DNA from: a virus
Length of the DNA: 60,509 bases
Strand: one strand, 5' to 3'
IMG/VR virus record: IMGVR_UViG_3300007511_000023
Coordinates: 1-60,509 of that record
Shown here: in pieces, positions 1-60,509 of the stretch
Numbering within the stretch: position 1 is the first letter of the stretch
Layout of the letters: each line of letters begins with the position of its first letter
The notes under the pieces: model-generated
What the model was told of the DNA's origin: nothing
The model's database searches: none
What the model saw: only the letters and a program-made list of their open reading frames with translations
Program-made: the position numbers and the translations under genes

Positions 1-162
1 GCCCAGAAAAGCCTTAATAAGCCAATATGCTAGCCCAAGCCCAGCGATGGTACTAAAAAAGCCTTCTTCGAGGTTTTCGTTCTCTTCGACGTGGTTGTTA
101 ATCTCTTCAGCAATAATTTCTTCATTGATGATATCGCGCAATTTTGATTCTGTGAGTTTCAT
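1..162 (-). CDS. Partial phage protein with N-terminal MKLT-type motif
   Basis: The 5' part of a gene that runs off the left edge; 54 codons are visible and the frame is open to base 1. The ATG at 162 has GGGAG upstream. The N-terminus (MKLTESKLRDIINEEI) matches the motif that opens the gene at 636-1424. An acidic stretch and a hydrophobic segment near residues 38-53 follow. I recall similar N-termini in structural proteins of large marine phages, so a virion-associated role is plausible, but the function is unknown. Confidence 0.7.
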   Translation of the reverse strand, partial: MKLTESKLRDIINEEIIAEEINNHVEENENLEEGFFSTIAGLGLAYWLIKAFLG

Positions 163-198
163 AATGCTATAGCTCCCTTTTGCGTATAGTGTAAGTAG

Positions 199-639
199 TT
201 ATTTAATTTTGATATTCAGCAAAAGATAGACAGTTATTGCTCCGGGCCCAGATCTGACGTCAATGATTGTATTATCTGAACCCAATATCAGCATTGTTGG
301 TACTGCATTAATGCCATAAAAGCTAGCTACTGAATTAACCCAGGGTTCATCGATGTTGACGTTTTCAACTGCATTGTGGAGTTCACCCTCGCGCAGAGCG
401 CGGCGCAAAAACTTGCAAGCTTCACACCACTCAGCGCCAAAAACCAAATATTTTTTGCCGGGTTTTTTAAGCGCTTCCCTTAATCTAGCTTCGTTTGTCC
501 ATCTAGGTTTTTCTTTTTTGATTTCTTTGCCGAAGTACGTAACAGTAAGCTCGGCGTTTCTAGGTGTTGGTGGGGTGCTGCCGCAGCTAGCTATAGCCAT
601 AGCCATTATTGCAATCATTGCTGCAATAGCTATTCTCAT
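199..639 (-). CDS. Thioredoxin-like lipoprotein
   Basis: 146 aa. Residues 1-18 form a signal peptide ending in a lipobox (AIASC, lipidated Cys19). The mature part has a thioredoxin fold signature: WCEAC (Cys72 and Cys75) after a beta strand, and a cis-Pro-like VPT near residue 114. It should sit in the periplasm, membrane-anchored, and carry out thiol-disulfide exchange or bind substrates. The start overlaps the stop of the upstream gene (ATGA), so the two are translationally coupled. It is one of six predicted lipoproteins in the window. A cytoplasmic electron donor to ribonucleotide reductase is unlikely because of the signal peptide. Confidence 0.82.
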   Translation of the reverse strand: MRIAIAAMIAIMAMAIASCGSTPPTPRNAELTVTYFGKEIKKEKPRWTNEARLREALKKPGKKYLVFGAEWCEACKFLRRALREGELHNAVENVNIDEPWVNSVASFYGINAVPTMLILGSDNTIIDVRSGPGAITVYLLLNIKIK

Positions 640-1424
640 GCATCATCCTCGCCAATATGTGCAGTTATCTCTTCCTGTATCATTGCAATAATATTTTTCT
701 CTGTTATCTTCATACGCCCTTCGAAACGTTGTCCGCGCGCTGCCATACCTAATCGTAATACCCTACCGGCAGCCTGATTAGCGTTCCATGCTGAATTAAT
801 TTCGAAATCTCTTTTTGCTTTCTTTCTAGCTGCAGCAGCTGCTTTAATTCCCTCTGGCGAGTGTTTGTACAAGTACGGCACTACTATTCTATGTCTATAC
901 GCTAGTTCGTATGTTTTAAGGCTTAGCTTTATAAAGAAGTACTCGTCGCGCAGCTTGCTGTGTGGCATTGCCTCCTGATAAGCCCTATTAGCTGCAGCTC
1001 GATCTCCGGTGGCTTCAAGCACTGTGTCATGTATGGCAGAGTGTATAGCGTCTATTCCTGCAACCATACCGGCTAGCTCCGATATCTTTGTATCTATCTC
1101 TTGCACGACATCATGTCCGCGTCCCGAAAAGGCGCCTCTACCGGTAGCTTTGGTGATAGCGTCGAATCCGGCTCTGCCGCCCATCGCCATGGCGCCACTC
1201 TCCGGTGCGTTCCTGCCACCAAGCGGCTCTAGAGGCTGCGCAGCATCAATAACGTCCTGCATAAGCTCTTCTAAGCTCTTGCCCTTTTCCGGCTCTTTTT
1301 CTCCAAACCCTAACATGCTCTTAATTGAATCCATCCACCCTTCGGTTGTTAGATTCTTCTCTTTAAGCTCTTTTGTGAATTCTTCAAGTATTATGCTTTG
1401 CAGCTGCTTTTTATTAATTTTCAT
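636..1424 (-). CDS. Putative virion protein with MKIN/MKIT motifs at both ends
   Basis: 262 aa. ATG at 1424 with a strong GGGAGG 4 nt upstream; the in-frame TTG 12 nt earlier is rejected. It begins MKINKKQLQSIILEEF and, near residue 237, contains a second motif copy (MKITEKNIIAMIQEEI). That second ATG (713) has its own AAGGGCGT ribosome-binding-like sequence. The middle is Gly/Ala/Met-rich (residues 60-105) and then helical with many Arg/Lys. No enzyme motif is seen. A structural or internal head protein is the best guess; a fusion with a small downstream MKIT gene is possible. Confidence 0.72.
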   Translation of the reverse strand: MKINKKQLQSIILEEFTKELKEKNLTTEGWMDSIKSMLGFGEKEPEKGKSLEELMQDVIDAAQPLEPLGGRNAPESGAMAMGGRAGFDAITKATGRGAFSGRGHDVVQEIDTKISELAGMVAGIDAIHSAIHDTVLEATGDRAAANRAYQEAMPHSKLRDEYFFIKLSLKTYELAYRHRIVVPYLYKHSPEGIKAAAAARKKAKRDFEINSAWNANQAAGRVLRLGMAARGQRFEGRMKITEKNIIAMIQEEITAHIGEDDA

Positions 1425-1550
1425 GGCGCCTCCCAATAATCGTAATATAACTAGTTTACCTATCCCTTAAATCTCGAAATTTCTCAGCGCTATTGAACGT
1501 GTCCTTAGCGCGCTCAGATGCGCTATAGGCGCGGGTGGGACTTATATTCC

Positions 1551-1575
1551 GGGTACGGGGGGGGAGGGGGGTGTG
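1551..1575 (+). other. G-run in intergenic gap
   Basis: Between the genes at 636-1424 and 1603-1824 the plus strand carries runs of 3, 8 and 6 G within 21 bases, in a GC-rich block that contrasts with the AT-rich promoters elsewhere. It could fold as a G-quadruplex on the template strand for these minus-strand genes, at the border between putative structural genes and small early-type genes. No promoter is seen in 1437-1602. Confidence 0.5.
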
Positions 1576-1602
1576 CCGTTTAAAGGCTCACAGAAAAATG
1601 AT

Positions 1603-1824
1603 TTAAAGCCCTAGCGCTAGGAGAAGCGCAGCGTGTGGATCGCTTGGCTTGCTGGTAGGTGCTGGCTTGCTCTCCTCTACTATAGGGAAAGCTAACCCTT
1701 CATCAACTGGGTTGATGTCTTCGCTGTCATCGTCTAACATGGATAGAAAGAAATCATTGCGTTCTGAATATTTATCTTTTATTTTTTCTTCCTTGTCTCG
1801 GATTCTTTGCATTGCTTCGCGCAT
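1603..1824 (-). CDS. Small acidic coiled-coil protein, unknown
   Basis: 73 aa from the ATG at 1824, which has AGGGG 8 nt upstream; an in-frame TTG 18 nt earlier is less likely. The N-terminal half is charged and helical (REAMQRIRDKEEKIKDKY), followed by an acidic linker and a Pro/Ser-rich stretch. No known domain. It is the last gene of a three-gene run starting at 2118, probably driven by the promoter at 2228-2256. Confidence 0.6.
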   Translation of the reverse strand: MREAMQRIRDKEEKIKDKYSERNDFFLSMLDDDSEDINPVDEGLAFPIVEESKPAPTSKPSDPHAALLLALGL

Positions 1825-1838
1825 CTTATGTACCCCTA

Positions 1839-1961
1839 TCAATTAAACCAAGCGTAATACACGATAGCGATTAAGCTACCAACGAGCGCGCCATCGATTA
1901 GCAAGTTGAGAGGCGCGCGGGCTGCCTGACGTCTGAAATACGTTTTAACACTGTCGAACAT
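1839..1961 (-). CDS. 40-aa single-pass membrane protein
   Basis: Starts MFDSVKTYFRRQ, with a basic N-terminus and then a hydrophobic helix at about residues 20-37 ending in WFN. The ribosome-binding site is weak (GGAT). It lies between two other small genes read the same way. Positive charges before the helix suggest the N-terminus stays in the cytoplasm. Holin-like or envelope-modifying roles are possible but unproven. Confidence 0.55.
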   Translation of the reverse strand: MFDSVKTYFRRQAARAPLNLLIDGALVGSLIAIVYYAWFN

Positions 1962-1971
1962 GTTATATCCA

Positions 1972-2118
1972 TTAATACGCGTAATACGCAACGATCCAGT
2001 AGAATAGAATCAAAGGTATCGTACCGATGATAACGGACAGGCTCAACAATTTGATAGCTTGCGCGATGTCTTCGGCGAGCTGCTCAACCTTATCGCTGTC
2101 ATAGCTTTGACGCTTCAT
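1972..2118 (-). CDS. 48-aa single-pass membrane protein
   Basis: ATG at 2118 behind GGGGGAT. A charged N-terminal half (MKRQSYDSDKVEQLAED) is followed by a membrane helix at about residues 22-45. It is first in a small cluster with the genes at 1839 and 1603, downstream of a good promoter at 2228-2256. The longer TTG-started frame begins inside a possible second promoter at 2135-2163 and is rejected. Function unknown. Confidence 0.6.
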   Translation of the reverse strand: MKRQSYDSDKVEQLAEDIAQAIKLLSLSVIIGTIPLILFYWIVAYYAY

Positions 2119-2227
2119 GATATCCCCCGTTAGAAAGTTAACGCTTAAATTAAGTGTTGTCAAGTGTTATGCGGTGGTGTATAAGGACATTCAGTGACAA
2201 TCACCACAACACTCAACCTTTAAATAC

Positions 2228-2256
2228 ATTCTACCAATTAAACGGTATAAAGTCAA
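2228..2256 (-). promoter_or_regulatory. Sigma70-type promoter
   Basis: TTGACT, 17-nt spacer, TAGAAT on the minus strand, upstream of the small membrane-protein genes at 1972 and 1839. A weaker TTGACA-17-TAACTT lies downstream at 2135-2163. The rest of 2164-2349 shows no gene. Confidence 0.7.
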
Positions 2257-2349
2257 GAATATAATACAACCATAAGCACAAATGCAAAAAAAACATTTAA
2301 AGCCTATTACGGACTACCACGAATCGATACCATAGGGTTAACCATCACT

Positions 2350-2556
2350 TTAAAGAGAAGCTAGTGTGAGAACCGCAGCACGCTGAAAGGTGTCATCGTC
2401 CTTACAGGGCTTAAGCGCGTCCTTGATACGTGCTACCGCTGCATAGTCGCGCATGCTGTATGCCATCGTAAGGGAACGCTTGGCGTACTTCCTTTGCTCC
2501 CTTGTAATAGCGTGAGGTGTAGCGCATCCACATTTAACAGTATAGGGGTTATTCAT
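2350..2556 (-). CDS. Small protein, unknown
   Basis: 68 aa, basic, starting MNNPYTVKCGCATPHAI with AAGG upstream. Two Cys at residues 9 and 11 and one at about 51 are the only notable features. A promoter (2604-2633) lies just upstream. No family recognised. Confidence 0.6.
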   Translation of the reverse strand: MNNPYTVKCGCATPHAITREQRKYAKRSLTMAYSMRDYAAVARIKDALKPCKDDDTFQRAAVLTLASL

Positions 2557-2603
2557 GCTGAACCTTTCTTATTTATTGTCTCGTTCTCTCAACCTCTATA
2601 CAC

Positions 2604-2633
2604 ACTATATCAGAGGCGAACTGCCCTTGTCAA
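2604..2633 (-). promoter_or_regulatory. Sigma70-type promoter
   Basis: TTGACA, 18-nt spacer, TATAGT, upstream of the gene at 2350-2556. The upstream 54-aa gene ends inside its spacer, so promoter and coding sequence overlap. Confidence 0.7.
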
Positions 2634-2774
2634 GCGGTTTCTTTCACGATTAATATAAAGTCTCATTCTCTCGCGCTTCCTTGTTCGCGCTGCCCTGCTC
2701 ATATAAGCATTAGGCATTGCGTTGAGAGGATTCAACGAAGGTTCGCCGGTTGTTCGTTCGCCAGTGTCTCGCAT
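2610..2774 (-). CDS. 54-aa very basic protein
   Basis: ATG at 2774 with AAGGGTTAAAAC upstream. The C-terminal half is Arg-rich (RAARTRKRERMRLYINRERN), suggesting nucleic-acid or ribosome binding. Its last codons run through the promoter at 2604-2633. It starts just after the 20-aa frame at 2778-2840. No family recognised. Confidence 0.5.
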   Translation of the reverse strand: MRDTGERTTGEPSLNPLNAMPNAYMSRAARTRKRERMRLYINRERNRLTRAVRL

Positions 2775-2777
2775 GTT

Positions 2778-2840
2778 TTAACCCTTCTTTGTTTTCTTCC
2801 ATACCTTCGATAAACTCGTTCGCTTCTTGCGTCGACTCAT
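2778..2840 (-). CDS. Possible 20-aa basic peptide
   Basis: MSRRKKRTSLSKVWKKTKKG, starting with an ATGA overlap with the stop of the gene at 2837-3058. It has 10 Lys/Arg in 20 residues. The coupling geometry is typical for this genome, but the length makes the call uncertain. Confidence 0.35.
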   Translation of the reverse strand: MSRRKKRTSLSKVWKKTKKG

Positions 2841-3058
2841 TGCGCGCCCCCTGCATAATATGCGTCGATATCGTTCAACTCGTGTTGAACCTGGCGCAAC
2901 GTGTTCTCGACTGCAATCATGGCATCGATTGAGCGCCCGGCGTGTCGGTTGCTGTCGATTAGATAGTCGATGAACTGAGTCAGCTCGAAAGCGGCGTGCA
3001 TGCGGCTCGCGGCGTCGTTCGCCGGCGTGTCAATGGTTGTAGCATGCTGGTTAATCAT
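2837..3058 (-). CDS. Small helical protein, unknown
   Basis: 73 aa from the ATG at 3058, 8 nt after AAGGA, overlapping the upstream stop by 8 nt. The longer frame to 3196 is rejected because that region encodes the acidic protein at 3051-3209. It is predicted helical, rich in Ala/Asp/His. No domain recognised. Confidence 0.55.
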   Translation of the reverse strand: MINQHATTIDTPANDAASRMHAAFELTQFIDYLIDSNRHAGRSIDAMIAVENTLRQVQHELNDIDAYYAGGAQ

Positions 3059-3209
3059 CTTTGATGTCCTTCGTGTCGAGTTCTTCAAGTTGCGTGATGT
3101 CCAGCTCTTCACTGTCATCGACGTCGATCGCGGGGCTCTCATCGTCGTCACCATAGGAACGAATACGACTATAATCATCCTCGCTGAACATGTCAAATAA
3201 ATCCTTCAA
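3051..3209 (-). CDS. Small highly acidic protein
   Basis: 52 aa if translation starts at the TTG at 3209 (GGAGAGAGCTT upstream), or 46 aa from the ATG at 3191 (AAGGA upstream). About a third of residues are Asp or Glu. Small acidic phage proteins often mimic DNA or inhibit host enzymes; that role is inference. Coupled to the next gene by an 8-nt overlap. Confidence 0.5.
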   Translation of the reverse strand: MKDLFDMFSEDDYSRIRSYGDDDESPAIDVDDSEELDITQLEELDTKDIKDD

Positions 3210-3232
3210 AAGCTCTCTCTCCTCTTGTTATT

Positions 3233-3264
3233 AAAAATGATGTCTGCCCTACCTCTCAGACATC
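3233..3264 (-). terminator. Probable rho-independent terminator
   Basis: On the minus strand an 8-bp stem (GATGTCTG/CAGACATC) with a 10-nt loop is followed by ATTTTT. It would end the transcript carrying the gene at 3329-3616. Confidence 0.55.
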
Positions 3265-3328
3265 TTGACGCTGTGCGTCTCCACTTGCGACGGGCGGGAC
3301 AGTTTGCCGCAAGAACATCGCGAGCGGT

Positions 3329-3616
3329 TTAGGCTCGCGTTAACTTTGAACCGTTCGCGGCGACGAACTCGGCAACCTTGCCAGAGGTGAACATCTCGGA
3401 GACGGTGGGCAGCTCCTCAGTCTTGAAGGTGATAGGGAACTTCCGAACGCCATAAATCGCGAGGTGCCCGTTCTTGGTGATGCCCAGTCGCACCATGTTC
3501 TTCGCTTGAGCGCGGAGAGCCTTCAGCTCTTCCTGGTGTGCCTCAAGCTCAGCTAGTCGCGAAAGAATAGCATCGTTGTTATTGGTTGCGGTTGCTGCGG
3601 TGTTCTTCTTGGACAT
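3329..3616 (-). CDS. 95-aa protein with coiled-coil N-terminus
   Basis: MSKKNTAATA leader, then a coiled coil at about residues 15-42 (SRLAELEAHQEELKALRAQ), then a beta-rich half. Two tandem promoters (3671-3699, 3759-3787) and a terminator frame it, so it is probably a highly expressed single-gene unit. No family recognised. Confidence 0.65.
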   Translation of the reverse strand: MSKKNTAATATNNNDAILSRLAELEAHQEELKALRAQAKNMVRLGITKNGHLAIYGVRKFPITFKTEELPTVSEMFTSGKVAEFVAANGSKLTRA

Positions 3617-3670
3617 GATGTCCCCTTCGTGTTGTGGTGCGTTGTCTGCACCGTTCTTGATTGTGCCTCT

Positions 3671-3699
3671 ATAATATCAAGGCGAAATGCGTTTGTCAA
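3671..3699 (-). promoter_or_regulatory. Sigma70-type promoter (proximal of a tandem pair)
   Basis: TTGACA, 17 nt, TATTAT, 55 nt upstream of the ATG at 3616. Confidence 0.75.
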
Positions 3700-3758
3700 G
3701 AAAAAAAATTCGGTTGAAAAAAATCGCGCCGAACTCGCTCCCCTCAACTTGTGAACCC

Positions 3759-3787
3759 ATTATATAAAATAGAATTCAACAAGTCAA
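3759..3787 (-). promoter_or_regulatory. Sigma70-type promoter (distal of a tandem pair)
   Basis: TTGACT, 17 nt, TATAAT. No convincing gene lies between this and the second promoter at 3671, so both appear to serve the gene at 3329-3616. Confidence 0.78.
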
Positions 3788-3816
3788 GAGGTTTTTAAAA
3801 AAAAGTTAAAAAAGTT

Positions 3817-4005
3817 TTAAACCTTCGTCATTCTAGCCACGATGTACCCCTTGTAAACGTAGCCGGCGGGACTCTCAACCTCTGCCATCGCGCCGCCATA
3901 GTAAAGACGACGAATCGTGTATACCGGCTGAGTGTCTCGTTTCCTGTCTACGATACGAGGTGCCCTGTAAAGAACCTTGTCACCGACTCTGATTCGCTCT
4001 GTCAT
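3817..4005 (-). CDS. SH3/KOW-like small protein (RVGDKV type)
   Basis: 62 aa. The N-terminal IRVGDKVLYRAP and the following short beta strands with Gly turns (YYGGAMAEV, GYVYKGYIV) fit a small SH3-like barrel. It is the first recognisable relative, from the left, of the K-V-G-D-L-V family that dominates 13.7-17.7 kb. It has its own promoter at 4042-4070. The fold is inferred from the pattern alone. Confidence 0.65.
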   Translation of the reverse strand: MTERIRVGDKVLYRAPRIVDRKRDTQPVYTIRRLYYGGAMAEVESPAGYVYKGYIVARMTKV

Positions 4006-4041
4006 CGCGTCCCCCCTTTCGTTGGGTTTGTTTGTATATAT

Positions 4042-4070
4042 AATGTAACAAACGGGAGACGGGATGTCAA
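4042..4070 (-). promoter_or_regulatory. Sigma70-type promoter
   Basis: TTGACA, 17 nt, TACATT, upstream of the small SH3-like gene at 3817. Confidence 0.65.
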
Positions 4071-4077
4071 GCGCTTT

Positions 4078-4335
4078 TTAACCGTCGACGATGTCCGCCC
4101 ACTGCCGCGCCTGTCCTACGTGACAAGAGGTTGTCTGTGAATAATAGCTGTACTTGTCCGATCCAGCGGTATAGTCTCGAAGAACCTTACCGAGCTTGCC
4201 TGATGTATCACCGATACAAAGGTTGTACGAATACAGCTTCTCGCCGTCCGTCCAAAAATTGCCGGTGTGCGAATTCGCTGCAACGCCATGAGCCCAACAC
4301 CGGGGCACTTCTCTGTTTGATACTCTCATTTTCAC
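4078..4335 (-). CDS. Conserved phage protein with NFW..G..LYSY motif
   Basis: 85 aa from the ATG at 4335 (or 83 from 4329). The order VPRCWAH, ANSHTGNFWTDGEKLYSY, then Ser/Thr/Tyr-rich and SQTTSCHVGQAR resembles a widespread small phage domain (DUF8033-like, from memory) with W-x-H, NF-(W/F)-x-x-G and TTS-x-H motifs. Biochemical role unknown. It overlaps the upstream gene by 4 nt. Confidence 0.55.
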   Translation of the reverse strand: MKMRVSNREVPRCWAHGVAANSHTGNFWTDGEKLYSYNLCIGDTSGKLGKVLRDYTAGSDKYSYYSQTTSCHVGQARQWADIVDG

Positions 4336-4571
4336 TTACTCCTCTTGATTACTGCGCAGTCCTTAAGGTAGACTGAGCAACTGTATAGGGTGCGGACTGT
4401 GCCGCCGTCAATCACTGCCAACTCTATCGGGTAATTTTCGCGCTCCAGCTCGGTGTCTCGTGGCTCACCAACCGAGGCGACGATACCCATCTTGTCGCGC
4501 CACCAGGACGCAGGACAATCAATTTTCAAATGCACCATGTCACCAGGCGAAAGATTACAACTGCTCATCAT
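4332..4571 (-). CDS. SH3/KOW-like small protein (SPGDMV type)
   Basis: 79 aa. LSPGDMVHLKID at the N-terminus, then MGIVASV and IELAVIDGGTVRTLYSCSVYL, the same strand order as the KVGDLV family. It overlaps the 49-aa basic gene upstream by 17 nt and the next gene by 4 nt. Confidence 0.62.
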   Translation of the reverse strand: MMSSCNLSPGDMVHLKIDCPASWWRDKMGIVASVGEPRDTELERENYPIELAVIDGGTVRTLYSCSVYLKDCAVIKRSK

Positions 4572-4704
4572 TTTTCCCCCTGTGCTTTACTTTGCGTGTG
4601 TAGCGCTTTTTATCCCTGTGTACCTTGACGCCTCCACCGTGTCGTTTTTGCAGAGCGGTTGCGTACGGGTTACGCACAGGAATCTTTTTTCTAGTGCGAC
4701 TCAC
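4555..4704 (-). CDS. 49-aa basic protein (RNPxA...KRYTRK type)
   Basis: GTG start at 4704 with GAGGAG 7 nt upstream; too short for usual ORF cut-offs. MSRTRKKIPVRNPYATALQK, then KVHRDKKRYTRKVKHRGK. The pattern R-N-P-x-A ... K-x-Y-x-R-K is shared by small basic proteins in many tailed phages (DUF7230-like, from memory). Ribosome or RNA binding is a guess. First gene behind the promoter at 4731-4759. Confidence 0.68.
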   Translation of the reverse strand: MSRTRKKIPVRNPYATALQKRHGGGVKVHRDKKRYTRKVKHRGKNDEQL

Positions 4705-4730
4705 TTGCTTTCTCCTCATCTTGTGTAACC

Positions 4731-4759
4731 ATTATATGATATGATTTTCAAGAAGTCAA
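4731..4759 (-). promoter_or_regulatory. Strong sigma70-type promoter
   Basis: TTGACT, 17 nt, TATAAT, immediately upstream of the 49-aa gene. Confidence 0.8.
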
Positions 4760-4772
4760 GAAAAAATTAAAT

Positions 4773-4874
4773 TTAGTTCTTTTTTTCTCTCACGATGTAT
4801 GGGAGAGCCCACACCAGAGCAACCAAGCCGAGTCCAGCACCGAGGCATGCGCCTCTAATCAATATGCTCTTCAT
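4773..4874 (-). CDS. 33-aa single-pass membrane peptide
   Basis: ATG at 4874 (or 4877), behind GAGGAG. MKSILIRGACLGAG, then a hydrophobic helix, ending VREKKN. It overlaps the end of the gene at 4855-5064. Small membrane peptides recur in this genome. Function unknown. Confidence 0.45.
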   Translation of the reverse strand: MKSILIRGACLGAGLGLVALVWALPYIVREKKN

Positions 4875-5064
4875 CATCGCCAAAAATCTCCTCGTGTGGC
4901 GTCTTCACCCATCCGTACTCAATAAGAGCCTTCGCGGTTCTACCGTAAGAGCCTTGCAGCCTCCATGCCATGCCGGTATCAACCAAACCCTGAAAGAACT
5001 CTATCACTTCATCCTCTCTCATCTCTCCGTTCTCATAACGGATGATGTCATCAATATCAGGCAT
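4855..5064 (-). CDS. Small acidic protein, unknown
   Basis: 69 aa from MPDIDDIIRY at 5064 (GAGGAG upstream), in preference to the in-frame ATG at 5109. Acidic and helical; it overlaps the upstream stop by 8 nt. No domain recognised. Confidence 0.55.
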   Translation of the reverse strand: MPDIDDIIRYENGEMREDEVIEFFQGLVDTGMAWRLQGSYGRTAKALIEYGWVKTPHEEIFGDDEEHID

Positions 5065-5239
5065 CGTCTTGCTTGCTCCTCTTGTTGTTTCTTTCGTCTC
5101 TAATCTCATTCATTCTCTCAATCACTGCGTCTCGCGATGGAGCGTCAAGCGCTTCTAGAAGCTCATTGCACCTCTTAGTCGACAAATCAACCCAGAGGTT
5201 AGCCAACCTTCTAACACTCGCTATGCTTGACAATCTCAT
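5057..5239 (-). CDS. Small helical protein, unknown
   Basis: 60 aa, ATG at 5239 behind GGGGAGAAAAGGG. Helical, charged C-terminus (RMNEIRDERNNKRSKQDDA). It follows the structured RNA at 5277-5382 in the same transcript direction. No family recognised. Confidence 0.5.
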   Translation of the reverse strand: MRLSSIASVRRLANLWVDLSTKRCNELLEALDAPSRDAVIERMNEIRDERNNKRSKQDDA

Positions 5240-5276
5240 CCCTTTTCTCCCCTATTCTATTCTACCATTCGTTCAC

Positions 5277-5382
5277 AGGCGACTGGGTGCGTTGTCGCCC
5301 CACCCACACGCGCCGAGAGACACTTAACTCGATGCATGGGGCCGTGCGCGATCGACGTGAGATTCCCTACACCCAGTCGCCT
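5277..5382 (-). ncRNA. Candidate structured RNA closed by a 13-bp stem
   Basis: A perfect inverted repeat (AGGCGACTGGGTG/CACCCAGTCGCCT) encloses 80 nt. Inside, GCCCCA pairs with TGGGGC and CGAG with CTCG, giving an elongated multi-part fold. It contains no credible ORF, has no U-tract after the stem, and sits 17 nt after tRNA-Lys in the minus-strand transcript. The stretch 5240-5399 holds nothing else. Confidence 0.5.
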
Positions 5383-5399
5383 ACAGGAACATTTTTTCC

Positions 5400-5472
5400 T
5401 GGAGCATCCGAGACTCGAACTCGGAACCAGCGGATTAAAAGTCCGATGCGCTGCCAATTGCGCCAATGCTCC
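5400..5472 (-). tRNA. tRNA-Lys (anticodon TTT)
   Basis: Full cloverleaf: acceptor GGAGCAT/ATGCTCC, D-arm GCGC, anticodon loop CTTTTAA, T-arm CCGAG-TTCGAGT-CTCGG. Discriminator A at 5400; CCA is not encoded. The outermost anticodon-stem pair is mismatched. Confidence 0.93.
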
Positions 5473-5537
5473 GCAAGCTGGCCTTTTATCGTGACATGCC
5501 AAGGTCACTTGTTATTTGTACCTACTTCTTAGAAGGG

Positions 5538-5624
5538 CTACTTCTTAGAAGGAGGGTTGTTATCTCGACCACCACCACTGGGGTTGCCAGTGGTAGAGGG
5601 CCATCCACCGTTATTGTTACTCAT
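5538..5624 (-). CDS. 28-aa Gly/Asn/Pro-rich peptide (GWPSxTGNPSGGGR type)
   Basis: ATG at 5624 with CCCGGAG upstream, coupled by ATGA to the gene before it. The sequence NNNGGWPSTTGNPSGGGR matches, from memory, a tiny phage protein family found in many large phages; function unknown. It ends inside a 15-bp direct repeat (CTACTTCTTAGAAGG at 5522-5536 and 5538-5552). Confidence 0.6.
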   Translation of the reverse strand: MSNNNGGWPSTTGNPSGGGRDNNPPSKK

Positions 5625-5719
5625 GGGAACTCCGGGTAGTCATCATTGTAGTAATGTGTTCCATCGTCCCAGTCTTCCTGCTTTCCAGGCTGGGTGTATA
5701 CTTTGTAGTAAAAATTCAT
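5621..5719 (-). CDS. 32-aa aromatic/acidic peptide
   Basis: MNFYYKVYTQPGKQEDWDDG and onward, starting at 5719 behind AGGAGAATGTAAAAT. It overlaps the next ATG by the ATGA pattern. Unknown function. Confidence 0.55.
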   Translation of the reverse strand: MNFYYKVYTQPGKQEDWDDGTHYYNDDYPEFP

Positions 5720-5968
5720 ATTTTACATTCTCCTGTCGGGCTTACCGACTGTTAAAGTGTGGCTTATTTAAAGACAATCTCCACAAAATGTCTTGCCTTT
5801 CTGCATCTGGCCAAGACCAGAAAGATGACGACAACAGCGAACGACTATACAAAAGACTCTGCCCTTCGTATATCGCTATCAGTTACACCGCTCGCAAGGA
5901 CTTTGCCCTTGTAGGCATACGACGTTTTCCGTTTTCTGACGGCTCCCCTTACTGTTTTCGATTTTGTA
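5720..5968 (-). other. Long leader or noncoding RNA before the tRNA-Lys unit
   Basis: About 250 nt between the promoter at 5976-6004 and the first convincing gene (ATG 5719), with no minus-strand ORF that has a start codon and ribosome-binding site. Several short hairpins can be drawn, for example CAAGG/CCTTG, CTTTCTG/CAGAAAG and GTCGG/CCGAC just before the AGGAG. A plus-strand ORF here has no ribosome-binding site and is rejected. Confidence 0.45.
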
Positions 5969-5975
5969 TATTATA

Positions 5976-6004
5976 ATACTATCATGAATCGATGGCTTTG
6001 TCAA
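5976..6004 (-). promoter_or_regulatory. Sigma70-type promoter for the tRNA-Lys unit
   Basis: TTGACA, 17 nt, TAGTAT. The stop codon of the upstream gene (6001-6003) lies inside the -35 hexamer. Confidence 0.65.
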
Positions 6005-6144
6005 GCTCTTTCTAGCCTAGAAAACTTGATTTTTTCACCGTGCTCTTTCAAAAGTTTCTTTTTCTTCTTTTCACAAATCGCTTTAATCGCATAAATGTGC
6101 TTTTTCTCTCCATTGGAGATTCTATACGTCAAGTGGTATATCAT
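6001..6144 (-). CDS. 47-aa basic protein
   Basis: MIYHLTYRISNGEKKHIYAI, then a Lys-rich helix. The ATG at 6144 is chosen because the GTG at 6159 would fall almost at the predicted transcription start. Preceded by a strong promoter (6170-6198); its TGA is part of the next promoter. Confidence 0.55.
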   Translation of the reverse strand: MIYHLTYRISNGEKKHIYAIKAICEKKKKKLLKEHGEKIKFSRLERA

Positions 6145-6169
6145 TTCGTCTTTTCTCACTTCTTCACAT

Positions 6170-6198
6170 ATTATAAGTAATTAAATTTTAGAAGTCAA
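6170..6198 (-). promoter_or_regulatory. Strong sigma70-type promoter
   Basis: TTGACT, 17 nt, TATAAT. The TGA of the upstream gene (6195-6197) is embedded in the -35. Confidence 0.78.
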
Positions 6199-6341
6199 GA
6201 AGTTTTTTTCTTTTTTTCATTTTCTCGCTGGATCCAGCTTCGGAACGCCTTCACGCATGAGAGCACCAGTGAGTCTTTTTTCTCTGGTGGGCTACCAATG
6301 CCCCAAGTCTCGTTGAATACTTCTAATTCTTTCTTTGTCAA
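6195..6341 (-). CDS. 48-aa protein, unknown
   Basis: TTG start at 6341 overlapping the previous stop (TTGA) with GGTGGA upstream. TKKELEVFNETWGIGSPPEK, then LSCVKAFRSWIQRENEKK. Amphipathic and basic at the C-terminus. Too short for family assignment. Confidence 0.5.
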   Translation of the reverse strand: MTKKELEVFNETWGIGSPPEKKDSLVLSCVKAFRSWIQRENEKKKKTS

Positions 6342-6421
6342 GGCTTGTTCCACCAATCAGTTAATTTTTGCCCCAGAAACAAGCCTAGTGCTATCGCAAA
6401 CACAGTACCAATAAATTCCAT
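6338..6421 (-). CDS. 27-aa membrane peptide
   Basis: MEFIGTVFAIALGLFLGQKL then TDWWNKP. One hydrophobic helix with an aromatic anchor; it starts in a TAATG overlap with the gene before and ends in a TTGA overlap with the gene after. The coupling on both sides supports translation. Confidence 0.55.
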   Translation of the reverse strand: MEFIGTVFAIALGLFLGQKLTDWWNKP

Positions 6422-6699
6422 TACTCTACCCTCTTCGTTAGTGGAAACGGTACCAGATTGTCATGGTTCCGCTCCTTATTTTCTGCCATCACCCACTTAA
6501 TCTCTCCATCTTCGGTGTGCTCTCCCTTAATCTTTCCCTCGCACGCCAGAACCATAAGCCCCATGAAGATGTCGTTGTGCTCTGGCACCTCAATAGCGCC
6601 TGAGCTATAGTGGCTCATGAGAGCATGAAGTATCTTTACACCTTGCCCAAGCACATTGCGGCGTAACTGCTTCTCTGTAGGCACCTGTATATCGTACAT
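6421..6699 (-). CDS. Small conserved-type phage protein, unknown
   Basis: 92 aa from the ATG at 6699, 8 nt after GGGAG, 2 nt from the previous stop. Charged and helical, with EVPEHNDIFMGLMVLACEGKIKGEH in the middle (positions about 44-68). The longer frame upstream overlaps the gene at 6701-6910 and is rejected. Confidence 0.6.
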   Translation of the reverse strand: MYDIQVPTEKQLRRNVLGQGVKILHALMSHYSSGAIEVPEHNDIFMGLMVLACEGKIKGEHTEDGEIKWVMAENKERNHDNLVPFPLTKRVE

Positions 6700-6700
6700 A

Positions 6701-6910
6701 TCAATTCTCCCATTCGAAGTCTGATTCTGAATTTCCAACCACCCAAGTCTCGACGGCGCTCTCAAGTGCCTCACTTAGGGCAAACTGCGCATCGGGTGGG
6801 AAACAACCTGATTTAATCTCGGGGTAGCTTTTAGCGATAACCTCCCAAAAGGCAAACTCAGCGTTCTCCGTAATTTTCTGAAGCTTGTCATAATCTAAAT
6901 TCTTATACAT
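6701..6910 (-). CDS. Small conserved phage protein (FWxVIAxSYPE type)
   Basis: 69 aa, ATG at 6910 behind GGAGGAAAAC. FAFWEVIAKSYPEIKSG then FPPDAQFALSEALESAV and W-V-x-G-N: a pattern I recognise from small uncharacterised proteins of many phages. First gene behind the promoter at 6934-6962. Confidence 0.65.
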   Translation of the reverse strand: MYKNLDYDKLQKITENAEFAFWEVIAKSYPEIKSGCFPPDAQFALSEALESAVETWVVGNSESDFEWEN

Positions 6911-6933
6911 TGTTTTCCTCCAACTCTTAAACC

Positions 6934-6962
6934 ATTATAAGATATTAAATTTCAAAAGTCAA
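6934..6962 (-). promoter_or_regulatory. Strong sigma70-type promoter (repeat copy 1)
   Basis: TTGACT, 17 nt, TATAAT. The whole core and some flanks are identical to the promoter at 7544-7572. The upstream gene ends within the spacer. Confidence 0.82.
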
Positions 6963-7146
6963 GAAGTTTTTTTCGATTCTTTACCACTTCTAGGTGTTGC
7001 GGGCACTGTTCGCTATAGCCGCAATTACAGTATATCGTGACTAAGCGCACAGCAGGTAACCCGGTTACGACTGCTGTGTCACAACGCTTGTCGCCGGGAT
7101 CGCCGGAGCAACTCACCATTGGTTTAACCAAATCACCGACTTTCAC
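6952..7146 (-). CDS. KVGDLV small protein with Cys cluster
   Basis: 64 aa, GTG at 7146. VKVGDLVKPMVS, then TAVVTGLPAVRLVTIY and a Cys-rich segment CNCGYSEQC (about residues 41-49) that could bind a metal. AAGGAGAG precedes the start and overlaps the end of the previous gene, whose stop lies 14 nt inside this one. Confidence 0.68.
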   Translation of the reverse strand: MKVGDLVKPMVSCSGDPGDKRCDTAVVTGLPAVRLVTIYCNCGYSEQCPQHLEVVKNRKKLLDF

Positions 7147-7327
7147 TGACTCTCCTTAGATATTGCGAGTGGACTGCATTTGAACTAGGCGCTCTTCCAT
7201 CAAAGAATCGGACGACATAACAGTTTTTCTGCGCTGCATTGGCGCTAACAATGCCGATGCGATATTCCTGTCGTAGCGGGTGCGATCGCGGCAGAGTAGG
7301 ACACCTTACCAAATCACCGACTTTCAC
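7133..7327 (-). CDS. KVGDLV small protein
   Basis: 64 aa from the GTG at 7327. VKVGDLVRCPTLPRSH, YRIGIVSANAA, YVVRFFDG: the family pattern of a GDLV loop, a GIV strand and a (V/W)-x-x-(F/W) strand. Its C-terminal RRVSESR and stop are encoded by the ribosome-binding site and start of the next gene. Confidence 0.7.
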   Translation of the reverse strand: MKVGDLVRCPTLPRSHPLRQEYRIGIVSANAAQKNCYVVRFFDGRAPSSNAVHSQYLRRVSESR

Positions 7328-7514
7328 TGATAGTCTCCAATTCATCGAGATACTCCCACAAGGTATTCCCCTGTGGTCTGGGTAGATTCCACTTAACTAA
7401 CACTTTCTCCAAATAAAGAAAAGTGTCTCTCTCTATCACCAGTCCTACCAAGGGTGATTCACTCAACTCTTTGTGAGGGAATATCGTATACTTCACCAAG
7501 TCACCGACTTTCAT
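7314..7514 (-). CDS. KVGDLV small protein
   Basis: 66 aa from the ATG at 7514. MKVGDLVKYTIFP, LVGLVIERD, VLVKWNLP, ending LETISESR at a dual-coding junction. It is the first gene behind the promoter at 7544-7572, and the first of a three-gene mini-array with 7133 and 6952. Confidence 0.7.
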   Translation of the reverse strand: MKVGDLVKYTIFPHKELSESPLVGLVIERDTFLYLEKVLVKWNLPRPQGNTLWEYLDELETISESR

Positions 7515-7543
7515 CTTCTCTTGCTCCCTCAATCATTAAAACC

Positions 7544-7572
7544 ATTATAAGATATTAAATTTCAAAAGTCAA
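7544..7572 (-). promoter_or_regulatory. Strong sigma70-type promoter (repeat copy 2)
   Basis: TTGACT, 17 nt, TATAAT; identical in core to the copy at 6934-6962 about 610 nt away. Confidence 0.82.
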
Positions 7573-7611
7573 GAAAAAATGAAATTTAGTGGTTTTAAGC
7601 CTCTCTTCATC

Positions 7612-7683
7612 CTATTGCATACTTAGAGACACATCACCCCTCAAACTCCCGTTAGAAGAAGAGCCTGACACGTTAGGGGACAT
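7612..7683 (-). CDS. Possible 23-aa peptide
   Basis: Starts at an ATG within the end of the upstream gene and reads a Ser/Gly-rich peptide to TAG. Only the overlap pattern supports it. Otherwise 7573-7672 holds nothing clear. Confidence 0.25.
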   Translation of the reverse strand: MSPNVSGSSSNGSLRGDVSLSMQ

Positions 7684-7909
7684 CCCTGTCTATGATAATT
7701 AGCCATTCCTCTCGTGGTTCGCAGTATGCATCGATTTCCTCTACGTACACCAGATGCTTAACTACCCTCGATGGCTTGTGTTTGTTTTTCTCTACCCTGT
7801 CGACACTGTAGGGGCGTAGAACCTCTCCTCTCATACCCCTGACGTTGTGTCCAAATACGTCGTAGTCTGCTGTGATTTCCACAATCATACCCTTAACGTA
7901 TTTAATCAT
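7673..7909 (-). CDS. SH3-like small protein (YVKGMIVEI type)
   Basis: 78 aa. YVKGMIVEITADYDVFG, RGMRGEVLRPY, VKHLVYVEEI, EEWLIIID: strand and turn order as in the KVGDLV family, with KGM in place of GDL. Starts in an 8-nt overlap with the membrane-protein gene upstream. Confidence 0.6.
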   Translation of the reverse strand: MIKYVKGMIVEITADYDVFGHNVRGMRGEVLRPYSVDRVEKNKHKPSRVVKHLVYVEEIDAYCEPREEWLIIIDRDVP

Positions 7910-8090
7910 CGAACCTCTCCGAACGGAAGCCTATCGGCTGGTTTTTCTGTACTGGCTGGTACGTCAACTTTCCCCCTGCCAAGAAGGTACTACCAACAAT
8001 AATAAGAGGCATTGCTATCATATTATGGAGCACTATCCTCTTGTTATCCGGCAACCTAGCTACCATCTCTCTCACTTTTGCAATAAGCAC
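7902..8090 (-). CDS. Small membrane protein
   Basis: 62 aa from the GTG at 8090, or 54 from the ATG at 8066. A short basic N-terminus, a membrane helix at about residues 24-42 (MIAMPLIIVGSTFLAGG) and a polar tail. Unknown function. No clear promoter, although a weak ATGACT-18-TAATAT lies upstream near the inverted repeat at 8116-8268. Confidence 0.5.
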   Translation of the reverse strand: MLIAKVREMVARLPDNKRIVLHNMIAMPLIIVGSTFLAGGKLTYQPVQKNQPIGFRSERFDD

Positions 8091-8115
8091 AATACACCAT
8101 CCTCTATTTTAAAAA

Positions 8116-8268
8116 GTATGTCAGAAAGCCGGCATCCCTGTCCTCATCGGGAAGCCACCACCAGCCTAATCTAGTTTACTTCGCCCACCCAAGAGCCTTG
8201 TGTGGTTCATTTTGGCGCGGTATAGGCATACGCTCCACTTTTATATAATATTAGACTTTCTGACATAC
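8116..8268 (-). repeat. 13-bp inverted repeat bounding a 127-nt gene-free interval
   Basis: GTATGTCAGAAAG (8116-8128) and CTTTCTGACATAC (8256-8268) are perfect inverted copies. Between them there is no credible gene. It may be a folded leader RNA, a protein-binding pair or a remnant of a small mobile unit; nothing decides between these. Confidence 0.5.
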
Positions 8269-8279
8269 GTGAGTCATTA

Positions 8280-9512
8280 TCACATATCTTTTTCTGGAAT
8301 AGCGATAACCCTCTCACTAGTTGTAAAATACGGGCGTTGAGCATAGTATTCCGTTGTAATCCACATCCTTTGAGATTTAGACGGCACCGGCTTGGGTGCC
8401 ATCAAGTCAGTCAAAATGATATGTCCGTCATAACTTCTCTCGTTAACCCATCGGGTGGGAGCGTTAAAGCACGTTCCACCGCACGACACACGCTCCCATT
8501 TACGATTCTCTCCCTTCTTCCAATCAAAGACTTTATCCTCGACGACGACTGTATCAAAGGGAACCACCGTAAACTCTGCAATCTCAGACAACTTATTCAA
8601 CTCTGCAAAGAACGCAGACAGCATCTTGTTCGACACCGAACCCGATTGATCGATAGAGATTGCCACTCTAGCAACCCTATCTGACTTTTTTCCAGCATGG
8701 ATATACGGATAACGACGGTTAATGCGTCGGATGCTCGACTTCCTGCTTGACTTCTGAGAAGTCTTGATGAAGTACCTTAGCACCTTTCGCCAGTCTAGGG
8801 TACTCTTAATCCCCTTAAGAATCTCCTCTCTACAAGAGGCAGGGACAGAGCCCCAATTGTTAGACTTTGATGCTTCGTCGGCAGCCTTCTTGATGATATC
8901 CTTAAGACGCTCTTTAGCAATCTCTCGCGACTCTTCCGATACCTCTCCCCAACCGCTGTGATCGTCGAAAGAGTCATACTCAGTGTCTCCCGGCTCTCCC
9001 GAACCTTCTCCAGAGCCTTCGCCGTCAGTAGGCTCGCCATCTGGATTGGACTTCTTTTTTGGCATCGGTGGCATATTCTTAAGATACCACTCTGCACTTT
9101 TGCCGGAAGGCAAATCAGCAAAAGGGGTATCAGGTACGCCTGGCTTGCAGCATCCCTCTGGCAAATTATGTAAATTGCTGTTAATAGCTAAGTCGGTGGC
9201 GATGTTCCAAAGCTTTGTCATCTTTTTATCGCCATCGACTTCGGGCATCCTATCAGTGACATGCAAAAATACAATGTGATAGAACTCATGCTTAAGTACA
9301 TCTCTGCGTTCGTCATCGGTGAGCTTCGCGAAAAACTCAGGACTATACAGCATCTCGAACTGAGATGATTCGGGATTGACGCGGACTCCAGCAGTCGGGA
9401 CACCACTATGGGGACGCTTATCGACTCGACGCGAAATAGCCGCGAAGAAAGGCTCATCCATAAGGAGACGAGCCATGTGTAAATTCAAATCGAAGTGCTT
9501 TTTAGTTTCCAT
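8280..9512 (-). CDS. VWA-domain protein with HExxH zincin motif (MoxR partner)
   Basis: 410 aa from METKKHFDLN at 9512; the longer frame starts upstream of the promoter. Residues 1-150 form a metallopeptidase-like domain with HEFYH (His75, Glu76, His79). An acidic Gly/Ser linker follows (about 160-195). The C-terminal VWA-like domain starts near residue 285 with DQSGSVS as the MIDAS loop. This architecture (DUF2201/COG3864 type) is usually paired with MoxR ATPases, and the MoxR gene lies just upstream. It probably couples ATPase remodelling to a bound target. Whether the zincin is active is unknown. Confidence 0.82.
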   Translation of the reverse strand: METKKHFDLNLHMARLLMDEPFFAAISRRVDKRPHSGVPTAGVRVNPESSQFEMLYSPEFFAKLTDDERRDVLKHEFYHIVFLHVTDRMPEVDGDKKMTKLWNIATDLAINSNLHNLPEGCCKPGVPDTPFADLPSGKSAEWYLKNMPPMPKKKSNPDGEPTDGEGSGEGSGEPGDTEYDSFDDHSGWGEVSEESREIAKERLKDIIKKAADEASKSNNWGSVPASCREEILKGIKSTLDWRKVLRYFIKTSQKSSRKSSIRRINRRYPYIHAGKKSDRVARVAISIDQSGSVSNKMLSAFFAELNKLSEIAEFTVVPFDTVVVEDKVFDWKKGENRKWERVSCGGTCFNAPTRWVNERSYDGHIILTDLMAPKPVPSKSQRMWITTEYYAQRPYFTTSERVIAIPEKDM

Positions 9513-9549
9513 CTCGATTTCTCTCTCAGTTATTGTTTGATATATAAAA

Positions 9550-9578
9550 AGAATATCAGACTTTTTTTTAAATGTCAA
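9550..9578 (-). promoter_or_regulatory. Sigma70-type promoter
   Basis: TTGACA, 17 nt, TATTCT, upstream of the VWA/zincin gene; it sets the start at 9512. Confidence 0.68.
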
Positions 9579-9588
9579 GCAATTCTTT

Positions 9589-9810
9589 TTATCGTAGGGA
9601 AATTACTCTATTGCCATCCTGCACATAGAAGCAACTAACGCCACTCTTTTTCTTTTTAGAGGTGACGCAGAGAATATCGTCTTTGAACGCCTGCTTCACT
9701 AGGAAGTCTCCACAACCCCCCTTGTCATTCAATTTGACATACGAGGGGTTAGTTCCTAAAGAACAACCCGTTGCGAACATCACGGCAAGTGCCAACGAAA
9801 GAACCTTCAT
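9589..9810 (-). CDS. Small lipoprotein
   Basis: 73 aa from the ATG at 9810 (AAGGGG upstream). Signal peptide ending in lipobox FATGC (Cys15 or 16), then a short mature part with three more Cys (GGCGD, DILCV, VSCFY). It lies directly after the MoxR gene. Surface exclusion or envelope roles are possible; nothing specific is recognised. Confidence 0.7.
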   Translation of the reverse strand: MKVLSLALAVMFATGCSLGTNPSYVKLNDKGGCGDFLVKQAFKDDILCVTSKKKKSGVSCFYVQDGNRVISLR

Positions 9811-9811
9811 C

Positions 9812-10888
9812 TTAATTCCCCTTCTTTTCTTCCTGCTCTCCAGCAAGAATGGTAACAATGTAGTCACTAACAGACTTGCCATCAACCATTGCCTGGTGAA
9901 GCTTAATCGTGTTATTAATCTCTCCTGAACCCAGAACAGTCCACAACTTCATCGCAACCTCAGAGGGGAGGTTCAAGAAATAGCGAGCGAGGTTGTCAAC
10001 CTGTGCTTGTGGAAGCTCTTCGACAAAAGACTCTGCTGCATCAAACTTATCAATAAGCGCGGTGTGCTCATTGATTCCAAAGTCCTTTGTTCTGTCAATC
10101 TTTCCATGCACGAGGATGTCCTCTACGGATACCTGCTTCTCGTAATTTGCAACAAAGTCATTAAACGCGACGGCAGCTTCGAATCCCACGAAAGCACTTG
10201 TGAGAGTGTACATCGCGGGAGAAGTTTCATCCGAATCGAGAATACCAGCCTCAGTGAGACAATCACTCAATCGCTCCCATGAGCGACGTGACGGGTAAAC
10301 CTTATTAGGCTCATAGTCATCCTGGTGCTCAAGGTGGTTCCGATTGTGGTTAATAAAATCCCACACCATCCCATGTACCTTGCCCGTTGCCCACGTCAAC
10401 CAGTCCTCTAACGTTGGCTCAATGTCAAACACTGTCCACCTGTCAAGCTCGGCTGGATCCATCTCGCCAACCTGATATTGCTCGCCATGCTCGCCGCCAT
10501 TAACAGCAGCGAACACAAGAGTGTCAGGATGAAGAACGTGCCCGTTCAGCTTTCGGCTATCAGTCAGCTCAAAGATTCCTTGACGAACCTCAAGCGTTGC
10601 CCTGTCAACCTCATCGAGGAACAGGACTACAGGCTCATCACATGCCTGCTTGAACCAGTCTGGCGGATTGAACTGAGTACTGCTGTCCTCAATAGAGGGA
10701 AGCCCCACCAAGTCGCCCTCTGTCATTTGTGACGCTCGTCGCTCGACGATGGGCATATTGATGCTGTCAGCGTACTGGTAGACGACGGTGGACTTGCCAA
10801 TGCCGTGGCGTCCACGCAGAAGCACGGGCTTTCTTACAGCCGTTACGTGCTTGACAACCTCCGAAAAAGTCTTAAAATCAACTGCCAT
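9812..10888 (-). CDS. MoxR-family AAA+ ATPase
   Basis: 358 aa. Walker A GRHGIGKST at about residues 26-34, Walker B VVLFLDEVDRA at about 85-95, and a sensor-like AAVN after it. The lid region is longer than usual and acidic. MoxR ATPases remodel or activate partner proteins, often with VWA proteins; here the VWA/zincin gene (8280-9512) is nearby with only a small lipoprotein between. Such pairs are known in large phages, but their phage role is unclear. Confidence 0.88.
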   Translation of the reverse strand: MAVDFKTFSEVVKHVTAVRKPVLLRGRHGIGKSTVVYQYADSINMPIVERRASQMTEGDLVGLPSIEDSSTQFNPPDWFKQACDEPVVLFLDEVDRATLEVRQGIFELTDSRKLNGHVLHPDTLVFAAVNGGEHGEQYQVGEMDPAELDRWTVFDIEPTLEDWLTWATGKVHGMVWDFINHNRNHLEHQDDYEPNKVYPSRRSWERLSDCLTEAGILDSDETSPAMYTLTSAFVGFEAAVAFNDFVANYEKQVSVEDILVHGKIDRTKDFGINEHTALIDKFDAAESFVEELPQAQVDNLARYFLNLPSEVAMKLWTVLGSGEINNTIKLHQAMVDGKSVSDYIVTILAGEQEEKKGN

Positions 10889-10941
10889 GATATTGTCTCC
10901 TAAAGTAATTAGCAGTTATTGGATTCGTTCGATGTGTTTAT

Positions 10942-10970
10942 ATCATCTCATAAAAAAAATAATTTGTCAA
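10942..10970 (-). promoter_or_regulatory. Possible promoter upstream of MoxR
   Basis: TTGACA, 17 nt, GATGAT. The -10 is poor, but the -35, AT-rich context and location fit. Confidence 0.45.
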
Positions 10971-10989
10971 ATTTAAATTTTATTTTTGT

Positions 10990-11556
10990 CTATTCTTGCT
11001 CTCTGCTTACTCGTACCAGGGCTTCCCTACCTCTTTTAGAGACGGCAGCGTCGGAATGTTGGCTTAATTGAATTGCCAACTTTAAATTGCAGTTAGGATG
11101 GTTCGCGATGTTCATGGGTAAAGCGGTACTGTAATAACTGTATAGCCCCCCGCTGGTATTAGCTAGTCTAGCCTTGTATCTAGAATATATATCTTCCAAC
11201 ACATCCGATGGAGTATTCTTGACAATTCCGCGACCCCATGTGCGAATAAAAAAGTGACTAATCCTCCAAGCTTCAAGCCTGGACTTACACGAGTTATAGA
11301 TGTCTCGTATCGCCTCTTCGTTCTCGATAAGGAGAGCACTAACCATAGTGGCTTTCACTATGTTGGATCTACCTTCCAAGAGAATATCAATAGCCTCTTG
11401 ACATAAAGATTCATTCTCTGCCAGATAGTATCTGGCTTGAATGTGTCCGTTCTCTGCTATCCACACTTGAATCTCATCATCTGAAAACTTATTCTTTGCT
11501 AAGTTGTTCACTTCGACGCGAGACATGCGCGGTAGATTCTGTATAAGTCGAGACAT
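10990..11556 (-). CDS. Helical-repeat protein, unknown
   Basis: 188 aa. Repeating helical units of about 24-30 residues with A-x-x-x-L and N-P/N-H turns (for example LAENESLCQEAIDILL and IANHPNCNLKLAIQLSQ), like HEAT or leucine-rich-variant repeats. It probably mediates protein binding. It is followed upstream by two small genes of the same operon. Confidence 0.6.
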   Translation of the reverse strand: MSRLIQNLPRMSRVEVNNLAKNKFSDDEIQVWIAENGHIQARYYLAENESLCQEAIDILLEGRSNIVKATMVSALLIENEEAIRDIYNSCKSRLEAWRISHFFIRTWGRGIVKNTPSDVLEDIYSRYKARLANTSGGLYSYYSTALPMNIANHPNCNLKLAIQLSQHSDAAVSKRGREALVRVSREQE

Positions 11557-11557
11557 T

Positions 11558-11767
11558 TTAAATCTCCTCTATCTTCTCTTTAATACTCTCTATTGCTTCA
11601 ACAATATCTTCGCGAGTAAGCCCCCAAACCGATGCAGCTCGGGACTCAGCTTTTTTGATTTCTTCTTCCAGGATAAGAAAAATTTCCCCCTTTGTCAAGG
11701 GTTCTTTTTCTTTTTCTTTTTCTATTGCCGGGGTATCCGGGTGATTTTCAAAAGGATTGATTTTCAC
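11558..11767 (-). CDS. Small acidic helical protein
   Basis: 69 aa. GTG at 11767 in a GTGA overlap with the zinc-knuckle gene, behind GGGAGAAAAA; the TTG at 11779 is the alternative. Pro/Glu-rich start, then a long helix (GEIFLILEEEIKKAES). Unknown. Confidence 0.55.
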   Translation of the reverse strand: MKINPFENHPDTPAIEKEKEKEPLTKGEIFLILEEEIKKAESRAASVWGLTREDIVEAIESIKEKIEEI

Positions 11768-12615
11768 TTTTTCTCCCAATTATGCTTTAATTCATCTCGC
11801 GCCGTCCACTGGGGCGCTTTTCGCATCTTGTCCCACTCGGCGGCACCCCTGTCTGGAAAACGAAAATGCCAATGCAAAGTCTGATACCCCGTCAGGCTCA
11901 GGGGCTCAAGCCATCCATCGGGTGGGCATACAGACTGAGCCCAGCATTCAACACTGGCAATCAAAGGGGTGTCTTCAAGCTTCAATCCATGTACGTACTC
12001 TTCTCCAGAAAAATTTCCCGAGTAACCCCTAAGCAAAGGCGACACTGCTGACGGAATAATAGACGCCAAGTGTGTCATATTCAAAGAACTCCTGCCGCCG
12101 ACTTTAGGCGGACGATGCCAAGCATTTGATTCATAGTCCTTCAAGGACGCCACACTAGCTATGCGAGTGTGGATAACATCCCGTGCATAGCTTCGCCTAA
12201 CATTATGTTGATTGTACAACACCCCATCGTCGATGCGATCCCAGCGGATATCCTCAATGACGTGAAGAATCGGATACCTTTTATCACAGTTATAATACGC
12301 ACGTACAAGGGCACCTATTCCAATACCGTTTTCCATCATAGAGTTGAGAACTCTTTTGCGAGCGAAAGCAGTGTCGGCAAGAACTGTCCTTTTATCGTCC
12401 TGCATATCGCTACACTTGCGACGATTGTGTCCGGGTTGTTTGCAGTAGGAACACACTCTTTTTGAGACTGCGGCTTCTCTGCGTTGCTTCTCCCGTTGTA
12501 TTTCCCGTGCGAGATATCCACCTTCTTCTGCTTTCTTCTTACGCGATGGGCAGCCAAGCCTGTTATGTCCTAGGACACCGCAATATCCACAATAAACCGT
12601 ACCGCTGTATGACAT
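11764..12615 (-). CDS. Protein with two CCHC zinc knuckles and an SH3-like segment
   Basis: 283 aa from MSYSG at 12615, preferred over the ATG at 12621 because of spacing from AGGG. Two classical CX2CX4HX4C knuckles lie at residues 9-22 and 55-68, separated by a basic helix. Zinc knuckles bind single-stranded nucleic acid. Around residues 95-110 a segment IGALVRAYYN resembles the start of the KVGDLV-type barrels. The rest is unknown. It probably binds RNA or single-stranded DNA. It has its own promoter at 12645-12673. Confidence 0.72.
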   Translation of the reverse strand: MSYSGTVYCGYCGVLGHNRLGCPSRKKKAEEGGYLAREIQREKQRREAAVSKRVCSYCKQPGHNRRKCSDMQDDKRTVLADTAFARKRVLNSMMENGIGIGALVRAYYNCDKRYPILHVIEDIRWDRIDDGVLYNQHNVRRSYARDVIHTRIASVASLKDYESNAWHRPPKVGGRSSLNMTHLASIIPSAVSPLLRGYSGNFSGEEYVHGLKLEDTPLIASVECWAQSVCPPDGWLEPLSLTGYQTLHWHFRFPDRGAAEWDKMRKAPQWTARDELKHNWEKK

Positions 12616-12644
12616 TTTCATTTCCCTGTCGTTATTGTTCTTAC

Positions 12645-12673
12645 ATATTAAATGATTTTTAAAAAAAAGTCAA
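12645..12673 (-). promoter_or_regulatory. Sigma70-type promoter
   Basis: TTGACT, 17 nt, TAATAT, upstream of the zinc-knuckle gene. Confidence 0.65.
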
Positions 12674-12686
12674 GTATTTTTTTATA

Positions 12687-13031
12687 TTACCAGTCCAAAT
12701 AATCACTGAAATCGTCGGGTGGTATGAGAATTTTCCCTAACTTTTTTCCTTCTTTTTCATCGTACGACTCAATTATGCAAATCGTTTCGATAACCTCATC
12801 ATGAGGACTTCCACCTCGATAGACGCGCATCTTCGTACCGTCTTCCAGCGTAACATAGGGATCGCGCTTTTTCATGTACTCAACAAATTCTTTAGCGGTA
12901 AAGGTTTTTGAAGTGCTTCCCCTGGTAGAGTACCGATTTGCTTTTTTTCTTACTAAATGGAACTTTCCATTTTTTGCTCTCACATGCTGACGCTCGTTTT
13001 CGGATACCAAATATGATATAGATATTATCAT
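12687..13031 (-). CDS. 114-aa protein, unknown
   Basis: ATG at 13031 overlapping the upstream stop. Basic N-terminal half, then DPYVTLEDGTKMRVYRGG and an acidic C-terminus. Beta-rich with Gly turns. No family recognised; coupled to the gene at 13028. Confidence 0.6.
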   Translation of the reverse strand: MIISISYLVSENERQHVRAKNGKFHLVRKKANRYSTRGSTSKTFTAKEFVEYMKKRDPYVTLEDGTKMRVYRGGSPHDEVIETICIIESYDEKEGKKLGKILIPPDDFSDYLDW

Positions 13032-13690
13032 TTTTTGACGCCTCTCGCTCTCTTGATATCTGATTCATGCACGTAATATGACTTAGGAACTCCGACAGGC
13101 AATATTCTATATATCTTTGAGCCTTTAGCAGCACGATGGATTGGTTGTGCGTCACTCTCCAAGACTATTGCGTAATCAACCGAACTGCTCATATACCCAC
13201 CGTTGTGAATGTTAGCCAGTACAGCATCAGAATTTACCTTATTGCCCTTCCTCACCTGAATGGCGGAACCTTCAGGATAAAGAGGTTCTGAAAAATGAGA
13301 CTCTAAAACCTTTTTCGCATACTTGTTTTCACAAATCTTCTTGTAAGTTTTTTCCGGCGGAATGTAATCTTTGGTTGTACAATAATCCGCCACGATAGAA
13401 GAGAAATAACCTGTCGAAGAATAATACTGAACACAAACCTTAAACGCTTCCTGTAAATACTCGCTGCCCAAGTAAGAGACTTTCCACTCCTGTATCGAGT
13501 GCAATCGCTCTGGAGTGTTTTGCGCACACACCTCGCTTAAAACTCTTTCCTGGTTAGGAGTCAGAGAGTACTTCGATGTCTCAAGTTGGTTTAAGATGCT
13601 TTTCAGAAACCCTCGTTGCCAAGACGAAATGTTACACTCTGCCGTGTTCAACTCTAAGAGCGATTTAATTATCTCTTTTTGTTTTTTCAT
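13028..13690 (-). CDS. 220-aa protein, unknown
   Basis: ATG at 13690; the frame to 13729 starts at the promoter and is rejected. N-terminal two thirds helical, including a segment like a helicase-associated bundle (LTPNQERVLSEVCAQ). The C-terminal third is beta-rich (SAIQVRKGNKVNSDAVLANI) and ends with a basic tail. It has a promoter at 13722-13750. Confidence 0.6.
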   Translation of the reverse strand: MKKQKEIIKSLLELNTAECNISSWQRGFLKSILNQLETSKYSLTPNQERVLSEVCAQNTPERLHSIQEWKVSYLGSEYLQEAFKVCVQYYSSTGYFSSIVADYCTTKDYIPPEKTYKKICENKYAKKVLESHFSEPLYPEGSAIQVRKGNKVNSDAVLANIHNGGYMSSSVDYAIVLESDAQPIHRAAKGSKIYRILPVGVPKSYYVHESDIKRARGVKK

Positions 13691-13721
13691 ACGAAAGTCT
13701 CTTCTTATTGGAGGTGATATA

Positions 13722-13750
13722 ATTATCACATAAATCTTAAGTTAAGTCAA
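13722..13750 (-). promoter_or_regulatory. Sigma70-type promoter
   Basis: TTGACT, 17 nt, GATAAT, 32 nt before the ATG at 13690. Confidence 0.68.
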
Positions 13751-13763
13751 GAAAAAAATAAAT

Positions 13764-13985
13764 TTATCGTGATGATATCAATACTAAGTCTTCCTCTCTC
13801 TGCCAATATGTGCGTTGGCTTGAGCCGACGGACAGATCACTGAAGAACACCAGGCACCTATCCTGTGGCTCGCCTGGGTATGCTGCTTCTTTTTTTAACA
13901 CTATTCCACGATGATACGCTTCTGGTAAGCCATGGTACCTTCTAGCTACCATGTCGCCGACTTTGAATTTATAGCTATCCGTCAT
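13764..13985 (-). CDS. KVGDMV small protein, distal end of the array
   Basis: 73 aa from the ATG at 13985 (GAGGGATGAGG upstream). MTDSYKFKVGDMVARRYHG, RGIVLKKEA, CLVFFSDL, ending LVLISSR. It keeps a C-terminus like the junction-encoded ISESR although no family member follows it, as expected of a former internal member. Confidence 0.68.
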   Translation of the reverse strand: MTDSYKFKVGDMVARRYHGLPEAYHRGIVLKKEAAYPGEPQDRCLVFFSDLSVGSSQRTYWQREEDLVLISSR

Positions 13986-20779: not shown

Positions 20780-21337
20780 CTACAAGTGCTCATGTAAGCC
20801 CTTCCTCTTTATAGTGCCAAGAGGCAAATAAACGTATTCCACTTCAATGTAAAGTTCGTTTTCATCTGAAAATAGATAAGCATTTATTTCAAACTTCTTG
20901 TCTTTAGTTCTCCACCTTGTCTCAATTTCGGCGAGTCCAACCCTCATCGCATAACACTCACTAACGAAAACCAACTCATCAAGGAGGGACTCCTTCGTAA
21001 CATTTCTTCTGTAATATTTTCCGTATTTCGTATTAAGTCCCTCAACAATCTTGTTGTACTGCTTAAAACAATTACTTTCTGTGATTCCTTCTGGGCCCAG
21101 TAAAAGATATGCTTTTCCTATTCTCTTGCCTGCGAATTCCAGTAGAATTTCTGAGCGGAAATCGTCTCCCAGCCAGCCTAAGAACCTCATGTATCCCCAG
21201 TCTGTGTCTCCCCACAAATACTTATAATCTTTGTATTCCCGATAGGAGTCTGGCACTTCTTCACCCCATGGCAAACCCAGAGGGCTTCCAAAGGCTGCTG
21301 TTTGCAACATCAACACTGTTAACAGAACTCTTAACAC
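20780..21337 (-). CDS. Secreted protein, unknown
   Basis: 185 aa with a Sec signal peptide (about residues 1-17, cleavage after AAFGS). Mature part beta-rich with many aromatic residues, LLEFAGKRIGKAYLLLG and FEINAYLFSDENELYIEVEY, and two Cys (about 88 and 125). Probably periplasmic. The promoter at 21372-21400 lies just upstream. Confidence 0.65.
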   Translation of the reverse strand: MLRVLLTVLMLQTAAFGSPLGLPWGEEVPDSYREYKDYKYLWGDTDWGYMRFLGWLGDDFRSEILLEFAGKRIGKAYLLLGPEGITESNCFKQYNKIVEGLNTKYGKYYRRNVTKESLLDELVFVSECYAMRVGLAEIETRWRTKDKKFEINAYLFSDENELYIEVEYVYLPLGTIKRKGLHEHL

Positions 21338-21371
21338 TTCACTAATAACTATCCCTTGAATTATATATTTT

Positions 21372-21400
21372 ATGATATCATATCATTTTAAATTTTGCAA
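21372..21400 (-). promoter_or_regulatory. Possible promoter
   Basis: TTGCAA, 17 nt, TATCAT, within a TATGATATCATATCAT palindromic run that could also be an operator. Confidence 0.5.
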
Positions 21401-21511
21401 GTTCTTTTTTCCTGTTTCTTGTCTTTTTTCCTGTTTCTTGTCTGATGTCCTTCCTATCTTCTCAACTCGACGAGGAGGAAGAGGGAAGAGAATGTATTTG
21501 CGAATGTTCAC
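21383..21511 (-). CDS. Possible 42-aa basic protein
   Basis: GTG at 21511 in a GTGA overlap. The C-terminal half is coded by a tandem 20-bp repeat (about 21404-21443), giving DKKQEKRQETGKK. Translation is plausible but weakly supported. Confidence 0.4.
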   Translation of the reverse strand: MNIRKYILFPLPPRRVEKIGRTSDKKQEKRQETGKKNLQNLK

Positions 21512-21738
21512 TCTAAACCTACGCTGTGTAACATACTAACAAACTCGGACTGAGTATACGGCACTTTACGTATGGCGGGCCCAACTGTCTTAAACCAGTA
21601 TACACTCACACGCCAATCTGCCTCGTAAGGTTCAGCAAAAATATGCCCCAGCACAATACCGTATAAATACACATCTCTCAAGTTAGTGTACATGTTCTTC
21701 TTTACCAAGGCACCTATTGCTATCGGTTGGCGGAACAC
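21508..21738 (-). CDS. SH3-like small protein (IGALVKK type)
   Basis: 76 aa, GTG at 21738. PIAIGALVKKNMY, YGIVLGHIFAEP, VSVYWFKT: the KVGDLV strand order with IGALV. It shares this variant with the zinc-knuckle protein at 11764. Confidence 0.58.
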   Translation of the reverse strand: MFRQPIAIGALVKKNMYTNLRDVYLYGIVLGHIFAEPYEADWRVSVYWFKTVGPAIRKVPYTQSEFVSMLHSVGLE

Positions 21739-21747
21739 AGCGCAAGC

Positions 21748-21972
21748 CTAATCCTTGTCATAGCTTTTTTGATATGTTTTCAGAGCCATAACCAGGCGAG
21801 CGTGAAGATCCGCGATATGCTTCTCTTGGTGTTCCACGGGCTCAGTAAAATCAATAAAAGACTGTAGAACATTTTCAATGCCGTACCTGCCTATCATTTT
21901 TACTAAGTCCTTGCGTGGGCCGAGTGGCTCTTCCGTAGCTTGAGGATGGCTTTCTTCTAATTCTTCTGCCAT
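21748..21972 (-). CDS. Small helical protein, unknown
   Basis: 74 aa, ATG at 21972 overlapping the gene at 21957 by 16 nt. Acidic N-terminus, then helices (MIGRYGIENVLQSFIDF). No family recognised. Confidence 0.55.
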   Translation of the reverse strand: MAEELEESHPQATEEPLGPRKDLVKMIGRYGIENVLQSFIDFTEPVEHQEKHIADLHARLVMALKTYQKSYDKD

Positions 21973-22175
21973 AATGATTTGCCCCCATTGTATCTCTTAT
22001 CTATAGAGCTTATGAGTTCTATGTCTGATTTAAATAAAAAGTGCCGAGTGCCCCTTATCAACACACAGAGTATTCCTACTTCGTTTGCTTCGGAACAAAC
22101 AAGTCCCAAATTGTTGAAAAGCCCGTAAGTGTGAAGGGACACCCCTGGCACTTTAACCAGATCTCCTACTTTCAT
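21957..22175 (-). CDS. KVGDLV small protein
   Basis: 72 aa, ATG at 22175. MKVGDLVKVPGVSL, LGLVCSEANEVGILCVLIRG, IELISS. It has the family core but the tail is replaced by IDKRYNGGKSLWQKN. It follows the prolyl isomerase gene. Confidence 0.68.
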   Translation of the reverse strand: MKVGDLVKVPGVSLHTYGLFNNLGLVCSEANEVGILCVLIRGTRHFLFKSDIELISSIDKRYNGGKSLWQKN

Positions 22176-22201
22176 AATAATAAGTAGTATTTAAAGGTAT
22201 A

Positions 22202-22639
22202 TTACTCGATGTCAACCACTTCGATGTCGAAGTTTAAAACCTTTCCAGCCATCGGATGATTGAAGTCCACCACAACTGCTTCGCCCTTATCTTCTTGCAG
22301 CGTACCAACCAGTGGGAAGCCGGCTTCGTTTGTTCCCTGAATTACTTCTCCTTGTGTGAAGACGAAATTTTCCGGGAAGTTCTCTTTCGAAACTTCTACG
22401 ATTGCTTCGAGGTTCCTCTCTCCATATGCCTGATCAGGCGATAGATTGATAGTCTTGGTATCTCCCGTCTTCATGCCTGTCAAGGCAGCGTCGAAACCAG
22501 CAATAACCTGTCCGGCGCCGACTTCAACATCGATAGGGGTTCCACGATCGTACGAACTGTCAAATACAGTGCCGTCGTCGAAAGTTCCCTTATAATGTAC
22601 CTTAACCTTGTTTCCTGTCTCTACTGTTTTATTACTCAC
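22202..22639 (-). CDS. FKBP-type peptidyl-prolyl isomerase, SlyD-like
   Basis: 145 aa, GTG at 22639. FKBP core: VKVHYKGTFDDGTVFDSSYDRG, VIAGFDAALTGMKTGD, then an inserted-flap segment (FPENFVFTQGEVI) and NHPMAGKVLNFDIEV typical of SlyD/FkpB. Lacks the His-rich metal tail of SlyD. It catalyses Xaa-Pro isomerisation and acts as a chaperone in the cytoplasm. Its own promoter lies at 22689-22717. One of several folding factors in this genome. Confidence 0.9.
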   Translation of the reverse strand: MSNKTVETGNKVKVHYKGTFDDGTVFDSSYDRGTPIDVEVGAGQVIAGFDAALTGMKTGDTKTINLSPDQAYGERNLEAIVEVSKENFPENFVFTQGEVIQGTNEAGFPLVGTLQEDKGEAVVVDFNHPMAGKVLNFDIEVVDIE

Positions 22640-22688
22640 TTTTGCTCCTTTAAGTGTTCGACAGCCTTACGTCGAATTTTGTTTGTAT

Positions 22689-22717
22689 ATAGTATCACAT
22701 TATTTTAAAAAAATCAA
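22689..22717 (-). promoter_or_regulatory. Sigma70-type promoter for the isomerase gene
   Basis: TTGATT, 17 nt, TACTAT, 50 nt upstream of the GTG. Confidence 0.58.
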
Positions 22718-22720
22718 TTA

Positions 22721-22987
22721 TTATTTTTTGTTTTTTTCTATCTTGTCTCTTATCTCTGAAATATCCTTTTGGAGATTTTTCATTTGTAGAGTCATCAGTC
22801 TCATCTCTTGTACAACTTTTGACTCCTTCTTGCTTCTTATGTTTGTTACGTCGATAGACAGGGAATTAGACTCCGCAGTCGTTCTCATTATCATAAAACT
22901 GACACCCACCAAGCCCAATAGGAGGACTATTGTAACCGTATTCATCAGAAATTCAAGTTTTCTCTTTTTCTGTCGACTTAACGCCAT
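22721..22987 (-). CDS. Membrane-anchored coiled-coil protein
   Basis: 88 aa: basic N-terminus (SRQKKRKLEF), membrane helix at about 16-35, then a coiled coil to the Lys-rich end (MKNLQKDISEIRDKIEKNKK). A Rz-like, spanin-like or holin-accessory role cannot be excluded. Confidence 0.6.
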   Translation of the reverse strand: MALSRQKKRKLEFLMNTVTIVLLLGLVGVSFMIMRTTAESNSLSIDVTNIRSKKESKVVQEMRLMTLQMKNLQKDISEIRDKIEKNKK

Positions 22988-22988
22988 C

Positions 22989-23186
22989 TCAAACCTTCTC
23001 GATATAACTATCGCGTGGCCGAAACACTTGTTTCACACGAAAAATCATCTTTTGCGGCATCGTTAGTGAACTATATGCATTGAAGCACACCTCCGTCATA
23101 AGTGCGTCTGCTGGACTTTTAGTCCTCTTATAGTCCAGTTTGTCTTCTGGTGGTATACTCTCACTCTCATGTTTATTATTGCTCAA
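22989..23186 (-). CDS. Small protein, unknown
   Basis: 65 aa from the TTG at 23186, 8 nt after AGGAG; the longer frame runs over the lipoprotein gene and is rejected. Polar N-terminus, then TEVCFNAYSSLTMPQKMIF. Unknown. Confidence 0.5.
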   Translation of the reverse strand: MSNNKHESESIPPEDKLDYKRTKSPADALMTEVCFNAYSSLTMPQKMIFRVKQVFRPRDSYIEKV

Positions 23187-23187
23187 T

Positions 23188-23487
23188 TTATTTTCTCCTT
23201 TCTGGCGTACATTCCATAAGCCAACAATATGTTCTACTATCTCCAGGCACCATGCACTCCGACGTGCATACCTGATTGTGCATTTTGGTACTAGGACTAT
23301 GGCATATCCACCTGTCCTCACAGGGAACACTAACATCCCCCGACATCTCAAACGTGGCGCAGTCAGTGTCGACATGGCTTATAATTTCAGAAGGAACATG
23401 GGTTGCCCCAACGTCAGCTTCTTCCTGTCCGCATGCCAAAACAAACATGAACAGCAGCACACAACAAAGTATTTTATTCAAAATCAT
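23188..23487 (-). CDS. Cys-rich lipoprotein
   Basis: 99 aa. Signal peptide with lipobox VLAC (Cys19), then about eight Cys in the mature part (DCATFEM, VPCEDRWICH, VCTSECM, YCWLMEC). Likely disulfide-rich and on the periplasmic face. It overlaps the Smr gene by 14 nt. Confidence 0.68.
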   Translation of the reverse strand: MILNKILCCVLLFMFVLACGQEEADVGATHVPSEIISHVDTDCATFEMSGDVSVPCEDRWICHSPSTKMHNQVCTSECMVPGDSRTYCWLMECTPERRK

Positions 23488-23710
23488 AGATAGACTCCTC
23501 TACAACAATCAAGCTTCCATGATTGTACATGCTTTCATTATAACAGGAGTACTTATAGTTTTTAACAACTTCTTTAACAATCTCTTTCATTTTTTCAGAA
23601 TTGCCAGTAATAATCCTGCACGGTGGCTCAGCCCAGTTTAAAAAATTACAAACCAGGTTCTCAACGTCTCCGTGCTTTGTCTTGTGCAAATCCAATGTCT
23701 TGAGCTTCAT
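23474..23710 (-). CDS. Smr-like domain protein
   Basis: 78 aa. LDLHKTKHGDVENLVCNFL and IITGNSEKMKEIVKEVV match the two hallmarks of the Smr domain (LDLH-x-x-x-H and the TG-x-(G/S) loop). Smr domains nick or cleave nucleic acids, and some act in ribosome rescue. Here it is a minimal stand-alone version 6 nt after DnaK. Activity untested; the loop lacks the usual GxG. Confidence 0.68.
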   Translation of the reverse strand: MKLKTLDLHKTKHGDVENLVCNFLNWAEPPCRIITGNSEKMKEIVKEVVKNYKYSCYNESMYNHGSLIVVEESIYDFE

Positions 23711-23716
23711 CCTCTC

Positions 23717-25597
23717 TTAGACTTCCTCAAATTCAGCATCTACGACGTCGTCATCCTGATCCGCAGGCTCTTCACTTGATGGCTCTTGCTTTGCTGCCGA
23801 CTCATACATTTCTTTGCCTGCAGCCTGCATTGCCTGTGTCAACAGCTCAAGCTCTTTCTTGATTAACTCCGGTGTACTTTCCTGAGTTAAGCACATTCTT
23901 GCCGACTCTATTGCTCTTTGCACGTCGCCGCTGGTAGCTTCTGAAATCTTATCCGGGTTTTCTTTGAGAAGTTTTTCTGCTTGAAATACCGTTGATTCAA
24001 GCTTGTTCTTGTCCTCTACCTGTTGGCGGCGTTCCTTATCTTTCGATTCGTTAGCCTTTGCTTCTGCCACCATCCTATCCACCTCGCCCTTAGACAAGGA
24101 TCCTCCAGACTTCTCGATAACAATCTTTTGTTCCTTGTTTGTAGCTTTATCAGTCGCAATTACGCTTACAATTCCGTTGGCGTCGATATCGAACTTAACA
24201 TCGATTTGAGGAACTCCGCGAGGAAGAGGCGGGATGCCATCAAGCTTGAACACTCCCAAAACCTTATTATCTGCTGCGAACTCCCTTTCCCCTTGCAAAA
24301 CTTTGATATCAACGGCAGGCTGACTATCAGCAGCAGTTGTAAAAACCTGTGATTTAGAACAAGGTATCGTTGTGTTCCTGTCGATAAGCCTTGTCATAAC
24401 ACCTCCCATTGTCTCGATACCTAGCGATAATGGAGTCACGTCAAGAAGAAGCAAATCCCTTACTTCTCCCGTAAACACTCCACCCTGCACTCCGGCGCCG
24501 AGCGCTACAACCTCGTCTGGATTGACGGAAGAGTTTGCCTGCTTACCGAAGAAATCTTCCACTGCCTTACGGACACAGGGGATCCTTGTAGAGCCTCCAA
24601 CCAAAATCACTTCGTCTATCTCCGACGATGACATGCTAGCGTCCTCAAGCGCATTCTTGACTGGTTCAATAGTCTTTTTGACTAACTCATCTATCATCTG
24701 CTCAAACTTGGAGCGGTTCAAGGTGAGCTGCAAGTGCTTTGGGCCGGAGGCATCGGCAGTGATAAATGGAAGATTCACATCCGTCTGCTGAGTGCTTGAC
24801 AATTCTATTTTAGCTTTTTCTGCTGCTTCTCTCAACCTCTGCATTACCATGGAATCTTTCGATACGTCGATGCCAGAATCTTTCTTAAACTCTTCGACTA
24901 TCCACTGGATTAGAACCCTGTCAACATCGTCACCACCAAGATGCGTGTCCCCATTCGTACTTAGAACCTCGACTACGCCATCAGCTATCTCAAGCACAGA
25001 GACATCAAAGGTGCCGCCGCCCAAATCGTATACAACAATCTTCTTTTCATCCTGCTTGTCAAGCCCATAAGCAAGAGCTGCAGCAGTTGGCTCGTTGATT
25101 ATTCTCTTAACCACAAGTCCAGCAATCTGTCCAGCGTCGCGGGTTGCTTGTCGCTGAGCGTCGTTAAAGTAAGCTGGGACAGTAATGACTGCCTCCTTCA
25201 CTTCCTCCCCTAGATAAGATTCAGCTGCTGACTTCAGCTTAATAAGAACCTGAGCGCTGATTTCTTGAGGAGCTAATCCTTTTCCGTTTAACACAATCTC
25301 GCAGGATCCGGATGCTGACTTCTTTACTTCGTAGGGCATCTCAGATGCCTCTTTCGTCACCTCTTCATAGTTCATCCCCATAAATCTCTTGGCGGAGTAG
25401 ACGGTGTTCTTGGCATTCGTAACAGCCTGCCTTCGAGCTGGATTGCCGACAACTCTTTCTCCGCTTTGCAGATACCCCACTACCGATGGAGTAGTTCTGG
25501 CTCCCTCTTCGTTTGTGATTATCTTTGGGCTGTCGCCCTCCATGACAGCGACGGCGCTATTGGTTGTTCCTAAATCAATTCCGATAACTTTTGACAT
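23717..25597 (-). CDS. dnaK: Chaperone DnaK (Hsp70)
   Basis: 626 aa, full length. [17 protein letters not shown] at the N-terminus, [36 protein letters not shown] and [11 protein letters not shown] in the ATPase domain, the substrate domain after residue 385, and the conserved end [12 protein letters not shown]. It binds unfolded peptides in an ATP cycle and normally needs DnaJ and GrpE, neither of which is seen here, so host partners are probably used. First gene of an operon with Smr and two small genes. Confidence 0.97.
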
Positions 25598-25675
25598 TTT
25601 TCAAGTTTCTCCTTTTTGTGTTCCCGGACTTCATATACTATAAGCACGCATTTCCTGTGTGCAAGCTTTTTTTAA

Positions 25676-25704
25676 ACTATATCAGATTTTATGTTATTTT
25701 TCAA
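25676..25704 (-). promoter_or_regulatory. Sigma70-type promoter for dnaK
   Basis: TTGAAA, 17 nt, TATAGT. The upstream gene ends within it. No CIRCE-type heat-shock element is seen in 25598-25675. Confidence 0.6.
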
Positions 25705-25978
25705 GACTTTTGTCAATTGTTTTGTGACGGATCAGCCAGTTTGTTGTAACCCATCCCCTTCTTGTGCCTTCTTTTTTCGAAAATGCTTTTTCGAAGTAAT
25801 GCTCATATTCAGAGCCAGGAACCATGCACACCAACGCTCGCTTTCTATTTTTTTGAAAGCCGCCGTCGATATTGTCGATTCTTACTACTATGCCTATCCA
25901 CTCTCTTCCATAAAGAACGTGATTCACTATGTCTCCCACTTCGATGTCTACGCCGTTCTTCTTCCATATATGAGGCAT
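25694..25978 (-). CDS. EVGDIV SH3-like small protein
   Basis: 94 aa. VDIEVGDIVNHVLYG, WIGIVVRIDNI, RALVCMVPG, then a basic tail. A longer relative of the KVGDLV family. Confidence 0.64.
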   Translation of the reverse strand: MPHIWKKNGVDIEVGDIVNHVLYGREWIGIVVRIDNIDGGFQKNRKRALVCMVPGSEYEHYFEKAFSKKEGTRRGWVTTNWLIRHKTIDKSLEK

Positions 25979-26096
25979 TTTTTTCTTGCACCTGTGTTAT
26001 CTCGGATTTACTATCGTTAACTAAAACTAAAATACCTAGACACGCCCAAGCGATGATCCACAAGACAAGAACCAAATTCATAAACTTGCTGTCCAC
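25845..26096 (-). CDS. Small membrane protein with long overlap
   Basis: 83 aa from the GTG at 26096. N-terminal membrane helix (MNLVLVLWIIAWACLGILVL), then a polar, Arg/Ser-rich tail that overlaps the next gene by 134 nt in another frame. The overlap is far longer than any other here. Either the tail is real or the true stop was lost through a frameshift. Confidence 0.45.
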   Translation of the reverse strand: MDSKFMNLVLVLWIIAWACLGILVLVNDSKSEITQVQEKNASYMEEERRRHRSGRHSESRSLWKRVDRHSSKNRQYRRRLSKK

Positions 26097-26142
26097 TTAT
26101 TAATTATCTTCCTTACATGTCGTTTGGCAAACTTTTGTCATA

Positions 26143-26241
26143 TCATTTCGCGGTACACATATATTTGATTGCAAATATTGCGGCAGTCAACAGTGCAGCT
26201 AGCACATGGAGGAGAAAATTTCTCTTAAACCTCTCAATCAT
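26143..26241 (-). CDS. 32-aa membrane peptide
   Basis: MIERFKRNFLLHVLAALLTA then AIFAIKYMCTAK; starts in an 8-nt overlap with the gene at 26234. One membrane helix, basic N-terminus. Confidence 0.5.
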   Translation of the reverse strand: MIERFKRNFLLHVLAALLTAAIFAIKYMCTAK

Positions 26242-26830
26242 CCGTTTCATACGTCATAACACCAATAATATCTACCAACTTACCTACGTACATTGATGCC
26301 ACATCATGCCTACCCCTGGCTTTTGCGTCCTCTACTAAGGAGACAAGCTTTTTAAAGCAAAGTTCACAGTTTATATAGAATTCAACTGCCTCAAAAACTG
26401 CCCTTGTGGCAGAAAAGTTTACAGACTTCCCTACCTGGCGGAATATCATTTTCTGATTCCTTTCATTTATAGTCTCCAAAAGAACCAGTGCCTCAGAATC
26501 AGAGCCAGATTGAGTTTTTTTAGTATCAAAGTCCGCTTTTACTACAAAATTACTGAACCGTATCCTGTTCAAAGATTTATATTTCTTTGAATTCGCGGCG
26601 CATAAACCCGAAAAGAGAGCGTCGACGACGCCGTCTCCGGCACACTTAAGCTTCTTGTTCGTTCCGCTATGCGAGTAAGAACAAGTAACTTCTGACACGC
26701 TTTTGTCGACAGACTCCTTTATAACAATAGAGTCTGGTGTCATGTCACAAATATCTGACAACAATATCTCTTTAAATATTTTCTTTATGCTTTCTTTTTT
26801 TACTTCTTCAGGACGTGTCCGTGTTGGCAT
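26234..26830 (-). CDS. Stand-alone LeuA-regulatory-like domain protein
   Basis: 198 aa, ATG at 26830. Residues about 58-155 resemble the leucine-binding/dimerisation domain of isopropylmalate synthase: GDGVVDALFSGLC, strands FSNFVVKADF and ALVLLETIN, and a helix ARAVFEAVEFYIN. No catalytic TIM barrel is present. It may bind a small ligand or form assemblies. It follows a small ferredoxin-fold-like gene with a 1-nt overlap. The fold is my reading of the motif order; only a profile search could confirm it. Confidence 0.55.
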   Translation of the reverse strand: MPTRTRPEEVKKESIKKIFKEILLSDICDMTPDSIVIKESVDKSVSEVTCSYSHSGTNKKLKCAGDGVVDALFSGLCAANSKKYKSLNRIRFSNFVVKADFDTKKTQSGSDSEALVLLETINERNQKMIFRQVGKSVNFSATRAVFEAVEFYINCELCFKKLVSLVEDAKARGRHDVASMYVGKLVDIIGVMTYETDD

Positions 26831-27204
26831 CACTCCACACGTTCCAGCGAAGGCGAAACCTTGAATATTCTCTGAACATTTTTTGTCTTTTTCATTGATC
26901 TGAGGATGTCAATTTTCACATTTTCTGGAGTTTGAAACTCTCCTTGCAAACTGGGGATGAATTTAACGCTCAATCCTGCTACGTATCTCTTTTCTGCTAT
27001 CGGCTCGTTGCCCACAACAACCGTAACGATAGTGACGTGAGGAAGCGCTCGAATATCGACTAGAATGTCATCCAAGCCTCGCTGCTTGTCCCCGCCATCG
27101 ATAGTATAGCCTATCATGCAATAAAATTTGTATATGCCGCGTTGACGGCTTCTTCCCTTTTCTTCTGAAATTTCTTTAAAGTATTTCTTTAATTCTCTTT
27201 CCAT
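26830..27204 (-). CDS. Conserved phage protein, ferredoxin-like fold
   Basis: 124 aa. ILVDIRALPHVTIVTVVVG, then AGLSVKFIPS and a helix with KTKNVQRIFKV give a beta-alpha-beta-beta-alpha-beta order. I recall proteins with a D-I-R-x-(I/L)-x-x-V-T-x-V motif in large marine phages, without known function. Coupled to the LeuA-like gene. Confidence 0.58.
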   Translation of the reverse strand: MERELKKYFKEISEEKGRSRQRGIYKFYCMIGYTIDGGDKQRGLDDILVDIRALPHVTIVTVVVGNEPIAEKRYVAGLSVKFIPSLQGEFQTPENVKIDILRSMKKTKNVQRIFKVSPSLERVE

Positions 27205-27257
27205 GATTTGTGTCCCTATTCAGATTCTGTAATAAATAGTAAATTATTTCTTCTTTA

Positions 27258-27605
27258 TCATGCATAAATTTGCACAAACATTATAACAAACGATAAAAAT
27301 ACACATATCATTGTTTTCGGAGTGAACATGCTTTCTCCGAAAAAGTAGTGAGTCATGATTGGGAATGTCAAGTACGACAAGCCAAAGCTTAAAAAGCGCG
27401 CGCCCCACAAGGACTTATCAAGAGAGTTGGTGGCTTGCCCCCAAGCGTACCAAAATAGAAGGCCGCAGGGGATTCCAAAAACAATCACGGATAACAGTCC
27501 TTTGCCTGCCCACCACTCACTCAAAAATTGCATATTAAGTTGCAGCCAGCTGAGTATGTGTGCAGATACAAACAAGAGCGCTGCTATAACTATGCCTTTA
27601 CTCAC
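27258..27605 (-). CDS. Four-helix membrane protein
   Basis: 115 aa with four predicted membrane helices. WLQLNMQFLSEWW, VFGIPCGLLFWYAWG, WGARFLSFGLSYLTFPIMTHYFFGE and KTMICVFLSFVIMFVQI match a membrane family I recall from cyanophages and marine phages. Function unknown. Confidence 0.62.
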   Translation of the reverse strand: MSKGIVIAALLFVSAHILSWLQLNMQFLSEWWAGKGLLSVIVFGIPCGLLFWYAWGQATNSLDKSLWGARFLSFGLSYLTFPIMTHYFFGESMFTPKTMICVFLSFVIMFVQIYA

Positions 27606-27946
27606 TAATGTACATCCAGCGACAAGTTTGATAATTTCAAATCTATCTTAATTTCATGTATCAACATTGCTACCTTTGTTAATTTAAGTACGAACTCTGC
27701 GTCGATCTGATATTTTTCTTGTGATAAATCTGGAAATACTTTGTCTAAGTATTCCTCTAGTACATGAGCATTTAAGAAAAGTTCGCAAAGACACCTTATA
27801 GTGTATGCAGAGTACACATTCCTCTTGGAATAGTTGTCTTCCAACAGGCATTCTGCGCGGTGAAACACATTGTCGACATCCTTATAGAAAGCTAGCACAT
27901 CTTGCCTGCTTAAAGTCACTTTTCCAGGCGCTGGTGGCTTACTCAT
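27605..27946 (-). CDS. Helical protein, unknown
   Basis: 113 aa, helical throughout, with conserved-looking YSAYTIRCLCELFLNAHVLEEYL. Starts and ends in single-base overlaps with neighbours. No family recognised. Confidence 0.55.
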   Translation of the reverse strand: MSKPPAPGKVTLSRQDVLAFYKDVDNVFHRAECLLEDNYSKRNVYSAYTIRCLCELFLNAHVLEEYLDKVFPDLSQEKYQIDAEFVLKLTKVAMLIHEIKIDLKLSNLSLDVH

Positions 27947-28356
27947 TATAGCAACCTTCCCTTCCCCCAGAAATGCCGTTCTTTTCTATTTTGCACAATC
28001 AAGAACGCATCAATGTACTTATCACCCCTTCTTTCTACGATTCTTGCCTGGTAAAGCTCCAAGATTCCGTATTTTGGCTTTGGTTGTCGCTTTGCATACT
28101 TCTTTCTAGGGGGAGGCTTGTTGAGAAAATTTACACAAGCCTGAGCCAACTCTTCGGCGGTTGCTTCAATCCCCTTGTACGCCTCAAAATCCATGTCGAT
28201 TCTAGCCGCGATCACCCAGCGCTTGGAGCCAAACTTGGGAATGTCCCAAAAATTGGAACCATGATACTTTCCCCTCTTTAGTTTCAAAGCATTGGTTTCA
28301 AAAAAATATTCCGGTATCTCTCTCAAATCACATTCGATTTCATTTAAATTAGACAT
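27946..28356 (-). CDS. Unknown protein with basic centre
   Basis: 136 aa from MSNLNEIECDLREI at 28356; the longer frame overlaps the glutaredoxin gene. Alpha/beta N-terminal half, then a Lys/Pro-rich segment (KPPPRKKYAKRQPKPKYG) and a final beta hairpin. Nucleic-acid binding is possible. Confidence 0.55.
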   Translation of the reverse strand: MSNLNEIECDLREIPEYFFETNALKLKRGKYHGSNFWDIPKFGSKRWVIAARIDMDFEAYKGIEATAEELAQACVNFLNKPPPRKKYAKRQPKPKYGILELYQARIVERRGDKYIDAFLIVQNRKERHFWGKGRLL

Positions 28357-28597
28357 CGAGCATGCCTGAAAGATCATCGTAGCCGCCAATAAAGCTTGTT
28401 TTGCCGGTAAGCTTGTTGTTTTCTAAAATGATGGGGATGGTAGCATGATTGTAATACCTCTTTGCTTCCTCCATGCCTTCGACGTCTTCTTCCATATTCA
28501 AAAAAACATATTCAAGACTTGCTTCCTTCAGAAGACGAATGGAGTTGATACAAAACGGACACCTAGATGTTCCATAAATTATATATCTGTTATCCAT
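28349..28597 (-). CDS. Glutaredoxin
   Basis: 82 aa from MDNRYIIYG at 28597. Active-site CPFC (about residues 13-16), cis-Pro in ATIPIIL and the GG motif FIGGYDDL: the standard small glutaredoxin. It can reduce ribonucleotide reductase or mixed disulfides in the cytoplasm. The upstream in-frame codons are not used. Confidence 0.88.
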   Translation of the reverse strand: MDNRYIIYGTSRCPFCINSIRLLKEASLEYVFLNMEEDVEGMEEAKRYYNHATIPIILENNKLTGKTSFIGGYDDLSGMLDV

Positions 28598-28886
28598 GCA
28601 ACAATGCCTTTCCCGCCAGTGTATCGTTAATGTCCTCAACATTCCCGACAACCACGATATCAGTACCAGACTGCCCCCTAGACAAAGAAATTGTACAAAA
28701 TTCTTCTATAGTGCTAATGCCGTCTATCATACCTTCGGCGAGCCTCTTCGACATTGAAGGATTCTGCCTGATATAAATAACGTGCTCTGGGTTTATGAAT
28801 ATATCTCTTAGGGTATATTTCATCTTGTTCACTGGTGATGCAGTAGGAGAAATGTTCCTGTACACCTCTTTAAGCTTAACAATCAT
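28590..28886 (-). CDS. FlbD-like small protein
   Basis: 98 aa. TLRDIFINPEHVIYIRQNPS then ISLSRGQSGTDIVVVG: the INPxxVxxI and S-L-S-x-G pattern resembles flagellar FlbD and similar phage proteins. The role in phages is unknown. It overlaps both neighbours. Confidence 0.52.
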   Translation of the reverse strand: MIVKLKEVYRNISPTASPVNKMKYTLRDIFINPEHVIYIRQNPSMSKRLAEGMIDGISTIEEFCTISLSRGQSGTDIVVVGNVEDINDTLAGKALLHG

Positions 28887-29098
28887 AATCTCATTCCCTC
28901 CTCTACTATATACGCTTGTCTCTTGTTAACCAACCATTGTGATCCTTCATATATGATGTTATAAGCGGAGTCAGTGTCGGACACTATCAAAAATACTCCA
29001 GGCTCTTTAAGCTTCTTTACATCCGTCGGATTGTCCCCGTTAAGAAGGACGGTGGCGGAGGGGATGTATATTAAATTGCTCTTATGTCGGTTCTTCAT
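28883..29098 (-). CDS. Small beta-rich protein, unknown
   Basis: 71 aa from the ATG at 29098, behind AGGGGGAGGAAA. IYIPSATVLLNG, GVFLIVSDTDSAYNIIYEG, WLVNKRQAYIV: a small beta-barrel pattern with TV-L-L. The longer frame upstream is not used. Confidence 0.55.
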   Translation of the reverse strand: MKNRHKSNLIYIPSATVLLNGDNPTDVKKLKEPGVFLIVSDTDSAYNIIYEGSQWLVNKRQAYIVEEGMRL

Positions 29099-29366
29099 TT
29101 TCCTCCCCCTCGCTTGCTGTATGAATCGCCGCAGCATAATCTGAAATTATCTTAGAGCAATCGTCTAAAAGCATGTCTGCTTTCAGTGCTTGACTTCTGG
29201 CGCTCTCTACCATCTCTAAAAACTTAGAAAAATTTCCACCTGCATCCAGGTTATTGACAGTATCAGATGCGTCTGCCAACTGACAGAGTGCCTTCTTTAC
29301 TAAGTCATCAACCTCTTGAGGTATGTCCTCTATCTCCACAGTATATTGTATTCTCACCTTCATCAC
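29082..29366 (-). CDS. Conserved phage protein, VEIEDIPxEV type
   Basis: 94 aa (ATG at 29366 or 29363). YTVEIEDIPQEVDDLV then a long helical region and an acidic end. I have seen this start in several marine phages. Function unknown. Confidence 0.58.
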   Translation of the reverse strand: MMKVRIQYTVEIEDIPQEVDDLVKKALCQLADASDTVNNLDAGGNFSKFLEMVESARSQALKADMLLDDCSKIISDYAAAIHTASEGEENEEPT

Positions 29367-29686
29367 TGATCCTTATATTGCCTTAGACATTCATTTCTTA
29401 ATTTGAAAAACCTTTCGTTTAGAGGCGTAAGAGACAAAGACACCACCATGTCTTCCGCCATGTTCCAAGCAGCTGTTTCGCTTGTATCAGGATACAAAAC
29501 GACATGCGATGCTTCATGCAATAGCGTATGATATTGCTCCTCTTCAGGAGAGGATGAGTTAATCTCTACTATACCAGCGTCGCTAAAAAAGGCGTTATCG
29601 CCCACTCTGTCGTAGTATACCTCTACGTCGTACTCGTTATAGAGAAAGCTCTCCAAGATTCTGACGCTCTGTTGAATCGTTTTCAT
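29363..29686 (-). CDS. Zincin-like metallopeptidase
   Basis: 107 aa from MKTIQQSVRIL at 29686, set by the promoter at 29693-29721. HTLLHEASHVVL carries HExxH (His-Glu-Ala-Ser-His), and DTSETAAWNMAEDM may supply the third ligand. Resembles ImmA/IrrE-type or SprT-type small metallopeptidases, although the domain is short. It may cleave a regulator. Activity is inferred. Confidence 0.66.
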   Translation of the reverse strand: MKTIQQSVRILESFLYNEYDVEVYYDRVGDNAFFSDAGIVEINSSSPEEEQYHTLLHEASHVVLYPDTSETAAWNMAEDMVVSLSLTPLNERFFKLRNECLRQYKDQ

Positions 29687-29692
29687 ATTAAA

Positions 29693-29721
29693 AGTATACC
29701 ACCAGGGCTTAAAAAAGTCAA
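29693..29721 (-). promoter_or_regulatory. Strong sigma70-type promoter
   Basis: TTGACT, 17 nt, TATACT, 7 nt before the ATG at 29686, so the transcript leader is very short or absent. Confidence 0.68.
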
Positions 29722-29726
29722 GCACT

Positions 29727-30002
29727 TTATCCAAATTTGGATAATATAACTGCTCCGATTGTACCGGCAAAGCTTGTAAACATTATCCACATCATTCTTG
29801 CGGACGTAGATTTCCAAGCCTCCAACTCTCTCAGACGGGCATACAGCCCCTCGTCGGGATGGTACACCGCGTTCTTAATTTCCGCTATGTCTTCATGCAT
29901 TTCGTTTTGTTTTTCACGCGCGCCGCCTATATCATTCACCAACTGATTCAGCTTTAGATCTAGTCTGGCTTCAAATTCTTTGCTGTAATTTTCTATCGAC
30001 AT
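29727..30002 (-). CDS. Coiled-coil protein with C-terminal membrane helix
   Basis: 91 aa. A coiled coil through residues 5-45, then YHPDEGLYARLRELEAWK, a phrase common in small phage membrane proteins (XhlA-like), then a helix (MMWIMFTSFAGTIGAVIL). Possible holin-associated or injection-related protein. Co-transcribed with GroEL. Confidence 0.62.
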   Translation of the reverse strand: MSIENYSKEFEARLDLKLNQLVNDIGGAREKQNEMHEDIAEIKNAVYHPDEGLYARLRELEAWKSTSARMMWIMFTSFAGTIGAVILSKFG

Positions 30003-30036
30003 GGGATACTCTCCTACCAGGAATGAGACAGAATAA

Positions 30037-31614
30037 TTAGTCTCCCATTTCTATAATAGCGTGGTTAGTTGTCAAAAGAGTGCCTGCTACTGACGCTGCA
30101 TTGCGCAGAGCGCTCCTTGTCACCTTAACAGGATCGATGATTCCTACTTCAAACATGTCAACCAATTCGCCGGTTGCAAAGTTGATGCCCGTTCCGGCTG
30201 AAGCCTCTGTGATTGCGCTTAGTGTCTCTTCTACATCCATCCCACAGTTAGTAGCCATTTGGCGGATGGGCTCCTCCAGAGCGCGGCGTATAATAGAAAC
30301 GCCCGCTTCTTGATGCTCATTGTCGGTATTTACTTTAAGCTCTGTCGAAGTTCTCAACAAGGCAGTGCCTCCACCTGAAATAACTCCCTCAAGCTGAGCT
30401 GAGCGCACTGCCTCTAGAGCATCCTCAATACGGTGCTTCTTTTCTATCATTTCAATCTCGGTTGCTGCTCCAACACGAATAACTGCGACGCCGGAAGCCA
30501 AACGAGTAACTCTATCCTGCACTCTCTCCGCTTGATGCAGAGAGTCAGTTTGCTCAACCTCCGCCTTAAGGGCGTCGATTCTATTCTCAACCTCGTCCAA
30601 GTCTCCTGCTCCGCCGACAACGGTTGTCAGCCCCTTCTCAATCTCGATTGTCTTCGAAGAGCCGAAGTCAGTCAACTTAGCCTCCTTAAGCTTGTCTCCG
30701 GCTGAGCGTCGAAAATACTTAGCACCAACTGATATCGCCAAGTCACTCATGATACCTCTTCTTTCTTCTCCGTATCTAGGTGCCTTAACTGCCGCCACCT
30801 TCATCGTCCCTCTCATGGAGTTCATAATCAATGCCGCAAGAGCTTGCCCCTCAATGTCATCGGCTACAATAACAAACGGACGACTCTCGCGGGCAGCAAT
30901 CTCTAGCGCTGGTAAAATCTGATCAACAGTTTCAATCTTTTCATCAGTAACTAAGAAAACAGGATCCTCATAGCGCACAACTCCACGCCTGTCATCGGTG
31001 ATAAAAGCTGTAGCTGCATAGCCAGAGTCAAACCTGAAGCCCTCCATCAAGTCAAGACTTGTATCTACCGAGCGCGCTTCCTCAATAGTGATGGAGCCGT
31101 CCTTCCCAACCTTGTCGACAGCCAAAGCAACCAAGTTTCCAATGTCTTCGTCTCCATTAGCAGAAATAGTAGCAATGTGAGCAACGTCATCAGCGCTCTG
31201 AATCGGGCGCGCAGCATTAAGAAGCAACTTATTTACTTCCACAACTGCTTTGTCGATGCCTCTCTTTACTTCGATGGGAGCTGAAGAGTCTGCGTTCATC
31301 CTGTCGGAGGCTGCGTTGAAGATGGCGCGAGCTAACACTGTAGAGGTGGTTGTACCATCCCCAGCGTCGACATTAGTCTTTGCTGCTGCCTGCTTAACAA
31401 CCTGTGCACCAGCATTCATGAACTCATCTTCAAATTCAATGAACTTGGCTACAGTGACTCCATCCTTGGTGATGATGGGGCGCTTACCCTTTTCATGAAT
31501 AATTACATTTCTACCCCTAGGGCCCAATGTTGAAGCAACGTTGTCGGCTAAGACATTAACTCCATCAAGTATTTTTTGTCGGAGGCAAGCTCCAGATGCG
31601 AATTTTTTAGACAT
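30037..31614 (-). CDS. groEL: Chaperonin GroEL
   Basis: 525 aa. LGPRGRNVIIHEKG near residue 30, the ATP site DAGDGTTTSTVLA at about 83-95, and the apical and intermediate domains in order, ending HAIIEMGD without the Gly-Gly-Met tail. It encloses and folds proteins with a co-chaperonin; this genome also encodes a GroES-like protein (48330-48644). Driven by its own strong promoter. Phage-borne GroEL is known in a few large phages. Confidence 0.97.
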   Translation of the reverse strand: MSKKFASGACLRQKILDGVNVLADNVASTLGPRGRNVIIHEKGKRPIITKDGVTVAKFIEFEDEFMNAGAQVVKQAAAKTNVDAGDGTTTSTVLARAIFNAASDRMNADSSAPIEVKRGIDKAVVEVNKLLLNAARPIQSADDVAHIATISANGDEDIGNLVALAVDKVGKDGSITIEEARSVDTSLDLMEGFRFDSGYAATAFITDDRRGVVRYEDPVFLVTDEKIETVDQILPALEIAARESRPFVIVADDIEGQALAALIMNSMRGTMKVAAVKAPRYGEERRGIMSDLAISVGAKYFRRSAGDKLKEAKLTDFGSSKTIEIEKGLTTVVGGAGDLDEVENRIDALKAEVEQTDSLHQAERVQDRVTRLASGVAVIRVGAATEIEMIEKKHRIEDALEAVRSAQLEGVISGGGTALLRTSTELKVNTDNEHQEAGVSIIRRALEEPIRQMATNCGMDVEETLSAITEASAGTGINFATGELVDMFEVGIIDPVKVTRSALRNAASVAGTLLTTNHAIIEMGD

Positions 31615-31651
31615 GTTTTCCTCTCGTTAGTTGTTTAAAACGATATATTAT

Positions 31652-31680
31652 ATTATAAACACATTTTAGTGTATTGTAAA
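31652..31680 (-). promoter_or_regulatory. Strong sigma70-type promoter for groEL
   Basis: TTTACA, 17 nt, TATAAT, 38 nt before the ATG. Confidence 0.75.
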
Positions 31681-31689
31681 GGGGATTCG

Positions 31690-32706
31690 TTATTTATTTT
31701 GAACTTTTTCTGCAGACTTCTTTGTCTTTTCTGCTTTCTTTGCTGTTTTGCCGGCAAGCTTCTTAGTCTTTTTCGGTTCTGTCGTAACATACAATAGATC
31801 AGTCACCTGCGAGTTTAAATCACTCAAAGTTGTCAGTAAATTTTCAAACTTCGCGTTTAGGGCATCAAGTATTGCTTGGGTTTTCCTCTCTATTCCTGAA
31901 AACCTAAGAGTTGTAAGCTTCCTTACTTCCCTTTCTGTTTTCAACTTTTTAAGGGAGACACTGAACTGTGTCTTATAAACTGGTAGCAAGCCCCAATAGT
32001 TGGGGGACGCTTCATCATTATCGATATCGAATTCGTAAAACTCGATTGCGTCTCCAAGCTTGTCGGCAACAATGTACCGTATGCCCGAAGGGTATGTTTG
32101 AAGGGCTAATTGCAGCTTGTCTAAAGAGCCCTTTATGTTTGTCCTCCTGCTCTTTATCAACTTTAAAGAAACCGGAGTGCCGGGGAAAGCGACGTCTACC
32201 ACACCATTCTCTCTATCATCCGTTGGAATTCTCACGCCTCCGAACACCATTGCCATGAGAGACTCGAACAAGAAGCCGGATATAGACTCGTCTGGAGCTA
32301 CCGAAAGATTATAAAATATCCTTAACAACTGAATTCTAGATATTGCTGCAGCGTGATCTGATACATCCACTCTCCTTTCAGAGAGTATGCTGTTAATTCC
32401 TGTTATGAAGCCTTCTAGGTTCGTTATGTCTCGCGGAAGGCGGGCGCCCTCTATGGCTTTCACCAGCTTTTCGCGCTCAGCGTCGTAGTTGCCTTCGTTA
32501 ACAGACATCCAACTAGGATCAATACGAAAGTCAGGTATTAGTAGGCAAACCTCGTTTTGTGAATCGGAGGCGGGGGTATCCTCAGAGGACTCAGACACCG
32601 CAGGAGCAGCAGTTAGGGTCCGTTCGACAAGCTCCAGCAGGCTTTCCATATCAAAAGCCTGCTTTTGCTTTTTTGCTTTATTAATTATCTCATCCACTCT
32701 AGACAT
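31690..32706 (-). CDS. Conserved large-phage protein, unknown
   Basis: 338 aa from MSRVDEIINKA at 32706 (GAGG 7 nt upstream). Residues about 140-200: FLFESLMAMVFGGVRIP, GVVDVAFPGTPVSLKLIKS, KGSLDKLQLAL, recalling a PD-(D/E)xK-like core (E, D, x-L-K) conserved in T4-like phage proteins of unknown or structural role. Lys-rich C-terminal tail. Followed by GroEL. Confidence 0.62.
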   Translation of the reverse strand: MSRVDEIINKAKKQKQAFDMESLLELVERTLTAAPAVSESSEDTPASDSQNEVCLLIPDFRIDPSWMSVNEGNYDAEREKLVKAIEGARLPRDITNLEGFITGINSILSERRVDVSDHAAAISRIQLLRIFYNLSVAPDESISGFLFESLMAMVFGGVRIPTDDRENGVVDVAFPGTPVSLKLIKSRRTNIKGSLDKLQLALQTYPSGIRYIVADKLGDAIEFYEFDIDNDEASPNYWGLLPVYKTQFSVSLKKLKTEREVRKLTTLRFSGIERKTQAILDALNAKFENLLTTLSDLNSQVTDLLYVTTEPKKTKKLAGKTAKKAEKTKKSAEKVQNK

Positions 32707-32736
32707 GTGCACACCTCAATACATAATTAGTTCCAT

Positions 32737-33435
32737 TTAAACAATAATGTCAGCAATTCCCAGCTCGACAGCTTGCTCTGCAGACAAATAAACATCAATG
32801 TGTTTTTTGAGGTACTTCTTAATTTCTCTCTCTGTCATATTTGATTCGGCAGCAAGACACTCAACGTATCTCTCTTGGATCCACCTAACTTCTTCAATTT
32901 CATTTTCCATGTTTGTGAGATTGCCATGGTATCCACCATTGACACTATGTATCATAACTCTGCAATTTGCACCTATCTTTCTTTTCCCCTTCGTCCCTGC
33001 AGCTAGCAGCACAACACCGGCAGACATTACCTTCCCCATTCCAATCGTGCTGATATCACAAGATTGTTTCACCATTCCCATAGTGTCATAGATGGCGAAC
33101 ATTTCCGCCGCGACGCCACCATGAGATGAAATAAGAAATTCAATAGGTTTGCACTCTTGCTCTTCACCGTCGGCATGAAGGCGTCGGGACAATTCCTTAA
33201 GGAACATAAACGACTGCACAATGTCAGAAGCATTATCCTCAGTCAAATCTCCATACAAAGAGATACTCCTAATCAAGCTCGAGCCATCGCTTTGCGGCTG
33301 CTCAATATTGTTGATAATGATAAATCTCTCTTCGGCGTCAAGAAGTCCCTCGTTCGGATTTTCGAGGATAACTTCCTGCTCTTCTACCAGCTCTTCCTCT
33401 ACTTTCTTCTTACCCTTGTTTTTTTCTTTTGGCAT
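32737..33435 (-). CDS. ClpP-family serine protease
   Basis: 232 aa. ClpP/crotonase fold with Ser138 in KVMSAGVVLLAAG, His163 in MIHSVNGG and Asp213 in HIDVYLSAEQ: the full catalytic triad. The N-terminus has an extra 40-residue acidic stretch. No Clp ATPase is seen, so it may use host ClpX or act alone. In phages ClpP-like proteins often serve as prohead (head maturation) proteases; its neighbours (31690, 34197) fit that. Confidence 0.88.
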   Translation of the reverse strand: MPKEKNKGKKKVEEELVEEQEVILENPNEGLLDAEERFIIINNIEQPQSDGSSLIRSISLYGDLTEDNASDIVQSFMFLKELSRRLHADGEEQECKPIEFLISSHGGVAAEMFAIYDTMGMVKQSCDISTIGMGKVMSAGVVLLAAGTKGKRKIGANCRVMIHSVNGGYHGNLTNMENEIEEVRWIQERYVECLAAESNMTEREIKKYLKKHIDVYLSAEQAVELGIADIIV

Positions 33436-33706
33436 TGATAATCCTTTCCTTGCCAGTTTTTGATATTTCTGATAAACTAAATGATAATCCGTTCGCGAAT
33501 TCCTTCAGAGATTCCTTGTCCTTGAAGTCCCTCTGCAAAAGCACGATTTTTTTATTGTGTGTAGGATCATAGCCACTACCTGATTCCTTGCCACCGACTT
33601 CTTTGATTGCTCGCTTGAGGAGCCTCTGACTATCGGAAACCAACTGGAACACATAAGTGTCGCTTTCTTTGCTAACCTTCCACGTGACTGCTTTAATTTC
33701 TGGCAT
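33410..33706 (-). CDS. Small protein, unknown
   Basis: 98 aa from MPEIKAVTWKVSKE at 33706. Alpha/beta: TYVFQLVSDSQRLLKRAI, KKIVLLQRDF. It overlaps the ClpP start by 26 nt. No family recognised. Confidence 0.55.
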   Translation of the reverse strand: MPEIKAVTWKVSKESDTYVFQLVSDSQRLLKRAIKEVGGKESGSGYDPTHNKKIVLLQRDFKDKESLKEFANGLSFSLSEISKTGKERIINAKRKKQG

Positions 33707-33719
33707 CTTCTGTCCTCCT

Positions 33720-34100
33720 TTATTTTCTTTTCCTATCTCTCTTTCTTCCATACTGTACCGCTTCGTCCCACGTCGTATAATTTACATACCTATAGAACGT
33801 CTCCGGTAGAGAGACTATCACATTTGCAATGACTGCGTCTCTCCACTTAACAATTATCTCTGAGTCGAGTAATTTACGCTTTTTTATTTCTTCTGGCGAT
33901 ACTCCTGACTCTTCCAAATATTTGTATTTTTTCTCTAGCGCTACTCGCATGTCGGTGTCCAGTGCCATCAGCATGTCTAGCATTCCGTCCTCTAGTTTCC
34001 TGTAGGCGCTGGAAGCATAGCCCAGGTTTAAACAATAAGATATAAATTTGTGCGATAAAACGCCCGCAAAAAAAAGCCCAGCTGCAATCCATAAATCCAT
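33720..34100 (-). CDS. Membrane-anchored protein, unknown
   Basis: 126 aa. An N-terminal membrane helix (MDLWIAAGLFFAGVLSHKFI), then a helical cytoplasmic part and a basic end. The ATG falls at the predicted transcription start of the promoter at 34107-34134, so the mRNA may be leaderless. I recall a similar protein in marine phages. Confidence 0.6.
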   Translation of the reverse strand: MDLWIAAGLFFAGVLSHKFISYCLNLGYASSAYRKLEDGMLDMLMALDTDMRVALEKKYKYLEESGVSPEEIKKRKLLDSEIIVKWRDAVIANVIVSLPETFYRYVNYTTWDEAVQYGRKRDRKRK

Positions 34101-34106
34101 AACTAA

Positions 34107-34134
34107 ATTATACCAGTTTTAAAACATTTGTCAA
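34107..34134 (-). promoter_or_regulatory. Consensus sigma70 promoter, 16-nt spacer
   Basis: TTGACA, 16 nt, TATAAT. It starts only 7 nt before the next ATG and directly follows the terminator at 34136-34176. Confidence 0.85.
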
Positions 34135-34135
34135 T

Positions 34136-34176
34136 AAAAAAACCCCCTTTTCTGTTTTTAAAGAAAAGAGGGGTTT
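34136..34176 (-). terminator. Rho-independent terminator
   Basis: Stem AACCCC-TCTTTTC with GAAAAG-GGGGTT and a U-run (TTTTTTT), ending the transcript of 34197-34802. The -35 of the next promoter lies in its tail. Confidence 0.85.
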
Positions 34177-34196
34177 GTAAGAAGCTGCCACAAGTA

Positions 34197-34802
34197 CTAC
34201 TTTTTTGAAGTATTTATACTCTCTCGTAGTATTCTTTTGGTAACACGCTTCAAAATCTCATTCACCATGTTGTCGAAATCTTCGTTAGTCACAACGTCGA
34301 GATCCTCTAGAAGCTCATCGTCGTCGGCAAGCTCGTCACCGGGCATTTCTGCCTCTGGTGGGACTTCGCCCATCTCCATCTCAGCTTCGAGTGGCTCATC
34401 CTCCGCTCCAAGCTCCTCCTCTCCAGCACCGGCAGCGCGGAGTCTATCCCCTAGAGCTACGAGGATTTCTGCTTCCTCTTCGCTAAGAGACATCTCGCCC
34501 TCTTCCTCTGGTGCGTCAAGAGCAGGCTCATCATCAAGAGCAGGCTCATCATCAAGAGCAGGCTCATCATCAAGAGCAGGTTCACCGTCAAGCTCATCTT
34601 CTCCGGCTGGTTCCAACTCCTCCTCGTCTCGGGCGTACGCAGGTGCGCCCATCTCGTTGATCTCTTCCTCTTCAGTGACTGTCTCGTCGATATCGGTGTC
34701 TTCTTCTGACTCCTTTATAAACTTGCTACCACCAATGGTATCGAGGGAAGCCAACTTCATAAATCTACGAATAGTTGCCTCCGAGAGTAGTTTCTTGCTC
34801 AT
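34197..34802 (-). CDS. Acidic repeat protein, putative prohead core or scaffold
   Basis: 201 aa. Starts LLSEATIRRFMKLASLDTIGG, a motif I recall from head-core or scaffold proteins of cyanophages and relatives. The middle is very acidic with four tandem EPALDD units (about 34500-34575, 18-bp repeats). The C-terminus is a basic helix (MVNEILKRVTKRILRESI). A scaffold or internal head protein cut by the ClpP-like protease fits. No promoter recognised upstream; possibly under late control. Confidence 0.62.
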   Translation of the reverse strand: MSKKLLSEATIRRFMKLASLDTIGGSKFIKESEEDTDIDETVTEEEEINEMGAPAYARDEEELEPAGEDELDGEPALDDEPALDDEPALDDEPALDAPEEEGEMSLSEEEAEILVALGDRLRAAGAGEEELGAEDEPLEAEMEMGEVPPEAEMPGDELADDDELLEDLDVVTNEDFDNMVNEILKRVTKRILRESINTSKK

Positions 34803-34889
34803 AATGACTTTCTCCTTTGTTTAGTTCTTTTTAATTGCAATTAAAGAAACAAATTTTCTTACAGTAAATAGTTTTCACATTGACAAAAG

Positions 34890-35138
34890 TCAGGTTTTTT
34901 TAATACACAATTCTCTTCCTCTCTTTCGCACCTTTTCTAACGCCTGTTGTTCTATTTGCCTGATTCTCACAAAACTAACTCCCAGTCTTTCCCCTACTTG
35001 CTCTAGTGTCATTTCGCCGTGCTTATAGACAGCTATTAAAGAACAATTAAAATCCTCTTCGAAGTCCATCCACATCCTGCACTCAGTCTGATCACACGCA
35101 TAATTTCTTTCCATACACTCTCGAGAACATTGCTTCAT
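34890..35138 (-). CDS. Sigma-region-4-like protein with Cys cluster
   Basis: 82 aa. Four Cys at residues 4, 8, 15 and 20 (CSRECMERNYACDQTEC) could bind zinc. The rest is a region-4-type helix-turn-helix: GEMTLEQVGERLGVSFVRIRQ, then IEQQALEKVRKRG. No regions 2 or 3. It may steer RNA polymerase to phage promoters or act as an activator, as small sigma-like proteins of other phages do. Confidence 0.72.
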   Translation of the reverse strand: MKQCSRECMERNYACDQTECRMWMDFEEDFNCSLIAVYKHGEMTLEQVGERLGVSFVRIRQIEQQALEKVRKRGRELCIKKT

Positions 35139-35476
35139 TTAATTAACTCCTTCGCTATCATGTCAAACAACTCATCCTTTTCTTCGCTTGAGAGGGAGTA
35201 GTCTTCAAGAAGCTCCCTCCCTTTGTCTAATAACTTTTTTGTCTTCATAATTCTTCTCTTGCCTTGTTTCGCCAATTCAAATTTAATAGAAGTTATATAC
35301 TCTAGTATTCTTTCATCGTTGTTCAGATAGCCAGACACCATGCTCTGAAAGAACTCTGTCTGCGTCAACCCATCGTGACGGAGGCGTATTCTCAAATCAG
35401 CATGTCTCTTGTCATCGTCGATAAAAACTATCGTCTTACCCTCTTTGCCATATTTATATGCTTTCTTATCTGACAT
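35135..35476 (-). CDS. Conserved phage protein, RHH-like start
   Basis: 113 aa from [11 protein letters not shown] at 35476. KTIVFIDDDKRHADLRIRL resembles a ribbon-helix-helix start, followed by TEFFQSMVSGYLNNDERILEYI and a charged helical tail. It could be a DNA-binding protein. It overlaps IMPDH by 11 nt. Confidence 0.55.
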   Translation of the reverse strand: MSDKKAYKYGKEGKTIVFIDDDKRHADLRIRLRHDGLTQTEFFQSMVSGYLNNDERILEYITSIKFELAKQGKRRIMKTKKLLDKGRELLEDYSLSSEEKDELFDMIAKELIK

Positions 35477-36530
35477 TAAGAATATGAGTTCCGCTTTCTC
35501 TTTGAGAGCCCGATGTCTGCAATACAAACCTTCCGTTGTCTCTCAGCTCTTGTGCGTTACGGGCGCCACTATATGAAAAGCCGCTTCGAATATTCTGATG
35601 AATATCCTCGAGAATCGGCTTCACACTGCCTTTGTACGGTATAGTGGTAGCTACCCCCTCAAGCGAGCTAGCAGTGCCTCTCCAAGCCTCCTGAGCCTCT
35701 CTAGACGCCATTCCTCTGTACGCTTTATATGACTTGCCTGCTCCGTTGGTGAACACAGTCCCTGGTGCTTCGGCTGTGCCTGCCAGCATCGAACCCAATA
35801 TAACAAAATCTGCGCCAGCGGCTATAGCCTTCACAATATCTCCAGAGGATCGAATTCCCCCATCTGCGATGATGGGCTTTGGATCAAAGTTATACCTTTC
35901 GGATGAATGAAACGGAGAAATTGCAGCAGTACGTGCCATGTTGCATGCCATGATTGACTGAAATGTACTTAGTCCGTGCCCAGTCTGTATTCTCGTAGAA
36001 CAGATGCTACCTCCTCCAATACCGACGCGGACGGCGTCAGCACCCCAACGGCACAAATCAGCATACCCATCGTCTGTCGCAATATTACCTGCGATGATAG
36101 TTACCGTGTCGCCGAAAGCATCCTTAAGAGTTTTTAGGGCTCTCTCTACGTTCGTATGGTGCCCATGAGCAACATCGATGCATATAATATTTGCACCTGC
36201 ACTGATAAGTTCTCTCGCTCTGATTTCGAAATCAACAGTGACACCAACCGCTGCGGCGATGCTCGTTGCCCCAAACTGCCTGGCAGCCTTCACAATCTTA
36301 GCTTGCTCCGCAACATAATTATATCTATGCAAAATACCGAAGCCTCCTGCAGTTGCAAGAGCCGACATCATATCCAGCTCAGTCACGGTGTCCATCGGAC
36401 TTGAAATAACTGGTAAACTAAAACTTGTACCGTTCAACTCCGCACTTGTATCTATCTCTTTTCTACTCTCGATGTCACTCTTTTGAGGCACCAAGAGAAC
36501 GTCGTCGAACGACAAAGTCTCACTAAACAT
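35466..36530 (-). CDS. guaB: IMP dehydrogenase/GMP reductase family enzyme
   Basis: 354 aa, TIM barrel without the CBS module of bacterial Gua[12 protein letters not shown] start, [20 protein letters not shown], the phosphate loop [17 protein letters not shown] with catalytic Cys177, and [16 protein letters not shown]...PYKG favours IMP dehydrogenase over GMP reductase. It would raise GTP supply (IMP to XMP, NAD-dependent). It lies among nucleotide genes. Confidence 0.85.
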
Positions 36531-36798
36531 CTTTGTTCTTCAAATCCTTTTCTATGTCTTTAACCATCTCTACCGCGCCGTCCCAGCAGGGAGGACAATA
36601 AAGATTAACTTTCTTTTGCTTCTTTCGAACTACTATCCGCCAGGTTGATAGTTGATCCGGGTTCGTCCTATCGAACGGTGACAGACAAGCATTACATTCT
36701 TCTGGTATCTTGTCTACCATCATGTCTATGCCGTCTTCAAACGCCTTTTGCTCTTCGCGCTTTTGCTTTCGTTTAAATTTCCTCTCGAACGAGCCCAT
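36523..36798 (-). CDS. Zinc-ribbon-like small protein
   Basis: 91 aa. Basic N-terminus (KFKRKQKREEQ), then CNACLSPFDRT and LYCPPCWDG: two CxxC pairs for zinc. It overlaps IMPDH by 8 nt and abuts dUTPase. Confidence 0.66.
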   Translation of the reverse strand: MGSFERKFKRKQKREEQKAFEDGIDMMVDKIPEECNACLSPFDRTNPDQLSTWRIVVRKKQKKVNLYCPPCWDGAVEMVKDIEKDLKNKDV

Positions 36799-37247
36799 CA
36801 GAAATCACCCGTCGAACCAAGAGCGCCTGAGCCTCTTGTTGTCGTTGCGCCGTAAACATCATCATTCTGAATCTCTTCGAACTCTGGGGTTACGACTGGC
36901 ACTAGCACTGCTTGTGCCACCTTCTCGCCTGGTAGAATGGTTTGTGGTGCTCCTCCAATGTTGTGAAGGTTCACAAACACTTCCCCATCGTATCCGCTGT
37001 CGACAACACATGCTCCCACTACCAGCGAGCGCTTAAATGCCACCCCTGATTTGTTCTTAATCTCCAGCATGTATCCCTCTGGTACCCCAACCTTTAATCC
37101 AGTCGAAATAAGCCTACTCTCATTCTGTTCGATTGTGAGCGGCTCCTCTACTTCTGGACAGTAAAACACGTCTGCCCCTGCGTCTGTCGTGTGCGCTCTC
37201 GCTGGGAGCTTTGCATTCTCTCTAACTTTGTAAACTTTAAGTTTCAT
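36798..37247 (-). CDS. dut: dUTP diphosphatase
   Basis: 149 aa, trimeric dUTPase. HTTDAGADVF (motif 1), KSGVAFK (2), GVVDSGYDGE-like VVDSGYDGEVFV (3), GEKVAQAVLV (4) and the C-terminal RGSGALGSTG (5). It removes dUTP and gives dUMP for ThyX. Confidence 0.95.
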   Translation of the reverse strand: MKLKVYKVRENAKLPARAHTTDAGADVFYCPEVEEPLTIEQNESRLISTGLKVGVPEGYMLEIKNKSGVAFKRSLVVGACVVDSGYDGEVFVNLHNIGGAPQTILPGEKVAQAVLVPVVTPEFEEIQNDDVYGATTTRGSGALGSTGDF

Positions 37248-38439
37248 TTAAAATCCTCTCCCTGTCTGAAATTTCTCTTACTGTATATGGAGTTCCAATC
37301 TCCTCCTTGATACCTTCAGCTAAGCATTGCCCCACGAATAAGAGATTGTATTTTACTGGCTTTGATTTATCCACGTTTCGGTAATCCATGATGTAGATTA
37401 ATTTGTCAGCGAGTTTTTTCCTCATATCGAAAAGCTTCTTAAGAGTTCCAGCGTCTTTAATGGCTATTAATACATCGTATTCGTCTGCGTCAAAGTGGTA
37501 TTTATTATAATGATCTGCCAGATCCTTATCGATCTCGGTGAGGGGCTGCCGATAGGCGGATTCGTACTTGATGTTAATCCACTTAACTAGGTGGTGAGCC
37601 CCTAGAGACTTTTTATGATTTTCTGCAATCTCTTTGAGTGCCTCTTCTTCGTATGTGTGAATCTTCGTTTTCACATGCACAACATTCAAATCACTCAACG
37701 CTCTAGTGATGTTCTGTTTTGCTCGTTTTTCATTCCACCTACCTCCAGTCCAGGCTTGAAGGCTGGGGAGTGCCTGTTCCGTGAGGAGTGCCTTAAGCCT
37801 CCTTTCCTCCGACTTTAACCTCGAGCGATCTGCAGCTGGCGTTGCCGGATTATCTAATTTAACCCCAATAGCTATTAGCTTTTTCGCAACGGGGTGATTC
37901 CGGATGTAAGTTTTCAAGTTATCTTTTATGTCGTCATCACTGCTCGGCATTCCATTTTCAGGATGTGCGTTGTCCTTCATCATGCGGCTTGTTTGCTCAT
38001 GCTTAGGCAGACTACGGTACTCCGTGTCCAATTCAGCCACAATATATTTACACTCTGCAGCGATCGCAGCTTTCCACCTATGGTGGCCACATATTCCAAC
38101 AAAAGAAGTCTTGTGTATTTCTGGGCTAATTACGACAATTGGCTTCCTGATTCCATACAACCTTTTTCCTTTGGTAGATACCCCATTTTTCGCTTGTTCA
38201 GCGTACCGAGTTACCGTGTCATGATTGAGGTTTTGGCCACGAGGCTGTGCTGTCATGTTCGTATAGTCAAACTCTACATCACCAATCGGCAAAGCCAGCA
38301 AGTTTTTATTGTCTTCAAATTCATCGGGGGTAAAGCTTGTGTGCTCTTCGCATGCCGCCTCAATAAATTCTGGTGTGCGGTATTTGTCGTAATATTCACC
38401 TAATTGTTCAAAGGCTTTTATGTTTTGTGTTTTACTCAT
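37237..38439 (-). CDS. ParB-like protein
   Basis: 400 aa from MSKTQNIKAFE at 38439. N-terminal ParB/Srx-type domain with VVISPEIHKTSFVGICGHHRWKAA at about 130-150 (GHHR motif) and PRGQNLNHDTVTRY before it. The large remainder is helical and unknown. Such proteins bind or nick DNA, or are phage regulatory factors; a nuclease role is possible. Placed between dUTPase and DnaE. Confidence 0.66.
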   Translation of the reverse strand: MSKTQNIKAFEQLGEYYDKYRTPEFIEAACEEHTSFTPDEFEDNKNLLALPIGDVEFDYTNMTAQPRGQNLNHDTVTRYAEQAKNGVSTKGKRLYGIRKPIVVISPEIHKTSFVGICGHHRWKAAIAAECKYIVAELDTEYRSLPKHEQTSRMMKDNAHPENGMPSSDDDIKDNLKTYIRNHPVAKKLIAIGVKLDNPATPAADRSRLKSEERRLKALLTEQALPSLQAWTGGRWNEKRAKQNITRALSDLNVVHVKTKIHTYEEEALKEIAENHKKSLGAHHLVKWINIKYESAYRQPLTEIDKDLADHYNKYHFDADEYDVLIAIKDAGTLKKLFDMRKKLADKLIYIMDYRNVDKSKPVKYNLLFVGQCLAEGIKEEIGTPYTVREISDRERILNET

Positions 38440-38489
38440 TGTTTTTCTCTTTTCAAATATTTGTTTAGTTTTTCTGTTTTGTGTTTTAT

Positions 38490-41400
38490 TTACGCCAACA
38501 TCCTGAAGGTTCTTCCGATGCTTCTTGTCGAGAAGCCCCACTGAGCGTCCCATTGAAGCTTTGCCAAATAAGGGCGATTAACCCTAACCACGTCCTTGCC
38601 TGGGCGAACGCCCCAACACTTGATGGTGTTCGTCTCGCTGTTGCTATCAATGACGCGAATCAGATAATAGTCCTTACCGTTGCGCGTCTTCTTCTTGATA
38701 ACTTCACGGGGCACGAACCACACAACACCAGCAGACAACTGAGGATCGTACTCTGAGATAGGTGGAATATAGTTCTTTTCCAAGCTACTCACAATGTGAT
38801 CAGACAACACCAAGTTAAACGGGAACACTCCAGTTAAGTCAACAAGATATTGAATCTCCTCTTCCTCAGTGAAGTCACCCTCTGGTGCATACTTCGTGAT
38901 GTTCTCTACCAGATGTTTTTCCTTGCGCGGGCGATCAACAGCCACTGCACTCCAAAAGTGCTTCGTACCTTCAAAACGATCGTCGACGAGAGGCTTAAGC
39001 GCACCTGAACGTGCTAGCACGTCAAGAGCCTTCTTGTTTAACTTAGAGTAAACGATGTTCTCGTTGAACAGAAACTCCTCCACCTTGTTGAATGGGCGAT
39101 TGTTGATTATTTGCTCAATAGCCTTTTCGCCCAAACCTTTAATAGATGTCAAAGGCTGAATCAATGTCTTGCCGTCTTCTGATATTTCCCAAACAGAACC
39201 AGACGTGTTAATATTCAACGGCTCGACACTGAACCCGTGTGCCTTCGCCACATTAATAGCCTTCTCCTTTCTTGTTTCAGGCTCCTTGTCGAGGAAAGCT
39301 GCTACCCACTCAGCAGGATAGTAATTCATAAGCCACGCGCACTGAAAAGACAGCACACAATACGATACGGCATGGGACTTGTTAAAGCCATACCCCGAAA
39401 AGTACTCAAAAGTGTCCCAAAGCTCTTTCGCTTGCCACTTCTCAAGTCCCTTCTCCAAGCAGCCATCCAGAAACTTAGAATATATCTTATCCTTCTGCTC
39501 TTGCACTTCGCCTGTGCCCTTCTTTGTCAAAAGCTTACGAAGCTTGTTGCCCTCGTCAAGAGACAAGTCCTTGCCAAGACGGTGAGCCAGCATAGCAATC
39601 TGCTCCTGAAAGATGAGGAAGCCAAATGTCTCCTCTGTCACCTCTCTCACGATGTCATTGACATACTCGACTTCATCGGGAGCGTTCTTTGCTGCAATGA
39701 ACTTCTTGTCCACGCCAGCGCCCAAAGGGCCCGGGCGATAAATTGAAGTGATAGCTGCAAGCTCAATGATGTTGTTGGGTGTTGCCCTCTTACAAAAAGA
39801 CTGTGCTCCGTTTTCAGTAAACTGAAAAATGCCAACCCACTTGCCATCATGAAAGATGTTGTCCCACACCTGCTTATCATCTAAGTCGATGACTTCCGGG
39901 TGCAGACGCCTATCGTAGAAAGCTCTTACGTCTTCAAACGTAGGATTCTCAATTCCCTCATGCCTTTGCAGTATGTGCCGCACGGCACCCTCTATCATCC
40001 TGAGAGAAGCAAGTCCCAAAATATCAAATTTAATAAAACCCATTGGTTCCAGATGTCGTACATTTTGTCCTTCACTCCATGGTGTCTGTCGAACACCTCC
40101 ACTGTTAATCATTGGCATCCACTCGTCTAGGTTCTCACCTATCACGACGCCTCCGGCGTGGCGGCTTGCTGAGCGTACTTGTCCATATAGCGCCTCCACG
40201 TGAGTCTTAATTCTCGGATATTTTACTAAGAATTTTTTCAGCGTATCCGAGAATTCCATGACTTCCTCAAACGTGGGAACATACACTCCTGCCGTGATGC
40301 CATGCTTCTTCTTTGCTAAGGGGGTTGCCTCAAAAAGCATCTTACCTGTAACATTGTTTACCTCGGTGAATGGCACTTCATAGAACTTAGAGATGTCCTT
40401 TATCAATGAGCGCAGCTGCAGGGTGTTCCAGTTTGTAATTGGAACAACCGTGTCATCACCCCACTCATCAATAAGCTCTTCCTTCAAGCTCATTGGAGAA
40501 CTTACATCGTAATCGATATCAGGATAGCCGGAACCACCCTTAGTTAAAAACCTCTCAAACTGTAGTCCATACTTGATTGGATCTACCTGAGTAATACCTA
40601 GAGCATATGAGACTAGTGCACCAGCTGCTGAGCCTCTGCCTGCGCCGACAAGCTGATTCTTTGTTGCCCTATCTGCGATAGCCTTCATGGTGAGAAAGTA
40701 TTTACTGAACCCTCTGCTATCAATAACCTCTATCTCTCTATCGAGTCTGTCAATGTATTCCTGATTGTCTCCGAATCCTAGTATTCTTGCCCCCTCCATA
40801 CAGAGCTTTGCTAAAGCGTCGGTTGCAGTGAGCCCATCTGGTACCACAAAGTCTGGTAAACGCACGGTGTTATCCGGAAAGAAAGACTCAATTCTATCGT
40901 GAGCAATATGGTACGACTCAGTGATGGACTTCATCACCAAGTCATCGTCATACTCGACTCCGCTCTCTTTTGAATACTTCTTATAAGACTCCCACATCTC
41001 ATCTCCGTTTTTCGGATAAAGCTCGTAACCAATCTCTTCAACTTCAATCGGGAGTTCCATACTGAGCCACTCTGGTGAGCCCTTGCCCAGCCAGCCGAGC
41101 CTCTTGTATAACTCTCTATCCTTCCATGCTTCAGAGTTTGGATAGTGACTGTCAGCAGTAGACAGCAGTGGGATACCGAACTCATGGTGCATCTGAATGA
41201 TGTATTGATTCAAGTCATGTTGCTCTGGTACGTTATTCCACTGCAACTCTCCATACCATTTATCACCAAAAATGGACTGCATCTTTTGCGTTGTAGTCCT
41301 CATCGCATCTAAAACAGCGTCTGCTCCGTCCTCTCTGTTCTCCCAGTAATTACCGGCATAAATGCCCCCTAAACAAGCTGATGCAGCGATGACACCTTCA

Positions 41401-41936
41401 CTGTGACGTTTAAGCATTGCGTAATCCACTCTAGGGTATCGATAAAAATGATCACCATCGTAGGATGTCGATATCATCTTAAAAATGTTCTTAAGCCCCT
41501 CCTGGTTTTGAGCTAGCAAAATCAAGTGGCGACGTCTATTCAAGATAGATTTTATTTTCTTTTTAGATTCTTCGTTCTCAACCGTTGTGCCGCTTTGCAC
41601 ATCTTCCTTCTTCTTTCTGGACTTCTTTTCCAGCTTTGACTTTTCATACTCCTCCTTCCAGTTCGCGATTGATGGAATAAAGTACGCCTCACAGCCATAA
41701 ATCGGCTTAAAGCTCTTGCCTTCTGCATGCATCTTTTTAGCATGCAGAACTTGATGCGCCAAGCCGTTTGCATTTCCGTGATCAGTGAGAGCAAGGGCGT
41801 CCATGCCATTCTCATAAGCAAAGTCCATATGTTCTTGAGGGTACCCAAGAGCATCAAAGATGCTGCCTGCCACTGAATGGGCATGTAGCCCAACGAATGG
41901 GATTTCGGGCTTGTTTCTAGTCTCTGATGTCGGCAA
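38490..41936 (-). CDS. dnaE: DNA polymerase III alpha subunit (DnaE)
   Basis: 1148 aa, full length. PHP domain with H18-x-H20 and TDHGN (His53), palm with catalytic PDIDYD (Asp473, 475, 477) and the third Asp in IKFDILGLASL, fingers, and an OB-fold segment near the C-terminus (KDYYLIRVIDSN). It is a C-family polymerase, unusual beside the A-family enzyme of this phage. No clamp or clamp loader gene is recognised here. Confidence 0.95.
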   Translation of the reverse strand: MPTSETRNKPEIPFVGLHAHSVAGSIFDALGYPQEHMDFAYENGMDALALTDHGNANGLAHQVLHAKKMHAEGKSFKPIYGCEAYFIPSIANWKEEYEKSKLEKKSRKKKEDVQSGTTVENEESKKKIKSILNRRRHLILLAQNQEGLKNIFKMISTSYDGDHFYRYPRVDYAMLKRHSEGVIAASACLGGIYAGNYWENREDGADAVLDAMRTTTQKMQSIFGDKWYGELQWNNVPEQHDLNQYIIQMHHEFGIPLLSTADSHYPNSEAWKDRELYKRLGWLGKGSPEWLSMELPIEVEEIGYELYPKNGDEMWESYKKYSKESGVEYDDDLVMKSITESYHIAHDRIESFFPDNTVRLPDFVVPDGLTATDALAKLCMEGARILGFGDNQEYIDRLDREIEVIDSRGFSKYFLTMKAIADRATKNQLVGAGRGSAAGALVSYALGITQVDPIKYGLQFERFLTKGGSGYPDIDYDVSSPMSLKEELIDEWGDDTVVPITNWNTLQLRSLIKDISKFYEVPFTEVNNVTGKMLFEATPLAKKKHGITAGVYVPTFEEVMEFSDTLKKFLVKYPRIKTHVEALYGQVRSASRHAGGVVIGENLDEWMPMINSGGVRQTPWSEGQNVRHLEPMGFIKFDILGLASLRMIEGAVRHILQRHEGIENPTFEDVRAFYDRRLHPEVIDLDDKQVWDNIFHDGKWVGIFQFTENGAQSFCKRATPNNIIELAAITSIYRPGPLGAGVDKKFIAAKNAPDEVEYVNDIVREVTEETFGFLIFQEQIAMLAHRLGKDLSLDEGNKLRKLLTKKGTGEVQEQKDKIYSKFLDGCLEKGLEKWQAKELWDTFEYFSGYGFNKSHAVSYCVLSFQCAWLMNYYPAEWVAAFLDKEPETRKEKAINVAKAHGFSVEPLNINTSGSVWEISEDGKTLIQPLTSIKGLGEKAIEQIINNRPFNKVEEFLFNENIVYSKLNKKALDVLARSGALKPLVDDRFEGTKHFWSAVAVDRPRKEKHLVENITKYAPEGDFTEEEEIQYLVDLTGVFPFNLVLSDHIVSSLEKNYIPPISEYDPQLSAGVVWFVPREVIKKKTRNGKDYYLIRVIDSNSETNTIKCWGVRPGKDVVRVNRPYLAKLQWDAQWGFSTRSIGRTFRMLA

Positions 41937-42144
41937 TTACATTCTCCAGTTCAGCCATAATAGCGGTTAATTCTTCTACCAGATCCACCCCGTTTGAGAG
42001 AGGATCCGGTAATCTTGCCATGTTGTAAATTTCTTGAAAAAGAAACTGTCTATCATGAGAAAGACTTTCAAAGGTGTAAGCCACACCTGCAGAGTCCTTA
42101 ATATGATACGGAATTTCGTCGTATAAATCTCTAATCTCTTTCAT
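41917..42144 (-). CDS. Small helical protein, unknown
   Basis: 75 aa from the ATG at 42144 (GGGAG 6 nt upstream). MKEIRDLYDEIPYHIKDS and acidic helices. It overlaps both neighbours and precedes dnaE. Confidence 0.55.
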   Translation of the reverse strand: MKEIRDLYDEIPYHIKDSAGVAYTFESLSHDRQFLFQEIYNMARLPDPLSNGVDLVEELTAIMAELENVIADIRD

Positions 42145-43018
42145 CTCGTTCTCCCTTGAATAAAATTTTACTGTACTCATGATGTTTAAACATCTTCTCT
42201 CCAGGGTGCCTCAACTCTCGAAACTCTTCTGATGCTACATAAGCCGCATACTTTTGCCACGTTTCGATGTCGTAGTGCCAATCCAGTTCGATGACATTTG
42301 ATTCTTCTATTCTAGCACAATTATAAATTTCGTCAAGTAAAAAATGCTTCGAACTCCATCTTTTTTCATGATTGATGGTAGTGTCCCCTCCACTACATTT
42401 ATTCTTCATGTTCCACAAGTATTCGTTATATTCTTTAGCATTCATCGTAAACGACAAATGCAAGCCCTCTCGAACTGTCTTACCCTCATACGATAGAAAG
42501 AAAGGCTTTGTGGAGGATATCTCTCTCCTGTATCCCGCAACCACTGAAGGATCATGTATGCCATACGGGAAAGAGACAAAGTACCTACTGGGGCGGAGCC
42601 ATTTGCTAATTTTGTCAGACACAATAAAAGCTGTTAGTGCACCATGAAGCGCACTAAACCCGTAACTATCCCTTCGGTTTCTGTCTTTTGGGTGGATTGG
42701 CGTATAGAATATCGGTATCTGTCTCCTGTGTTCCGAGGGGTATTTCACATACGTGTGCTTGTTGAGCCAATACGGATCTTCTATATAGTCCCCCAGCCTT
42801 TTCTTGAGCAGCGGCTGAATGTCGTCATTACAAACCAACCATATCGTTTCACAGCCGGCGTACGCACATTCAACTATAGCCCTCTCAACCGCTAAGTACC
42901 GCTCACCCACCACTTGCATTGAACTGTGCCACGGTAGCCCATAATCAACTCTCGAATTTGCAATAGGCACAACGCCGGCAAGATGAAAGTTGTTTTTAAG
43001 ATTGCTTCCCGTCTCCAA
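42131..43018 (-). CDS. Nucleotidyltransferase-like phage protein
   Basis: 295 aa. FHLAGVVPIANSRVDYGLPW, ERAIVECAYAGCETIWLVC, NDDIQPLLKKRLG resemble the N-terminal Rossmann part of GT-A nucleotidyltransferases, a family present in cyanophages (my recollection). The target is unknown. It could act on sugar nucleotides or DNA. Confidence 0.6.
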   Translation of the reverse strand: METGSNLKNNFHLAGVVPIANSRVDYGLPWHSSMQVVGERYLAVERAIVECAYAGCETIWLVCNDDIQPLLKKRLGDYIEDPYWLNKHTYVKYPSEHRRQIPIFYTPIHPKDRNRRDSYGFSALHGALTAFIVSDKISKWLRPSRYFVSFPYGIHDPSVVAGYRREISSTKPFFLSYEGKTVREGLHLSFTMNAKEYNEYLWNMKNKCSGGDTTINHEKRWSSKHFLLDEIYNCARIEESNVIELDWHYDIETWQKYAAYVASEEFRELRHPGEKMFKHHEYSKILFKGERDERD

Positions 43019-43331
43019 CGTCTACCTCTTCCAAAAACACTCTTGCAGTGTATCCCCCCGCATACTTTCTCTTCCTCACCGCAAGCTCAAACAAATCTCT
43101 CAGTGGAATCTCAGAGTATGCTAACAGCGCCACAATAACTTCGTATACATCTACCAGCTCTTCAATACTGGGATCCTCTACGAACTCTTGCGCCTCTTCA
43201 AGCAGCTTTTCCTTTAAAAGCTCCAAATATTTTTCATCCTCTTCAATAATCTTGAATTTACAAAATCTTCCGTCCCTATCTATAAGCCCTGGTACCTTAT
43301 CTCTTACCAACTTGTTACATGTCTCCATCAT
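42996..43331 (-). CDS. MazG-like pyrophosphohydrolase
   Basis: 111 aa. NKLVRDKVPGLID at the start and LLEEAQEFVEDPSIEELVDVYEVI: the phosphoribosyl-ATP pyrophosphohydrolase/MazG pattern of acidic metal ligands. It would hydrolyse nucleoside triphosphates. Marine phages often carry such genes. Confidence 0.8.
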   Translation of the reverse strand: MMETCNKLVRDKVPGLIDRDGRFCKFKIIEEDEKYLELLKEKLLEEAQEFVEDPSIEELVDVYEVIVALLAYSEIPLRDLFELAVRKRKYAGGYTARVFLEEVDVGDGKQS

Positions 43332-44113
43332 GCCCCTCTTTCTGATGATGTCATAATCTCAATATATTTATTCCCTTTAAATTGCAGCTTACTTATGGAA
43401 AATTTCTCTCTCCGTGTCGGCTCGAGCTTTATCGATAAAAACTTTTGTTTTCCAGCTATCGTCGTGCCATCTTTTGCTCCCCTTATCCCACTATTCTTCA
43501 TGAGTTTCTCAACTTTAAATCTAGCGATAGTAGGAGAAGCATCAAAATCGTTCATTTCTTCGCTAGTCATGAAAGATTCAGAAACACAATCTTTAATATT
43601 CTTGTTTCCGTCCACCCTTTCAGATTTATAAAAATACACTTTGTTAACAAAAGGCTCTGAAGTTTTCAGCACATCAATTTCGTGTTTTGCTCCACTTCTT
43701 ACGTTGAACCAATCAAATACCCTGTACTTCTCTCCCTCTTCACCAGAGGACTCCTCCATGGTTACATTCTCGTTGTCGAACATAAAACACTTTTTGAAAC
43801 TAGCATGAACACTGAACGCTCCGCCCAAAGAGACAAACATCTTATCCTTTTCGAACCTTATGCTGTCTATTGATGTACCAAACGGCACCAAGCCTGCCAT
43901 GGCATGCTCCAGAACCATAAACGACCAAGCAGTCTCGGCATTAGTCGTCTTAAGCTGCAGCTCGGGAATCTCAATCTCCTCTACCTCGTCAAACGGGAAA
44001 GGCTTCTTTCTCGTATTTAATATTAATGGAATTTTGTTTTCATAAGCATGCTTCACAGCTGAGAGGCTGTGTCCAACTACAACTTCTTGAAAATCATATT
44101 TATGATTTCTCAC
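43328..44113 (-). CDS. Unknown phage protein
   Basis: 261 aa, GTG at 44113 in a GTGA overlap with the lipoprotein gene. FQEVVVGHSLSAVKHAYENK at the N-terminus resembles a Rossmann-type loop, and the rest is beta-rich. I recall related proteins in cyanophages without function. Coupled to MazG. Confidence 0.55.
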   Translation of the reverse strand: MRNHKYDFQEVVVGHSLSAVKHAYENKIPLILNTRKKPFPFDEVEEIEIPELQLKTTNAETAWSFMVLEHAMAGLVPFGTSIDSIRFEKDKMFVSLGGAFSVHASFKKCFMFDNENVTMEESSGEEGEKYRVFDWFNVRSGAKHEIDVLKTSEPFVNKVYFYKSERVDGNKNIKDCVSESFMTSEEMNDFDASPTIARFKVEKLMKNSGIRGAKDGTTIAGKQKFLSIKLEPTRREKFSISKLQFKGNKYIEIMTSSERGA

Positions 44114-45366
44114 CTACATGCTCCTGAAACTATTGTCATAAGATTTTCATACATGCTGTCCGAGTCGCTTGTTAAATCAAAGTTTCTCCCGCCAGTGCTT
44201 ACTGCCAATTCATCCCAGCCATAAAAAGCAAGAGCAAAAGTGTACATCTTCAACCCCTCTGTAGAAACTAGTGCGGGGCCGACGGCGTGTATCGTATTTG
44301 GGGGATTCATATATGTCCTCTCGGGCTCATCCGAGAATACTACTATAATCTTATCAGCACCCTCTCTCCAATTTATAAAGAACTCAGATAATACTGGGGA
44401 AGATACCGCACCAGATGTCCACCTAGACATATTCAAATCGTTTGTCAACATAGGACTAATATTTCTCAATGCAATATATACTGCATCGAGAAGCATCTCC
44501 AGTCCTCCAACGTGAAGCCTATCAACTTCAAGAAACCTATTCAAAAAATCATTAAAAGGAGAAATGTCAGAAACCAAGCGAAGCATTTCGTAATTATCTC
44601 TTGGATTCTCTTGATCAAGCACCCTTATTGGGCCGACTATTAAACCCCACTGGATAACCTCTTCATCTGCAAACTCGCGAGAAAACCTTTGCAAGGCTTC
44701 TATCGTCGCACCTACTCTCACTCCCATAGAGCTAGACCAGTCGACTACGAATAGAATGTCAGTATTCCGTATGCCTTCGCCAAAGTCCACAACACCATCA
44801 CAGTCATTGTCGACGCCGTCACACACCTCAATAGAAGGAATCACCTCGCCTGGGCACAAGTCCTCTACCCAAATATCATTCTCAAAGTTACCCCACGTGC
44901 CATGCATGCAAATTTGTTCTCCAGCCAGGCAGTTTCCAACACCAGCGGTTTTAACTGGGCCCGAATAGCAATTGCGGGCAATAGTTTCGTCAACGATCCC
45001 GTCGCAGTCGTCGTCGATATTGTTGCATGCTTCCTCAAAAACCTGCGGAGCAGAACACTCCACAAGGCTGCCCGAGATGCACCGTGAGACACCGGGGCCA
45101 CAAGCGGTGTCGCAGTTATATGCTCCTTCGTCAATATTCCCATCACAGTCATTATCAATGCCGTCGCACTGCTCTGTAGTGCATAGCTGTGTTGCTGCAT
45201 CAATGATTTCGGCAATGGCGTCAATGGTAGGCACCGGTATGATAATTGAATCCACAGGCGGCAGAGCGACGTCGCGCACTTTGCCATCGATATCGTGGAG
45301 CGCTGGTGGCGCCGCATCATCAACGCAGGAAACAAGCAATATTAACAATAAAAGTAACTTTCTCAT
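44110..45366 (-). CDS. VWA lipoprotein with MopE-type repeats
   Basis: 418 aa. Lipobox LLVSC (Cys14), a linker, three CDGxDNDCDGxxDE-type units (about 70-85, 108-123, 185-200; PF11617-like, calcium or copper binding), then a VWA domain with MIDAS DWSSS near residue 210. It should be anchored on the periplasmic or outer face. Translation is coupled to the next gene. Such proteins are typical of Myxococcota; in a phage they suggest host transfer. Confidence 0.85.
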   Translation of the reverse strand: MRKLLLLLILLVSCVDDAAPPALHDIDGKVRDVALPPVDSIIIPVPTIDAIAEIIDAATQLCTTEQCDGIDNDCDGNIDEGAYNCDTACGPGVSRCISGSLVECSAPQVFEEACNNIDDDCDGIVDETIARNCYSGPVKTAGVGNCLAGEQICMHGTWGNFENDIWVEDLCPGEVIPSIEVCDGVDNDCDGVVDFGEGIRNTDILFVVDWSSSMGVRVGATIEALQRFSREFADEEVIQWGLIVGPIRVLDQENPRDNYEMLRLVSDISPFNDFLNRFLEVDRLHVGGLEMLLDAVYIALRNISPMLTNDLNMSRWTSGAVSSPVLSEFFINWREGADKIIVVFSDEPERTYMNPPNTIHAVGPALVSTEGLKMYTFALAFYGWDELAVSTGGRNFDLTSDSDSMYENLMTIVSGACR

Positions 45367-45367
45367 T

Positions 45368-47620
45368 TTAAAAACACATCCGGGAAAGACGCCAGCTCAT
45401 AGCCACCGTATAAAACTTCTCGCCACATGATGGAGCTTCTTTTTTTTTTGATTCGAAACATGCCATGCCCGAATCAGCGCCACCAGCATCGGGCTCTGCG
45501 TCGGGAGGCATAGCGTCAGGTACGCCGGCATCTCGGACTCCTGCGTCTTGGACGCCAGCATCCGCATCGGGCTGCCTCTCACGGCCCTGAATACAGGCAG
45601 CTTCTTCTATAGCTTCCGCGACGGCATCTTCAACTTCTTGTTCGTTTTGCCCTGGTGGGCCGCCGACGTTGGCATTCCTATACGCTCCACCGGCGTCAAA
45701 CAACGGCTCATAACTTTGGCGTACAAAAATGTTGTCGGGCCCGATGATGAATGCCATACCACCAGTCATGAACATTGCATGCTGAACCGCGAAGGCATCA
45801 AAGTTATCGCCTTGCGCTCTCTCATCACCTAGCACGACGACGATACGATGGTTATACCTGCTCAAGTCAACCTGCCAGGCATCTTCGATTCCTTGAAGCT
45901 GGGCTTGTGGGCGGTTTGTATTCCAAAGCACTTCATCTGGATTCCCGTCGTTATCCCAATCGATGAGATCGTCGGTGAGAAACATGCCTATTGCGTCAAG
46001 AGTATTCTCTGTGCCGCCGCCGCGATTAATGATTCCGGCATTAATTGATCCTCGAAGTCCGCTGATTGCAGCCCGCATGTCTTCCACTGGAACGACTGGA
46101 GGATCCTCAACACCTGGTACGCAGTTATCTGCTGGATAATATAGGTACGGGTCGAACATGTCGTCATTCCCCACCACAGCTAGCATGTAACATACATCGA
46201 TGATGCCGTCGTTAAAGAGTCTTTCGACGGTATTTCTAGTCGCGTCAAAAGCTGCCCACAACTCATCTTGTTGCATTGAGCCGGAAACGTCAATAACCAT
46301 CATGACTGCCACCATGCCCTGCTCGAAGTCTTCATCGATATCGCCATCACAGTCATCGTCTTCTTCGTTGCATCTTTCGACACCAGGGCGGATTTCTTGT
46401 AAACACTCAAGGTATCCATACTCAAGCTCGCCCTGGGCGTCGCGGCGCGACTCACAGAACGCAGCGCCCAGGCGACAATCTCCTGCTACGTAATTTGGGC
46501 CGTCCTCCCTTCTTTCATAAAGAATTACTTCTCCATTAGGCATGTCTGTTGAGCAGAGCTTTGTCAAAGGCCCACCGTCGGGCCCTTCGTCAATAAAGCC
46601 ATCACAATCTTCGTCGATGCCATTGCAGATTTCAGACTGGGGTACATAATCCGGATGATCGCAATCGCATGCGCCTGGTTCGAAGTCTTCATCAATCGCA
46701 CCGTCACAGTCGTTGTCTTCGAAGTCACACAACTCCCTCGGCAGCTCGCCGCAATCGCCGCATGCGTTCAAAAGAAGCTCATCAATAGAGCCGTCGCAGT
46801 CGTTGTCGAGCCCGTCACACTCCTCAACAGGATCATCGCCGCACTCGCCGCAAACGTTTAATAGGTTTTCGTCAACACTCTCGTCACAATCATTGTCAAT
46901 GCCGTCGCACACCTCAATTGGGTCCTCTCCGCACTGGTTGCAAATATTTAGAACACCTTCGTCAACACCGTTGTCACAGTCATTATCCAACGAATCACAC
47001 TCCTCTGCAGACGGCACTACCTGGTTTTCACACTCTCCGTAACCATAATGCATTTCGACACCAGCATCAGTTGTAATGGAAAGTTCTTTACAGATAGATA
47101 TGCCAGGGCGGCATACGCCGTTCTTTGAAGATCCTGGACGTCCCTCGTAACAGCTCCTAAACAAAGTAGGAGATTGAGCACCAGCACCCAATTGCTGGGG
47201 AGACTCGTTCAAAGCCCCGTCGCAGTCGTTGTCCAGCTCATCGCAGACTTCCATTCTAGGAAAGTTTACTTGAGTACACTGTGTCCAAATAGTTGACTGA
47301 CAAATCCTTTCCCCTTCCCCACATGGCCCAGTGAGGTTGGGTAGCGCACAAGCCTCGCGGGCTCCGAACCTTTCGCATACTATTGGTGGCGGAGCAGCGT
47401 CGATGACAGCATCCACAACTGGACGGGCATCGATGATTCTCACATACATATCCAGTTCAGGCTCAGGCTCAGCATCCACTATTCTTAAACGCGCGTCGGA
47501 AACATTACCGCTACCGAACGTATTTCCGCTATCTCCAATCCTGCCCTTTTCAGGCTCGCTTACAGCGTCTTCACACGCTAGCAAAGACATAGCCATCAAT
47601 AAAAATAAAAAGTTCTTCAT
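45368..47620 (-). CDS. Large VWA lipoprotein with seven MopE-type repeats
   Basis: 750 aa from MKNFLFLLMAMSLLAC at 47620 (GGAGAAGTA upstream); the frame to 47719 is rejected. Lipobox Cys16. Seven C-x-x-x-D-x-D-C-D-x-x-x-(D/N)-E units between about 150 and 440, then a VWA domain with MIDAS DVSGS near residue 448 and an Asp/Ala-rich tail. Its start shares bases with the ThyX stop (TAATG), and the second VWA gene follows by 2 nt. Role unknown: adhesion, metal binding or surface modification. Confidence 0.85.
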   Translation of the reverse strand: MKNFLFLLMAMSLLACEDAVSEPEKGRIGDSGNTFGSGNVSDARLRIVDAEPEPELDMYVRIIDARPVVDAVIDAAPPPIVCERFGAREACALPNLTGPCGEGERICQSTIWTQCTQVNFPRMEVCDELDNDCDGALNESPQQLGAGAQSPTLFRSCYEGRPGSSKNGVCRPGISICKELSITTDAGVEMHYGYGECENQVVPSAEECDSLDNDCDNGVDEGVLNICNQCGEDPIEVCDGIDNDCDESVDENLLNVCGECGDDPVEECDGLDNDCDGSIDELLLNACGDCGELPRELCDFEDNDCDGAIDEDFEPGACDCDHPDYVPQSEICNGIDEDCDGFIDEGPDGGPLTKLCSTDMPNGEVILYERREDGPNYVAGDCRLGAAFCESRRDAQGELEYGYLECLQEIRPGVERCNEEDDDCDGDIDEDFEQGMVAVMMVIDVSGSMQQDELWAAFDATRNTVERLFNDGIIDVCYMLAVVGNDDMFDPYLYYPADNCVPGVEDPPVVPVEDMRAAISGLRGSINAGIINRGGGTENTLDAIGMFLTDDLIDWDNDGNPDEVLWNTNRPQAQLQGIEDAWQVDLSRYNHRIVVVLGDERAQGDNFDAFAVQHAMFMTGGMAFIIGPDNIFVRQSYEPLFDAGGAYRNANVGGPPGQNEQEVEDAVAEAIEEAACIQGRERQPDADAGVQDAGVRDAGVPDAMPPDAEPDAGGADSGMACFESKKKEAPSCGEKFYTVAMSWRLSRMCF

Positions 47621-48333
47621 TACTTCTCCGTATGTGTTTCCTTGTATGCCTTTACAGACTCTGGGAAAAATTTTCCCGCGATGTCTAGGCAAGCGCTTGC
47701 GACTCTCTGTATCTCCCACTGGGCACCGGAGTGTGATCGTAAACTAATAAATTTCAATAAATTGTGGAGATTTACTGTCCCATAATACTGAGTATACAAG
47801 TTCTGAGGCAATACACCCCTTGCTTGTTCTCTGCAAACTCCCGCGTTCAAGAGTTCCTCATAAAGCTTTAGGCTGCTAGTGTGATGATCCAATATTGCAT
47901 CAGATGCCAAATATACACTAGGCGGGTATAAACCATTCCCGCCAGAAGTGCTAATGTTGGGATTGATTAGTTCATCGTTGCTAGCCTGTCTATTTGACTC
48001 GTGCTGAGTTCTGAACTCCTTTGGTTCATAAAAGTCCATATCAATAGAAGTATATCTTCTGCTAATTTCATTGTACGCCCAAGTTCGATGTCTGTGATGT
48101 TGACTCCTTATGAACAGGGGCACTGTAAACCTCATCGTTACAGCGCAATGCTCAAAAGGACTAGTGTGGTTGTGCTTCATCAAATAATTGATGAGCTTCA
48201 CGTCCTTGCCATCTAGTTCTTCCTTGTTTGTACCAAAAGATACTCTTGCGGCGTTTACCACCGATAAGTCACTGCCCATGTGGGATATATACTCTACGGC
48301 GCCGATGGCGTCGTCAAACAGTTCAATTCTCAT
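47620..48333 (-). CDS. thyX: Flavin-dependent thymidylate synthase (ThyX)
   Basis: 237 aa. Signature HRHRTWAYNEISRRYTS (the RHRx7S motif) at about residues 80-96, and SPFEHCAVTMRF before it. It makes dTMP from dUMP using FAD and NADPH. It overlaps the GroES-like gene by ATGA and couples to the VWA gene downstream. Confidence 0.95.
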   Translation of the reverse strand: MRIELFDDAIGAVEYISHMGSDLSVVNAARVSFGTNKEELDGKDVKLINYLMKHNHTSPFEHCAVTMRFTVPLFIRSQHHRHRTWAYNEISRRYTSIDMDFYEPKEFRTQHESNRQASNDELINPNISTSGGNGLYPPSVYLASDAILDHHTSSLKLYEELLNAGVCREQARGVLPQNLYTQYYGTVNLHNLLKFISLRSHSGAQWEIQRVASACLDIAGKFFPESVKAYKETHTEK

Positions 48334-48644
48334 TCAATCCCTCGCAGTAAGCCTACAACATAATTTTCCAAAATAAGATGATTAGTCTTATCTTGCACAC
48401 TCACCTCTTCTATCATCGACATGTCGACGACGATAGTCTTTTCAGCGAAAGTCCCCCTCCGAAGCTTTTGAAAAGGCTCAGCACAATCTTGTGCGACATC
48501 CACAACAGTCGCAGTGATGTATCTATCTTCTCGCGGCTTATAATCTTCTGGTAAAAGAATTCCGCTTTCGTTTGGCTCCTCTCTCTTAAAGTGAGGAACA
48601 ATCAGCAGATGCCGGTTAACTGGCTTAAGAGAGGGAGAAATCAT
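48330..48644 (-). CDS. GroES-like co-chaperonin
   Basis: 104 aa. LKPVNRHLLIVPHFKREEPN, ESGILLPEDY, ITATVVDVAQDC, KTIVVDMSMIEEV, LILENYVVGLL: the GroES barrel with the mobile loop at about residues 20-30. I recall this form in marine T4-like phages. It would cap GroEL, possibly the phage's own. Confidence 0.8.
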   Translation of the reverse strand: MISPSLKPVNRHLLIVPHFKREEPNESGILLPEDYKPREDRYITATVVDVAQDCAEPFQKLRRGTFAEKTIVVDMSMIEEVSVQDKTNHLILENYVVGLLRGIE

Positions 48645-48937
48645 TAGTTTACCTCTACAGTCTTCTTGACGTGCTGGTAGAAATCCAGCAATTGCTCAAT
48701 ATCCGTATTATTCTTCATCATTCGATAAGCTTTCACAGCCATCGAAATCTCCTCTTTGCTAAGCCATCCATTTTCGATAAAGTTAGTCTTGAGATCTCGC
48801 TTAGACTCCTTATATGGCTCCATTGCGTCTTCAATCGCCGCCATGTTTTTAATGTAGCTTGTGATATGGACTTCTTTTTGTTCCACACTCATCGTAGTTG
48901 TTTCGTCGTTACTCACAATAGACAAATTCGCACCCAT
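48644..48937 (-). CDS. Small helical phage protein
   Basis: 97 aa. HITSYIKNMAAIEDAMEPYK, ENGWLSKEEISMAVKAYRMM: helical, a pattern common in marine phages with an unclear role. First gene behind the promoter at 48974-49002; TAATG overlap to the GroES-like gene. Confidence 0.6.
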   Translation of the reverse strand: MGANLSIVSNDETTTMSVEQKEVHITSYIKNMAAIEDAMEPYKESKRDLKTNFIENGWLSKEEISMAVKAYRMMKNNTDIEQLLDFYQHVKKTVEVN

Positions 48938-48973
48938 GTTAAAACTCCTTTAACTGTTTTATTTTGTAATATT

Positions 48974-49002
48974 ATATTAACACTAATTTAGATAAAAATC
49001 AA
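48974..49002 (-). promoter_or_regulatory. Sigma70-type promoter
   Basis: TTGATT, 17 nt, TAATAT. The stop of the upstream gene (48999-49001) lies inside the -35. It probably drives the GroES/ThyX operon. Confidence 0.62.
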
Positions 49003-49625
49003 GTGTTTTTTAAAACTTTCTTAGCAATTGCCTTAACTGCCATTCTTTCGTTTCTAGAAAGCTTCTTATATGTTTCGAGCCCTTCGCCGAACGTGAAGGG
49101 ACGGTTTCTAACCTTTGTCATAAATTCTTTTTCTCTTCCGAAGTCGCGCTCTCCGACTTCTATCTTGTTTCCATAACCAGGAAACTCCGAATTGTTGGTG
49201 CCTATCAGGTAAGCTCCCTTTGCTCCTTTCGGAATTATCAAAACAGAATCCTGGCAGTATTTTTCTCCCAAAGTTGTTATAGAGTTTGCAAAGCTAGGAT
49301 CCTCTTCAAGGTTTACCACAAACATGCTGTCCTCGCTAACCTCAAAAGCCTCCGGAGTGTTAAAATTCTCAATGTATGATCCTTTTGCTTTTGTAACTCC
49401 GTAACCCAAAGACAACAGTGCTGCCTTTAAATCACGATTGCGTGAAAGATTTGTGTCCTCTTCCCCTGGCGTGTCTGAACGCTCTGTGCACTTAGAAAAG
49501 TCCTTTATATCGCCTCGAAAAGCCGTTATAACTGCTGTTTCTCGCTCTTCCATGTGCTTGTGAACCCTAGATAGAGAAGATTCAGAAATGAACTTTCTCC
49601 ATATGCCTATAACCTCTTCCATCAT
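48999..49625 (-). CDS. DUF3293-like phage protein
   Basis: 208 aa. VITAFRGDIKDFSKC, NRDLKAALLSLGYGVTKAKG, FVVNLEEDP match the DUF3293 pattern (A-F-R ... N-x-x-L-x-x-x-L-x-x-x-G-Y). The second half has EFPGYGNKIEVGERDFG and FMTKVRNRPFTF, known to me from phage proteins. Function unknown. Confidence 0.62.
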   Translation of the reverse strand: MMEEVIGIWRKFISESSLSRVHKHMEERETAVITAFRGDIKDFSKCTERSDTPGEEDTNLSRNRDLKAALLSLGYGVTKAKGSYIENFNTPEAFEVSEDSMFVVNLEEDPSFANSITTLGEKYCQDSVLIIPKGAKGAYLIGTNNSEFPGYGNKIEVGERDFGREKEFMTKVRNRPFTFGEGLETYKKLSRNERMAVKAIAKKVLKNT

Positions 49626-49626
49626 A

Positions 49627-49926
49627 TCACTTAATTCCTTCTAATTCAAGATATTCCTTTATTTTTGATAACGTGTCTAATTCCCTCTCGATATCGATAT
49701 GACGAATCTTGTCAATTCGATAATTCGTCTTGTAGATATCTGAGTTGTCGTTTCTTAACTTGTTTGTGTTCTCTGTTGCCATCTCATATGGTTTATCATT
49801 GAACCACTTAACCCTAGCGTAAGTCCACGGGACAGTCAAGCCTTCGTCTCTTTCCTCGAGGGACGTTACTACACCGTATCTTCTAATTCCATGCCACTCG
49901 TTATACACCACTTCGCCAATATTCAT
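49627..49926 (-). CDS. SH3-like protein (NIGEVVYN type)
   Basis: 99 aa. MNIGEVVYNEWHGIRRYGVV, YARVKWFND, then a helical tail. The most distant recognisable relative of the KVGDLV family, far from the array. Confidence 0.6.
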   Translation of the reverse strand: MNIGEVVYNEWHGIRRYGVVTSLEERDEGLTVPWTYARVKWFNDKPYEMATENTNKLRNDNSDIYKTNYRIDKIRHIDIERELDTLSKIKEYLELEGIK

Positions 49927-50474
49927 AAACTCTCTCTTTCTATTCTTGTTGCTTCTATATTATCAAACCAAACAACAATATCTTTTGTTCCTTGGTTTAT
50001 TCGGTAATAGACACCCTTATATCTCTTCGCATCTTCATCCCTTATCGGGGTAAAGTATTCTGGATAGAGTCCAGGCTTATCCTCTTTCGCAAGAGACTTC
50101 AAAACTTTGTCCAAATTGGGCACCACCATTCCTGATGCTTTTTTCGACTTATGTAGTAAATCTTCCGGATCTTCAACCAAATCATATATGTCAGAAGCTG
50201 GAACCTTAACAGAGTAAAGGTTGTTTTTCGAACCTGCCACAACAGTTTCTAAATGTGATGGATCTAAATAAAAGAACACTCTTGGAAAAGAAGAAACATT
50301 ATAGTCATTTTTACTATAAGACATTCTTGCGCTTCGAAACTTTTCCGGGTCTAATGGTATTACATCCATGTCTCTACCTGAAAAACGAAACAGCTCTATC
50401 TCCCCTGCTTCAATATACTTCTCTATCTCCTCTTTGAGTAAGAACTTTTGCCAGTTGTTGTGTATTGTATCCAT
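49923..50474 (-). CDS. Conserved phage protein
   Basis: 183 aa. NNWQKFLLKEEIEK, EIELFRFSGRDMDVIPLDPE, RVFFYLDPS, SDIYDLVEDPEDL: recalls a protein class in cyanophages with a possible ADP-ribosyltransferase-like fold. Not confirmed. Confidence 0.55.
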   Translation of the reverse strand: MDTIHNNWQKFLLKEEIEKYIEAGEIELFRFSGRDMDVIPLDPEKFRSARMSYSKNDYNVSSFPRVFFYLDPSHLETVVAGSKNNLYSVKVPASDIYDLVEDPEDLLHKSKKASGMVVPNLDKVLKSLAKEDKPGLYPEYFTPIRDEDAKRYKGVYYRINQGTKDIVVWFDNIEATRIERESL

Positions 50475-50487
50475 ACTATAATTACCT

Positions 50488-52356
50488 CTAAAGAAACTTT
50501 ATTTCGCAACTTCCGCCGGCGCATGCTGCTTCGCCAGCCAAATCCGTATTATCTTCTTCTTCTGTTATTTTTGTTAAGTCGACTCCACTGAGGGACGCCA
50601 TCAGAGCGTCGTAACGTTCCACTGAGCAATCTTCGAACGGAGCCTGCTTATAGTTGCCCCCATCATAAGGAAGGACAGAAAGCCCAGTGTATGACTCTCT
50701 GTTTTCCCACATCCACTCTCCAACGTCTGTCCATTCAGAATCCTTAAGAGAAATAGTCGCCGAAACATTGTGATTGTTCGGTCCTCTGCCGCCGCCGGGA
50801 AAAACCCAGTTTTCCGTAACACGCTTTACCCTCTTAAGCAATTGCAGAGCAGACTCTGCTCTAAGGATAGCCCCCTCTGGGGCTTTTTGCGGGACGGAGA
50901 TGACTGCAGTATCGTGAGGACGAAAGTATTCGTCTTCCACCAGCTCTGGGTGACTTCTAGCCAAAAATGAATATATAGGCTCGTTCTTTCCCACGCGGAT
51001 TCTCCTGATGTAATAATCGTTATGCCAGGCGTGAATACCGCTCGATGTTCCAAGCACTAACGATGTTGTACCTGCCGGTTTTACACACGTAGTTCTAGCA
51101 GCTGGAGATATTTCAATGAGCTTCGCCACTCTGACATTCTCCTTCTTTACCACAGCTGCCGCAGCCTTCATGTCAAGCTCCAAGACAGTTCCAGATGCGA
51201 TGCCAGTCATGCTGACGCCCAATAAGGCGTCCTTATCTGTGTTAACCTGCCACACGGGGCGTAAATAGTGAAAGTCAGTATACCCAGCTTGCAATGTTCC
51301 GATGAAAGAGGCAACTCGAGCACGCTCTTCAAAATCTTTCTGATTTTCTATCTCGCTAACGTTAATTTCTGTCAAGTTACAAAACTGGCAAGATCTCAGA
51401 GATATCTCATGGCACGGATTAAATCCTCTTTCTTTGTCATTCGTAAAAGAGAATCCTGGTTCGCCAGCGCCGGAGGCTTGAATTCTCTCCCACAGGCTCA
51501 TGAAGGTTTCTTTTGTTATTCTATGTCGCAGAATAACCACCGAATTGTTAGCCCTGCCTCTTTGCGGATTCTTCTCCCACCAGTTTCCAGTCTTAGCAGC
51601 TATCATCTCACTATCGTCTGCTGAAAATAAGGATATCATTGCTGCTCTGCGAATTCCACCTGCAAGAACTGCATCCGCCACATGACACATGATATCATGC
51701 GCCTCAATGGGCTCGAGCTTTTGTCCGTTTTCCTTGTTTTCTAAAATTCCCTTAATTTTCAGCAAACACTCCTTGAGAGGCTGTGGGCCGGGGGCTTTGC
51801 CTCCAGAAGTAACAAGCCTCTCCCCTTTCTGCCTGATATCCCCGTAGTCAAAGCGAACATGACTACTCCTATAACCATAGTAGGTTTCCATCAAAACCTT
51901 TACGGCGTCGGCCCAGCCTTCAATACTGTCTTGAATGAGATACCGGTACGTTCTACTTGAAGTTGGCTTTCTAATCTCTGGCAACTTCTCTATGTGATGC
52001 TTTTGTACAGAAAATCCGACTCCGGTGCCGCCGAGTAGCAAGAACATCGCCTCACTAAAAGCTCGATAATCGTCTAACGCGACAAAAGCACAGTTGAAAA
52101 TTCTTGAAGGGTTAATCTCTATTGGCTTGCCACCAAACTGCATTGAACGCATAGATGGAAGAACTTTCTTATCATAAACCAACTTGTATGCCTTGCGAAT
52201 CTGAAGTTCTAAGCCCGGATACTTTTTAAGGTGCATATTCATATTCCTAGTCACCAATTCATTCCAAGTCTCTCTTCTGTTTTCTTTAGGCAAAAACCTT
52301 GCATATTTCATATGCACAGTAATGTCGGATAAAATTTCATTAGATAGCTCTTTCAT
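50488..52356 (-). CDS. nrdJ: Class II (B12-dependent) ribonucleotide reductase
   Basis: 622 aa. NPSRIFNCAF, MFLLLGGTGVGFSVQ, NPCHEISL with catalytic Cys, TTCVKPAGTTSLVLG and the C-terminal CAGGSCE redox pair, typical of the monomeric adenosylcobalamin-dependent enzyme (RTPR type). It makes deoxyribonucleotides for replication and needs cobalamin from the host. Upstream gene is the helicase. Confidence 0.92.
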   Translation of the reverse strand: MKELSNEILSDITVHMKYARFLPKENRRETWNELVTRNMNMHLKKYPGLELQIRKAYKLVYDKKVLPSMRSMQFGGKPIEINPSRIFNCAFVALDDYRAFSEAMFLLLGGTGVGFSVQKHHIEKLPEIRKPTSSRTYRYLIQDSIEGWADAVKVLMETYYGYRSSHVRFDYGDIRQKGERLVTSGGKAPGPQPLKECLLKIKGILENKENGQKLEPIEAHDIMCHVADAVLAGGIRRAAMISLFSADDSEMIAAKTGNWWEKNPQRGRANNSVVILRHRITKETFMSLWERIQASGAGEPGFSFTNDKERGFNPCHEISLRSCQFCNLTEINVSEIENQKDFEERARVASFIGTLQAGYTDFHYLRPVWQVNTDKDALLGVSMTGIASGTVLELDMKAAAAVVKKENVRVAKLIEISPAARTTCVKPAGTTSLVLGTSSGIHAWHNDYYIRRIRVGKNEPIYSFLARSHPELVEDEYFRPHDTAVISVPQKAPEGAILRAESALQLLKRVKRVTENWVFPGGGRGPNNHNVSATISLKDSEWTDVGEWMWENRESYTGLSVLPYDGGNYKQAPFEDCSVERYDALMASLSGVDLTKITEEEDNTDLAGEAACAGGSCEIKFL

Positions 52357-52359
52357 TTC

Positions 52360-53733
52360 TCACGTTCCCCCTTTTTTAAAGTCCTTATATTTCTCTTTCA
52401 ACAATTCCATCTGGTGTTTCGCTGCTTTTTCCACAATATCATTTACTGTCTCATCTGTAGGTGGTAAAACCTTGATTTTTACGTTACTAGTGTCCATAAA
52501 TATTGGATGTATAATTCCATCTGGACCGTTCCTGTTTTTTGCTACAAAAATCCTACCACCGTTAGTGCCCTTATCTTTAATCGTTCTCGAAACAGTAAAT
52601 ATAAAATCAGCAACGAAGCATTTATTAAATGCTTCGGAGATTGACTCCATAGTTATAACTTCGGCGTTAAGTCCGGATCGATTGGTTTGGGAAGCTGTCC
52701 AAATGGGGCACTCATAAATCTGCGCTAAACCTCGTAACTCTTCATAAATAGTTTCCAGCTGATGTCTTTTCTCATCTTTTGATGAAGAAGCTGGTTTTAT
52801 TAAATCTCCGTAATCTACGATTATTAAATCAGGCTCGAAGCCTCTAAGTTTCATCTTTTCTAAGTGATTTTTTATCGTTTGAATGGACGCTGAGCGGGTT
52901 GGATACTCCTTTACTATCAGTTTTCCTTCAATTTCTTGAATCTCCTCGTACACCTTCTCTTTAAATGCTCTCAAGTCTGACAATCCAATGCCAGTGATAG
53001 CACTGTCGTATCTGTTTGCCACAACTGTGTCCGCCAACTCCAAAGTATAGTGGATAACGTTCTTTCCCTGTTTGAGAGCTTGGGCTCCGAGATGCACAAG
53101 AACCATACTCTTTCCGGCGCCGGTGGGAGCAATGACGACTCCAAGTTCGCCTTTGCCCAGTCCACCCTTTGTGATTTCATCCAATTCTTTCCATCCGAAA
53201 GAGACTGGATTTCTTACCTTCAGCTCGAAACGCTTCTCGAAATCCAGAAAGTAATCATATCCAAAGTTATTATCGCTTCCAAGCTTAATAGCATCATTGA
53301 TAACCTTGCTTATCTCTTCAAAGGACGAACGCTTAATCAGGCTTACCGACTTGATCATGGCTTCCTTCAACTTCTGCTTTCTACAAAAGTCAAGAGCCTG
53401 ATCCTTAATATACTCTGAGCCCTCTACCTCAAGACGAGTTGAGATGACTCTAGTGTAGTAATCCCTAATGCGAATGCGAATAGGTTCGGACTCCTCTTTG
53501 AGTTCCGTACGCAAAAGAGACAACATAATTTTTTGTGTTGGCTGGACATTGTACTTGTCCCTGTAGTTTCGAATGAGCCCAACAAACGTTCGGAGGTATT
53601 TAAGCTCTAAAAAATTTGTGTCGAACACTTCGAACATCTGATCTGCAAAAGGACGATCCGTCAGCATTAGCTGACACAAGTCCTCTTGAAACGACTTCCC
53701 GAATTTGGAAAAGTCTTCCCGCTCATTTTTCAT
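52360..53733 (-). CDS. Replicative DNA helicase (DnaB/gp41-like)
   Basis: 457 aa. N-terminal helical domain, then a RecA-type motor with Walker A APTGAGKSM, HYTLELADTVVANRYDS, Walker B LIIVDYGDLIKP and an Arg-finger region NRSGLNAE. It unwinds DNA 5'-3' at the fork. No primase is seen in the window. Promoter at 53758-53786. Confidence 0.9.
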   Translation of the reverse strand: MKNEREDFSKFGKSFQEDLCQLMLTDRPFADQMFEVFDTNFLELKYLRTFVGLIRNYRDKYNVQPTQKIMLSLLRTELKEESEPIRIRIRDYYTRVISTRLEVEGSEYIKDQALDFCRKQKLKEAMIKSVSLIKRSSFEEISKVINDAIKLGSDNNFGYDYFLDFEKRFELKVRNPVSFGWKELDEITKGGLGKGELGVVIAPTGAGKSMVLVHLGAQALKQGKNVIHYTLELADTVVANRYDSAITGIGLSDLRAFKEKVYEEIQEIEGKLIVKEYPTRSASIQTIKNHLEKMKLRGFEPDLIIVDYGDLIKPASSSKDEKRHQLETIYEELRGLAQIYECPIWTASQTNRSGLNAEVITMESISEAFNKCFVADFIFTVSRTIKDKGTNGGRIFVAKNRNGPDGIIHPIFMDTSNVKIKVLPPTDETVNDIVEKAAKHQMELLKEKYKDFKKGGT

Positions 53734-53757
53734 GATTTTTCCTTAATTGAATGTCTT

Positions 53758-53786
53758 ATTCTAACTTATATCGCAGAAAAAATCAA
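53758..53786 (-). promoter_or_regulatory. Sigma70-type promoter
   Basis: TTGATT, 17 nt, TAGAAT. The TGA of the nuclease gene (53783-53785) lies in the -35. Confidence 0.6.
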
Positions 53787-54748
53787 GCACTTTTTCTGTA
53801 ATCTGACACAAACCTGTTAAACGCTACAAACAAGTCTGTTAAAGATACTTCCCCTATTCCATCCTTGTGCATCTCTGCTCTCAAGCCGCTCTTATTAAAC
53901 TCTGGTTCAAAACCCTCCATCACCTCTCTAATCCTGTTGTGCGTCTGCACAGGCAAAGAAGGGGAGTAAAGCTGCATTAGCTTGTAGTTCTGCTCAATGA
54001 GCTTCCGCTCTGCCACTACGGAGTGGTGCACCTTTAGGGGCGACTCTTGCTCTTGACAAGTCTCAACCAAATCATTCAAGTAGTAAGTCTTCCCTTCGGA
54101 AAGGAAGGGAAACCTCTTTGCAACAGTGCCTAAACCGACACCCTTAAGTCCAGCGAGGTTATCACTAGAATCCCCAACAATAGCTCTCGCAAGAGCGAAA
54201 TTAGTTGGATGAATGCCATACTCTTCAATTACCGCTTTCTTGTTCAACACTTGCTTTTGAGTGGGGCGATACAATATCGTCTTATCATCCAGTAGCTGAA
54301 TAAAGTCTTTGTCAGACGACACGATTACCTTCTGGTGTTCCTGCATCGATGGATGTTGCACTATCGCTGCAATGACATCATCCGCTTCAACATGAGGTTC
54401 CAAAAACTGAATCACAGGCGTTTGATTCAGGTACTCCAGTACTCTGACTTGCTGCCATGTTTTGTTTTCTTCCTCTTCCTGTTCCGTCATGTTACGGATA
54501 TCACGGTTTAGGCGCAAAGGCTTCCTGCCTGCCTTGTAATTCTTATTAACTGTCTTTCTTCGCGCGGATCCACCTTCGCCGTCCCACACAACAAAAATCT
54601 TGTCTGGTTTAATCTCTCTTGTCAGTTTGTTGAGGATTTTAAGAAATCCCTTCGAGCCGCCGATGGGCTGTCCATTCGACGACATGCTTGGATCAACTAT
54701 GTACGATCTCAAAAACTGGTTTAATGCATCTACTACCATTATTCTCAT
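53783..54748 (-). CDS. 5'-3' exonuclease / FEN-type nuclease
   Basis: 321 aa. MVVDALNQFLRSYI, IFVVWDGEGGSARR, VEADDVIAAI, IVSSDKDFIQLL, IVGDSSDNLAGLKGVGLGTV: the acidic metal sites and H3TH loop of the T4 RNase H/PolI-exonuclease family. It removes primers and processes flaps. It precedes the helicase. Confidence 0.93.
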   Translation of the reverse strand: MRIMVVDALNQFLRSYIVDPSMSSNGQPIGGSKGFLKILNKLTREIKPDKIFVVWDGEGGSARRKTVNKNYKAGRKPLRLNRDIRNMTEQEEEENKTWQQVRVLEYLNQTPVIQFLEPHVEADDVIAAIVQHPSMQEHQKVIVSSDKDFIQLLDDKTILYRPTQKQVLNKKAVIEEYGIHPTNFALARAIVGDSSDNLAGLKGVGLGTVAKRFPFLSEGKTYYLNDLVETCQEQESPLKVHHSVVAERKLIEQNYKLMQLYSPSLPVQTHNRIREVMEGFEPEFNKSGLRAEMHKDGIGEVSLTDLFVAFNRFVSDYRKSA

Positions 54749-54756
54749 ATTTATAC

Positions 54757-54798
54757 TCCTAAAATAAAACCACCTCTGGTAGAATACCAGAGGTGGTT
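54757..54798 (-). terminator. Rho-independent terminator overlapping a promoter
   Basis: A perfect 14-bp stem (AACCACCTCTGGTA/TACCAGAGGTGGTT) with a 3-nt loop, followed by TTTTATTTT. It should end the UvsX transcript. The left arm also forms the spacer of the promoter at 54781-54809. Confidence 0.85.
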
Positions 54799-54809
54799 GA
54801 AAAAGTCAA
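54781..54809 (-). promoter_or_regulatory. Promoter embedded in the terminator hairpin
   Basis: TTGACT, 17 nt, TATTCT; the -10 is inside the hairpin loop region. It would drive the nuclease gene at 53783. Confidence 0.6.
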
Positions 54810-54827
54810 GAACTTTGAGCGGGATTA

Positions 54828-55955
54828 TTAGTCCTTGACTTCAGTCTCTTCAGCTTCGTAAAAGTCGGAAGCTTTTCCAGTTCTATCGGAAAATTTCTTA
54901 ATAACGTCTTCATCAATAATCTGCAAGACTCTGTTCGAAAACTTTTCGTCTTCCAGCTTCTTTAACCAGCCTTTACGCTGAAATTTCTCCTCTGTCCCAT
55001 CTTCATGAACGAGCGCAAACCAAGCGCCTGCTTGTTTAAGGTTTTCAGAAATTTGAATGGCGTCAAACCAGCTTTCTTTATCCTGAACGCCGATATCTCC
55101 ATTATCTCCCCACAAAATCTTAAAATTACACGTTCTGCCAGCAGTGCCGAAACGAGATTTTTCAATCTTCGCCTTCACCTCTGAGCCAATGCGGAACCCG
55201 TTTTCGTCCTTCACGAATGACGCCTTTGCCTTTCTGCCCGTCAACCACACTCTCAAAGAGTAGGAGTACGGCAAAGACTTTCCTCCCGGCGTCATGTAAG
55301 GCGTTGTTAGTGCCTCAGATGGCGAACGAGTAATATTTGTCTTCAGTTGATTGAGAACCAGCAAAGTTGCATCTGCATTGGCAATCGGAACAACCAACTT
55401 GGACATCCCCTTAGACAAGATTCTTGCCTTCTTACCAACTTCTGCGTTGGGATTAAAGTCTCCCGCAATATCTGACACCGATGGCGTTAACGCCAGCGAG
55501 TCCCAAATAAACAAAAGCTGATTACCAGTAGACAACAAGTCCTCAATCGTCTCAAGTACAAACTCAACAGACTGAGCTTGTGTATACAAAAGCCTGTCTA
55601 AGTCGCAACCTGCGCGCTCTAGAAAGTCAGGATCAATTGCAGATTCGGAATCAAAGTAAACAACGTCAATTCCCATCTTTTGGGCGTTCGCAGCTACTTG
55701 AGCCGCCATAAAACTCTTACCAGTTGACTCCAGTCCAGCAATCTCTGATATCTTGCCTACTGGAATGCCTGCAAGCTTGCCCTTGCATGTAATGGAATCT
55801 AGCCAGCGTGAGCCAGTTGGAATCCAGTCCTTTACAGCTGTCGGGTTGTCTTCCTTAAGACTGTATGCAACAGTGGAGCCCGCTCTCTTGTTGACAAGAG
55901 ACTTCATCTGTTCAAACGAAACCTTGCCAGTCTTAATTTTGGTTATTTTTGCCAC
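54828..55955 (-). CDS. RecA/UvsX recombinase
   Basis: 375 aa. Walker A GLESTGKSF, VVYFDSESAIDP, LLFIWDSLALTPS (Walker B), VLNQLKTN and the DNA-binding loop region TTPYMTPGGKSLPYSYSLRVW. It forms filaments for strand exchange in recombination-dependent replication. Highly acidic tail. Confidence 0.95.
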   Translation of the reverse strand: MAKITKIKTGKVSFEQMKSLVNKRAGSTVAYSLKEDNPTAVKDWIPTGSRWLDSITCKGKLAGIPVGKISEIAGLESTGKSFMAAQVAANAQKMGIDVVYFDSESAIDPDFLERAGCDLDRLLYTQAQSVEFVLETIEDLLSTGNQLLFIWDSLALTPSVSDIAGDFNPNAEVGKKARILSKGMSKLVVPIANADATLLVLNQLKTNITRSPSEALTTPYMTPGGKSLPYSYSLRVWLTGRKAKASFVKDENGFRIGSEVKAKIEKSRFGTAGRTCNFKILWGDNGDIGVQDKESWFDAIQISENLKQAGAWFALVHEDGTEEKFQRKGWLKKLEDEKFSNRVLQIIDEDVIKKFSDRTGKASDFYEAEETEVKD

Positions 55956-56025
55956 CGTTTTCTCCTAGAGTTGTTCAACAATATGTGAGACACCTGTAAC
56001 CCCGTGCCTCCCTGCGGACAGTACT

Positions 56026-56793
56026 TTAACTGTTGAGCAAATCGTTGAATGCTGCCTCAACAGCATCCGTTCCACCCGTTGTCGTAGTAGTCGTAGTGGT
56101 AGTGTTACCAAAACGCTCGACTTCTCCGGTGCCACCGTCAGTAGACAGGAAGGTATCCAAAAGCTGATTTACCTCATCTGTCGTCTTGCGCTCGAAGAGA
56201 TTTTCGAAGTTCGGAACAGTCTCAAGCAACTCCGCACAACGCTCTTCGCCGCCAACGTTATCATCGCACAACACCGTCTTACGAGGACGTGGGCGAATGT
56301 CAGTCGTCGGGAAAGACGCGCCAGGAGCCTTACCATACATAATCTTAAGATCGTTTCCATCATCTGGATCGGTGATATCACCATAGTCGGGATCCAAAAC
56401 AATGTTCAGGAGCTTCTGGTAGGCTGTCTTGCCATATCCCCAAACTCGCACACCTTCGTTCTCTTCGCCGCGAACCAAGACAGGAGAAAAGAAGCGCTGC
56501 TTTGCAAACATATCCTTTGCAAGCCTCTTACTCTCTTCTGTGCCTTCATTCCACAACTTGTTACCAAAATCGCAAACAGGACATGCATCGCCGAAGTTAC
56601 GCTTCGGACAAAGGAACCCTCCTTTTGCTACATTGTAGTGGAACCAGCGCTCCTTAAAGGGATCGCCATCTGCTGTCGGAACGATACGAAGGTTGTTCTC
56701 TCCATCATTCGGACGCCAAAAAACTTTCTTGCCTCCATCCTTGCCTTGCAAAGTGTTCAGCTTCTGTTTCATCTTCTCAATATCAATAGCCAT
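56026..56793 (-). CDS. gp32-like single-stranded DNA-binding protein
   Basis: 255 aa. N-terminal basic stretch, OB-fold core with a zinc-type C-x-x-x-x-x-x-x-C-x-x-C site (CPKRNFGDACPVCDFG), RVWGYGKTAYQKLLNIV, and a Thr-rich linker before the acidic tail. It coats ssDNA for replication and recombination. Driven by a full-consensus promoter, as expected for an abundant protein. Confidence 0.93.
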   Translation of the reverse strand: MAIDIEKMKQKLNTLQGKDGGKKVFWRPNDGENNLRIVPTADGDPFKERWFHYNVAKGGFLCPKRNFGDACPVCDFGNKLWNEGTEESKRLAKDMFAKQRFFSPVLVRGEENEGVRVWGYGKTAYQKLLNIVLDPDYGDITDPDDGNDLKIMYGKAPGASFPTTDIRPRPRKTVLCDDNVGGEERCAELLETVPNFENLFERKTTDEVNQLLDTFLSTDGGTGEVERFGNTTTTTTTTTGGTDAVEAAFNDLLNS

Positions 56794-56861
56794 TTTGTTC
56801 TCCTTATTTTTTTGCTCAATGGGCTAAAGCAAGTCGGCAAATTTCCCGACTAACTGCAACT

Positions 56862-56890
56862 ATTATATGACATCCACTCTCAGATGTCAA
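56862..56890 (-). promoter_or_regulatory. Full-consensus sigma70 promoter with inverted repeat
   Basis: TTGACA, 17 nt, TATAAT. An inverted repeat TGACATC-N8-GATGTCA fills the spacer and -35 and may be an operator. Confidence 0.88.
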
Positions 56891-56898
56891 GGACTTTT

Positions 56899-57750
56899 TT
56901 AACTTTTTTCGATTTCTTGAATTCTGGAAGAATGAGCCACCATATACACATATTCATCTTCATAATCTGTCGCGAATATGCCGTAACTCACTTTTATATT
57001 ATCTGTTTTTCTAGATTTTACTTGATCTACGATTTTTCTAAAGAGGTGCACCTCAGTCTCCAGCTTGCTCTTAGGTATACCATAATAGTACTTGATTTCT
57101 CTCATATTGTCAAGAGGAAAAAACAATTTTTCTTCTCCTGTGTGAAAATCGACAAAACCATAAGTAGAAATTTTCGCTGAAGGCACAGGGCGAGAAAAAG
57201 TGTCAGATACTGACTTTGTGTTATTGAAGACGTTAATCATGTGAACTGTCGATATCAACATCTCGTTTAAGCTATCGTGATAGTTCATTATCGTTATGTT
57301 TTCCACCATCTTCTCCAACTCCATGTTGGATATCATATATATTCTGTTGAGAGCGCCAGATCTGGCATACTGCTGCAGAACATTTCTGGTAACCTTTTCT
57401 TGCAGGGTTTTAGACTCCCCCATCAAATCAATTTCTGGGTATATGTACAAAACTTGAATATTACACCCCTTCTTCACTAGCCTCTCCATCAAAACCAGCG
57501 ATATCCCAGATGTGGTGCTGGCGCCACAAAGGATAATCAATACCTCTTCGTCTGAGACTCCTCTGAAGAAATTACCAGTCTTAACGTCGTAGTTTTCATA
57601 CTCTTCGGGAGACTCATATACTGGAAGCTTTAAATACTTTTTCTCTTTTATGTCTTCAGAATCAACTTTGAGAACCTTGTATTGTGTGTAGTTTTCAAAT
57701 TTTCTAGCTATATTGCACCCGACAGTGCCGATGCCAATTATCGTTTGCAT
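56899..57750 (-). CDS. Possible tubulin/FtsZ-like protein
   Basis: 283 aa. MQTIIGIGTVGCNIARKF and VLIILCGASTTSGISLVLMER recall the first strand-loop and the GGGTG(S/T)G-type loop of tubulin/FtsZ, with a bundle and C-terminal strands (IFATDYEDEYVYMV) after. Shorter than FtsZ and the loop is not canonical. A phage cytoskeletal GTPase (PhuZ-like) or an unrelated Rossmann protein are both open. It overlaps PolA by 13 nt. Confidence 0.45.
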   Translation of the reverse strand: MQTIIGIGTVGCNIARKFENYTQYKVLKVDSEDIKEKKYLKLPVYESPEEYENYDVKTGNFFRGVSDEEVLIILCGASTTSGISLVLMERLVKKGCNIQVLYIYPEIDLMGESKTLQEKVTRNVLQQYARSGALNRIYMISNMELEKMVENITIMNYHDSLNEMLISTVHMINVFNNTKSVSDTFSRPVPSAKISTYGFVDFHTGEEKLFFPLDNMREIKYYYGIPKSKLETEVHLFRKIVDQVKSRKTDNIKVSYGIFATDYEDEYVYMVAHSSRIQEIEKS

Positions 57751-58931
57751 GACATCTCCTTAAGGTTCCCGTAATCTTTGCCTGCACTGATATTTGCTTT
57801 AAAGTTGCCGAATCTGGTGTTCTCAAACAGCTCAACAATAGGCAAAAGACTCTTAAATTCGCTAGCCTTAAAGTCCAGAACCACAGAGTCATGAACCGTA
57901 AAAGCGATGTTTGTTTCCTTGTCTGACAAGTACTCAAATATCTTCAATGCATTTTCCAAAACCAAGTCGTTTGTCGTTGACTGAATCAAGTAATTTAGAG
58001 AATGGTGCTTATCTGCTGCCATGTCTCTTCCGTATGGAGTCGTAACAGTTTCTCCATCCCAAAAATCATCTGACACGTTTCTATCATAATATTTTTCTAT
58101 CATTTCGTCTCGCGCAGTGGGATTGTAGAGCCATGCAAAAAATCTCTCTTTCATTTCATTTCGCGAGATTGTTCCATTGGCTACGTTGCTCACATTCCAC
58201 TGGTGTATATCCCCTTCTGGCTGCTCTTTGCCTGAAAGAGCCAACAATGTTCTGATTTCTGCACCGTTATAATCCAGCTCCACAAACAAGTCATTTTTAG
58301 GCTTGACAACGCAGCGATGTTCTTTATCCATCGTCAATATCGGAAAGTATCCCTTTACGTTTGTCAGGCGTCCCGTTTTAGAACCAAACATATTATATCG
58401 CACATAGGGGCTAATTTTTACCAGTTTTTGTGAAAAGCTCCTTGTTTTAATTTGATGTAACTTTTTGTTTAGAGCTTTTGCGTCTATACTGAGCTTTTGG
58501 TTTCCTATCGTTTCTATCATTTCATGCACAGATGAAAGGAAATCATAATTTCTCTGCTTTTCACATACCTCGAGCGCATGTTTCGTTATTTCGTTCCTAA
58601 TCCCATAATAATCAAGCAGAAACTTATCCGGCACCATGTCAAAAAAACAGTTCTCTTCAAGAGAAACCTTCGCATGAGAAAAAGAGCGAAAAAAGGCACG
58701 CATCTTGTTTTCTGCCGAAGCCCATTCGTCCCTTAGAGAGTCTGGGCACATCTCTGATAAAGTGGCGCCGGCTGACATAACGTATGCGTAGTCAACGTGA
58801 TTGGGTGTGGAAATTGAAGGCGAGTGTTTCCAAGTTGCAGAAAGACTTTCAGGCGGATCTCCAAAAACTAACTCATCATTTGCAAAGATGCCGAAACACT
58901 CTTCTTTCGAATCAAGCGCTTGAAAAATCAA
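57738..58931 (-). CDS. Family A DNA polymerase
   Basis: 397 aa. TTG at 58931 with GGAG 7 nt upstream. TGRLTN near 187, motif A LDYNGAEIRTL (Asp220), O-helix R257-x3-K261-x3-F265-x3-Y269, QSTTNDLVLENA, and motif C FTVHDSVV (Asp348): all catalytic residues present. Only about 180 aa precede, without exonuclease motifs, so proofreading must come from elsewhere. The main replicative polymerase is either this or DnaE. Confidence 0.9.
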   Translation of the reverse strand: MIFQALDSKEECFGIFANDELVFGDPPESLSATWKHSPSISTPNHVDYAYVMSAGATLSEMCPDSLRDEWASAENKMRAFFRSFSHAKVSLEENCFFDMVPDKFLLDYYGIRNEITKHALEVCEKQRNYDFLSSVHEMIETIGNQKLSIDAKALNKKLHQIKTRSFSQKLVKISPYVRYNMFGSKTGRLTNVKGYFPILTMDKEHRCVVKPKNDLFVELDYNGAEIRTLLALSGKEQPEGDIHQWNVSNVANGTISRNEMKERFFAWLYNPTARDEMIEKYYDRNVSDDFWDGETVTTPYGRDMAADKHHSLNYLIQSTTNDLVLENALKIFEYLSDKETNIAFTVHDSVVLDFKASEFKSLLPIVELFENTRFGNFKANISAGKDYGNLKEMSCKR

Positions 58932-58950
58932 TCACATACTCCAGTAGAAA

Positions 58951-60186
58951 TTATTCGTTAAAAGCTTCTGTCGAGCTTTTTCCATTCATAGATAATACAC
59001 TAGTTTCCTTGCTCTTGTCAAGAGAAAAAGGAGATATTCCCTGATTTAATGTACTATTTACACTTTTCAGGGCTGTGTTTATGACGTTTAGTCCCTTTTC
59101 TATATTATACTGGCTGGATGCCAGCATAGCTCTCTTTATTGTGCTTTCGAAATCTTCCTTTGTGAAATCTCTTGTTACTCTAGTTTCCATTAGTCTAATT
59201 CTTAAGAGAAGGCGGAACCAGTATTCTTCGTCATACCTCGGGTTCAAAGGATTGAACTCTATCCGACTAGCCAAATCGGTTTTGGTGGAACCAGAACATC
59301 TCCTCGTTGACTTTCGGAACGGATATGCGTTAACAAACATGCCATAAGTCGAAGTAAAGAAGCTTCGAATCTCATCCATATCCTCCAAGTGAGACTTGAG
59401 GCAGAATTTTTCAAAATAATTAGATGCAGAGCCGGGACTCCAACTGACACCAGATCGAGACATATAGGTTTGCATTTGCGGTGATGCTAAGTTTGCCACA
59501 ATCCTCCATGGGGCGTTTTCATCAACAAAAAACCCGAATTTAGCCAACTTTATAGTATATAACCTAAACCCATTCTTGTCGCTCAACATCCTCATCTTAT
59601 GAGCCTCGTCGGACAAATCTTTATCGTCTGTCTCTATTACCAAGCCTGTGGTGGCTATCGGAGTCGACGCATGGAGTATCGCAGCAGTCTTTGTTAGCGG
59701 TATTGATGCTGCGCTGTCCGAAAAGTATTTACAAAAAACCTCAACAAAGTCATCAAAGTTCAGTATTCTCCTCTGGTGCTCTGGAAGGTAATAAGAAACC
59801 ATAAAATCTCTCAATTCTGCTAAATTTCGCGAGTACATAACCCCGAAATCTCTCCACCCAAAAACTGGATTTATTTCAGACTTACCCAGATACGGAATAT
59901 CCCCATCCAATATTGTATCTCTATAATATTGCTGAAAATCCTCGAAGGCTCGTACGACGAAGTCCACTGCAAAGACAGTTGGAGAATCTTCAAAGAACCT
60001 GACGCTGGCACCGCCAGCTACTAGATAGCAGACATCGTCATTCCTATCTATTTTCCCATATAGGCGATTTGCAGATACGATGTCTAGACTTCCAGGTACA
60101 TTACTTGGGTAAATATACTTAGAGTATTTTCTAAGTTTAAAGGCAGCCATTGCGCCACTAGTGTTGTCTGCAGTAAACCTTGCCAT
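58951..60186 (-). CDS. Conserved large phage protein
   Basis: 411 aa. No catalytic motif recognised. Mixed alpha/beta with VNRLYGKIDRNDDV-like and INPVFGWRDFGVM regions (from memory similar proteins occur in large marine phages, position near replication genes or head genes). It lies 20 nt upstream of the polymerase start. Confidence 0.6.
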   Translation of the reverse strand: MARFTADNTSGAMAAFKLRKYSKYIYPSNVPGSLDIVSANRLYGKIDRNDDVCYLVAGGASVRFFEDSPTVFAVDFVVRAFEDFQQYYRDTILDGDIPYLGKSEINPVFGWRDFGVMYSRNLAELRDFMVSYYLPEHQRRILNFDDFVEVFCKYFSDSAASIPLTKTAAILHASTPIATTGLVIETDDKDLSDEAHKMRMLSDKNGFRLYTIKLAKFGFFVDENAPWRIVANLASPQMQTYMSRSGVSWSPGSASNYFEKFCLKSHLEDMDEIRSFFTSTYGMFVNAYPFRKSTRRCSGSTKTDLASRIEFNPLNPRYDEEYWFRLLLRIRLMETRVTRDFTKEDFESTIKRAMLASSQYNIEKGLNVINTALKSVNSTLNQGISPFSLDKSKETSVLSMNGKSSTEAFNE

Positions 60187-60189
60187 ATA

Positions 60190-60477
60190 TTATTCCTCCT
60201 GCGTCTTTACGAATGAATCCACATACCCGTCGCCGCGATCGTAGAAAACAATGATTTCCCCGTCGGAACCCGTAACTATCTGTGCCTGCCCTCTACCGCC
60301 GACATAAGATGAAGCCAGATCATTATGAGCTTTCTTGTTGCTTTTACTCGCGGCGTGTGTCGTTATCGCGTGATACGCATCATATCTGGCTAACCATGTA
60401 CTATAAGGAGCGAGTCTGCCTGTTACCTCTCTTTCTTTTGTCTGCCATTCTTCTTTGTGTTTTTTACGCACTGTCAT
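60190..60477 (-). CDS. Small protein, 5' end possibly outside window
   Basis: 95 aa from the ATG at 60477, but the frame is open to base 60509 and the ribosome-binding site is weak, so the real start may lie outside. Basic N-terminus (TVRKKHKEEWQTKEREV), then AQIVTGSDGEIIVFYDRGDGY. Function unknown. Confidence 0.5.
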   Translation of the reverse strand: MTVRKKHKEEWQTKEREVTGRLAPYSTWLARYDAYHAITTHAASKSNKKAHNDLASSYVGGRGQAQIVTGSDGEIIVFYDRGDGYVDSFVKTQEE

Positions 60478-60509
60478 CCTGAATGTCGCTGCTTTCTCTT
60501 CCTCTGTCG

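Follow-up and report, generated by a model that had tools for sequence, protein, structure and literature searches.

VWA/MopE-repeat lipoproteins of uncultured phages: a family of candidate adhesins of the infected-cell envelope

Two adjacent genes in the DNA of an uncultured virus encode predicted exported lipoproteins, in each of which a stalk of MopE-type repeats is followed by a C-terminal VWA domain. These VWA/MopE lipoproteins constitute a phage family of its own, which is new to the libraries searched here. As a tentative explanation, held at somewhat less than even confidence, we propose that they are phage-encoded, lipid-anchored adhesins in the outer envelope of the infected host and that their purpose is superinfection exclusion. 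The window, i.e., the whole stretch of DNA analysed, is the entire IMG/VR record IMGVR_UViG_3300007511_000023 of 60,509 bases.

Locus and assembly

The genes of the locus, from the outer edge towards DnaE, are as follows:

48330..48644, minus strand: GroES-like gene, which bounds the slot on its outer side (PHROG 3188, E 3.4e-5; Pfam Cpn10 sub-threshold)
47620..48333, minus strand: ThyX, upstream neighbour of VWA1 (PF02511, E 1.4e-49)
45368..47620, minus strand: VWA1, lipoprotein of 750 aa, seven MopE-type repeats and then a C-terminal VWA domain
44110..45366, minus strand: VWA2, lipoprotein of 418 aa, three MopE-type repeats and then a C-terminal VWA domain
43328..44113, minus strand: g261, 261 aa, downstream of VWA2 (no Pfam or PHROG match; syntenic in relatives)
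42131..43018, minus strand: g295, conserved, between g261 and DnaE (no Pfam match)

A preliminary description of this DNA had placed two adjacent, coupled ORFs between ThyX and the 261-aa gene, and both ORFs, their order and their coupling are real. VWA1 starts with an ATG at 47620 that has one base in common with the ThyX stop (TAATG), and VWA2 and g261 overlap by GTGA (44110-44113), both as described; the spacer between VWA1 and VWA2, previously given as 2 nt, is 1 nt (45367). SD-like motifs are found upstream of VWA1 and g261, and VWA2 has none, which fits translational coupling. Both lipoprotein genes are co-directional with the replication genes. The name "MazG-linked" for g261 found no backing in a Pfam search, which returned nothing at E≤0.01 for this gene and likewise nothing for the 111-aa MazG-like gene. 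g261 and g295 are two conserved genes between the slot and DnaE, and in a gene-by-gene comparison the divergence of g261 equals that of the lipoproteins.

Contig IMGVR_UViG_3300008952_000030 shares 16,093 identical bases with the window (40786-56878), and this stretch spans both junctions, at 44.1 and 47.6 kb, at which a chimeric join had been feared; no such join is present. In a 158-kb contig the gene order is kept, with 82% protein identity for VWA1 and 72% for VWA2. A chimera or bacterial contamination, for which no supporting evidence was found, is ruled out by the 16,093-base exact match and by the same order in independent contigs.

Other features of the phage were observed in passing. 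The ORF at 48999-49625 (minus strand; MMEEVIGIWRKFISE...) and many related loci (e.g., L092, L079, L019 and L188) carry an N-terminal W..[FY][LIM].E motif, which occurs within the first 35 residues of 49 of 3979 ORFs (redundant loci) vs 0 of 3047 for residues 61-95; the ORFs bearing it are otherwise unrelated. The motif resembles a targeting tag common to these ORFs, which may direct their products to the capsid; capsid-targeting tags have a parallel in T4. In addition, putative DnaK-, GroEL-, FKBP- and IMP-dehydrogenase-like proteins, named from sequence, are encoded at 23717-25597, 30037-31614, 22202-22639 and 35466-36530, respectively.

Export signals and repeat stalk

The domains of both proteins, all on the minus strand, are distributed as follows:

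47573..47620, minus strand: VWA1 signal peptide with lipobox LLAC, Cys16 (by pattern; Cys invariant across 16 diverse aligned proteins)
46331..47245, minus strand: VWA1 MopE-type repeat stalk, residues 126-430, seven motif copies (PF11617, E 9.2e-22)
45590..46321, minus strand: VWA1 VWA-like head with DVSGS (profile comparison with the VWA2 head)
45325..45366, minus strand: VWA2 signal peptide with lipobox LVSC, Cys14 (by pattern)
44782..45168, minus strand: VWA2 MopE-type repeat region, residues 67-195, three motif copies (PF11617, E 1.9e-12)
44113..44766, minus strand: VWA2 VWA head with DWSSS (AlphaFold2 model, pLDDT 90.3; best Z 16.9)

The proposal that these are secreted VWA/MopE-repeat proteins is supported by a signal peptide, a lipobox, the PF11617 family and, for the VWA2 model, a VWA fold. 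Both proteins carry the N-terminal signal peptide with lipobox cysteine of bacterial lipoproteins, as called by pattern rather than by a dedicated predictor. Among the homologues, a lipobox is recognisable in 81 non-redundant proteins and lacking in seven ORFs, at least five of which seem to be truncated, either by the end of the contig or at the start of the ORF. In the 81 proteins the +3 residue is Asp or Glu in 77%, and the commonest +2 residue is Ser (31/81), acidic residues amounting to 16% at this position (Glu in 11/81). In E. coli, the sorting of lipoproteins to the outer membrane is governed by a +2 rule, under which a mostly serine and seldom acidic +2 position favours the outer membrane. 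The lipoproteins are therefore predicted to be sorted there, to the extent that the rule of E. coli, which may not be that of the host, applies.

The repeats score over the curated cut-off of PF11617 (Cu-binding_MopE; 27 bits) in both VWA1 (77.4 bits) and VWA2 (47.6 bits). The stalk that they form is rich in Cys and Asp, and its length differs among homologues.

The VWA head

The VWA assignment, which had also been proposed from the sequence, is sub-threshold in Pfam and stands by structure for the VWA2 head. The gathering scores were reached neither by VWA2 for VWA (PF00092, 18.0 bits vs 23.8, E 0.0037) nor by VWA1 for VWA_2 (PF13519, 15.3 bits vs 27, E 0.031), and the fold was therefore tested by structure. 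The VWA2 head, modelled with AlphaFold on an alignment with 11 relatives, matches TFIIH p44 with a Z of 16.9 (172 residues, rmsd 2.6) and integrin beta heads with Z of 15-16, and its top Foldseek match is integrin beta-8. Sequence identity in these structural matches is about 10-19%, and a sequence-profile search of PDB chains also places integrin beta-8 first, at a non-significant E of 0.021. The model thus predicts that the VWA2 head adopts the alpha/beta VWA/I-domain fold. A comparison of profiles shows the VWA1 head to be homologous to it (94.7% probability, E 6e-8), and VWA1 and VWA2 are paralogues; the VWA1 head model itself (pLDDT 49) is unusable and was excluded from the fold search.

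A complete MIDAS consists of DxSxS, a Thr or Glu of loop 2 and an Asp of loop 3. The DxSxS motif is found in both proteins, and the residues invariant between the VWA2 head and its 11 relatives are D9, S11, S13, E90, D146 and E147 (domain numbering), such that DxSxS, one E and DE are candidate metal-site residues.

Distribution among viruses and cellular genomes

In searches of known phages, tblastn against 50,697 phage records gave no match at E≤1e-3 for VWA1 and none at E≤1 for VWA2, PHROGs gave none for either at E≤0.01, and nothing on phage VWA/MopE-repeat lipoproteins, or on Myxococcota lipoproteins with a metal-binding motif, was found among the open-licence PMC papers listed, as judged by their titles and the opening of their abstracts. 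Among viral contigs, the full-length proteins as queries detected 14 and 11 loci, and a scan with the head alignment yielded 133 confirmed loci, of which 80 were kept. The same ceiling of 80 applied to a further scan, in which 203 loci were confirmed. The 80 loci kept from the scan with the head alignment and earlier hits form 87 protein clusters at 95%, derived from 118 ORFs of loci L002-L106, L187 and L188; they take in both paralogues where present, two MAG loci and truncated ORFs.

Long records were searched whole, 24 of the 32 having been selected for carrying the protein and the other eight by DnaE; a VWA2-type head was matched in 26 of the 32 and PF11617 in 27, while 14 control genomes had no PF11617. 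Three of the eight records selected by DnaE have the gene, in one case as a VWA1-type copy in the slot and in two cases at other places; the other five show none. The earlier view that such repeats are not of phages is thus wrong. Most long carriers, which reach 280 kb, have a gp23 capsid of the T4 type: of 25 virus records, 23 contain this family, and no member was found in either of two MAGs searched alongside. The lipoprotein gene is usually single-copy per record. The 267-kb record of L086, however, has PF11617 repeats in three long frames that are separate from one another, and in two of these the profile also detects a VWA head. Given the kind of sample from which such IMG/VR records come, the carrier phages are presumably marine.

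Cellular genomes were probed with the single usable peptide pattern, which gave 14 matches in the genome collection, two of them confirmed and both on MAG contigs. One contig lies in a Gammaproteobacteria bin; read piecewise, its genes mark it in our view as phage, so that it is weak evidence of a host at best. The other measures 7.1 kb and belongs to a Halieaceae bin. When 398 genomes of the phylum of the first MAG (G033, itself included) were searched with a profile of the family (A2) at E≤1e-8, only the phage contig of the Gammaproteobacteria bin matched. SD-like motifs precede 21 of 24 window genes, which argues against hosts that make no use of SD sequences, such as Bacteroidota.

Genomic context and neighbouring genes

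The slot was defined as the interval from GroES/ThyX to g261, and contexts were assigned by a proximity rule. Among the 87 clusters, 45 lie in the slot, five beside g397/g283, five near a glutaredoxin-like/g147 group and 32 elsewhere. A set of 80 loci seeded with DnaE includes 28 that do not extend across the slot; of the roughly 52 that do, seven carry a lipoprotein there by our reading. A slot that is often empty, together with the other contexts, indicates that the gene is accessory and relocates. The suggested locking into the operon holds insofar as the genes are coupled within a phage nucleotide/replication operon; the link is not essential, because only seven of about 52 slots carry the gene and other phages have it elsewhere.

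The neighbours of some copies bear on a rather unlikely alternative, in which the lipoprotein is an accessory of lysis that, with exported peptidoglycan or protein hydrolases, breaches the outer envelope when infection ends. At 15 loci, a member of a PF01464 transglycosylase family stands no more than 1.5 kb upstream in the same orientation, mostly at a distance of 60 nt or less; such pairs are found both in the DnaE slot and in other contexts, and these loci represent 11 of the 87 clusters. The first proximity rule had given 5+4 such cases, which was too low, and the 15 were obtained after the distance was relaxed; L062 also has the family, outside the rule, and the match at L019 is weak (E 7.7e-8). 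However, the transglycosylase also occurs in eight DnaE-seeded loci without the lipoprotein there, and the link is hence suggestive only. A small exported zinc-peptidase-like gene with an HExxH-like motif follows on the same strand within 26 nt at five loci and is found within 1.5 kb at eight (family c33; L020, L040, L066, L082, L084, L085, L095, L097), once on the opposite strand; its assignment rests on the motif, Pfam SprT-like matching one member at E 0.037 and another not at all. Upstream at three loci (L064, L078, L079) stands a small exported Cys-rich lipoprotein (c131), which would also suit a role in lysis. Most clusters, including that of the window, have neither the transglycosylase nor the zinc-peptidase-like neighbour, and a VWA head would bind rather than degrade.

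Selection and promoter scans

Both genes are under purifying selection, with a pN/pS against the 158-kb contig of 0.20 for VWA2 and 0.13 for VWA1 at near-saturated synonymous sites. VWA2 is the fastest-changing of 12 genes compared. Against the closest relative (L002), conservation is higher in the head than in the stalk, both for VWA2 (81% vs 62%) and for VWA1 (91% vs 81%); against L007, this still applies to VWA2, and head and stalk of VWA1 are equal (0.62 each).

A T4-like late promoter motif was found upstream of 1/47 slot copies, 2/37 other copies and 44/1422 in the background, a scan that is uninformative because the motif is also absent upstream of the control ORFs of gp23 loci. A sigma70-like promoter score did not distinguish lipoprotein copies (n=23) from other genes (n=401; p 0.71). 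Neither scan is informative as to the timing of expression.

Proposed function

In the favoured explanation, an adhesin of the outer envelope, the infected host would export the protein (Sec), lipidate it via signal peptidase II and sort it to the outer membrane. There, Ca2+ and disulfides would stiffen the MopE-repeat stalk, and the VWA head would bind a conserved ligand of the host envelope through a metal ion. The phage receptor would thereby be occupied or distorted, such that the infected cell and its debris cease to take up further virions; masking of the receptor would most likely be the benefit. The co-directionality with replication genes makes expression before lysis plausible. In favour of this explanation are the invariant lipobox Cys and the residues that follow it, the predicted VWA fold, the better conserved head against L002, purifying selection and the precedent of T5 Llp. 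Several findings count against the superinfection-excluding adhesin: some copies adjoin a transglycosylase or zinc-peptidase-like gene, which would equally suit envelope degradation; many related phages have no gene at the slot, and five of the eight long records selected by DnaE show none; against L007 the VWA1 head is no better conserved than its stalk; and Llp is much smaller than these proteins. The idea that the proteins alter the host surface remains plausible, with the anatomy and conservation of the predicted VWA/MopE lipoproteins established and their sorting, ligand and action at the surface conjectural. A role as virion adhesin, also suggested, is unlikely for a lipoprotein with a signal peptide.

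The same anatomy, the predicted integrin-like fold and the variable stalk length would also suit an adhesin that changes the stickiness of infected cells towards each other, particles or neighbouring cells, and so lets progeny meet new hosts. We regard this as unlikely; it depends on exposure at the outer face, which is putative. Binding or scavenging of a metal (Cu or Ca), as the name of PF11617 implies, is improbable: both proteins exceed the cut-off of the family, and MopE of Methylococcus does bind copper, but its high-affinity site is described as two His and a kynurenine formed from Trp130 and, in that account, not named as acidic repeats (PMC3423442), and the VWA head would be left unexplained.

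Comparison with known systems

By description, the nearest functional parallel is Llp of phage T5, an outer-membrane lipoprotein that blocks a receptor (PMC9586334). The likeness is in working only, as a phage-encoded outer-membrane lipoprotein acting on the host envelope. Llp, a small periplasmic protein, binds the plug of FhuA, and the passages describing it mention no VWA domain or MopE repeats (PMC9586334). The VWA/MopE proteins, in contrast, have about 400-800 aa, and we do not count them as members of its family. With MopE of Methylococcus capsulatus, which according to the same account as above is protected from proteolysis by calcium (PMC3423442), the proteins share the PF11617 repeat family and export; unlike MopE, they have a lipobox and a VWA head. 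The VWA/I-domain fold with DxSxS is common to integrin beta-I and alpha-I domains and the heavy chains of inter-alpha-inhibitor, but at the low identity given above and in the context of a phage lipoprotein no membership among integrin I domains is claimed.

VWA domains are also found in CobT-type proteins of tailed viruses, which are described as pairing with the AAA+ protein CobS in cobaltochelatase (PMC8651126); in contrast to these, VWA1 and VWA2 are predicted exported lipoproteins. At 8280-10888 of the window, an ATPase gene (PHROG 1297; more weakly PHROG 249, porphyrin biosynthesis) adjoins a gene of PHROG 1314, a pair that is possibly, as a guess, CobS/CobT-like.

Implications

To our knowledge, the phage lipoproteins known to alter the envelope are small. 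Here, a putative adhesin that is large and bears its VWA head on a stalk of repeats is encoded by many large viral contigs and has escaped both PHROGs and tblastn of phage records. It is conceivable, though we would not yet wager on it, that a large group of uncultured gp23 phages share a relocating, selected, integrin-like and metal-stiffened outer-membrane lipoprotein that remodels the infected surface and is phage-specific, the cellular genomes searched having yielded no close source. If true, this would reveal an unexamined route by which lytic phages control the surface of the cells they infect.
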